IMG/VR virus record: IMGVR_UViG_3300013120_000602
Span: 1 to 33,001 of that record
Strand: one strand, 5' to 3'
DNA: 33,001 nt
Source of the DNA: a virus
The notes under the pieces are model-generated. The model did no database searches. It was not told the DNA's origin and was given only the letters and a program-made list of their open reading frames with translations. This document shows positions 1 through 33,001 of the stretch, piece after piece (position 1 is the stretch's first letter; each line of letters opens with the position of its first letter). The translations under genes were made by a program, and so were the position numbers.

Positions 1-132
1 TGGGTTCCAGATACTCAAATAATCAATGGAGGAGATAGTAAAAACGGTGGAGGAGTTGTTGATTTTATTAACTTGCTTACTGCTAAAACATTAAGTGATC
101 TTAATCTAGATATGACTATGAAAGGTAAATAA
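1..132 (+). CDS. C-terminal end of an unidentified protein (5' end outside window)
   Basis: Frame 1 is open from the first base to a TAA at 130-132 and gives 43 residues. The end is rich in glycine (INGGDSKNGGGVVDFINLL). Short glycine-rich tails of this kind occur in SPFH/prohibitin-like phage proteins, but too little is present to assign a family. The next gene starts one base after the stop, so the two are probably co-transcribed and translationally coupled. Confidence 0.6.
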   Translation, partial: WVPDTQIINGGDSKNGGGVVDFINLLTAKTLSDLNLDMTMKGK

Positions 133-133
133 T

Positions 134-361
134 ATGTTTTTTCTTTGGACGATTATTCAATTTTGTGGATTGATTATTTTGTCTTTAATTATAATAACTC
201 AAATAGCATTACCTCCTTTTATAGATCTTCCTTATTTCTGGTTGTTTAGAAAATCAGAAAAGGAATTATTAAAGGCACATGATCAATTATTAACAAGTAA
301 AATAGATAAAGAAACAAGAGAAACAAAAAAACAAACATCTAAAATTGACAGAAAAATATAG
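134..361 (+). CDS. small single-pass membrane protein
   Basis: 75 residues. Residues 3-35 are strongly hydrophobic (FLWTIIQFCGLIILSLIII, then a second short apolar stretch with PP), which fits one or two membrane passes. The remaining 40 residues are charged and Lys/Glu-rich and probably lie in the cytoplasm. It starts next to the preceding stop and ends six bases before the ATPase gene, so it is part of the same rightward operon. No family is recognised. Its position before recombination genes does not by itself give a function. Confidence 0.65.
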   Translation: MFFLWTIIQFCGLIILSLIIITQIALPPFIDLPYFWLFRKSEKELLKAHDQLLTSKIDKETRETKKQTSKIDRKI

Positions 362-366
362 AAAAA

Positions 367-1563
367 ATGATTAAATCACTGATGATAAAAAATTTTGAAT
401 CACATAAAGATACTCATCTGGAATTTGATCCTGGTGTCAATACCATAGTAGGAGAAAATGATACAGGGAAAAGTGCAATCATAAGAGCTTTGAGACTGAT
501 AATTAATAATGATCCCTCTGGTTTAAATTATCTACCTACATGGAATAAGAAAGCCATCACAGAGAATACCCTAGAGACCTTTGAGGGAGATATAATTACT
601 AGGATGAGGTCTAAATCGATTAATAATTATTTCTTCAATGAGGAGTCTCTGAAGGCTTTTGGTGTGGGTGTTCCAGATGAGATCATTAAAGCTTTAAATA
701 TGGATGAAATCAATGTTCAATCTCAAAAAGAACCTGATTTTCTTTTCTCTAGCACTTCAGGTCAGATAGCAAAATATCTGAATAAAATAGTTAATCTGGA
801 AGTCATTGATGATATTTACAATAAACTTGAATCCAAAAGACGAGCAGCCAATACAGATTTAGTACATCATCAAGAACAATTAGAAAAACAAAATAAAGAA
901 CTAGAGAAATATGCTAAGTTAGACCAGATAGAAAAGAAAATAGAAAGAATTGAATCATTAGAGATTAACTATCATCTGTATCAAGAAAAAATAAAACAAG
1001 TAGAATCTTCTCTATTTCTAATTGACCAAGAAAACCAAAGCATTAGAAAATTGAATTTATTTATTTGTTATGAATCCAAAATCTTAGAATTATTGAGTCT
1101 AAATTCTAAAGGGATGGAATTGGGATCAAAATTAGATAAAATAATTGGTCTTTTTTCTGATATAGAGTTAATTAAAGAACAGAATAAACAAATAAATATT
1201 ATAATCAAAGAAGAGAACAAAGTTAAAAATCTTTTATTGTTGTGTTCTAACCAAGTTGAATTAGAGAAAAAGATTAAGAAAATAACTGATCTTAAAAGTG
1301 AAATAGCTTATAGAAATAAAGAATGTGTTCAATGTAGAAAGATTATGCGACAAGAAAGGAAAGTCAATACTTATCTTGAACTATGTCAAACACTAAAAGA
1401 AACTGAATCAATATATGATAAATTACAAAGTCTTAAAATAAAAATAGAAGAAGAAAAAGAACAATTAAAAATAGCTGAGAGGAATATCAAAAAATATCAG
1501 GATAAATTTGACAAGATAAAACCTGATAATTGTCCTCTTTGTAATGGAACAGGGAAATTATGA
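367..1563 (+). CDS. Rad50/SbcC-like ATPase, N-terminal half ending at the zinc hook
   Basis: 398 residues. The N-terminus is a typical SMC/Rad50 start (IKNFESHKDTHLEF) followed by a Walker A loop GENDTGKS at residues 29-36. Residues about 150-385 are charged, Leu-spaced and predicted coiled coil. The protein ends with CPLC (Cys389, Cys392) plus a few residues, which is the zinc-hook motif found at the tip of the Rad50 coiled coil. No Walker B or signature motif is present. Those are in a separate gene at 3537-4148. The family works with an Mre11/SbcD nuclease in end resection and phage recombination (T4 gp46/gp47), and that nuclease is encoded between the two halves. The next ORF overlaps its stop (ATGA). 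The natural reading is a two-chain Rad50. Confidence 0.88.
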   Translation: MIKSLMIKNFESHKDTHLEFDPGVNTIVGENDTGKSAIIRALRLIINNDPSGLNYLPTWNKKAITENTLETFEGDIITRMRSKSINNYFFNEESLKAFGVGVPDEIIKALNMDEINVQSQKEPDFLFSSTSGQIAKYLNKIVNLEVIDDIYNKLESKRRAANTDLVHHQEQLEKQNKELEKYAKLDQIEKKIERIESLEINYHLYQEKIKQVESSLFLIDQENQSIRKLNLFICYESKILELLSLNSKGMELGSKLDKIIGLFSDIELIKEQNKQINIIIKEENKVKNLLLLCSNQVELEKKIKKITDLKSEIAYRNKECVQCRKIMRQERKVNTYLELCQTLKETESIYDKLQSLKIKIEEEKEQLKIAERNIKKYQDKFDKIKPDNCPLCNGTGKL

Positions 1564-1832
1564 TAGATAAATTAAAACGAATTAAATCTCTTACTGACTC
1601 TATTCTAAAAGATATAGAAAATGTACCAGAGAAAGCTGCTATTAGTAATTTATTAAAAGCCTTACAACTAATTGAAGATTATTATAAGTCTTGGTGTAGA
1701 GAACATGATGATGATACAGGAGATGCACCTGGAACTACTTATAAAAATGGTACATTTATAGAATTTTATATTGAATCTGATTGGTGGCATGATGTAAGTA
1801 AAGAATTAAGAAAGTGGAAAATAAATGAATAA
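1560..1832 (+). CDS. hypothetical 90-residue protein in the Rad50/Mre11 operon
   Basis: The ATG overlaps the stop of the Rad50-N gene, and the 3' end overlaps the nuclease start by eight bases, so translation is probably coupled on both sides. The N-terminal half looks helical (KLKRIKSLTDSILKDIENV). The C-terminal half has an acidic run (EHDDDTGD) and aromatic residues ending in ESDWWHDVSKEL. No signal peptide or membrane segment is seen. I do not recognise the family. Position suggests an accessory role in recombination or simply operon filler. Confidence 0.7.
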   Translation: MIDKLKRIKSLTDSILKDIENVPEKAAISNLLKALQLIEDYYKSWCREHDDDTGDAPGTTYKNGTFIEFYIESDWWHDVSKELRKWKINE

Positions 1833-2730
1833 TCCAACAGCGATTTTAGTAGGGGACATTCACTTGAGGGACACAACTCCTATCTGTAGAACTGATGATT
1901 TTTTTCAAGCTCAAGCGGATAAAATTAAATATCTCTGTGAAATTAAAGAAAAATATAATGTCTCTTTAATTTTAGATTCAGGCGACATGTTTCATAAGTG
2001 GTCAAGTTCTCCTTTTCTAGAATCATTTGCTTTATTAAATCTTCCGAATAATATTATTACTGTACCAGGGAACCATGAGCTTCCTACACATAGTCTCAAT
2101 CTATTAAATAAGTCTAGTCTAGCTGTTTTGGATGCTGCTAAAAAGATAAGGATTTTACAAGGACAGTTAAAAGTGAGAGATGATATCATTGTAACTGGAA
2201 TACCTTATGGTGAGAATATAGAAGAAAGTGTAAAAAATATCAAAAGAATAAAAGGAATAATTCAAGTAGCTCTGATTCATATCTATGTAGACAAAGTAGA
2301 TGCTCCTTGGTTTGATAATAGTGCTATAAATGCGGATAAATTACTAGATAAACTTCCTCAATTCGATCTCATTTTAACAGGACACAATCATCAAGGCTTT
2401 TCTTATAGACGAGGGAATCAGGTATTAGTAAATCCTGGAGCCATGATGAGATCCAGTACACAACAGAAAAATTATAATCCTACATTTTATCTATGGGATG
2501 CTGAAACTAATGAAATAGAAGTTATGTATTATCCTATAGCAAACAATGTAATTTCTATAGAACATGTTGAGAGAGGTAAAAAAAGAACTGAAAGGATCAA
2601 TGCATTTGTTGAGAGTCTTAATGATGATTATGATATTGAATTATCCTTTGAAAAAAATCTAGATAAATATTTTGAGAGTAATAAAACCAGGAAACCAGTA
2701 GAAAATTTAATTAGAGAGTGTATGGTTTAA
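1825..2730 (+). CDS. SbcD/Mre11-like metallophosphoesterase nuclease
   Basis: 301 residues with the full calcineurin-like metallophosphoesterase motif series: GDIHLRD (about residues 10-16), DSGDMFH (about 52-58), PGNHELP (about 81-87), an isolated LIHIY histidine (about 151) and TGHNHQGF (about 186-193). These residues coordinate the two Mn ions in Mre11/SbcD. The family trims and opens DNA ends together with Rad50/SbcC. In phages (T4 gp47) this serves recombination-dependent replication and breakdown of host DNA. The protein is shorter than bacterial SbcD, as usual for phages. It lies between the two Rad50-like halves. Confidence 0.93.
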   Translation: MNNPTAILVGDIHLRDTTPICRTDDFFQAQADKIKYLCEIKEKYNVSLILDSGDMFHKWSSSPFLESFALLNLPNNIITVPGNHELPTHSLNLLNKSSLAVLDAAKKIRILQGQLKVRDDIIVTGIPYGENIEESVKNIKRIKGIIQVALIHIYVDKVDAPWFDNSAINADKLLDKLPQFDLILTGHNHQGFSYRRGNQVLVNPGAMMRSSTQQKNYNPTFYLWDAETNEIEVMYYPIANNVISIEHVERGKKRTERINAFVESLNDDYDIELSFEKNLDKYFESNKTRKPVENLIRECMV

Positions 2731-2745
2731 AAGGAGTTTAAGAAG

Positions 2746-2937
2746 TTGAGACCATTTTATCATAAAGTACATCTGATGCCCGAATGTTGTGGAAATTGCA
2801 TCTTTAATGAATATGAAGAATGTGTTCAAACAAATGAAATAACTAGGTTCGATTATAGATGTGATTTTTATAAACCTACAAATGACTATAAAGAATTTAA
2901 TGAAACTATAGAAAAAAGGAATAAAAAATGGAAATAG
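2746..2937 (+). CDS. small cysteine-rich (putative zinc-binding) protein
   Basis: 63 residues from a TTG start. An AAAAGGAG ribosome binding site lies nine bases upstream, which supports the TTG over the later in-frame ATG. Cysteines are arranged as CCGNC ... C ... C within about 25 residues (ECCGNCIFNEYEECV then YRCDFY), suggesting a small metal-binding fold. The tail is basic. It overlaps the next gene by ten bases. Phages often encode such knuckles, but I recognise no named family. Confidence 0.62.
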   Translation: MRPFYHKVHLMPECCGNCIFNEYEECVQTNEITRFDYRCDFYKPTNDYKEFNETIEKRNKKWK

Positions 2938-3167
2938 AAAAGGAATTATTAGAATATAAAGATAAGATCGAAAAAGCCAAACAGAAAAAAGCTGTCAGTC
3001 AAGGAAAGATTCAGCATATGGAAGAAGAGATCAAAACACTCTTAGATTGTTCTTCTCTAGACACTGCTAAAGATAAATTAATAGAGATGCAGGAAGAGAT
3101 AAACAAAATAAGAGAAGAATTAGAACAAGGAAGGGAAGAGTTAACCAAAATACCAGAATTAAATTAA
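2928..3167 (+). CDS. small coiled-coil protein of the recombination operon
   Basis: 79 residues, almost wholly charged heptad-like helix (IEKELLEYKDKIEKAKQ, then EEINKIREELEQGREEL) with one cysteine near the middle (LLDCSSLDTA) that may mark a hairpin turn. It could complement the short coiled coil of the separated Rad50 C-terminal half, because the N-terminal half has a much longer coil. That idea is inference from size and position. Its start overlaps the preceding gene. Confidence 0.7.
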   Translation: MEIEKELLEYKDKIEKAKQKKAVSQGKIQHMEEEIKTLLDCSSLDTAKDKLIEMQEEINKIREELEQGREELTKIPELN

Positions 3168-3171
3168 AAAA

Positions 3172-3348
3172 ATGAAATATACAGATATAGAGTATAAAAA
3201 AATAAAAGCAGAAGTAGAAATGGCTTGGTATATTTATTTTGGGAATGAAGAAGAAAAATGGATTCCTAAATTAGATTGTACTTTAGATAAGAATAAGAAA
3301 ATCATTAGGATGCCTGAATGTTTAGTGAAGGCAAAAGAGCTGTATTAA
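3172..3348 (+). CDS. small hypothetical protein (58 residues)
   Basis: ATG four bases after the previous stop, open for 58 codons to TAA at 3346-3348. Composition is mixed acidic and basic with aromatic residues (EMAWYIYFGNEEEKW) and two cysteines. No membrane segment is seen. The spacing and codon use match its neighbours, which supports a real gene. Function unknown. Confidence 0.5.
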   Translation: MKYTDIEYKKIKAEVEMAWYIYFGNEEEKWIPKLDCTLDKNKKIIRMPECLVKAKELY

Positions 3349-3536
3349 AATCTAGAAGAAAGGGGTGATGCGATGGAAATTAATACATATCATCCTAGTT
3401 AATATACAGAACTAATGTAAATGTTATTAATACGGTTAGAAATTTTTATGTGTGCGATGTTTTATCAAGTTTTAGATAAGTAGCTATTTACTAGGGTATG
3501 GCTACTTATTATTTAAATAAAGAGAATAATTAAAAA
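3349..3536 (+). other. intergenic gap before Rad50-C, with a hairpin at 3476-3509
   Basis: No ORF of useful size is seen, only a nine-codon ATG ORF at 3374. ATAAGTAGC at 3476-3484 pairs with GCTACTTAT at 3501-3509 around a 16-base loop and is followed by TATTTAAAT. This could be a weak terminator or an attenuator just before the Rad50-C gene. The gap shows that the second Rad50 half is not tightly coupled to the rest of the operon. Confidence 0.4.
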
Positions 3537-4148
3537 ATGACAGAAATAAGAGATTATCGAAATAAATTAGAGAGACTTAAAGGCCAAAAAGAACAATTAC
3601 TAGAGAATATTGAAGATACTCAACGATCACTCAATAAAACTAGAAGGGATATTAAAAACACTGAAGATGCTCTATTGATAGTTCAAGCAGTGGCTAAACA
3701 AACACAGGAAAAACTCTCTTATCATATCTCAGAACTTGTTTCTTTGGCTTTATCTTCTGTTTATGATAATCCTTATGAATTCAAACTCAAATTTGTTACT
3801 CGAAGAAATAAAACTGAAGCGGATGTATTATTTGTGAGAGATAGAAATGAATATATCCCTGGAAAATCTACCGGATATGGACCTTTGGAATTGGCTGCTT
3901 TTGCGCTTAGAGTCGCTCTTTGGAATATTATTAGACCTAGAGTCAGAAATGTTATGATCTTAGATGAACCTTTTAGTTCTGTAGATGTTAGAGCTCAAGA
4001 GAAAATATCAGATTTTTTAAAAGTGGTATCAAAGAAATTAAATATTCAAATTATAATGGTTTCTCATAGTAATAGAATAATAAAAAGTAGTGATAAAATA
4101 TATGAAACTAAATTAATAGATGGGATTACAGAACTAGTAGAAAAATAA
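3537..4148 (+). CDS. Rad50/SbcC-like ATPase, C-terminal half
   Basis: 203 residues. Residues 1-65 are a coiled coil. Then follow a beta-rich segment, a degenerate ABC signature (STGYGPLELAAFALRVAL at 111-128), a Walker B VMILDEPFSSVD at 139-150 with a D-loop, and an H-loop histidine in VSHSNR near residue 177. There is no Walker A, which is on the other chain (367-1563). Both chains are needed to build one ABC ATPase head, so they are expected to associate with the SbcD-like nuclease encoded between them. The coil here is much shorter than in the N-terminal half. It is followed at five bases by a sugar-metabolism gene. Confidence 0.9.
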   Translation: MTEIRDYRNKLERLKGQKEQLLENIEDTQRSLNKTRRDIKNTEDALLIVQAVAKQTQEKLSYHISELVSLALSSVYDNPYEFKLKFVTRRNKTEADVLFVRDRNEYIPGKSTGYGPLELAAFALRVALWNIIRPRVRNVMILDEPFSSVDVRAQEKISDFLKVVSKKLNIQIIMVSHSNRIIKSSDKIYETKLIDGITELVEK

Positions 4149-4152
4149 TTGA

Positions 4153-5016
4153 ATGAAAAGAATTATTGTTCTGGGGGGAACTGGTCTTTTAGGAACTCCA
4201 TTAGTAAAAAAATTAAAAGATATCAAAGATAATGTATATTCTATAGGTAATTTAAGTAAAGCAGATTTTCAAATAGATTTACTTGATACTTTTGATACAT
4301 TCAAATTTCTTACTGTGTTAAAACCTGCTTTAATTATTAATCTTGTAGCTTTAACTAATGTAGATAAAAATGAAGCAAATATACAAAAAGCTTATTTAAT
4401 AAACATCAAAACAATTGAAAATGTAGTAAATTGGATAATCAAAGAAAGTGTTCATAGTCATTTAATACATATTTCAACGGATCAAGTATATGATAATTTG
4501 GGGTATTCTAAAGAAAATGAGATTAATTTAACAAATATATATGCTCTTACTAAATATATGTCTGAATCGGTAGTAAAACAAGTACAGGCAACTGTATTAA
4601 GAACTAATTTTTTTGGGAAGAGTCAAACAAAAGACAGAATTAGTCTTAGTGATTGGTTAGTAGATGCTTTTAAAAATAGAAGAAAAATAGACCTGTTTAC
4701 TGATATTTATTTCAATCCATTACACTTTAGTACTTTAATTGAAATGATTATTAAAATAATAGATGCACCTGTTGGGGGGGTTTTTAATTTAGGTAGTAGA
4801 GATGGTTTAAATAAAATGGAATTTGCTCGATATTTAGCAAAAACATTAAATTTAGATGATTCAAATGCTTCAAATTCACTTTCATCAGAATATGGCTTTA
4901 AGGCTTGTAGACCTAAAAATATGTTAATGAATATTACTAATTTTGAACAAGTTTTTTATATAAAATTACCAACTTTAAAAGAAGAGATAGAGAGATTGAA
5001 AAATGATTATAGATAA
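4153..5016 (+). CDS. RmlD/RfbD-like NAD(P)-dependent sugar reductase (SDR family)
   Basis: 287 residues. The N-terminal Rossmann motif GGTGLLG (residues 8-14) is followed by VALTNVDKNE, ISTDQVYD and a YALTK catalytic Tyr-xxx-Lys, the series seen in dTDP-4-dehydrorhamnose reductases and related extended SDR enzymes. It would reduce a keto group of a nucleotide sugar. It is coupled to the NeuB-like gene by a 14-base overlap, so it probably acts in the same surface-sugar pathway rather than in rhamnose synthesis; no RmlA, RmlB or RmlC is nearby. The exact substrate cannot be read from sequence. Confidence 0.82.
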   Translation: MKRIIVLGGTGLLGTPLVKKLKDIKDNVYSIGNLSKADFQIDLLDTFDTFKFLTVLKPALIINLVALTNVDKNEANIQKAYLINIKTIENVVNWIIKESVHSHLIHISTDQVYDNLGYSKENEINLTNIYALTKYMSESVVKQVQATVLRTNFFGKSQTKDRISLSDWLVDAFKNRRKIDLFTDIYFNPLHFSTLIEMIIKIIDAPVGGVFNLGSRDGLNKMEFARYLAKTLNLDDSNASNSLSSEYGFKACRPKNMLMNITNFEQVFYIKLPTLKEEIERLKNDYR

Positions 5017-6073
5017 TAAAACAATAGACAAAGATAATCCTGTATATTTTATAGCTGATATCGGAGCTAATCATAATGGAGATTTGGAAAAAGCCAAAGA
5101 TTTGATTCATCTAGCTGCTGGATCTGGAGCAAATGCAGTTAAGTTTCAACATTTCCAAGCTGATACCATTGTTAGTGATTACGGCTTTAAACAAATAGGA
5201 AAACAAGGACATCAAGTTCAATGGAAAACCTCTGTCTATGAAGCTTATAAAAATGCTTCGATAGATTTAGAATGGACAGAAACATTGAAAAAGACATGTG
5301 ATTCAACAGGGATTACTTTTATGACTTCCCCTTATTCCTTTGATTTGGTAGATGTTGTTGATTCTTATGTTTCTGCCTATAAGATCGGTTCTGGTGACAT
5401 TACTTATATTGATCTCATTGAATATATTGCTAAAAAGAAAAAACCAATATTTCTTTCTACCGGAGCTTCTACTATGGGAGAGGTAAATGAAGCTATATAT
5501 CATATTTTATTGCATTTAAATAATTATAATTTAGTTTTGATGCAATGTAATACTAACTACACTATAAAATGGAAAAATTTTAGACATATAAATCTAAATG
5601 TGCTTCAATCCTATGTCTCTCTATATCCTCATTTAATATTAGGCTTGAGTGATCACTGTCCTGGTTATAGTAATGTCCTAGGAGCTGTGACTTTAGGAGC
5701 TAAGGTTATAGAAAAACATTTTACAGATAATAACAAGCAAAAAGGCCCTGATCATAAATTTGCTTTAACTTCTAATATGTGGACAGAAATGGTGATTAGA
5801 ACTAGAGAATTAGAAAATGCTTTGGGGGATGGGTTTAAAAGGGTTGAAGCAAATGAAAAAGAAACAAGAATATTACAAAGAAGATGTCTTAGAGTCAACA
5901 AAGACATACCTAAAAATATTATCTTAAAGTCTGAAGATATCGATATTCTAAGACCTTGCCCTATAGATGCAATTGAACCCTATAGAATTAAAGAAGTCTT
6001 AGGAAAAAAAGTTCTTCATGGTTTAAAAAAAGGAGAATATATTAAATGGTATGATTTAAAAGAGGAGAAATAA
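5003..6073 (+). CDS. neuB: NeuB-like N-acetylneuraminate/nonulosonic acid synthase
   Basis: 356 residues, the full length of the family. The TIM-barrel N-terminal part has IADIGANHNGD (about 18-28), VKFQ, KIGSGD, LSTGAS and LSDHC motifs, and EKHFTDN with GPDHKFAL near 230-250. The C-terminal part has the SAF/antifreeze-like domain (RRCLRVNKDIPKNI then EDIDILRPCP, ending GEYIKWYDL). These enzymes condense phosphoenolpyruvate with a six-carbon N-acyl amino sugar to form sialic, legionaminic or pseudaminic acid. The members (NeuB, LegI, PseI, SpsE) cannot be told apart here. Cytidylyltransferase, aminotransferase, acetyltransferase and dehydratase genes elsewhere in the window fit such a pathway. 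Confidence 0.92.
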   Translation: MIIDNKTIDKDNPVYFIADIGANHNGDLEKAKDLIHLAAGSGANAVKFQHFQADTIVSDYGFKQIGKQGHQVQWKTSVYEAYKNASIDLEWTETLKKTCDSTGITFMTSPYSFDLVDVVDSYVSAYKIGSGDITYIDLIEYIAKKKKPIFLSTGASTMGEVNEAIYHILLHLNNYNLVLMQCNTNYTIKWKNFRHINLNVLQSYVSLYPHLILGLSDHCPGYSNVLGAVTLGAKVIEKHFTDNNKQKGPDHKFALTSNMWTEMVIRTRELENALGDGFKRVEANEKETRILQRRCLRVNKDIPKNIILKSEDIDILRPCPIDAIEPYRIKEVLGKKVLHGLKKGEYIKWYDLKEEK

Positions 6074-6076
6074 GAA

Positions 6077-6163
6077 ATGACAATAGTTGATTTTGCTTTA
6101 GCTACATTTATTTTTTTAGGGATTAATTATTTTTTATTATGGAGTTGTTTGAAGGATTTTTAA
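6077..6163 (+). CDS. very small membrane peptide (28 residues)
   Basis: ATG at 6077 preceded by AGGAG at 6062-6066, open to TAA at 6161-6163. The peptide is almost entirely hydrophobic (FALATFIFLGINYFLLW) with a short basic/acidic end, so a single membrane helix is likely. It lies between two genes of the same operon. The call rests only on the RBS, the tight spacing and the clean hydrophobic profile. Confidence 0.4.
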   Translation: MTIVDFALATFIFLGINYFLLWSCLKDF

Positions 6164-6170
6164 GTTAATT

Positions 6171-6347
6171 ATGAAAGATATCATTGAGAATTGTTTTACT
6201 TGCAAAAATCGTATATCTAAAACTTATAATACTATTAGATGTAAAATATGGACTGAGAAACTAAGAAATTGGTTGATCCTTGATAATCCTGAAAAACATG
6301 ATCCTATGAATTTAGTAGGAAGACTATATCATGAAATAAAATGTTAA
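6171..6347 (+). CDS. small cysteine-containing hypothetical protein (58 residues)
   Basis: ATG at 6171, open to TAA at 6345-6347. The N-terminus has CFTC followed by a third cysteine in TIRCKIW and a last cysteine as the C-terminal residue, possibly a small metal site. Basic and aromatic residues are frequent. It sits among other small phage ORFs between the NeuB-like and cytidylyltransferase-like genes. No family recognised. Confidence 0.45.
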   Translation: MKDIIENCFTCKNRISKTYNTIRCKIWTEKLRNWLILDNPEKHDPMNLVGRLYHEIKC

Positions 6348-6370
6348 TATTATGATAAAGAGGAGAATTT

Positions 6371-6583
6371 ATGATTGTAAAAGTACAGATAAGTAAATAT
6401 ACAACAGGTGATACTCCTCAAATGCTTATCTATAACAAGGATCACAGTGTTATGCATCAAGATAACGCCACCAAAAAAATTATCAAAATGGTAGGTAAAG
6501 AAAAGAAACGATTTTTCTATTGCACAGTAAACAAAAAAGGAGTTATTAACCTTGAAAATATAGCTCCTTGGCAAAATTGGTAA
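6371..6583 (+). CDS. conserved small phage protein (70 residues)
   Basis: Starts at ATG 6371 after AGAGGAGAATTT, a strong RBS. The pattern IVKVQISKYTTGDTPQ, LIYNKDHSVMHQ and the ending IAPWQNW resembles a small protein I associate with many phage genomes, where it is annotated only as hypothetical. It has mixed beta-strand character and no membrane segment. Function unknown. Confidence 0.65.
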   Translation: MIVKVQISKYTTGDTPQMLIYNKDHSVMHQDNATKKIIKMVGKEKKRFFYCTVNKKGVINLENIAPWQNW

Positions 6584-6591
6584 AAATAAAA

Positions 6592-7395
6592 ATGACTAGA
6601 AAAAAACCAGAATCTTTAACAATGGCAGTCATCCAAGCTCGCTATGAATCAACTAGACTTCCAGGTAAAGTTTTACTGCCAATACTCAATAAACCTGTTC
6701 TTGAATGGATGTTGGAAAGAGTCTCCAAGGCTAAAACAGTTGATCACATTTGCATTACTGTTCCATATTCATCCAAAAGCAAGTACATTATAGATATCTG
6801 GAGAGATCGAAAATGGTCTAAATATTGTACAATCAGTTATGGGAATGCTGAGATGAATGATGTAATAGGTAGAGTGTTGGACGTCGTGGAAAAAAATGCA
6901 GGAGGAACAAGAATTCCTGATATTATCGTAGATTTAACAGGAGATTGTCCTTGTGTTGATCCAAGGCACATAGATTATTTAGTAAATAGATTTAAAGAAG
7001 ATGAATTAGACTACATTTCCAACAGTGAAATAGGCAAAATAATTCCCAGAACTTGGCCCAATGGAACAGATGTTCGAGCAGTCCGCTATCGAAGTTTGAA
7101 AGATGTTTACGACAAAATAGATAATCCAGTTCATAAATCACATGTCTCTTGGAATTTAACTATGTTCCCTGAGAGATACAAAATAGATTTTTGGGAACCT
7201 CCAGAGGATATAGCATTTCCTGAACTCCAAATAACATTAGACACCCCTGAAGATTATATATTTTTAACTGAGGTATTTAAAACATTTGGAAAGCAAGAAT
7301 GTTTTAGTGTAGATGATGTAATAAGATATTATCGAAGAAATCCTCATTTGATTACCAATAAAAAAGTAAAAAGAAAAATACCAGGAGAAGGGTGA
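6592..7395 (+). CDS. SpsF/NeuA-like cytidylyltransferase (nonulosonic acid activation)
   Basis: 267 residues from ATG 6592, which I prefer because an upstream TTG at 6568 would overlap the previous gene; ATG 6622 is also possible. The nucleotide-binding start is AVIQARYESTRLPGK, followed by LPILNKPVLEWMLERV, DLTGDCPCVDP and TLDTPEDY, the motifs of the CMP-KDO/CMP-sialate synthetase group and its SpsF branch. The reaction would couple a nonulosonic acid to CMP, making the donor for a glycosyltransferase. It fits downstream of the NeuB-like enzyme at 5003. An uncharacterised SpsF-like nucleotidyl- or glycosyltransferase role is the alternative. Confidence 0.82.
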   Translation: MTRKKPESLTMAVIQARYESTRLPGKVLLPILNKPVLEWMLERVSKAKTVDHICITVPYSSKSKYIIDIWRDRKWSKYCTISYGNAEMNDVIGRVLDVVEKNAGGTRIPDIIVDLTGDCPCVDPRHIDYLVNRFKEDELDYISNSEIGKIIPRTWPNGTDVRAVRYRSLKDVYDKIDNPVHKSHVSWNLTMFPERYKIDFWEPPEDIAFPELQITLDTPEDYIFLTEVFKTFGKQECFSVDDVIRYYRRNPHLITNKKVKRKIPGEG

Positions 7396-7649
7396 TGAGA
7401 AGTTTAAAAAATATTATTACTTTAATGTTATATGAAATCCCATTAGAAGAGGAGATTTTAAGATATGAACTTGAAGAAATAAAGTCCAGTTTATTATTTA
7501 CTGCTCCTGAAATGATGACTTTTAGATGGAACCAATGTGCTGCTATATTGAATGAAAATATTCAAAGAACAGATATGGATTGGGAAAAAGAAATACAGAG
7601 AATATTTGCAGGAAAACCAAAATATAAAGAAGTAAAACCATTAATGTAG
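7395..7649 (+). CDS. hypothetical phage protein (84 residues)
   Basis: ATG 7395 overlaps the preceding TGA (TGATG) and has GGAGAAGGG upstream; a GTG three bases earlier is also in frame. The N-terminal half is an acidic helix (YEIPLEEEILRYELEEIK) and the C-terminal end is basic. No domain recognised. It is the last intact gene before the cassette array. Confidence 0.62.
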   Translation: MRSLKNIITLMLYEIPLEEEILRYELEEIKSSLLFTAPEMMTFRWNQCAAILNENIQRTDMDWEKEIQRIFAGKPKYKEVKPLM

Positions 7650-7661
7650 AAAGGATATGTT

Positions 7662-7743
7662 ATGAAAAATATTATATGAACTAGGAAAAATAGAATTAGA
7701 AAGACAATTATTCAATCAAACAAATAAAAACAAAATCACATAA
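7662..7743 (+). pseudogene. short or broken ORF of cassette 1
   Basis: An ATG at 7662 with AAAGGA upstream reads only MKNII before TGA at 7677. A shift of one base opens 21 more codons (YELGKIELERQLFNQT...) that end with TAA inside the attC site at 7741. It looks like a start region that lost its frame and its 3' part. Alternatively cassette 1 is simply non-coding. Confidence 0.35.
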
Positions 7744-7838
7744 CAATTAGATCCACACTGACCAGAACTCAGTTATCAGTTGATTCGATATACTGATTTA
7801 TTGAAGCCGTTTTGCCAGGTGATCATGGTCGTTATGTG
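7737..7838 (+). repeat. attC-like recombination site A
   Basis: R'' box CACATAAC (7737-7744), 5-nt spacer AATTA, L'' GATCCACACTG, a variable centre, L' CCAGGTGATC, 6-nt spacer ATGGTC and R' GTTATGTG (7831-7838). The ends are inverted repeats. The inner arms pair apart from one unmatched C in L'', the usual extrahelical base of attC sites. Belongs to the subtype with an inner CAGAAC/GTTTTG pair. The 25 bases upstream of it match those upstream of site B. Confidence 0.8.
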
Positions 7839-7846
7839 AGGATTGA

Positions 7847-8479
7847 ATGAAAGATATCAATTTTGATACATTTATAAAAATTATAAAGGAAAACATAAAA
7901 GTGCATATTACCTTGCTCATTGTAAGTGGATTTATCATCTTTATCCAAGATGAAACTATCAAAGGAATCATAGGAATACAAATTCCAGTATATATAAAAC
8001 TATTTTTTCTAATTGTTTTTCTTATAGCATTTGTTGTATTTGTCTTAGATATTATTGAATGTTTATTCAATAGAAACAAAGAAGAGAAGAAGCAAGCTAT
8101 AAAAAAATTGAAAGAAATATTCCAAAATCCTAACTTAGGCAAAGAAATTGATCTGTTGTACGATTGGGATAGAATCTGTCAAGAAGAAGCACATAATGAA
8201 TATAAAAAACAATTACAACTCCCTATAAAAGAACGTTCTGAGAAATTTAACAGAACACATGAAACACGACAAAATTTCTCAAGATTTTTTGATCAAGCAT
8301 ATAAATATTATATAAAGAAGCTAATATGTAAACAACAACTAAAAAAGATAATAGCTGTGAGTCATGTAAGAGCTTTACTAGATGTAGTAGAGCCTTTGGA
8401 AAAACAAATTAGTGAAAATTATGATAAAAAACCATTTGATCATTTTAGAGATTTGTATGATAAAGAATTAAACAAATAA
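7847..8479 (+). CDS. cassette 2: two-helix membrane protein, SieB-like (putative exclusion protein)
   Basis: 210 residues; the ATG is 15 bases after the cassette junction, with GTGAGGA as RBS. Two membrane helices lie at about residues 18-31 (ITLLIVSGFIIFI) and 46-68 (IKLFFLIVFLIAFVVFVLDII), followed by an about 140-residue charged soluble domain. The layout and the 'IVSGFIIF...' first helix resemble the SieB superinfection-exclusion family of lambda/P22, which blocks growth of other phages, but lambda SieB is shorter and the match is only by eye. The gene ends ten bases before attC B, as cassette ORFs do. Confidence 0.7.
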   Translation: MKDINFDTFIKIIKENIKVHITLLIVSGFIIFIQDETIKGIIGIQIPVYIKLFFLIVFLIAFVVFVLDIIECLFNRNKEEKKQAIKKLKEIFQNPNLGKEIDLLYDWDRICQEEAHNEYKKQLQLPIKERSEKFNRTHETRQNFSRFFDQAYKYYIKKLICKQQLKKIIAVSHVRALLDVVEPLEKQISENYDKKPFDHFRDLYDKELNK

Positions 8480-8488
8480 AAACAAAAT

Positions 8489-8589
8489 CACATAACAATT
8501 AGATCCACCTGACCAAAACTCAGTTATCTGGTGATTTGATATACTGATTTATTGAAGTCGTTTTGCCAGGTGATCATGGTCGTTATGTT
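8489..8589 (+). repeat. attC-like recombination site B
   Basis: R'' CACATAAC (8489-8496), AATTA, L'' GATCCACCTG, centre with CAAAAC ... GTTTTG, L' CAGGTGATC, ATGGTC, R' GTTATGT (8582-8588). The L'' arm has one unpaired C against L'. The centre holds TCAGT/ACTGA that can pair as a terminal hairpin. Nearly identical to site D. Confidence 0.85.
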
Positions 8590-8643
8590 TAAGGAATTTA
8601 AAGACATTAAAACTATGATAATGAATTGCTGTGTGAGGAAAGG

Positions 8644-9195
8644 ATGAAAATAATAAACAATATACTAATTGGAATTGTTTCTAGTTTGTTTGTCTTTCTA
8701 ATTAGTATTGTTTGGAAATCAAATATGAATATAGAACTGAGAATACTAATTTGCTCATGGGCATTTTTTATTGCTTATTTTATATGTGATTGTTTCAAAG
8801 TTTGGAAGAATTACAAAGAACGGGCATATATAAAATTAAAGCAGAAATCTGAAGAGATAAAAATAACAGAAAAATTTACAAAAGTATGTCAATGGAGAAG
8901 GGAGCACCCAAATAAAGGTGAATATATAGAGCAACTTAAAAACATAAATAAGCACCCAGAATTCCTATCTATACATAATGATAGATATAACATTACAAAA
9001 CACTACCAAGACATACAAGAATGCCTTGATAAGGGTGCCATTACATCTAATGAATTTATATCACTTATACCGAAAAATAGAGCTAAAATATTATTGAATA
9101 TAATTGAGCCAATAGAAAAAGAAATGGATGATCTACCTAATTCAGATTATAATGATTCAGTATTTAGAACGATTGAAAAATATATAAAGATTTAA
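8644..9195 (+). CDS. cassette 3: two-helix membrane protein
   Basis: 183 residues from ATG 8644, chosen for the GTGAGGAAAGG ribosome binding site directly before it; a TTG at 8626 is in frame but lacks one. Helices lie at about 7-22 (ILIGIVSSLFVFLISIVW) and 32-50 (ILICSWAFFIAYFICDCF), then a basic soluble tail of about 130 residues. The topology repeats that of the cassette 2 and cassette 4 proteins but the sequences do not obviously align. Function unknown; a membrane-anchored defence or exclusion role is possible. The stop lies ten bases before attC C. Confidence 0.68.
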   Translation: MKIINNILIGIVSSLFVFLISIVWKSNMNIELRILICSWAFFIAYFICDCFKVWKNYKERAYIKLKQKSEEIKITEKFTKVCQWRREHPNKGEYIEQLKNINKHPEFLSIHNDRYNITKHYQDIQECLDKGAITSNEFISLIPKNRAKILLNIIEPIEKEMDDLPNSDYNDSVFRTIEKYIKI

Positions 9196-9204
9196 AAACA
9201 AAAT

Positions 9205-9304
9205 CACATAACAATTAGATCCACCTGACTGGAACTCAACTGATTTTTGGTTAGATTAGTTACTGGTAATAATCGTTCCAGCAGGTGATCATGGGTGTTA
9301 TGTG
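9205..9304 (+). repeat. attC-like recombination site C
   Basis: R'' CACATAAC (9205-9212), AATTA, L'' GATCCACCTG, centre with TGGAAC ... GTTCCA, L' CAGGTGATC, spacer ATGGGT, R' GTTATGTG (9297-9304). The second subtype: the inner CAAAAC/GTTTTG pair of sites B and D is replaced by TGGAAC/GTTCCA, so both arms change together. Confidence 0.85.
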
Positions 9305-9313
9305 AGGAAAGGA

Positions 9314-9817
9314 ATGATAAGAACAACAGACATGAAAAAAGCAATACTTAGTGCTGGAATTACATTAATAATAGCAGCACTGATGCAAAAGTATATAGAA
9401 CAATATTCTAATATTGTATTATTTGGAGCAATTTTAATATTAACAATAACTATACTTGGAGTTATTTATGATAATGTTTGGGGGATATTTAGTGATATTG
9501 AAACAAAGAAATCTGAATTATTTAAAGCTTATGAAAATCTAACAAAACATTTAAATGATGCTCTACAAAGATATCAAGTGTTTTCTGATAAGCAAATCAA
9601 AACAGACAACAAAAAATACACTGAAGAAGGTGTATTAGAAAAAATAAATGAAATTAGGAAGGCCATAAATAATTTTCTTCCCATAGCTAAAAAGCAAACT
9701 AGAAATTTACTGACAAATGAAGGTACAGAATGGTTAAATGATATAAACACTTTCGTTACTTATGCTCGTATATTTCAAAGAAAATTGATTGAAAGTATGA
9801 TTAAAGACAAAATTTAA
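9314..9817 (+). CDS. cassette 4, gene 1: two-helix membrane protein
   Basis: 167 residues from ATG 9314, 16 bases after the cassette junction, with GAGGAAAGG as RBS; a GTG at 9302 lies inside the attC core and is less likely. Helices at about 9-24 (AILSAGITLIIAALM) and 33-52 (IVLFGAILILTITILGVIY) are followed by a helical, Lys/Glu-rich cytoplasmic domain of about 115 residues. This is the third successive cassette with this design. No family recognised. Confidence 0.68.
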   Translation: MIRTTDMKKAILSAGITLIIAALMQKYIEQYSNIVLFGAILILTITILGVIYDNVWGIFSDIETKKSELFKAYENLTKHLNDALQRYQVFSDKQIKTDNKKYTEEGVLEKINEIRKAINNFLPIAKKQTRNLLTNEGTEWLNDINTFVTYARIFQRKLIESMIKDKI

Positions 9818-9839
9818 AATAAGAATGATATAATATAAA

Positions 9840-9872
9840 TAATTAAAGAAGTTATTATTAATCTTTTAATTA
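9840..9872 (+). other. AT-rich hairpin after gene 1 of cassette 4; TATAAT hexamer at 9829
   Basis: TAATTAAAGA (9840-9849) can pair with TCTTTTAATTA (9862-9872) with one bulged base. TATAAT at 9829-9834 is a good -10 hexamer but no convincing -35 lies at 17 bases, so a promoter for the next gene is only suggested. It may separate transcription of the two genes of this cassette. Confidence 0.3.
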
Positions 9873-9888
9873 AAGAAAGGATATTCTA

Positions 9889-10215
9889 ATGAAAAAAATA
9901 GTTAGTATTATTATATTTTTATTTATCTTTATGTCCTCAGTTACAAAAGTTTATGCAATAAAATCAGTAACAACTGATGATTGTGTAGCTTGTCTAACTG
10001 AAGAATGGTTGGAAGATATAATGAGTGCAGTTTCTGCTAAAGACATGAAAAGTATTACTGCTTATGTAAAAAGTGGTAAATGTATAAAATTAAAAGAAGG
10101 AATAGAAGTAACAATTACAAAATGGCCTGGAATGTTTGGAAGCACACAACAAATCATGTTTGAAGGTACTAAATTATGGGTAAATAGAGAAGGCACTACT
10201 GAAATTAGAGAATAA
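9889..10215 (+). CDS. cassette 4, gene 2: secreted small protein with signal peptide
   Basis: 108 residues. Residues 1-23 form a clear Sec signal peptide (KK, then IVSIIIFLFIFMSS, then a likely cleavage after VYA). The mature part has DDCVACL and later SGKCIKL, so disulfides in the periplasm are possible. The C-terminal part is beta-rich (IEVTITKW, IMFEGTKLWVNREG). Small exported proteins with a 'D..s...yv.sGkCi.l..g..v.i' pattern are common in bacteria, so this looks like bacterial cargo rather than a phage gene. RBS AAAGGA upstream. Function unknown. Confidence 0.7.
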   Translation: MKKIVSIIIFLFIFMSSVTKVYAIKSVTTDDCVACLTEEWLEDIMSAVSAKDMKSITAYVKSGKCIKLKEGIEVTITKWPGMFGSTQQIMFEGTKLWVNREGTTEIRE

Positions 10216-10234
10216 ATTAAATATATAAAAAGTA

Positions 10235-10267
10235 TTTGAGGGCAGAACTGAATGTCCTACCCTCAAA
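10235..10267 (+). terminator. hairpin after the secreted-protein gene
   Basis: TTTGAGGG (10235-10242) pairs with CCCTCAAA (10260-10267), eight base pairs around a 17-base loop, 20 bases after the stop of the secreted protein. No T-run follows, so it may be an RNA end-protecting hairpin rather than an intrinsic terminator. Confidence 0.45.
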
Positions 10268-10365
10268 ATTAAAGAAGCCAGATAATGATGATTAATACAG
10301 CAACCATAAATAAACTGACTTCTAAACTGAGATTAAATTTAAACATTTAGTATGTCCTTATTTAA

Positions 10366-10606
10366 ACTCAGGCCGGCCTGAGTGTTTCAAACATTCAGGT
10401 CATGTATATTTATTGAGCCCTAGCTGGCTCTATCCTTTAAAGTTTGATCAGGCTTTAAAGGAGTTCGAGAGTTTTCTTGAGATTAGCTAACTGACTCTCT
10501 CAATTAGCTTCTCAAAGATTGCTCCCATTAGCCCAGTTCAACATACTGGACACAGGCTTTGTTGATAGCCTAAGCCAGATACTTATACTAATTTATAAGT
10601 ATCTGG
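10366..10606 (+). ncRNA. chain of hairpins, possible structured RNA (part of a 470-base gene-free stretch)
   Basis: The gap 10216-10686 has no useful ORF but many inverted repeats, and it is richer in G and C than its surroundings. Arms: 10366-10383 (perfect 18-base palindrome around GGCCGGCC), 10377-10385 with 10391-10399, GAGCC 10415/GGCTC 10426, CCTTTAAAG 10434/CTTTAAAGG 10453, GAGAGT 10467/ACTCTC 10494, CCAGT 10533/ACTGG 10545, AGGCT 10554/AGCCT 10567, and a 13-bp hairpin 10575-10587 with 10594-10606. Such density suggests a folded RNA or a hairpin array. It does not match tRNA, and I recognise no known RNA class. Confidence 0.4.
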
Positions 10607-10686
10607 TCTAATTAAAATATAACATGAAGAGATAATAAGTACAAATAAAATAAAATAATTTATACAGTAAAAAGGAAAATATTGAT

Positions 10687-10968
10687 ATGGATGAAGAAAG
10701 ACTACTAGCAAGAGGAAGTTTTGAAGAATATAAAGATCAACTCTCAAGTATACACATACAAATAAGAACATTATTACAAGATGTACATAGAAAAACTCCT
10801 ATTATAAATATTCCTAGAAAATTAATTGTAGATGTCTCTGATATAGATATTAAAGGAGCAAAAGTATTATTAAATAGTCTAGAGGATTTATTAGAAAAAC
10901 AAAATAATTTAATCGGCAAATTAAAAATTCTTTCTGATAAATGGAAATTTAACTTAAAGATTGAGTAA
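10687..10968 (+). CDS. cassette 4, gene 3: small helical protein (93 residues)
   Basis: ATG 10687 with AAAAGGA upstream. Mostly helical and charged (FEEYKDQLSSIHIQIRTLLQ; LLNSLEDLLEKQNNLIGKL) with a central strand-like IINIPRKLIVDVSDIDI. No membrane segment or signal peptide. The stop lies seven bases before attC D, which places it as the 3' gene of the cassette. A role with the structured stretch just upstream is possible but not shown. Confidence 0.6.
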   Translation: MDEERLLARGSFEEYKDQLSSIHIQIRTLLQDVHRKTPIINIPRKLIVDVSDIDIKGAKVLLNSLEDLLEKQNNLIGKLKILSDKWKFNLKIE

Positions 10969-10974
10969 TAATTT

Positions 10975-11075
10975 CACATAACAATTAGATCCACCTGACC
11001 AAAACTCAGTTATCTGGTGATTTGATATACTGATTTATTAAAGTCGTTTTGCCAGGTGATCATGGTCGTTATGTG
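10975..11075 (+). repeat. attC-like recombination site D
   Basis: R'' CACATAAC (10975-10982), AATTA, L'' GATCCACCTG, centre with CAAAAC ... GTTTTG, L' CAGGTGATC, ATGGTC, R' GTTATGTG (11068-11075). It differs from site B at very few positions. It separates the 93-residue gene from the EcoRI-type genes. Confidence 0.85.
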
Positions 11076-11123
11076 TACATTACGACAGTAAACAACAATA
11101 GATTTGAGTAAAAAAGGCATAAT

Positions 11124-11960
11124 ATGGCTAAAAAGAATCAATCAAAAAGATTGACAAATCAACACAAAGGATCTCAAGGTGTAGTTGGTATTTTTGGAGA
11201 TAAAGCAAAATTGCATGATATAACAGTTGGAAAGATATCACATCTTGTAATTGAACAACTTACAAAAGAATATCCACAATTATCATTTCAACATAGAACA
11301 AGTATCAAAAAGGAGGAAATAAACGAAGCGTTAAAGAAAATTGATCCTGCGTTAGGGCAAACCCTTTTTGTGCCAAACGCAAGTATTATACCTGATGGAG
11401 GGATAATAGAAGTAAAAGACGATAATGATAATTGGAGGATAATTTTAGTATCAGAAGCTAAACATCAAGGAAAAGACATTGAAAATATAAAAGCAGGAAA
11501 ACTTGTGGGAGCAAAAAATAATCAAGACTTGATGGCTGCTGGTAATGCAATAGAGAGATCACATAAAAATATATCCGAAATTGCTAATTTTATGCTATCT
11601 GAATTACATTTTCCTTATGTTTTATTTCTTGAAGGCTCAAATTTTTTAACAGAAACTATTACAATTGAAAGACCTGATGGCAGAGTTGTAACACTAGAGT
11701 ACAATTCAGGGATGTTAAATAGATTAGATAGGTTGACCTCCGCAAATTATGGAATGCCAATTAATACCAATTTATGTAAAAATAAATTTGTTAAGCATAA
11801 GGATAAAACAATTATGCTTCAAGCAACTTCAATCTACACACAGGGAAATGGAGAGAGATGGGATGCTGAAAAAATGTTTGAAATTATGATTGAAATATCT
11901 AAAACTTCTCTTAAAGCATTGGGGAGTGATTTATTTACTCAGATTACAACCAATAAGTGA
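11124..11960 (+). CDS. ecoRIR: EcoRI-family type II restriction endonuclease
   Basis: 278 residues, against 277 for EcoRI, and close to EcoRI along its whole length as I remember that protein. The catalytic PD...ExK residues fall at the same numbers: Asp91 in IIPDGGI, Glu111 and Lys113 in SEAKHQGKD. The recognition helix segment MAAGNAIERSHKNISE places Glu144 and Arg145 as in EcoRI, and the GMPIN segment near Arg200 (LNRLDRL) is kept. It should act as a homodimer cutting G^AATTC. The cognate methyltransferase follows at 37 bases, and both lie in one cassette between attC D and attC E. At least six GAATTC sites occur in this window (3777, 6911, 8959, 15121, 22035, 25422), so the DNA needs the methylase. 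No break or frameshift is seen. Confidence 0.96.
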   Translation: MAKKNQSKRLTNQHKGSQGVVGIFGDKAKLHDITVGKISHLVIEQLTKEYPQLSFQHRTSIKKEEINEALKKIDPALGQTLFVPNASIIPDGGIIEVKDDNDNWRIILVSEAKHQGKDIENIKAGKLVGAKNNQDLMAAGNAIERSHKNISEIANFMLSELHFPYVLFLEGSNFLTETITIERPDGRVVTLEYNSGMLNRLDRLTSANYGMPINTNLCKNKFVKHKDKTIMLQATSIYTQGNGERWDAEKMFEIMIEISKTSLKALGSDLFTQITTNK

Positions 11961-11997
11961 TTAAACCCTAACGAAGACATAAATAAATAGGTTAATA

Positions 11998-13059
11998 ATG
12001 ACAAGAAAAGCAACAAATAAATTATTGCAAAAAGCAAAGAAGTCTAAAAGTGATGAGTTTTATACCCAACTTTGTGACATTGAGAGTGAATTGCAGCATT
12101 ATAAGATACACTTTAGTGACAAAGTTGTTCTTTGTAATTGTGACGATCCTAGAATAAGTAATTTCTTTAAGTATTTTGCTAATAACTTTGAAGACTTAGG
12201 TATTAGGAAAATATTAACATCTTGTTATAAAGAACGAGCAGGAGATTTATTTAATTATGGGAATAAAGAAAGTGGGTTTTTCTTTGAATACAAAGGCTTT
12301 GAAACAGAGAATTATAATCAATTAGATGTTAATTACTTCAAGGGAAGTGGTGATTTTCGTAGTACAGAAAGCATTGAGTTGTTAAAACAATCTGACATTG
12401 TTGTTACAAATCCACCATTCTCATTATTTAGGGAATATGTTGAACAACTTGTCAAATACAATAAAAAGTTTTTAATAATTGGAAATGTAAATGCAATAAC
12501 ATACAAAGAAATATTTAAACTAATTAAAGAAAACAAAGCGTGGTTGGGGATAAATCTCGGTAGAGGTGTTTCTGGTTTTATTGTCCCAGAACATTATGAA
12601 CTTTATGGAACAGAGGCTCGGATTGATGATTTAGGAAATAGAATAGTCTCTCCTAATAATTGTTTATGGCTAACAAACTTAGATACTTCTAAACGGCACG
12701 AGGATATTATCCTCACAAAAAAATATTTTGGAAACGAATATAAATACCCAAAATATGATAATTATGATGGAATTAATGTTAATAAGACAAAAGATATCCC
12801 ATTTGATTATAAGGGAGCTATGGGTGTTCCAATAACATTCCTGCATAAATTCAACCCTGATCAATTTGAAATAATTAAATTTAGAAAAGGGGATGATGAA
12901 AAGGATTTGGCGATCAATGGGAAATGCCCATATTTCAGAATACTTGTAAAAAATAAGAGAATCCAAACAAAATCTATTAGACAGGAAAAGGATAATAGTA
13001 TTAAGATAAACAGTATAATAAAGAAAAAATTTAGACAATTATCTTTATTTTCTGAATAA
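11998..13059 (+). CDS. ecoRIM: EcoRI-family adenine DNA methyltransferase
   Basis: 353 residues. The N-terminus (TRKATNKLLQKAKKSKSDEFYTQ region) and most of the length follow M.EcoRI as I remember it. Key motifs are CNCDDPR (about 48-54), the catalytic NPPF in VVTNPPFSLFREY (about 138-150), and GRGVSGFIVPEHYELYGTEAR. It is expected to methylate the inner adenine of GAATTC. It is about 25 residues longer than M.EcoRI at the C-terminus. The start ATG lies 37 bases after the endonuclease stop, the same R-then-M order as in the plasmid system. The stop is 19 bases before attC E. Confidence 0.95.
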   Translation: MTRKATNKLLQKAKKSKSDEFYTQLCDIESELQHYKIHFSDKVVLCNCDDPRISNFFKYFANNFEDLGIRKILTSCYKERAGDLFNYGNKESGFFFEYKGFETENYNQLDVNYFKGSGDFRSTESIELLKQSDIVVTNPPFSLFREYVEQLVKYNKKFLIIGNVNAITYKEIFKLIKENKAWLGINLGRGVSGFIVPEHYELYGTEARIDDLGNRIVSPNNCLWLTNLDTSKRHEDIILTKKYFGNEYKYPKYDNYDGINVNKTKDIPFDYKGAMGVPITFLHKFNPDQFEIIKFRKGDDEKDLAINGKCPYFRILVKNKRIQTKSIRQEKDNSIKINSIIKKKFRQLSLFSE

Positions 13060-13078
13060 AAAACAAAACAATAACAAT

Positions 13079-13176
13079 CACATAACAATTAGATGCACCT
13101 GACTGGAACTCGACAACCAGTGATTATATTACTGTTAGTCAGTTCATCGTTCCAGCAGGTGATCATGGTGTTAATA
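13079..13176 (+). repeat. attC-like recombination site E (array end)
   Basis: R'' CACATAAC (13079-13086), AATTA, L'' GATGCACCTG, centre with TGGAAC ... GTTCCA and CAGT/ACTG, L' CAGGTGATC, spacer, then GTTAATA (13170-13176) instead of GTTATGT. Bases after the G of this core belong to whatever follows, so the change from TTATG to TTAAT marks the end of cassette DNA and the return to phage sequence. Confidence 0.82.
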
Positions 13177-13195
13177 ACAAAAAAAGGAGAGAAAA

Positions 13196-13513
13196 ATGAT
13201 TAATAAAGAAATTCAAACAAATACAGAATTGTGGAAAATCATAAAAGAATCCGAAGTAACAGTAGAATTTATAAAGAAAGATAAAACAAAAAGAGAGATG
13301 AAATGTACTTTGGATTTCGACAAGATCCCAAAGAAAGATTATCCCAAAAGTGACATAAAAGAAATTGATACATTAGAAAAAATGAAAGCTAAAAAAATAT
13401 TAGCTATGTATGATCTGGAGAAACAAGGTTGGAGATCTATTCCTATTGATCGGTTGAATTGGTTAAAATGTAATGATATTCAGTATTTTATAAATATTAA
13501 ATTTGAAGACTAA
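13196..13513 (+). CDS. phage SH3-like beta-barrel fold protein
   Basis: 105 residues with a strong AAAAAGGAGAG RBS. The pattern VTVEFIKKDKTKREMKCTL, IPKKDYP, then MYDLEKQGWRSIPIDRLNW is typical of a small protein found in many T4-like and other phages and annotated as SH3 beta-barrel fold-containing. Function is not established. It is the first gene after the cassette array and is clearly phage, in contrast to the cassette cargo. Confidence 0.72.
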   Translation: MINKEIQTNTELWKIIKESEVTVEFIKKDKTKREMKCTLDFDKIPKKDYPKSDIKEIDTLEKMKAKKILAMYDLEKQGWRSIPIDRLNWLKCNDIQYFINIKFED

Positions 13514-13539
13514 TACATTAGCTTGTTTTAAATTGTATT

Positions 13540-13865
13540 TTATTTTTTTGTCTTATATTAAATTAACTTTTTAAAACACTGTAAATAATAAACTTTTTAA
13601 TAAATTCTTAAATTTAATTATATTTATTTGGTTTGTCTTTTATTAAATTAAATTAAATTGACTTTTTAAAACACTGTAAATAATAAACTTTTTAATAAAT
13701 TCTTAGATTAAATTAAATTTAATTAATTTGCCTTTTATTAATTTAAATTAAATTAAATTGACTTTTTAACACACTGTAAATAATAAACTTTTTAATAAAT
13801 TCTTAAATTAATTTATGTTATTTTGGCTTGTGTTTTGTTAAATTAAATTAACTTATATTAACTAA
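13540..13865 (+). repeat. AT-rich tandem repeat, three units of about 95-100 bases with promoter-like cores
   Basis: The gene-free stretch 13514-13887 is built of three near-identical units. Each has a TTAAATTAAATTAA-rich part, then TTGACTTTTTAAAACACTG, then TAAATAATAAAC and TTTTTAATAAATTCTTA. The TTGACT (or TTAACT) hexamers lie at 13563, 13658 and 13758. In unit 2 TTGACT is followed after 17 bases by TAATAA, or after 15 by AATAAT, close to bacterial -35/-10 spacing. A fourth partial unit starts near 13823. It could be a stack of promoters for the RAMP-like gene or replication iterons. Confidence 0.7.
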
Positions 13866-13887
13866 CTAAAAAGAGGAGAAAAGAAAC

Positions 13888-14436
13888 ATGCAAAAGTATA
13901 ATGTAAAGATTAAACTTGTTACACCCTATTTACAAGCAAGATTTTCAGATGAAGCAAAGAAGTCCTTAAAAGTAAAGGCAGGAAATAAGGCAAAAATCCA
14001 AGATGACGATAGTTGGAAGAGCTTACTTTATAAAGATAAGAAAGAAGGTATTTATATCCCATCTGCCCATTTTAGAGAATGTCTTGTAAATGGTGGTAAG
14101 AGTGTTAAGAAAAAACCAGTAGGATCATTTAAAGAGATAGTACAATCATATTTCTTTATTGAACCAGCTAAAATATATATTGGAAAATTAGAACCTGATG
14201 AGATAAACGAATCTTATCCTTCAAGAAAAGAGGGAACTAGAGTAAAATTATTACATCCTAAATTTCATGCAGGATTAGAAATTGATTTTATCATAGGAAT
14301 ATTACATGAGGAAGTGATTGATGCAGCTACTATACAATTGATATTACAAACAGCAGGTCGAGAAAAAGGAATTGGGGCTTGGCGTGCTGGAGGACATGGA
14401 AGATTTGAAACTATTAAATTTGAAGTTATAAATTAA
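13888..14436 (+). CDS. RAMP/Cas7-like phage protein
   Basis: 182 residues after AGAGGAGAAAAG. The pattern is that of single RAMP-fold proteins: an N-terminal strand YNVKIKLVTPYLQ; IYIPSAHFRECLVNGGK, which resembles the 'IPgSslRGalr' segment of Csm3/Cas7; and a C-terminal AGREKGIGAWRAGGHGRFE, which resembles the glycine-rich RAMP loop. I recall stand-alone proteins of this type in various phages without a CRISPR array. There is no array, Cas6 or Cas10 in the window. It might bind RNA or nucleic acid, but no function is known. It is flanked on both sides by AT-rich repeats and separated from its neighbours by more than 200 bases. Confidence 0.62.
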   Translation: MQKYNVKIKLVTPYLQARFSDEAKKSLKVKAGNKAKIQDDDSWKSLLYKDKKEGIYIPSAHFRECLVNGGKSVKKKPVGSFKEIVQSYFFIEPAKIYIGKLEPDEINESYPSRKEGTRVKLLHPKFHAGLEIDFIIGILHEEVIDAATIQLILQTAGREKGIGAWRAGGHGRFETIKFEVIN

Positions 14437-14664
14437 ATTTATTTGAATTACATTGTGTTAAATTATGTTGAATTGAATTAACTTGACTTTTTAAATTATA
14501 AAAATAAAGAAACATTAAAAATATAAATATATTAAATTGCTTTGTATTAATTTATGTTGGATTATATTAACCAGTTTTAGTTGGTTTAAATTGGATTTCA
14601 TTTATTTGTTTTGTGTTGAATTAGATTAACTTTATTAATTATAAAAGAAGAGGGGGGGAAATTA
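14437..14664 (+). repeat. degenerate AT-rich repeats downstream of the RAMP-like gene
   Basis: The same TTGTGTTAAATTA/TTGTATTAATTTA motifs as upstream recur in decayed form, including another TTGACTTTTTAAA at 14483. No ORF is seen. The stretch ends in the RBS (AGAGGGGGGGAAA) of the next gene. It may promote the glycan genes that follow. Confidence 0.5.
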
Positions 14665-15678
14665 ATGGGAATAAAACAATATTCAGTAGCCATTATCGGT
14701 TGTGGAAGTATAGGAGCATTGAAACCAGATAAATATGATTCACCAGAGACAGATAATGTTTTAACTTGGGGACATGCCTTCTATAACCATCCACAATTTT
14801 CAGAGATAGTCTTTATTGATATCGATAGAACAAAAGCAGAACAAGCAGCTAAAAAATGGGGGGGAACTTCTCATACTCGACTACCATTAACCTTACAAAC
14901 ATTCAAACCAGATATTATAGTAGTTGCTTTAAATACAGAAAAACATTTCCAAACTTTCTTAGATATCACTAAAATAGATAATTACAAACCAAAAGTAGTT
15001 ATTGCAGAAAAACCTTTCACAAATTCAACATATCAAGCCCAAGTTATCTCTGAATTATATCAAAGATTAGAAATACCTCTAATTGTTAATTATCACCGAA
15101 GATTTGTAACCTCTATCTTAGAATTCAAAAATAAGATAGATTATAATTTATGTATTCCTGTCTATAATTGTATCTTATATTATACTAGAGGATTAAAAAG
15201 AGATGGTTCTCATGGGATAGATTTAATGAGATTTTTCTTCGGAGATTATTTAGAAGGGAAAATACTAGATACAAAACCTCCTTTAATTGATTATCATGAA
15301 ACAGACCCTACTTATACAGTTCATATGTCTTTTGAAAAATGTCATAATATTTTTCTTTGTCCTATTGATGGTAGAGAATATGATCTGTTTGAATTTGATA
15401 TAACAACTAAAGAAGGAAGATTTAAATTTGTAGATCATTCTCAATATTACCAATTTCATGAGAGAATACCAGAACCAACTTATGGAAATTATGATACTTT
15501 AAATTTTATTCCCAAAGTTACTCAAAAAACAAAACTAACTTCTACATTATCAAGAGTAGTTCAAACTGCTGTTAATCATATAGAGAAAGGTATAACAAAT
15601 CCTAGTACATCTAAGAATGCCATAGAAGTACATAGAATAATGGATGATTTACTACTAAAAAGGATAGATAATAAATGA
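14665..15678 (+). CDS. Gfo/Idh/MocA-family NAD(P)-dependent oxidoreductase
   Basis: 337 residues. N-terminal Rossmann fold with VAIIGCGSIGALKPD (residues 7-21), then DIDRTKAEQAAKKWG and VVIAEKPFT, the EKP-type motif of the family near residue 113. The C-terminal part is a mixed beta domain with YHRRF and GSHGIDLMRFFFGD, where histidine acts in the catalytic site. These enzymes oxidise or reduce sugars, often nucleotide sugars (WbpB/WlbA type). The aminotransferase gene overlaps its stop, as in pathways that oxidise C3 and then aminate it. Confidence 0.85.
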   Translation: MGIKQYSVAIIGCGSIGALKPDKYDSPETDNVLTWGHAFYNHPQFSEIVFIDIDRTKAEQAAKKWGGTSHTRLPLTLQTFKPDIIVVALNTEKHFQTFLDITKIDNYKPKVVIAEKPFTNSTYQAQVISELYQRLEIPLIVNYHRRFVTSILEFKNKIDYNLCIPVYNCILYYTRGLKRDGSHGIDLMRFFFGDYLEGKILDTKPPLIDYHETDPTYTVHMSFEKCHNIFLCPIDGREYDLFEFDITTKEGRFKFVDHSQYYQFHERIPEPTYGNYDTLNFIPKVTQKTKLTSTLSRVVQTAVNHIEKGITNPSTSKNAIEVHRIMDDLLLKRIDNK

Positions 15679-17003
15679 GCATATTAGCAATTAATGGAGG
15701 AGAATCTGTTAGAAAGAATTTATTTCCTAATCAAATAAACATAGGAAAGGAAGAAACAGAAGCAGTAAATAAAGTATTAGAATCAAAATCATTATCAGCT
15801 TTCAGAGGGACTTGGAGACATGAAGCTCCAGGATTTTGGGGAGGGGAACAAGTTCAAGCTGTGGAAAAAGAATGGTCTGAATATTTTAACACTCAACATA
15901 GCATTTCTGTCAACAGTTGTACTAGTGCCTTACAAATAGCTTGTGGAGCAGCAGGGATTGGTCCTGGAGATGAAGTTATTGTTTCCCCTTGGTCGATGTG
16001 TTGTTCTGCCACAGCTCCTATGATTTGGAATGGAACACCTATTTTTGCTGATTTAGACCCAGAGAATTTTTGTCTCTCTCCTAAGTCAGTTAAAAATAAA
16101 ATAACAAAGAGAACCAAAGCCATTATTTATGTAGATCTTTTTGGAACTGTAGGTAGAATACAAGAAATAATGGCCATCGCAAAAGAACATAATTTGATTG
16201 TTATAGAAGATGCAGCACAAGCCATAGGATCAAAATATGAAGATCAATGGGCAGGTACTATTGGAGATATAGGTTGTTTCTCTTTTACTCAAGGAAAACA
16301 TCTAACTTGTGGTGAAGGTGGGATGATAATAACAGACAATCTTGATTTAGCTATGAGATGTAGATTAATTAAAAATCATGCAGAAGCAGTTATTGATGAT
16401 ATGGGAAAAGGAGATATTACAAAATATGCTAAAATCTTGAAATATAACATGCTTGGTTTCAATATGAGAATGACAGAAATACAAGCAGCTATAATTAGAG
16501 AACAATTAAAAAAGTTAAAAGGTTTTGTAGAGACTAGACGAGATATTGCTTATTATCTCAATGAAAAATTATCCGAAATACCTCCTATAAAACTTCCAAC
16601 TTATCCCTATGAATGCACTAATTCCTTTTATGTTCAGCCCTTTATTTGGGACACAAAAAAAGCTGAAGGAGTATCAAGAAATAATTATATTGTTGCTGTA
16701 TCTGCTGAATTAACAGGTGAAATTGGAAGACCTGATAGAAAAATGCTAACTTGTGGATATGTTGCTCCTCTCTATAGAATGCCATTGTTTCAAAATAAAA
16801 GGTTATATAAAAAAACGATTTCTCCTTTTATCCCTGATCTAGAATATGCTGCTTGTAATCATCCTAAAGTAGAGAAACTTTGGAGAGAAGAAATATTTAT
16901 TAGTTTATTACCAAATTTACCACTAAATAAAACTGACTTAGAAGACATAGTTGAAGCCTTCGTCAAAGTTTGGGAATATAGAGATGAAATATCAGGAAAT
17001 TAA
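15675..17003 (+). CDS. DegT/DnrJ/EryC1-family PLP-dependent sugar aminotransferase
   Basis: 442 residues, slightly longer than usual. PLP-site motifs: NSCTSALQIA (80-89), the Asp in VIEDAAQAIGS (Asp179) and the Schiff-base lysine in SFTQGKHLTCGEGG (Lys208). YNMLGFNMRMTEIQAA near 250-265 is the family's dimer/substrate segment. It transfers an amino group from glutamate to a keto nucleotide sugar. It overlaps the oxidoreductase stop (ATGA). Partners could be that oxidoreductase (a 3-amino sugar) or the dehydratase at 18265 (a 4-amino sugar as in PseC/LegC). Confidence 0.9.
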   Translation: MSILAINGGESVRKNLFPNQINIGKEETEAVNKVLESKSLSAFRGTWRHEAPGFWGGEQVQAVEKEWSEYFNTQHSISVNSCTSALQIACGAAGIGPGDEVIVSPWSMCCSATAPMIWNGTPIFADLDPENFCLSPKSVKNKITKRTKAIIYVDLFGTVGRIQEIMAIAKEHNLIVIEDAAQAIGSKYEDQWAGTIGDIGCFSFTQGKHLTCGEGGMIITDNLDLAMRCRLIKNHAEAVIDDMGKGDITKYAKILKYNMLGFNMRMTEIQAAIIREQLKKLKGFVETRRDIAYYLNEKLSEIPPIKLPTYPYECTNSFYVQPFIWDTKKAEGVSRNNYIVAVSAELTGEIGRPDRKMLTCGYVAPLYRMPLFQNKRLYKKTISPFIPDLEYAACNHPKVEKLWREEIFISLLPNLPLNKTDLEDIVEAFVKVWEYRDEISGN

Positions 17004-17013
17004 AACTATTTGA

Positions 17014-17748
17014 ATGTCCCAAGAAAAAATTAAATATCCCAAGTTAGAATTACATAAAGAAATAGAATATTTTAAAATGCTCCCTAATCCAGAAATAAAA
17101 GAAAGATTAATCTGTTCTTTTTTATTTCTAGTTGACAGAATAGTTAAAAAATATAAAAAATATTCTCACTATGAAGATGATTTAACTCAAGAAGGAATAT
17201 TAGGACTCATTCGAGCTGTTGAGAAATATGAAATTGATAAAGGAATCTCTTTCAAATTATATGCTTCTTGGTGGATTGTACTATATATAAAAAGAACTTT
17301 AAATAAACAAGTTACATTTATACAAACACCCAAATATGTTACTGATATTGCTGAGTATATCATAAGACACAAAATTGATTATAAAAGTAATAACTTAATA
17401 AAATTAGCTAAATCTTTAAATATTAAAATAAGTTTTCTAGAAAAAGCTATTTATTATCTAGAGAACCCGATGATAATTAATTATGATTATACTGAAATAG
17501 AAACAACAGATAATTTTGCTATAAAACATGAAAAAAAAGAAGTAAAACAAAAAATCATTTCTAAATTATATTATTTAGATGCAAAGGAAAAAATCGTAGT
17601 TAAAATGTTCTTTGGAATAAACCCATATAGAAAACATACATTACAAGAAATTGGAGAAATTTTTCAACGAAGTAATGTAAGAATCCATCAAATAAAAAAT
17701 GAAGCAATTAAAAAATTAAAGAAGGAAATCAAAGATGATTTTATTTGA
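17014..17748 (+). CDS. sigma-70 family RNA polymerase sigma factor
   Basis: 244 residues. Region 2 is clear: DDLTQEGILGLIRAVEKYE followed by FKLYASWWIVLYIKRTLNKQ (about residues 54-93), the core-binding and -10 recognition helices. Region 4 appears as LDAKEKIVVKMFFGIN then HTLQEIGEIFQRSNVRIHQIKNEAIKKL (about 189-235), with a helix-turn-helix. No anti-sigma gene is adjacent. It sits within the glycan block and overlaps the next gene, so it may be co-expressed. It could direct host polymerase to phage promoters such as the AT-rich tandem repeats, but that is inference. Confidence 0.88.
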   Translation: MSQEKIKYPKLELHKEIEYFKMLPNPEIKERLICSFLFLVDRIVKKYKKYSHYEDDLTQEGILGLIRAVEKYEIDKGISFKLYASWWIVLYIKRTLNKQVTFIQTPKYVTDIAEYIIRHKIDYKSNNLIKLAKSLNIKISFLEKAIYYLENPMIINYDYTEIETTDNFAIKHEKKEVKQKIISKLYYLDAKEKIVVKMFFGINPYRKHTLQEIGEIFQRSNVRIHQIKNEAIKKLKKEIKDDFI

Positions 17749-18268
17749 ACCTATATCACCAAAAGAAGAAGAACTACTTGAAATTGCCAAATGGAGAAAT
17801 GAATCTCTTATCTATTTACGATCTCTAAAACCAACTCCCATAGATTTTGAACATCAATGGAAATGGGTGTATGAATCAATACAAAAAGAAAATAAATATT
17901 ATTTCATTTATTCTGCTATAAAAGATGACTTTTGGGAAAATAAAAATAAATTTATTGGGTATTGTGGTTTTAATAATATTAATAAAAAAAGTAAATATGC
18001 AGAGATGAGTCTTTTAATTGGGCCAGAATTTAGAAATAAGGGATATGGCAAAGAAGCAGCTTTAAAGTTATTAAATATAGGTTTTAGAGTGTTTAATTAT
18101 AATTGCATCTTTATCGAAGTCTATAAAACAACAAATGTTTGGGAAGACTTTTGTAGAAAACTAAGATTTCAACAAGAAGGAATTTTAAGAGACCGTACTT
18201 TATGGCAAAATAAATATTATGACAGTACCATTGGATCTATACTACAAAAAGAATGGGGTAAATCATGA
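17735..18268 (+). CDS. GNAT acetyltransferase (RimJ/RimL or PseH-like)
   Basis: 177 residues. The layout follows Acetyltransf_3: an N-terminal WRNESLIYLRS, then FIGYCGFNNI, the acetyl-CoA binding motif A in GPEFRNKGYGKEAALKLLN (about 89-107), FIEVYKTTN and FRKLRFQQEGILRD. PseH and similar enzymes N-acetylate the 4-amino group of UDP-amino sugars, and the neighbouring aminotransferase and dehydratase fit this. A protein-acetylating role cannot be excluded. Overlaps both neighbours. Confidence 0.82.
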   Translation: MILFEPISPKEEELLEIAKWRNESLIYLRSLKPTPIDFEHQWKWVYESIQKENKYYFIYSAIKDDFWENKNKFIGYCGFNNINKKSKYAEMSLLIGPEFRNKGYGKEAALKLLNIGFRVFNYNCIFIEVYKTTNVWEDFCRKLRFQQEGILRDRTLWQNKYYDSTIGSILQKEWGKS

Positions 18269-19218
18269 ATTTTTACAAGGGTTTAGAGATATTGATTCTC
18301 GGCGGTGTAGGGAGCTTAGGAAAAACATTAACCAAATTATTATTAAAGAAATATAGTCCAAAAGGAATCAGATTATTTTCTAGAGATGAATTTAAACAGT
18401 GGAATTTTAAAAAGGAAATCAAAAACTTAGGATATCTAGATAAAGTTTCTTTTATTATTGGAGATGTTAGAGATCTACAAAGTTTGACCTTGGCTATGGA
18501 AAGGGTTGATATTGTTTTTTCATGTGCTGCCATGAAACAGATACCAGCCTGCGAAGATAACCCTATACAAGCAACCCAAACAAATATCATTGGAAGTCAA
18601 AATGTGATATTAGCTGCCCAAAAAACTAAGCCTTTGAAAGTCATGAATATCAGCACAGATAAATGTGTACACCCGTCGAATCTCTATGGAGCTACTAAAA
18701 TGTGTGGTGAAAAATTATTTACTCATGCCTCTGTCTACACTGGAGGAAGACAGCCTTATTTTGCCTCTTGTCGATATGGAAATGTATTAGCTTCCAGAGG
18801 TTCTATTATCCCATTATTTAGAGAACAAATAGCACAAAACAAACCTATAACCATAACACATCCAAGCATGACAAGATTTTGGATATCCTTAGAGAAAGTT
18901 GCTCAATTTCTTTTAGATAGAGTTCAAGAAATTAAAGGGGGAGAAATCTATGTTCCCAAAATGCCTAGCACTACAGTTCTTAATATAGCCAAAGCTTTAA
19001 AACATGATATAGAATTTAATATTATTGGTTTAAGAAAAGGTGAAAAAATGCATGAAGAATTAATTGGAATTGAAGAAGGATATTATACTCTTATAAATAA
19101 AGATTATTATATAATTACTAATAAAAACAGAATGGCACCCACTTTTTCTTATAATAGTCAAAATAATCCTCTTTTTTTAAAATTAGAAGAGACTAAAAAA
19201 ATGATAGAAAGTATTTAA
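18265..19218 (+). CDS. PseB/FlaA1/CapD-like UDP-N-acetylglucosamine 4,6-dehydratase
   Basis: 317 residues. Cofactor motif LGGVGSLGKTL (residues 12-22), then FIIGDVRD, CAAMKQIPACEDNP, NISTDKCVHPSNLYGATKMCGEKLF with the catalytic YGATK, then CRYGNVLASRGSIIP and MTRFWI. These are the signatures of the short soluble PseB/FlaA1 type rather than the membrane-bound CapD type. The enzyme starts pseudaminic acid or related 6-deoxy amino sugar synthesis. The ATG overlaps the acetyltransferase stop. A UDP-hydrolase (PseG/NeuC type) was not found in the window. Confidence 0.9.
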   Translation: MNFYKGLEILILGGVGSLGKTLTKLLLKKYSPKGIRLFSRDEFKQWNFKKEIKNLGYLDKVSFIIGDVRDLQSLTLAMERVDIVFSCAAMKQIPACEDNPIQATQTNIIGSQNVILAAQKTKPLKVMNISTDKCVHPSNLYGATKMCGEKLFTHASVYTGGRQPYFASCRYGNVLASRGSIIPLFREQIAQNKPITITHPSMTRFWISLEKVAQFLLDRVQEIKGGEIYVPKMPSTTVLNIAKALKHDIEFNIIGLRKGEKMHEELIGIEEGYYTLINKDYYIITNKNRMAPTFSYNSQNNPLFLKLEETKKMIESI

Positions 19219-19241
19219 AAAGCCAATAAGGAGATGAATTT

Positions 19242-19415
19242 TTGAATATAAAAAAAATAATAGTCTCATCCAATCTCAGGAACTCTAGATTACATAGAAT
19301 AATTAAAAATGAAGCTAAAAAAAACAATCGAACTATTAGTGCAGAGATAGCCTATGTACTCGAAGACTACTATAAGAAAAATACTAAAAATAATAAAGGA
19401 GGAATTATTAAATAA
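19242..19415 (+). CDS. Arc/MetJ-like ribbon-helix-helix protein (57 residues)
   Basis: TTG start at 19242 preceded by AAGGAG at the right distance, open to TAA at 19413-19415. The layout is that of Arc-type repressors: a short strand (IKKIIVSSNLR), helix RLHRIIKNEAKKNN, turn, then RTISAEIAYVLEDYYKK. Such proteins dimerise and insert a two-strand sheet in the major groove. It may autoregulate the following acetyltransferase and downstream genes. Confidence 0.62.
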   Translation: MNIKKIIVSSNLRNSRLHRIIKNEAKKNNRTISAEIAYVLEDYYKKNTKNNKGGIIK

Positions 19416-19416
19416 A

Positions 19417-19992
19417 ATGAGATATGAAACTAAAGATATTATTTTAACACCGCTCATTTCCGAAAAACCTCTCTCTGATTGGTATCGAGAGTGGTTTTTA
19501 GATAAAGATGTTACTAAATATACTTCTCATAGAGCTTATCCTTTAACAATACAAAAGGAAAAAGAATTTATAAGTTCTTTAAACAGTCCAACTCGTATTG
19601 TTTGGCAAATTGTAACAAAAGATAGTAAGTGGTTAGGAAATGCCTCATTAGACCAAATAGATATGCTAAATAGAAAAGCTGAATTTACCATTTTAATTGG
19701 AGATAAAAATTATTGGGGAAAGGGAGTTGGTACTACTGTTGGAAAAATCCTATTATATCATGCCTTTATAGTTTTAGGATTAAATAGTGTTTGGGGAGGA
19801 TGTGCTGAACCAAATATAGGAATGAGAGAGATTTTCGCTAAATTAAATATGAAACAAGATGGTGAGTTCCCCCAAGCATTATGGATTGAAGGAAAATTTG
19901 TAGATATTTATCATTATACTATATTAAAAGATCAATATATAAAAAATTATGAGGGTGAACCTTTTGTAAAACAAGGAAATAAAAATGACTAA
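19417..19992 (+). CDS. second GNAT acetyltransferase (RimL-like)
   Basis: 191 residues from ATG 19417, preferred over an ATG at 19354 that would overlap the ribbon-helix-helix gene. Acetyl-CoA motif GDKNYWGKGVGTTVGKILL is at about residues 95-113; before it FLDKDVTKY and WLGNASL, after it VWGGCAEPNIGMREIFAKLNM. It probably N-acylates an amino sugar, which would give the pathway two acylations, as in legionaminic or pseudaminic acid. It overlaps the next gene by eight bases. Confidence 0.8.
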   Translation: MRYETKDIILTPLISEKPLSDWYREWFLDKDVTKYTSHRAYPLTIQKEKEFISSLNSPTRIVWQIVTKDSKWLGNASLDQIDMLNRKAEFTILIGDKNYWGKGVGTTVGKILLYHAFIVLGLNSVWGGCAEPNIGMREIFAKLNMKQDGEFPQALWIEGKFVDIYHYTILKDQYIKNYEGEPFVKQGNKND

Positions 19993-20305
19993 TCAAGATT
20001 TTAATATATTTTTAGAAATGATCTTAGAAAGAATAAAAAAAACATTAGGGAAGAAAGGGGAGGAATATGGAATCCCTTCTAGTCGATTTTCTAATTTTGA
20101 AGATATTGCTGAAGTAACCAAATTACCCCTAGAAGAAGGTGCTTTTATATTAATGTTAAAGCACTTTACAATAATCACAGATATTTGTATGAAGCGATAT
20201 CCAGCAAATAAAATAACAAAGGATCTTATTACTGAAAAATTTGGTGACTGTATTAATTATCTAATACTTATAGAAGGAATATTAAAGGAGAAATTAAAGG
20301 AATAA
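19985..20305 (+). CDS. DUF1599/nucleotide-modification-associated-like protein
   Basis: 106 residues. The order TLGKKGEEYG, RFSNFEDIAE, EEGAFILMLKHFTII, and EKFGDCINYLILIEGIL resembles small all-helical phage and bacterial proteins annotated DUF1599/Nmad1, which share features of MazG-like nucleotide pyrophosphohydrolases. The match is by pattern only. If right it could act on modified or free nucleotides and is not obviously tied to sugars. It ends three bases before the large glycosyltransferase gene. Confidence 0.6.
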   Translation: MTNQDFNIFLEMILERIKKTLGKKGEEYGIPSSRFSNFEDIAEVTKLPLEEGAFILMLKHFTIITDICMKRYPANKITKDLITEKFGDCINYLILIEGILKEKLKE

Positions 20306-20307
20306 TT

Positions 20308-23103
20308 ATGGGGATTAAAACACTACAAAAAAATAAGGAAGCTCTAAAAAAATATTATCCTGAAATTTACAAATGGCTAGAAGAAGCGGAAACAGTAGAT
20401 TGGATATCAACGATCAAAAGCAAAAACGGTAAGGACAATCTCTTAATTAAACATGGATCTAAATCAGAACCTGCTTATAACATGGAAGATCCTCTTGAAG
20501 AAATCATTAAATCTACTGAGAATCTAAATCTTTATAAAGAAGACGCAACTGTAATTGTAGGCAGTGGCCTGGGATACACTCTCAAAGAAGTTCTTAAAAG
20601 AGTAGAAAAAGGACATCGAGTGGTCTTGGTTGAACCCGTAGCCCAAATGTTTTATCTTACTTTGGTTAAATTTGATCTAACTAGATATTTAGAAGATGGG
20701 ACATTAATAATAGCTACCAACGGAACCAACGAAGAAATTTCAGAGATAATAAGTGTTTTAGATACAACCTCTATTATTGGTGCTTGGAGTATCCTATTTG
20801 AAAAGTATACCAGAAAGAGACTTGATGAATATAATGCTTTAACTCAACATGTTTTGGATACTATCAATCAAACACAATGTAATGTAGGTACTGTAATGGG
20901 AGCTGGACATGAAATTGCTGATAATGATATAACCAGTTTACCCTATGTAATAAAATATCGGGGAGTAGTTGAATTAAAAGATTTATTTAAAGATAAACCT
21001 GCTGTATTGGTTAGTACCGGACCATCTTTACAAAAAAATATTCATGAGATCAAACAAATTCAGGACAAAGTAATCATTATAGCTGTAGCTCAAGCTTTAA
21101 GACCTTTATTAGCTCATGATATTACTCCTGATTTCATTTGTAGTGTAGATTTTGGATTAGTTAATATGATACATTTAGAAGGACTGATGGATTCAACAGT
21201 TCCTTTAGTTACCATAAATAGAACATATGCACCTCTTATAATGCAATATCAAGGACCTAAATTTATAGCCGTGTCTCCTTCTCCTGGTTTTGAACATACT
21301 GTAGTAGGTTTACTTCAAGATAGAGGATCAATTGAACAAGGGGGCAGTGTTAGTCATCTTTGTTTAGGTTTAGGTCATCATATGGGTTGCAATCCAATCA
21401 TACTTACTGGACAAGACTTAGCCTATGAAAAAGACCAATCACACATCCCCTTAGCTGATTCTATGGGAAAAATAAAAGTTAATGAAAACAACACACTTTC
21501 TTGGGATGTTGGAGATCCCAGAAGTACCGTATCCTCTAAAACTAAAGGAGTTCATCAAATGGGACTGGCTTATAAAGTTCCGGGCTATTTTGGAAAATCA
21601 GTTCCTACAAATTCTGGATTGATGTGTTTTATTACTTCTTTTGTTCATATAATTAAAAAATTTGAAGATACAGAAATTATTAATGCAACTGAAGGTGGGG
21701 CATTTATCAAAGGAGCAAAACATCAATTGTTATTGGATTATTTTAATTCTCAAGAAAGAGAAGTAATTGATAAGAGTATCTTAGAACCTTTGCTGTCTTT
21801 ACGTCCAGATGCTGATAAAGAAATTAAAAAAGCTGTAAATCCTATTGAAAATGATATCAAAACATTAAATAAAATAAGAAGAGAGTGTAAGACAGGTCTT
21901 GAGTTAAATAAAAAAGTAAAAACAATAGTCAAAAAGAAAAAAGGCAAATGGAAAAACAGTGAAAAAAAATATCTTTCAGATGTCTTACATAAAAATTGGA
22001 AACATTCAAATGAAGCTCACAAATTAGCCAAAAAGAATTCTTTGATTACTCTTGCTATTTTTAATGCCACCAGAACTATAGCTGGAAGAAAATTAAATGT
22101 AAAAAAGAAAGTAAGACACTTGTTTCAAAACAAAGAAGATTTTGAAACTCGATTAGATAGTAATGTTTTAATTCTAACAGCCGCATTAAAAGCAGCAAAT
22201 AACCTAAAAAAATCTTATACCACCACTCTAAAAATCCTTAAAAAATACAATAAAACAAAAGATGTATCATTATTAACTGTTGAACCTAATTATAGACTTA
22301 ATCTAGATGATGCTGAAACGTATTTTGAAAATGGTAATTTTGCCCATCCTTTACTTGATGCTAGAAAAGCGATAAAAGAAATCACTAAAAAATTGGAGAA
22401 TTTGATCCCTTCTATTAAAAAATGTGAATTAGAACAACAACTCAAACAAATCCAAAAGATAGAAGAAAAAGCCTTGAAGATGAGAGATGAATCTATCAAA
22501 AAAGCCAAAGAAATTGACAAAGAATATCTTGCAAAATTATTAAAATATAATGAATTAATTAAAGACAGTAGAGATATTGGAAGAGAAAAGAAAGAATTTG
22601 AAGAACCACTGAAAAAAATTAAAGAGGCTATAGAATTACTCCCTGATAAAATTGAAGCTCGATGGGGTCTTGCCACTACTTATCATCATATCAAAAAATA
22701 TAAAGAATCCATAGAAGTTTATGAGAAATTAGTAAAAGATTTTCCTGATAAATATGTTTTTCAATTTGAACTTGGGCAGGTTAAATTAATAAATGGAGAA
22801 GTTGATTCTGGATTAAATATTATTAAAAATGTTATGGGAAAAACCAAAGCTTTTGATTCTTTCTTTGCTCACATAGCTCTATTACAACATAATATCAAAC
22901 AATATGACAAATCTTTAATTGCTTGTGATGAGTATTTAAAAACCTATCCTGTAGATGCTGAAATTTGGAAATTAAAAGGAGATTGTTGTAAGATGTTAAA
23001 TGACAAAGAAAATGCTGAGATTTGCTTTAAAGAAGTGAAAAAATTAAAAACAACCAAAAAATTTGCCAATCTTTTTGAAAACATAAAAGAAGAACAGAAA
23101 TAA
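20308..23103 (+). CDS. MptE-like/Maf motility-accessory-type glycosyltransferase with C-terminal TPRs
   Basis: 931 residues. N-terminal segment with VIVGSGLGYTLKEVLK (about 80-95) and VLVEPV. The central DUF115/MptE-like domain spans about 205-430: DKPAVLVSTGPSLQKNI, DITPDFICSVDFG, PGFEHTVVG, GGSVSHLCLGLGHHMGCNPIILTGQDLAY. This is the fold of Maf flagellin glycosyltransferases, which move nonulosonic acid from CMP to Ser/Thr. Residues about 480-760 are Lys/Glu-rich helices. From about 765 there are TPR-like repeats (WGLATTYHHIKKYKESIEVYEKL, VFQFELGQVK) that could bind acceptor protein. Together with the NeuB-like and cytidylyltransferase genes it suggests protein glycosylation. The acceptor is unknown. 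Confidence 0.85.
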   Translation: MGIKTLQKNKEALKKYYPEIYKWLEEAETVDWISTIKSKNGKDNLLIKHGSKSEPAYNMEDPLEEIIKSTENLNLYKEDATVIVGSGLGYTLKEVLKRVEKGHRVVLVEPVAQMFYLTLVKFDLTRYLEDGTLIIATNGTNEEISEIISVLDTTSIIGAWSILFEKYTRKRLDEYNALTQHVLDTINQTQCNVGTVMGAGHEIADNDITSLPYVIKYRGVVELKDLFKDKPAVLVSTGPSLQKNIHEIKQIQDKVIIIAVAQALRPLLAHDITPDFICSVDFGLVNMIHLEGLMDSTVPLVTINRTYAPLIMQYQGPKFIAVSPSPGFEHTVVGLLQDRGSIEQGGSVSHLCLGLGHHMGCNPIILTGQDLAYEKDQSHIPLADSMGKIKVNENNTLSWDVGDPRSTVSSKTKGVHQMGLAYKVPGYFGKSVPTNSGLMCFITSFVHIIKKFEDTEIINATEGGAFIKGAKHQLLLDYFNSQEREVIDKSILEPLLSLRPDADKEIKKAVNPIENDIKTLNKIRRECKTGLELNKKVKTIVKKKKGKWKNSEKKYLSDVLHKNWKHSNEAHKLAKKNSLITLAIFNATRTIAGRKLNVKKKVRHLFQNKEDFETRLDSNVLILTAALKAANNLKKSYTTTLKILKKYNKTKDVSLLTVEPNYRLNLDDAETYFENGNFAHPLLDARKAIKEITKKLENLIPSIKKCELEQQLKQIQKIEEKALKMRDESIKKAKEIDKEYLAKLLKYNELIKDSRDIGREKKEFEEPLKKIKEAIELLPDKIEARWGLATTYHHIKKYKESIEVYEKLVKDFPDKYVFQFELGQVKLINGEVDSGLNIIKNVMGKTKAFDSFFAHIALLQHNIKQYDKSLIACDEYLKTYPVDAEIWKLKGDCCKMLNDKENAEICFKEVKKLKTTKKFANLFENIKEEQK

Positions 23104-23136
23104 TTTTATATATGATGATAGAAAAGGAGATTATTA

Positions 23137-23370
23137 ATGTACAACCCCCAAAAAGAAACACTTTTATTTTATAAAAATGATATAAAAAATCTTATAGAAT
23201 GTCTCTTGTATTGTATACTTAGTACTCTATTATTTTATTGTGCGTCATCTCATCTTATAATAATTTCTTTAATATGTGTAATATTAATTATTATCTCAAT
23301 TTTTCAAAGAATTTTTCAATACAATAAATTAAAGGAGAAAAGATATGAAATTGAAAATAGAAAAAGTTGA
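23137..23370 (+). CDS. small two-helix membrane protein
   Basis: 77 residues, RBS AAAAGGAG. Two hydrophobic segments at about 20-38 (LIECLLYCILSTLLFYCAS) and 40-57 (LIIISLICVILIIISIF), with basic ends. No family recognised. Overlaps the next gene by 26 bases. Confidence 0.6.
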   Translation: MYNPQKETLLFYKNDIKNLIECLLYCILSTLLFYCASSHLIIISLICVILIIISIFQRIFQYNKLKEKRYEIENRKS

Positions 23371-23545
23371 AATTGCAAAATTGCATTTAGAAAAAAATGA
23401 TGTTATAGTTTTAAAAATTAAAGGAGAAGCAGCTTCTAAAGAATTAGAAGAAATAATAATAAAAGCAAAACCATACTTTCCAAATAATAAAGTAATAGCA
23501 TTAAATAACAATATAGACATAGAAGTTGTTAAACAAGAGAACTAA
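23345..23545 (+). CDS. small hypothetical protein (66 residues)
   Basis: AAAGGAGAAAAGAT precedes ATG 23345. Alternating strands and one helix (KLKIEKVEIAKLHLEKNDVIVLKIKG, then KELEEIIIKAKPYF) suggest a compact alpha/beta fold. Last gene of the rightward block, before converging terminators. Function unknown. Confidence 0.6.
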   Translation: MKLKIEKVEIAKLHLEKNDVIVLKIKGEAASKELEEIIIKAKPYFPNNKVIALNNNIDIEVVKQEN

Positions 23546-23552
23546 AGATTAT

Positions 23553-23650
23553 TATCGAGGTCTTATTCTCTTCTTTCCTCGATAGCAACCTAAAAAAAGA
23601 ATGGGAGATAATTTTTTCCTAATTTAGAATTATTTCCCATTCTAAGGTTG
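23553..23650. terminator. two hairpins between converging gene blocks (bidirectional terminator)
   Basis: Hairpin 1: TATCGAGG 23553-23560 with CCTCGATA 23577-23584. Hairpin 2: CAACCT 23586-23591 with AGGTTG 23645-23650, enclosing AGAATGGGA 23598-23606 with TCCCATTCT 23635-23643, plus further AATT pairing. A-runs on the left flank and inside the second hairpin, and an A-run at 23661, would act as T-runs for leftward transcripts. The rest of the gap to 23783 is AT-rich with nothing else recognised. Confidence 0.7.
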
Positions 23651-23783
23651 TTTGAGACCTAAAAAAACTAAAATATCTTCTCAGAGGCTAAATAAGCCAA
23701 TGAAATTTTAAAATAATGTTTTATATCACTATAGATTTGTTTATCCCTATATAATCAATTCTGAGAGTTCAATTTTTATACAA

Positions 23784-24296
23784 TTACCTTAATTTAAATT
23801 TTTTATTCATCATATCATCAATTTCTAATAAATTATAATATGATCCTACAGAACCAGCTTTATTTTGACAATGAACACAATCCTCAAAAACATATCCTGA
23901 ATAAATTTTATTGTTTAGACAGGCTTGATAATAAAGAAAATATCCTTTATGATTTCTATCCCAGATTGCTTTTCCTTCTTCAAGAACAAAACAATCAACA
24001 GCCTGATCATGTTGATGCCAAGAAAATCCTGGAATAGCATTTGTAGCCCATCGTCCATGTTGAGGACCTACCAAATCTAAAACTTCGGATAGATAGAAAC
24101 ATTTAGAATCTTTTAGATATTGAATTTTTCGTTTTACCTCTTTTCCCTTTCTCGACTGTCTCCATAATCTTGCCTGAGTGTAGATATTCCTTCTGGTTGA
24201 ATATGGAACTAAAACATGCCCCTTATCTTTAACTTCTTTAAGAACATTTTCAAATTTTTCTTTAAAATCTTTATCTAAAACTTTCAGATCTCTCAT
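23784..24296 (-). CDS. M15-family peptidase endolysin (VanY / L-Ala-D-Glu peptidase type)
   Basis: 170 residues. Zinc-site motif SWHQHDQAVDCF (His94, Asp101) matches the SxHxxGxAxD motif with the usual Gly replaced by Asp. A later EDCVHCQ (His142) fits the third ligand position (DxPHFQ in phage peptidases). The upstream segment YTQARLWRQSRKG fits the 'tQ.Ly.qGR' segment. The enzyme would cut peptidoglycan stem peptides at lysis. Its start overlaps the stop of the membrane-protein gene at 24293, forming a lysis pair at the end of the tail operon. Confidence 0.85.
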   Translation of the reverse strand: MRDLKVLDKDFKEKFENVLKEVKDKGHVLVPYSTRRNIYTQARLWRQSRKGKEVKRKIQYLKDSKCFYLSEVLDLVGPQHGRWATNAIPGFSWHQHDQAVDCFVLEEGKAIWDRNHKGYFLYYQACLNNKIYSGYVFEDCVHCQNKAGSVGSYYNLLEIDDMMNKKFKLR

Positions 24297-24631
24297 TTAG
24301 ATTCTTTTAATATCTCTATCATTTCCTTTCTGAATCCATCTAATTGAACTTTCATATCATTTACAGCAGTAACTAATGGATTAAGATATAATTTTAAATT
24401 TTTCTCCTCTAATTTGGTTTCAACATTCTTCTTTAACTCTATAGTTTGATTTATCATACTTTGACAATCTTTAGTATGTTGTGCCCAAATAGAATCAACC
24501 TTTCCATTTACTGCATCAATTTTAGTATTAACTGGAAAATAGATGAGTAAAAGAACCACAGCGATTATTCCTATTGATTGAGACACCAATTTCAAAACTG
24601 AATTGGTTCTGTTAACCCCATTCTCTGACAT
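24293..24631 (-). CDS. single-pass membrane protein with coiled coil, putative holin or lysis accessory
   Basis: 112 residues. Residues 15-34 form one hydrophobic helix (LVSQSIGIIAVVLLLIYFPV), followed by an about 75-residue charged helical domain with one cysteine. Its position directly before and overlapping the endolysin suggests a holin-like or Rz-like role, though the short N-terminal helix and long soluble tail are not diagnostic. Confidence 0.6.
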   Translation of the reverse strand: MSENGVNRTNSVLKLVSQSIGIIAVVLLLIYFPVNTKIDAVNGKVDSIWAQHTKDCQSMINQTIELKKNVETKLEEKNLKLYLNPLVTAVNDMKVQLDGFRKEMIEILKESK

Positions 24632-24660
24632 AGTTTACCTCCAAATAGTATTAATTTAGT

Positions 24661-24825
24661 TTATTCATCTTTCTTTCTTGAATCTTGCTCCACAATATCT
24701 TTAATCTCTTTTCCCAAAATAGCCATCAACGTCGAACCGTTCCAAAAAGTTACTTTGTCACCTTCATTATCCTGCAAAAATTTTTTCACCTGACCTAATA
24801 ACTTATCTCCTTGCTTTCTTGTCAT
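24661..24825 (-). CDS. small hypothetical protein (54 residues)
   Basis: ATG at 24825 on the minus strand, open to TAA at 24663-24661. Sequence contains TRKQGDKLLGQVKKFLQDN and KVTFWNGSTLMAILGKEI, charged and without membrane segment. It fills the gap between the fibre gene and the lysis pair, in the same orientation. Function unknown. Confidence 0.5.
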   Translation of the reverse strand: MTRKQGDKLLGQVKKFLQDNEGDKVTFWNGSTLMAILGKEIKDIVEQDSRKKDE

Positions 24826-24839
24826 ATTTTATTTTTCTC

Positions 24840-26600
24840 TTAATTATTTCTAACCATCTCAACAGAAAACATAGCTAAATTTATTGTGTCCACACCATCT
24901 ACGCAATTTCCTGTTAATTTAATAATAACCGCAGCAGTTGTGTCTATTGCAGCAGTTTCATAACCTTGTAAAGGGGTTATTCCATTCCAACCTAACCATG
25001 ATATACGCTGTGCATTTGTAGCTGTATTTACAATTTCAGCCTCCAATCGCCAATCATTTTGATCGTTAGCTGCCACATGAAATGTCCAAGAAGATGCTCC
25101 AAAATAAAATTTAATCGTTTTATTCCCAGCTACACCTGTTTTATATCCTGCTGCCTTTATTTTTATAATATTAGTATCATTCATAGTTCCCGCAGGCATA
25201 GTATAAGGGTCCATGTCTTCTTCCCCTGCTCCACCTGTACTATAACCACTAGTATCCATAGACAATAATGTTATATGTTTATTGACAGTTAAATCACCAT
25301 CAATAATTGCATTCCCACCCACATTTAATCCATTTCTTGTTCTAATATTTCTTGCTGCGACATCCTGAGTAACATTAATATTGTCTGATTCAAGACTGCC
25401 TATGCGACCTACTGTATAATCGAATTCATTGATTTCTACAACAGTCAAAGGCGGGGAAGCTCCCCCATAAGCACCAGCATAAAGATATTTTCCAGAAATA
25501 TCCAATCCTTGCACACTGAATAGATTTGTTGTATCTATTAATTGACCTGCAATAGAGGGTGCTACTGGATTTGAAATATCCACAACTGTGATTGAATCCT
25601 TGGCATTTACTGCTACATATGCTTTATCTCCTTTAACTTTTATTTGCATATTCTCACCTCCTGCAAGTTTATCTGGATCAATAACTTGCCCTAAGACAAC
25701 TGGAGTTGTAGGATCAGAAACATCTACACAAGCCACTACACCATCTAAACAAGCCACATAAGCAATGGAACCAATAACATCCACTCCCGCTGCCCCTCCC
25801 AAATTTGTACCATCTATTACTTGTCCAGATTTACTAGGAGAAGTAGGATCAGATATATCCACACAGGTAAGTGAATTACCTGCATGACAAGCTACATATG
25901 CATAATTACCTTTCACAGAAATACCAAATGGTTCCTTTAAATTTACATGATCTTGAACAGTCCCAGCGATAAAGGGATTATTCGGATCGGACACATCAAT
26001 AAGAGTTACTCTATTACCACAACCAGCAGCTCCACAAACATATTTACCAAAAACTTCTAACTCGGAAAAACCTACTTGGGTACTGTTAATAGTTCCCAAT
26101 TTAGTGGGAGAGGTTGGGTCAGATATATCTACTATTACAAATTTATAATCCAAAGGACAGACTAAACTGTAATTACCAATATATGCATATCTACCACTAA
26201 CTACTATTCCACAAGCTGCACCTAAATCACCATCAACAAGAGAACCTAACAATGCAGGTAACGTAGGTCTAGAAACATCTACACAAGATAATCTACCAAG
26301 AGAAGCTACATAAGCAATTTTACCTGCTACAGATACTCCTTGCACATCCCATGATACATCTACTGTTCCCTTTACTTCTAAAGTATCAGACACAATATTA
26401 TCATCATATATAGCATTAATAGCATTATATAATTGCTGTCTCGTATCTGTTCCTCTTGTTTGAACAGTCAATCCAGCTTGTTCAATAACATAACAAATTT
26501 CCTCTTGTACTGAATTTAGCCAATTTTCTTCTAAAGATGTTCCTGGAGGACCATTAGAAAATAAATTGTTAACATTATTAGCACCTTCTGTTCTTATCAT
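24840..26600 (-). CDS. tail fibre-like protein with LVIVD-type beta-propeller
   Basis: 586 residues from ATG 26600, which follows the stop of the upstream gene by one base and has CAGGAG as RBS; a start at 26648 would overlap that gene. Residues about 1-70 resemble a fibre attachment segment (GTSLEENWLNSVQEEICYV). From about 85 to 400 there are at least six repeats of about 45 residues built as 'G.yAYVa....l.cVDiSdPt.P...G...', the LVIVD pattern of a six- or seven-bladed propeller. The C-terminal 150 residues are beta-rich with NGLNVGGNAIIDGDLTVN, then an apparent beta-sandwich. Likely host recognition or a virion decoration. Confidence 0.78.
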   Translation of the reverse strand: MIRTEGANNVNNLFSNGPPGTSLEENWLNSVQEEICYVIEQAGLTVQTRGTDTRQQLYNAINAIYDDNIVSDTLEVKGTVDVSWDVQGVSVAGKIAYVASLGRLSCVDVSRPTLPALLGSLVDGDLGAACGIVVSGRYAYIGNYSLVCPLDYKFVIVDISDPTSPTKLGTINSTQVGFSELEVFGKYVCGAAGCGNRVTLIDVSDPNNPFIAGTVQDHVNLKEPFGISVKGNYAYVACHAGNSLTCVDISDPTSPSKSGQVIDGTNLGGAAGVDVIGSIAYVACLDGVVACVDVSDPTTPVVLGQVIDPDKLAGGENMQIKVKGDKAYVAVNAKDSITVVDISNPVAPSIAGQLIDTTNLFSVQGLDISGKYLYAGAYGGASPPLTVVEINEFDYTVGRIGSLESDNINVTQDVAARNIRTRNGLNVGGNAIIDGDLTVNKHITLLSMDTSGYSTGGAGEEDMDPYTMPAGTMNDTNIIKIKAAGYKTGVAGNKTIKFYFGASSWTFHVAANDQNDWRLEAEIVNTATNAQRISWLGWNGITPLQGYETAAIDTTAAVIIKLTGNCVDGVDTINLAMFSVEMVRNN

Positions 26601-26601
26601 A

Positions 26602-27183
26602 TTATGCTCCTGTAACTCCCCAATCTGGATCAAAGAAAAATTTACCATTCGTTATTGTAGAACCCACTCCTGCTGGCAAAACATGTCCAATTACCCTGCT
26701 CCAACCATCTGTTGTAATAGAATAAGAACCAGTTGTGGCACTTTGTAAATAGATAGGGTCTCCTATATTTCCATCCAATCTAGCAGACAAAGCATCCCAA
26801 TAAACTATTCCTCTCCTCAATATCTGAACTGTTGTAGCTGCCGATGCATATGAATCTGCTCCAATACCTAAAACAGTATTCTGAGAAAGAGTAGAAGCTG
26901 TCGCTGTTGACCATGTGTTTGAAATCGTTAAATCATATACTACACCAAAGGAGATTCTCATATCATCCCCTGCCACTTGACTATACAAATGCCATCCTCT
27001 TGTAGTCTCATCTGTGGAAATATTATCAACACTAGGTTCATTCCAAAAATCATTTGCATTAACAAATTCTGGCTGCATCACCGTAACTAAAATATCTCTT
27101 AGATCTTGTTCCGAGATCTGTCCTGTAACATTATCTGCAATCAATGCTAACAAAGCAGCTCTTGTTCTTTGTGTATCTGCCAT
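26602..27183 (-). CDS. tail fibre/adaptor protein
   Basis: 193 residues. The N-terminus TRAALLALIADNVTGQISEQDLRDILVTVM is a helical segment found at the start of many phage tail and fibre proteins. The rest is beta-rich and low in charge (STATASTLSQNTVLGIG, ATTGSYSITTDGWSRVIGHVL). It lies between the YmfQ-like baseplate protein and the propeller fibre, so it may connect the two. The stop precedes the next ATG by one base. Confidence 0.68.
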   Translation of the reverse strand: MADTQRTRAALLALIADNVTGQISEQDLRDILVTVMQPEFVNANDFWNEPSVDNISTDETTRGWHLYSQVAGDDMRISFGVVYDLTISNTWSTATASTLSQNTVLGIGADSYASAATTVQILRRGIVYWDALSARLDGNIGDPIYLQSATTGSYSITTDGWSRVIGHVLPAGVGSTITNGKFFFDPDWGVTGA

Positions 27184-27202
27184 TTTTAAATCCTTTCCTT
27201 AA

Positions 27203-27985
27203 TTATACATTTTTATTAATATTAAAGCCTGAAGAAAACCCTCTAGTAAATCCTCCTACAAAATAAGGATTTAAATCTATCCCAGGAAACACATTAAAAC
27301 CTGTTAAATTAAAACCTTTAGTAAATCCTCCCCCCCGATAAGCAGGCCATGTCACTCCATGATATCGATCAAAACCAGAACTAAATCCAGCATGTGCAAA
27401 ACCACCTTCCCATGTAGCCTTAGTTGCTTCTGGAGGCCTCGAATCAAATCCAAAACCAAATCCATTAGAAAATCCTGGACCATAATAATCAAATAAAACA
27501 AATGTCTGTGCTGGACGATGTTTTTTTATAGCACATATTAAACTAGCTAAAAAAGGAACATCTCCAGTAGTAGTATCTGCCATAGAATGATTATAGTAAA
27601 TAGCAACTGACCAATAATAAGACATTTTACGATCTCCAATACTGTCTCCACATACAGATTCTCCACAAATAAAAGCTTCTTCTTCTGTATGTTCAAAAAT
27701 CAATATGGTATGATCTAAATCTGTTGCTATATTTTCATAATAAGAAGCATTATGTTTTCCTACTAATTTCAATTTCACATTGATCATTGTTCTACGATTA
27801 GCATCTGTAGCAGCTAATTCATCACAATCATTAGGAATATCAAAATCCCTCTCATGGTCTGATAACAATTCATCAGTTGTTAATGTATTTTTCTCTGTCA
27901 ATAATTCTCCTGCTCTATAATCCAACCGAGCTAATTCATCTGCTAAAGCTTGCAAAAATTTAGAAAGTACAGTATTAGTTGACAT
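27203..27985 (-). CDS. YmfQ/DUF2313 (Mu gp48-like) baseplate protein lacking its N-terminal motif, with Gly-Phe repeat tail
   Basis: 260 residues. Residues 1-160 follow the DUF2313 pattern: SKFLQALADELARLDYRAGELL, a DFDIPNDCDEL segment, NRRTMINVKLKLVG, CGESVCGDSIGDR, and HRPAQTFVLFDY. The family normally begins with an 'LLP.G.AWpR' motif. That motif is missing here and is instead at the end of the upstream ORF (27997-29151). Residues about 165-260 are a GF-rich repeat (GFSNGFGFGF, GFSSGF, GFTKGF, GFTRGFSSGF), fibre-like. In Mu the protein sits under the baseplate wedge. RBS AAGGAAGG. Confidence 0.82.
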   Translation of the reverse strand: MSTNTVLSKFLQALADELARLDYRAGELLTEKNTLTTDELLSDHERDFDIPNDCDELAATDANRRTMINVKLKLVGKHNASYYENIATDLDHTILIFEHTEEEAFICGESVCGDSIGDRKMSYYWSVAIYYNHSMADTTTGDVPFLASLICAIKKHRPAQTFVLFDYYGPGFSNGFGFGFDSRPPEATKATWEGGFAHAGFSSGFDRYHGVTWPAYRGGGFTKGFNLTGFNVFPGIDLNPYFVGGFTRGFSSGFNINKNV

Positions 27986-27996
27986 TTAATCCTTCC

Positions 27997-29151
27997 TTAT
28001 TCTCTAGGCCAAGCAGAACCTTTAGGTAATAGAGATTTTAACATTCTTAAATAATCCCCTGATAAATTATCCAATCGAGCCGTGGCAGAAACTTCATCAG
28101 ATGCTCCACCTTCTAATCCTTCATTAGTTGAGGTCACTATATAATAATAAGTAGCAGCATAATTAATATCTGTATGATCATAAGTTATAGCTCCAGCAAC
28201 ACTAATTAAAGTTCCATTGCTAACTGTTACATTAGGAGTTATTTTATAATAAATATTATAATCAGTTACTCCTGTTACTGCATCCCAAGAAATCGTAATT
28301 TTTTTATCTCCTCCAACAGCCTCTACGTTTTCAGGAATAGATAAAGTTACTCCACTAGAGGAAGATGAACTAGAACTACTAGACGAAACAGAACTACTAA
28401 CAGAACTACTGCTTGAACTCAATGAACTTTCAGAACTTATTGAACTACTACTACTAGAAGAAGATATACTACTACTAGAAGAAGATATACTACTACTAGA
28501 ACTACTACTAGAAATACTACTACTTGATGATATGGAACTACTACTAGAACTACTACTAGAAATACTACTAATGGAACTACTACTAGAAGAAATATTTGTT
28601 AATCGTCCATATATATCATTGGTACAAATGTCTCTAGGATCATTATCAATTCCACCCACAATTCTACTGGTCGTTACGGTAGATAAAAATTGACCTTGTT
28701 GGAGATATAATTTGTCATATTGTCTACCTACCCAAGGAGTATTAGTGCCATCATAAGACACTCCCATAGGTTCTGCATCAATTCCACCCACAATTCTACT
28801 GGTCGTTACGGTAGATAAAAATTGACCTTGTTGGAGAAATAATTTGTTATTCGCATCTCCACACCAAGGAGTATTAGTACCATCATAGGAAATACCGTGA
28901 GGAGAAGTATCTGATCCAGAAACAGCTATATCTCTACTGGTCGTTACGGTAGATAAAAATTGACCTTGTTGGAGATATAATTTGTGAGTCACATCTCCAC
29001 ACCAAGGAGTATTAGTACCATCATAGGAAATGGCTGTTGGAAAAGTATCTGATCCAGAAACAACTCTACTTGTCTTTACGCTAGACTCAAATTGACCTGA
29101 TTGCAGATACAATTTATCATATTGTATTCCTGTCCAAGGAGTATGAGCCAT
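27997..29151 (-). CDS. mosaic tail protein: four repeats, serine-rich linker, FN3 domain, YmfQ N-terminal motif
   Basis: 384 residues. Residues 1-180 are four near-identical repeats of about 45 residues (PW.G....KLYLQ.GQF.STVTTSR). Residues 188-266 are about 90 percent serine with occasional Ile/Val, encoded by AGT/TCT-type triplet repeats. Residues about 267-358 form a fibronectin type III domain (ITISWDAVTGVTDYNIYYK, YYYIVTSTNEG). The last 20 residues (YLRMLKSLLPKGSAWPRE) match the expected start of YmfQ. A stop follows, then an RBS and the rest of YmfQ in another frame. The serine tract could be a flexible stalk or a glycan acceptor. ATG overlaps the preceding stop. Confidence 0.8.
   Translation of the reverse strand: MAHTPWTGIQYDKLYLQSGQFESSVKTSRVVSGSDTFPTAISYDGTNTPWCGDVTHKLYLQQGQFLSTVTTSRDIAVSGSDTSPHGISYDGTNTPWCGDANNKLFLQQGQFLSTVTTSRIVGGIDAEPMGVSYDGTNTPWVGRQYDKLYLQQGQFLSTVTTSRIVGGIDNDPRDICTNDIYGRLTNISSSSSSISSISSSSSSSSSISSSSSISSSSSSSSISSSSSSISSSSSSSSISSESSLSSSSSSVSSSVSSSSSSSSSSSGVTLSIPENVEAVGGDKKITISWDAVTGVTDYNIYYKITPNVTVSNGTLISVAGAITYDHTDINYAATYYYIVTSTNEGLEGGASDEVSATARLDNLSGDYLRMLKSLLPKGSAWPRE
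28354..28590 (-). repeat. serine-codon microsatellite in the tail protein gene
   Basis: About 237 bases of repeated serine triplets (read on the plus strand as ACTACTACTAGA-like units), coding the serine-rich linker. The reading frame is kept. Such tracts can change length by slippage, which would alter stalk length without killing the gene. Confidence 0.7.
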
Positions 29152-29843
29152 TATCCTTCGTCTCCATACATATTTTTAAAGGCCTTTACTACATCATTAA
29201 GAGATAAATTTGTATAATGATCACAAGGATAATCATAATGACAATATATCTCAAAACCATTTCTACGAGCCAATTCACAAAAACTGATATCATTCCCCTT
29301 ATGAACTGTTCCATCTTCATACCATTGTCTCATAAAAGCCCCTTTTCTCATATCTTCATTCTCAAATACTCTTTTTGAGATGACAAAACACCCTGTTCCA
29401 ACTGCATCTACCCTTTGTAGCCCCTCTCTATCTTGATGTTCCTTATAAGCATCAGACTCTCTATCGTAATCATAAGCATTCCAATAAACAGGTCTTTCCC
29501 CTTTCTTTTCTCCTGTATAATGCCAAATGGGTGTAGGCAATCCAATTATGTCTTTATCCCATTCAACCAAATCTAACGGATTATTTAAAGGAGGATTGTC
29601 AGTATCTATAGATAACCAAAAATCCCAATCCCCTTCTATAAATTGTTTTATTATATGATTTAAATTATTCACATAAGGCCGCCTTTTAGGAAATATAATT
29701 CTTTTCTGATATCTCTTATCCTCTGCCATTAATAATAAACATCGAACTACTGTAATGTGAACCCAATACCTATTAGGTATAGATATTAAGACACGACAGC
29801 TTTTACCACCTTCAAATTCATAGATGCCTTCAAATCTTTCCAC
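29151..29843 (-). CDS. GT-A fold glycosyltransferase within the baseplate operon
   Basis: 230 residues. RVLISIPNRYWVHITVVRCLL (about 17-37) and the DxD-type SIDTDNPPLNNP (about 78-89) followed by VGTGCFVISKRVF (about 148-160) and ISFCELARRNGFEIY are the pattern of GT2-like enzymes; the DxD binds the sugar-nucleotide metal. It overlaps the upstream gene by 58 bases, so the true start may lie nearer residue 14, though no other ATG is present there. Found between baseplate genes, it may glycosylate a tail protein. Confidence 0.75.
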   Translation of the reverse strand: MERFEGIYEFEGGKSCRVLISIPNRYWVHITVVRCLLLMAEDKRYQKRIIFPKRRPYVNNLNHIIKQFIEGDWDFWLSIDTDNPPLNNPLDLVEWDKDIIGLPTPIWHYTGEKKGERPVYWNAYDYDRESDAYKEHQDREGLQRVDAVGTGCFVISKRVFENEDMRKGAFMRQWYEDGTVHKGNDISFCELARRNGFEIYCHYDYPCDHYTNLSLNDVVKAFKNMYGDEG

Positions 29844-30316
29844 TTTTTTTCCTTATTCTTTCTAACTCCAGAAGAATCATCATTAGGATCAATAGCTTTC
29901 CTTATTCGTTCTTTAACTTCGCTTGTATCTTGCTTCAATTTCTCTTTCAAAACCAACTCTAATTGTAGTCCCTGTAAAGTTTTAATATCATAATTATTTT
30001 CAGATACACTAATTTTGGCTCTATTATCATAGAAATCCTCTGCTTCATCCTCCGTCATTTCAAACACTGTACTAGAAAACACTTGTAAGGCCTCTATTGC
30101 AAATTCTTTTGGGACTAATTTCATACACCAACGCATTCCTATTGGACTACCTGCTCCCTCTGTTTTGCAATCATACTTTTTATCATAAATAAGAGGTTCA
30201 CTCTGATAATCCCGATGTTCTCTAAAAAACTGTAATTTATTTTTGAACTTAGGATAAACAAAATGGCCTTTCCCATCCTTTGTTACTTTTATTTTTATGG
30301 GTACTAATTCAGTCAT
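29786..30316 (-). CDS. hypothetical protein (176 residues)
   Basis: Mixed alpha/beta protein with an N-terminal strand region (IKIKVTKDGKGHFVYPKF), a middle segment with two cysteines (DCKTEGAGSPIGMRWCM) and a charged helical C-terminus. It overlaps the sulfotransferase-like stop by four bases and the glycosyltransferase start by 58 bases. I recognise no family. Probably part of the inserted modification trio. Confidence 0.62.
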   Translation of the reverse strand: MTELVPIKIKVTKDGKGHFVYPKFKNKLQFFREHRDYQSEPLIYDKKYDCKTEGAGSPIGMRWCMKLVPKEFAIEALQVFSSTVFEMTEDEAEDFYDNRAKISVSENNYDIKTLQGLQLELVLKEKLKQDTSEVKERIRKAIDPNDDSSGVRKNKEKKWKDLKASMNLKVVKAVVS

Positions 30317-30834
30317 ATTTGGTCCTCCAATTCTATTACTATCTCCTCATCCGTCTTAAAGTTATCAAAAGAGATATCCAAAACTCTCCTATTCTTTAAT
30401 ATTCTGTCTAAAAATAATTCTCTCATCTTTATCACCTTAATAGCATTTGAATAACTCCATCCATAACACTTTGTTAAACTATTTGCTATTTTCTTTAATT
30501 CCCGTCTACATCTTATAAATATTGGATTTTCTATATAACATAAATAAAATCCTAACAAATAACATAATCTAGGGTCTTTCAATCCCCAACTAAATCTCTC
30601 TCTCTTCTCTATTTCCCTTTGTATAATCATATTCCATTTTTTAAAGGAATAAGAACCTTTAATAAAGAACTCATTAGGATTTTTAAATTCCAAATCTTCA
30701 AAATAGCCATTTACATTATATCTATCAGCCAGTCTAAAATGTTCTCCCATAGAAATATTCAATTTAGTATGTAATAGTCTAGCTACCGTACTAGTTCCAC
30801 ATCTTCCAGGACCTAAGACTAAATAATTACTCAT
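30313..30834 (-). CDS. sulfotransferase-like P-loop protein
   Basis: 173 residues, short for the family. The N-terminal LGPGRCGTSTVARLLH (residues 7-22) is the 5'-phosphosulfate-binding loop (GxxRCGTS) of PAPS-dependent sulfotransferases. FIRCRRELKKIANSL near 98-112 fits the 3'-phosphate binding segment 'vvRdP...a.S'. FSWGLKDPRLCYLL also agrees with phage and bacterial Sulfotransfer_3 proteins. A sulfate acceptor, perhaps a glycan on the tail, is unknown. A kinase-like alternative is less likely. Stop and start overlap its neighbours. Confidence 0.72.
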   Translation of the reverse strand: MSNYLVLGPGRCGTSTVARLLHTKLNISMGEHFRLADRYNVNGYFEDLEFKNPNEFFIKGSYSFKKWNMIIQREIEKRERFSWGLKDPRLCYLLGFYLCYIENPIFIRCRRELKKIANSLTKCYGWSYSNAIKVIKMRELFLDRILKNRRVLDISFDNFKTDEEIVIELEDQI

Positions 30835-31931
30835 TATAAATCTTCAAATGTAATAGTACCCAATATAGGAACTTGTGTATTAGTACTTGTAATATCTGCA
30901 TTAGGAGATACTAAGACAGCATTAAAATTATACTGAGCAGAAGTTATTGCTTCATTAATTTGAGAAAGATAAATAGTCTCTCCTGGACCACCCTTTCTAT
31001 ATAACAAATCTTCTAATTCATTCTCAATTGCTGTCTGTATTGTAGTCGTATTAGAAGACAATCGAATAGTAAAATCAATAGATTGAGATACCAATGTAAT
31101 AACTGTTAATCCTGTTTGGGCTCCTACAGGAATTCCAACAGTTTCTCCTGATGCTGGATCTATATGTTCAATAATATATTCTTCAACTGTGTTTCTCTCT
31201 GTTGCATCAGGAATAATAGAAGTATCATCATCTCTAGTAAATGCAACACCAATAGTTCCTAATCCATTATATGCAGGTAAACACCATGCTCTAGTTACTC
31301 CTGATACTTCTTTAGCCCAAGTTACATAATCAGCTTGACTTCCTCCATGTGGTGGTTGTCTTTTTCTTGTTAATAATCGATCTCTTAAATCCTCCACATA
31401 TTCTTCATCTGTTCCACCTGAAATTCCATCAGAATCAACAGTAACAGAGGAATTAATATTTACAATAGGACTAACAAAAGATAAAGTTATTCCTGCATCA
31501 TTATTACTATCAACTCCAGCCACCTGAGCCGTAAAATTAATATTTACAGTTCCTCCAGCCCCTACAGTATAAGTATCATCAATCAAATAAACTTCACCTG
31601 TAGTAGATTGTAACTTAGTATTGACAGGGATTTCCACTCCTGCTGTTCCTGTAGCTGCTCCAGTTCCTGTTGCTTTTGTTGCTGATTCCCTACTTAAACC
31701 ATACTCAGTAGCATGTGTATTTAGATTATTTTCATCAGCAGTTAGAACAAATAACTGATCAACAGTATATTTTAAAAATCCATAACATAAATGAATTGCT
31801 CCACCATATACTTTAGCCATTATTTTCAAAATGGATCTTCTCAATAATGATCCAACTCCAGTAATACGAGTCTCAAAATCAGAAGAAATACGATCACAAA
31901 GTTCTGTTAGTGATGGCCTTGAAAAGCTCAA
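30834..31931 (-). CDS. baseplate J / Mu gp47-like wedge protein
   Basis: 365 residues. Typical features in order: SLTELCDRISSDFETRI, ANEYGL-like HATEYGLSRESATKATG, GTAGVEIPVNTKLQSTTG, then LRDRLLTRKRQPPHGGSQADYVTWAKEVSGVTRAWCLPAYNG (around 185-230) and TVEEYIIEHIDPASGETVGIPVGAQ. This is the BaseplateJ family at usual length. It forms the inner baseplate wedge. Order gp45-gp46-gp47 is kept here, but gp48/YmfQ is pushed away by three inserted genes. Confidence 0.93.
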   Translation of the reverse strand: MSFSRPSLTELCDRISSDFETRITGVGSLLRRSILKIMAKVYGGAIHLCYGFLKYTVDQLFVLTADENNLNTHATEYGLSRESATKATGTGAATGTAGVEIPVNTKLQSTTGEVYLIDDTYTVGAGGTVNINFTAQVAGVDSNNDAGITLSFVSPIVNINSSVTVDSDGISGGTDEEYVEDLRDRLLTRKRQPPHGGSQADYVTWAKEVSGVTRAWCLPAYNGLGTIGVAFTRDDDTSIIPDATERNTVEEYIIEHIDPASGETVGIPVGAQTGLTVITLVSQSIDFTIRLSSNTTTIQTAIENELEDLLYRKGGPGETIYLSQINEAITSAQYNFNAVLVSPNADITSTNTQVPILGTITFEDL

Positions 31932-31947
31932 ATCAATACCTCCCTTT

Positions 31948-32424
31948 TTATGTTAATTGTTCACCCCACTGAACATCATATCGAAGTTCTGTAATTTCAG
32001 TACTGCCTTTTATTACTTGCACTAAAATTGCTAACCAATCTTTTCCTGGTGTTCCTATTCTCTCAGTAGAAACAATCACATTTGATGCTACTTTATCCTC
32101 TATTAACCATTGAAGAGATTCCTCTGCATACTCTTTTGCTTTTATTAGAGATTCTTCTATTGTCTTTGCCCTTCTTAATAACCAAAGACGAGAACCCATT
32201 TGATCTCCTTCTACTTCTGGAGAAATTAAATCTCCCCACCAACCACGTTTATCAGGATTGTCAGGATCAAGTAAAACATCATCATCTCTAGCTCTTCTGT
32301 CCGTAAATAAACTAAGATAAACAGCCGTCTCCAATCCACCATCATGAGTTAAATCACCCAGAGAAACTTCTAAATCTCCAGTCATTAAATCTGTGTCCCA
32401 CACCATCTTTATATCATCAGGCAT
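31948..32424 (-). CDS. Mu gp46-like baseplate protein (GP46 family)
   Basis: 158 residues. LVSLGDLTHDGGLETAVYLSLFTDRRA-type segment, DKRGWWGD, GSRLWLLRRAKTIEESL and ESLQWLIEDKVA are the markers of phage GP46. In Mu-like phages it contributes to the baseplate between the spike and the J-like wedge. RBS and spacing to the next gene (17 bases) are normal. Confidence 0.9.
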   Translation of the reverse strand: MPDDIKMVWDTDLMTGDLEVSLGDLTHDGGLETAVYLSLFTDRRARDDDVLLDPDNPDKRGWWGDLISPEVEGDQMGSRLWLLRRAKTIEESLIKAKEYAEESLQWLIEDKVASNVIVSTERIGTPGKDWLAILVQVIKGSTEITELRYDVQWGEQLT

Positions 32425-32437
32425 TTATCATTTTCCT

Positions 32438-32659
32438 TTATTGTGGTGTTGGTGTTGGTCCACTTGATGGATTTCCTGGTGCTGCTGATACATGTGTATG
32501 AGCATTATAATCTGATTCATTTGTAAACTCATCCACAATCGCTGTAGCTAAAGCTGTTGCAAACTTATCAGCGAAACTATGTAAATGAGTAACATCAAAT
32601 CCCTCAGATGCCATTTCAGCTAATATTTTAGTTTTCAATGTGTCCGCTCCTAATGGCAT
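32438..32659 (-). CDS. small tail-module protein (73 residues)
   Basis: Helical start (ADTLKTKILAEMASEGFDVTHLHSFADKFATALATAIVDEF) and a C-terminal NAHTHVSAAPGNPSSGPTPTPQ with a HTH motif and Pro-rich end, as often seen at tips or tails of spike-associated proteins. It lies between spike and gp46-like genes. Function is probably structural. Confidence 0.7.
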   Translation of the reverse strand: MPLGADTLKTKILAEMASEGFDVTHLHSFADKFATALATAIVDEFTNESDYNAHTHVSAAPGNPSSGPTPTPQ

Positions 32660-32681
32660 ATTATCTCCTTTTTAAATGTTA

Positions 32682-33001
32682 TTAAGGTCCTGTTGCTTTA
32701 ACTGTTAGAGAAGCATGTGCATGGGCACTCCCAGTAAAATGACAAATAGAATTTCCAGTAATACATCCTGCCAAAATTCCACCACCATCAATATCAACAA
32801 GAGTTCCTGTAATAGTTGCTTTTCCAGTAGCTGTTACATCTGCTGTTCCACCCGCTGTAACTGTGACATCCCCATCTGCTGTTGCTGTTATATCACCTTC
32901 TGCTGCTGCTGTTATATCACCTTCTGCTGATACAGATACATTTCCTTCCGTTGTTATATTTACATCTCCAATAGTCTCAACACCAGTATCAGGATCAGTA
33001 T
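32682..33001 (-). CDS. baseplate spike protein, C-terminal part (Mu gp45/gpV-like; 5' end outside window)
   Basis: Open from the right edge of the window to TAA at 32684-32682, about 105 residues. It consists of 'GDVTVTA.G' repeats (GDVNITTEGNVSVSAEGDIT..., GDVTVTAGGTADVTATGKATITG) that build the triangular beta-helix of the tail spike. LVDIDGGGILAGCITGN follows, with a HAHAS metal-site-like HxH near the end. In gp45/gpV spikes an HxH binds an iron at the membrane-piercing tip. The N-terminal OB-fold part is not in the window. Confidence 0.85.
   Translation of the reverse strand, partial: TDPDTGVETIGDVNITTEGNVSVSAEGDITAAAEGDITATADGDVTVTAGGTADVTATGKATITGTLVDIDGGGILAGCITGNSICHFTGSAHAHASLTVKATGP

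What the first reader, a model, noticed from the sequence alone, without database searches (positions are those of the whole stretch)
7660..13170. Integron-type attC cassette array (CALIN) inside a phage genome
Five direct ~100-nt sites have the full attC layout: CACATAAC R'', a 5-nt spacer, an L'' arm with one extrahelical C, a variable centre, an L' arm, a 6-nt spacer and a GTTATGTG R'. In all five, the bases after the crossover (TTATG) complement the start of the attC at the other end of the same cassette. ORFs start just after the junction and end just before the next attC. Flanking genes are phage, and no integrase is near. A phage carrying integron cassettes could be a vehicle that moves cassettes between hosts.
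Basis: partly seen in the sequence, partly recalled or inferred. Interest (0 to 1): 0.9.

Follow-up and report, generated by a model that had tools for sequence, protein, structure and literature searches.

The report
EcoRI-carrying integron cassettes in a phage
A virus of bacteria carries a row of five mobile gene cassettes of the kind normally swapped between bacteria by integrons, and one of them encodes the complete EcoRI restriction-modification system; a second, unrelated phage carries EcoRI and MunI systems in the same cassette form, so phages can hold and probably move these defence genes.

Summary
The five sites (7737-7838, 8489-8589, 9205-9304, 10975-11075, 13079-13177) have canonical anatomy: R''/R' arms, 5- and 5-6-nt spacers, L arms with extrahelical bases, and compensatory changes in the stem. 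A covariance model trained only on attC sites from outside the window ranks them 1, 2, 3, 4 and 6 in the window. They divide 7660-13170 into five same-direction cassettes inserted at a G|TT between two small ORFs of an IMG/VR contig with baseplate and tail genes. No integron integrase is present, so this is a CALIN.

Cassette 5 is a complete EcoRI endonuclease plus methyltransferase, about 75% identical to E. coli EcoRI with catalytic residues kept. In an otherwise unrelated tailed-phage contig the EcoRI pair (80% nt identity) is also bracketed by attC sites, of a different family, and a MunI endonuclease/MT-A70 pair sits in that phage's own CALIN. Cassette 4 holds an unknown 475-nt structured-RNA candidate.

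CALINs in phages, with methyltransferases, were already published (Qi et al. 2023, PMC9892861). This is a new member of that kind; complete type II R-M cassettes recurring in two phages appear new. Host, IntI source and activity are untested.

The parts
7660..7831 (+). Cassette 1 (172 bp), no ORF of useful size; probably a remnant
   Evidence: bounded by G|TT crossovers; tail similar to the tail of cassette 2
7737..7838 (+). attC site 1 (one extra A in L'')
   Evidence: scorer 20.4; CM R2 18.8 bits
7832..8582 (+). Cassette 2: ORF 7847-8479, 210 aa, hydrophobic helices at the N-terminus, unknown function
   Evidence: no Pfam/PADLOC/PHROG family
8489..8589 (+). attC site 2
   Evidence: scorer 35.3; CM R2 28.2 bits; DNA fold of bottom strand z -3.89
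8583..9297 (+). Cassette 3: ORF 8644-9195, about 183 aa, distant homologue of the cassette 2 protein
   Evidence: BLASTP 23% identity, pairwise E 9e-8
9205..9304 (+). attC site 3
   Evidence: scorer 38.2; CM R2 29.3 bits; fold z -6.27
9298..11068 (+). Cassette 4: ORFs 9314-9817, 9889-10215 and 10687-10968, all unknown, plus the structured stretch 10216-10690
10216..10690 (-). Candidate structured non-coding RNA, more likely on the minus strand, with a terminator-like hairpin at 10267-10235
   Evidence: z -8.49 on the minus strand, -7.56 on the plus strand; terminator scan; no Rfam family
10975..11075 (+). attC site 4
   Evidence: scorer 35.3; CM R2 28.2 bits; fold z -4.52
11069..13170 (+). Cassette 5: EcoRI-type restriction-modification cassette
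11124..11960 (+). EcoRI restriction endonuclease, 278 aa; catalytic D91, E111, K113 present
   Evidence: PF02963 E 2e-151; PDB 1CKQ/1ERI E 7e-135; alignment
11998..13059 (+). EcoRI-type adenine methyltransferase, 353 aa; NPPF motif present
   Evidence: PF13651 E 1e-128; alignment
13079..13177 (+). attC site 5; outer R' bases supplied by the flanking sequence
   Evidence: CM R2 14.5 bits; scorer 10.7; fold z -3.54
7392..7649 (+). Left flanking ORF (85 aa), ends 10 bp before the array
13196..13513 (+). Right flanking phage-type gene (WYL_2 / phrog_1086), starts 26 bp after the array

Best explanation
7660-13170 is a true integron cassette array without an integrase (CALIN), captured by a tailed phage. 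Inferred mechanism: during infection of, or passage through, an integron-bearing host, the host's IntI folded and recombined the bottom strand of cassette attC sites and put cassettes, one by one or as a block, into a G|TT secondary site in a short intergenic gap of the phage genome (between the 85-aa ORF and the WYL_2-like gene). The cassettes keep foldable attC sites and should be excisable and exchangeable by an IntI supplied in trans. The cargo looks like phage-host warfare genes: a complete EcoRI R-M pair, which would methylate the phage's own GAATTC sites and cut unmodified competing DNA, and two related membrane-type proteins of unknown function. Shown here: attC anatomy, array layout, G|TT junctions at both ends, EcoRI R and M with catalytic residues kept, and recurrence of an attC-bracketed EcoRI cassette in another phage. 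Inferred: IntI in trans, expression and biological role.
For: Five sites with canonical geometry, including both extrahelical bases at the spacing of class 1 attCs (top-strand C, 6 nt, A; compare). Independent scorer and covariance model, with held-out phage MW202573 as positive control. Three compensatory base-pair changes between site groups in the distal L stem, CAAAAC/GTTTTG against TGGAAC/GTTCCA. ORFs start soon after crossovers and end just before attCs. Joining 7650-7659 to 13171-13195 leaves a 35-nt intergenic gap, as expected of an insertion. EcoRI R and M with active-site residues conserved. In phage contig G003 (L001/L071/L072) the EcoRI pair lies between two attCs of a different type (L001 4140-4229 and 6182-6272), and no other site scoring above 16.3 was found in 968 kb of EcoRI-family viral loci. 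G003 is a phage by head-tail adaptor, neck and tape-measure genes. Precedent for phage CALINs and their recombination by IntI1: PMC9892861.
Against: The contig is a 33-kb fragment, so an intI elsewhere in the phage cannot be excluded. No empty-site relative was found. No bacterial array with this attC family was found, so the donor is unknown. Site 5 is weak alone. A first covariance model (R1) with an artificial tetraloop did not recognise the full-length sites; I attribute this to its lack of room for the central insert, and R2, trained on the same outside sequences with room for it, does recognise them. EcoRI sites are not clearly avoided in the phage (7 observed, 8.8 expected), so protection depends on the methylase actually working.
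Confidence: 0.8

Rival explanations
1. The contig is a chimera or a bacterial chromosome next to a prophage: the array belongs to a bacterial chromosomal integron and only the right third (baseplate and tail) is phage.
For: The right module has higher GC (0.342) than the rest (0.284-0.290); the left part has many sugar-biosynthesis genes also common in bacteria; the only near-identical contig, L036, covers only 27026-32385.
Against: Phage-type genes are spread along the left and middle parts: split SbcC-like and SbcD-like proteins, phrog_15167 ATPase, phrog_1086, phrog_4652, sigma factor phrog_351, phrog_6802. GC is the same on both sides of the array (0.290 and 0.284, array 0.287). Both array ends are exact G|TT crossovers 10 and 26 bp from the neighbouring ORFs.
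Confidence: 0.1
2. Real attC sites, but the array entered the phage by homologous or illegitimate recombination with a host array and not by IntI; the cassettes are passive cargo.
For: No integrase in the contig; Qi et al. proposed such routes for some phages (PMC9892861).
Against: Both ends fall exactly at the G|TT crossover, which illegitimate recombination would not favour.
Confidence: 0.2
3. The repeats are not recombination sites but another repeated hairpin (terminators, transposon ends or a phage regulatory element).
For: They are hairpins after genes; attCs are thought to act as weak terminators (PMC9892861).
Against: Canonical attC geometry with both extrahelical bases, top ranks in a model trained on known attCs, compensatory changes, cassette starts complementary to R'', no Rfam match.
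Confidence: 0.03

Closest known systems
CALINs in virulent phages (Tetrasphaera phage TJE1, Polaribacter phage P12002L, Pseudoalteromonas phage H101, Myoviridae MW202573), Qi et al. 2023, PMC9892861
   Same: attC arrays inside a phage genome, no intI, small ORF cassettes, DNA methyltransferases among the cargo; IntI1 recombines five of six tested phage attCs.
   Different: That paper's main text reports five methyltransferases among the cassettes and no endonuclease. Here a complete EcoRI R-M pair is a cassette, the attC sequences are different, and a 475-nt structured-RNA candidate is included.
Chromosomal and mobile integrons as defence biobanks (Darracq et al. 2025 and Kieffer et al. 2025, as cited in PMC12409362)
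   Same: Small antiphage cassettes, including type II restriction systems, between attC sites.
   Different: Those are bacterial arrays; this one sits in a phage contig without an integrase.
EcoRI R-M on small enterobacterial plasmids (for example NZ_CP103650, NZ_LR890494)
   Same: Same two proteins in the same order (74.6-77% identity for R).
   Different: No attC site at the scorer's threshold in the six plasmid and phage-record EcoRI stretches examined.

Membership tests
integron attC site | R'' and R' inverted core arms with AAC / GTT at the crossover end | tested here: met
   complete in sites 1, 3 and 4, terminal mismatch in site 2, outer R' bases differ in site 5 (they belong to the flank)
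integron attC site | L'' and L' arms with a 5-nt spacer on the R'' side and a 5-6-nt spacer on the R' side | tested here: met
   9 of 9 L-arm pairs in sites 2-4; site 5 also 9 of 9 with spacer 5; site 1 has 6 of 9 because of an extra A
integron attC site | Two extrahelical bases on the L'' side, at the spacing of class 1 attCs | tested here: met
   top-strand C and A separated by 6 nt in sites 2-4 as in aadA/aadB/qac attCs; site 5 has G in place of C; site 1 shifted by an extra A
integron attC site | Covariance model built from other attCs recognises it | tested here: met
   R2; my own model, not IntegronFinder's or HattCI; site 5 marginal
integron attC site | Recombination by IntI through the bottom strand | not testable with these tools
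   needs a bench assay
CALIN (cluster of attC sites lacking an integron integrase) | At least two attC sites close together in array order | tested here: met
   five sites in 5.4 kb, same direction
CALIN (cluster of attC sites lacking an integron integrase) | No IntI associated | tested here: met
   TIGR02249: no match in the contig; the contig is a fragment
Phage genome | Structural phage genes on the same contig | tested here: met
   baseplate wedge, baseplate J-like and tail fibre families
EcoRI type II R-M system | EcoRI-family endonuclease and adenine methyltransferase adjacent, catalytic residues kept | tested here: met
EcoRI type II R-M system | GAATTC cleavage and methylation | not testable with these tools
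   inferred from homology only

The most novel reading that the evidence does not exclude
Phages keep their own circulating pool of integron cassettes selected for phage-phage and phage-host conflict: complete type II R-M systems (EcoRI here and in G003, MunI/MT-A70 in G003) move as cassettes between unrelated phages and host integrons through host IntI, re-tagged with different attC families.
Probability: 0.3. Interest if true: 0.8.

Novelty: new member of a known kind. Interest (0 to 1): 0.58.

Why it matters
Integron cassettes are a main route by which bacteria trade accessory genes, and published work shows that they bank antiphage systems. Complete restriction systems as cassettes in phages, EcoRI twice and MunI once, in two otherwise unrelated phages and two attC families, would mean that the viruses themselves carry and possibly spread these defences. 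It also offers a possible cassette route for the spread of EcoRI-type systems, and it makes 'do phages shuttle cassettes through host IntI?' testable with short synthetic attC sites in E. coli.

Tried and rejected
(1) Covariance model R1 with an artificial GAAA loop: gave under 13 bits for the window sites, which I attribute to its lack of room for the central insert; replaced by R2, trained on the same outside sequences with a variable centre. (2) Pattern scan GATYCACCTGAYNNNAACTC and a second attC pattern in viral contigs: hits were not attCs of this kind. (3) Host search by the attC 3' motif in about 85,000 genomes: two isolated hits without attC structure; L''..L' pattern in 694 Pseudomonadota and Bacteroidota genomes: three single hits, read as chance. 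(4) EcoRI family in 398 Pseudomonadota genomes: two distant members only. (5) Sister phages through the NeuB-like gene and the 13888 ORF: none. (6) AlphaFold2 of the cassette 2 protein: pLDDT 54.6, not used. (7) DNA relatives of the structured stretch: none. (8) EcoRI-site avoidance: none convincing. (9) Other EcoRI-family viral loci: no attC bracketing except G003/L002.
Full report
Observation. Each has R'' CACATAAC, a 5-nt spacer AATTA, L'' GAT-C-CACCTG-A, a variable centre, L' CAGGTGATC, a 5- or 6-nt spacer and R' beginning GTT. Sites 1, 3 and 4 end in a perfect GTTATGTG; site 2 ends GTTATGTT and site 5 GTTAATAA; site 1 carries one extra A in L'', and site 5 has G for the extrahelical C. 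Folded as single-stranded DNA, the bottom strands of sites 2-5 are more stable than dinucleotide shuffles (z -3.5 to -6.3; site 1 -1.8).

Are they attC sites? I collected attC sites from elsewhere: class 1 integron cassettes on plasmids, a Vibrio and a Shewanella phage integron and phage TJE1, and checked their geometry. A scorer built from these, with no window sequence, gives the window sites 38.2, 35.3, 35.3 and 20.4. In 300 Markov-shuffled windows the best single hit was 24.2 and the 95th percentile of the best hits 14.0. The held-out phage MW202573, a published CALIN, scores 18-26. A first covariance model with a fake tetraloop failed on the full-length window sites, although it found sites in MW202573 and in L001. 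A second model that allows a central insert ranks the five sites 1, 2, 3, 4 and 6 in the window at 29.3, 28.2, 28.2, 18.8 and 14.5 bits. These E-values are rough and the models are mine, not IntegronFinder's. The extrahelical bases (top-strand C, six bases, A) match class 1 attCs in spacing. Between site groups, three stem pairs change on both sides while pairing is kept (CAAAAC/GTTTTG against TGGAAC/GTTCCA); with five related sites this is supportive, not decisive.

Array layout. Crossovers G|TT fall at 7659/7660, 7831/7832, 8582/8583, 9297/9298, 11068/11069 and 13170/13171. Each of the five cassettes starts TTATG, complementary to the R'' of its own attC, which is what circular cassettes require. 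The last R' takes its outer bases from the flank, as expected for insertion at a secondary site. Without the array the flanks would read AAAGGATATG|TTAATAAC in a 35-nt gap between the 85-aa ORF and the WYL_2-like gene. No relative with that empty site was found.

Context. The record is a 33,001-base IMG/VR fragment without an integron integrase. The right third has baseplate and tail families and is 99% identical over 27026-32385 to another IMG/VR contig. Phage families also lie left of and after the array: SbcC- and SbcD-like, phrog_15167, phrog_1086, phrog_4652, sigma factor phrog_351, phrog_6802. GC is even across the array junctions (0.290, 0.287, 0.284), and the right module is higher (0.342). 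I take the contig as phage, with about 10% left for chimera or prophage boundary.

Cargo. Cassette 1 has no real ORF. The cassette 2 and 3 proteins are distant homologues of each other with hydrophobic N-terminal helices and no known family. Cassette 4 has three unknown ORFs. Cassette 5 has EcoRI endonuclease (PF02963 E 2e-151) and EcoRI methyltransferase (PF13651 E 1e-128); the endonuclease matches solved EcoRI over its whole length, with D91, E111, K113 and, in the methylase, the NPPF motif kept.

A second phage. In contig G003 (IMGVR 3300025030_001165; loci L001, L071, L072) the EcoRI pair, 80% identical in DNA, lies between attC sites of a different family at L001 4140-4229 and 6182-6272. 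The same arrangement is in L002, which may be the same phage from another sample. G003 is a phage by tape-measure, head-tail adaptor, neck and tail genes. It has its own CALIN at about 9.2-17.5 kb with an Mrr-type nuclease, a MunI endonuclease (PF11407 E 2e-82) and an MT-A70 methyltransferase; the MunI/MT-A70 pair lies between sites at L071 11313-11404 (28.5) and 13234-13323 (a weaker hit, 10.6). In 968 kb of EcoRI-family viral loci only the G003/L002 sites score above 16.3. G003 has no IntI match either.

Known or new. Qi et al. 2023 (PMC9892861) already described CALINs in virulent phages, with methyltransferase cassettes, and showed IntI1 recombination for five of six sites. Bacterial integrons as antiphage banks, including type II systems, are described in PMC12409362. 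I found no report of EcoRI or a complete R-M pair as a phage-borne cassette, within a library that lacks most subscription papers. Hence: new member of a known kind, with unusual cargo that recurs.

Mechanism. Most likely host IntI acted in trans on folded bottom-strand attCs and placed cassettes at a G|TT in the phage. The EcoRI pair would protect phage DNA, which keeps its GAATTC sites (7 observed, 8.8 expected), and cut unprotected competitors. Insertion by IntI, expression and function are inferred. The donor is unknown: no genome with this attC family turned up.

In passing. The 475 nt at 10216-10690 fold far better than shuffles on either strand (z -7.56 plus, -8.49 minus), with a terminator-like hairpin on the minus strand and no Rfam family. 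It may be an unknown non-coding RNA riding in cassette 4.

Noticed in passing
window 10216-10690 (minus strand): 475-nt stretch in cassette 4 with very strong predicted RNA structure (z -8.49 minus, -7.56 plus) and a terminator-like hairpin at 10267-10235; no Rfam family and no DNA relative found.
   Followed up: partly
window 4153-7395 and 14665-23103: Many sugar genes on the phage contig: NeuB-like synthase, cytidylyltransferase, epimerases, DegT aminotransferase, acetyltransferases and a 931-aa Maf/MptE-like glycosyltransferase; looks like a nonulosonic-acid and glycosylation set.
   Followed up: no
L071 9233-17529 (phage contig G003): A second phage CALIN with about six attC-like sites carrying Mrr-type, MunI and MT-A70 genes among unknown small proteins.
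   Followed up: partly
L003 9959-11602 (258-kb IMG/VR contig): EcoRI endonuclease lacking its N-terminal third next to a full-length methyltransferase and a transposase-like ORF; no attC sites.
   Followed up: no
viral contigs: EcoRI-type methyltransferase relatives are common in viral contigs (195 loci), far more than EcoRI endonucleases (13 loci), so most are probably orphan methylases.
   Followed up: no
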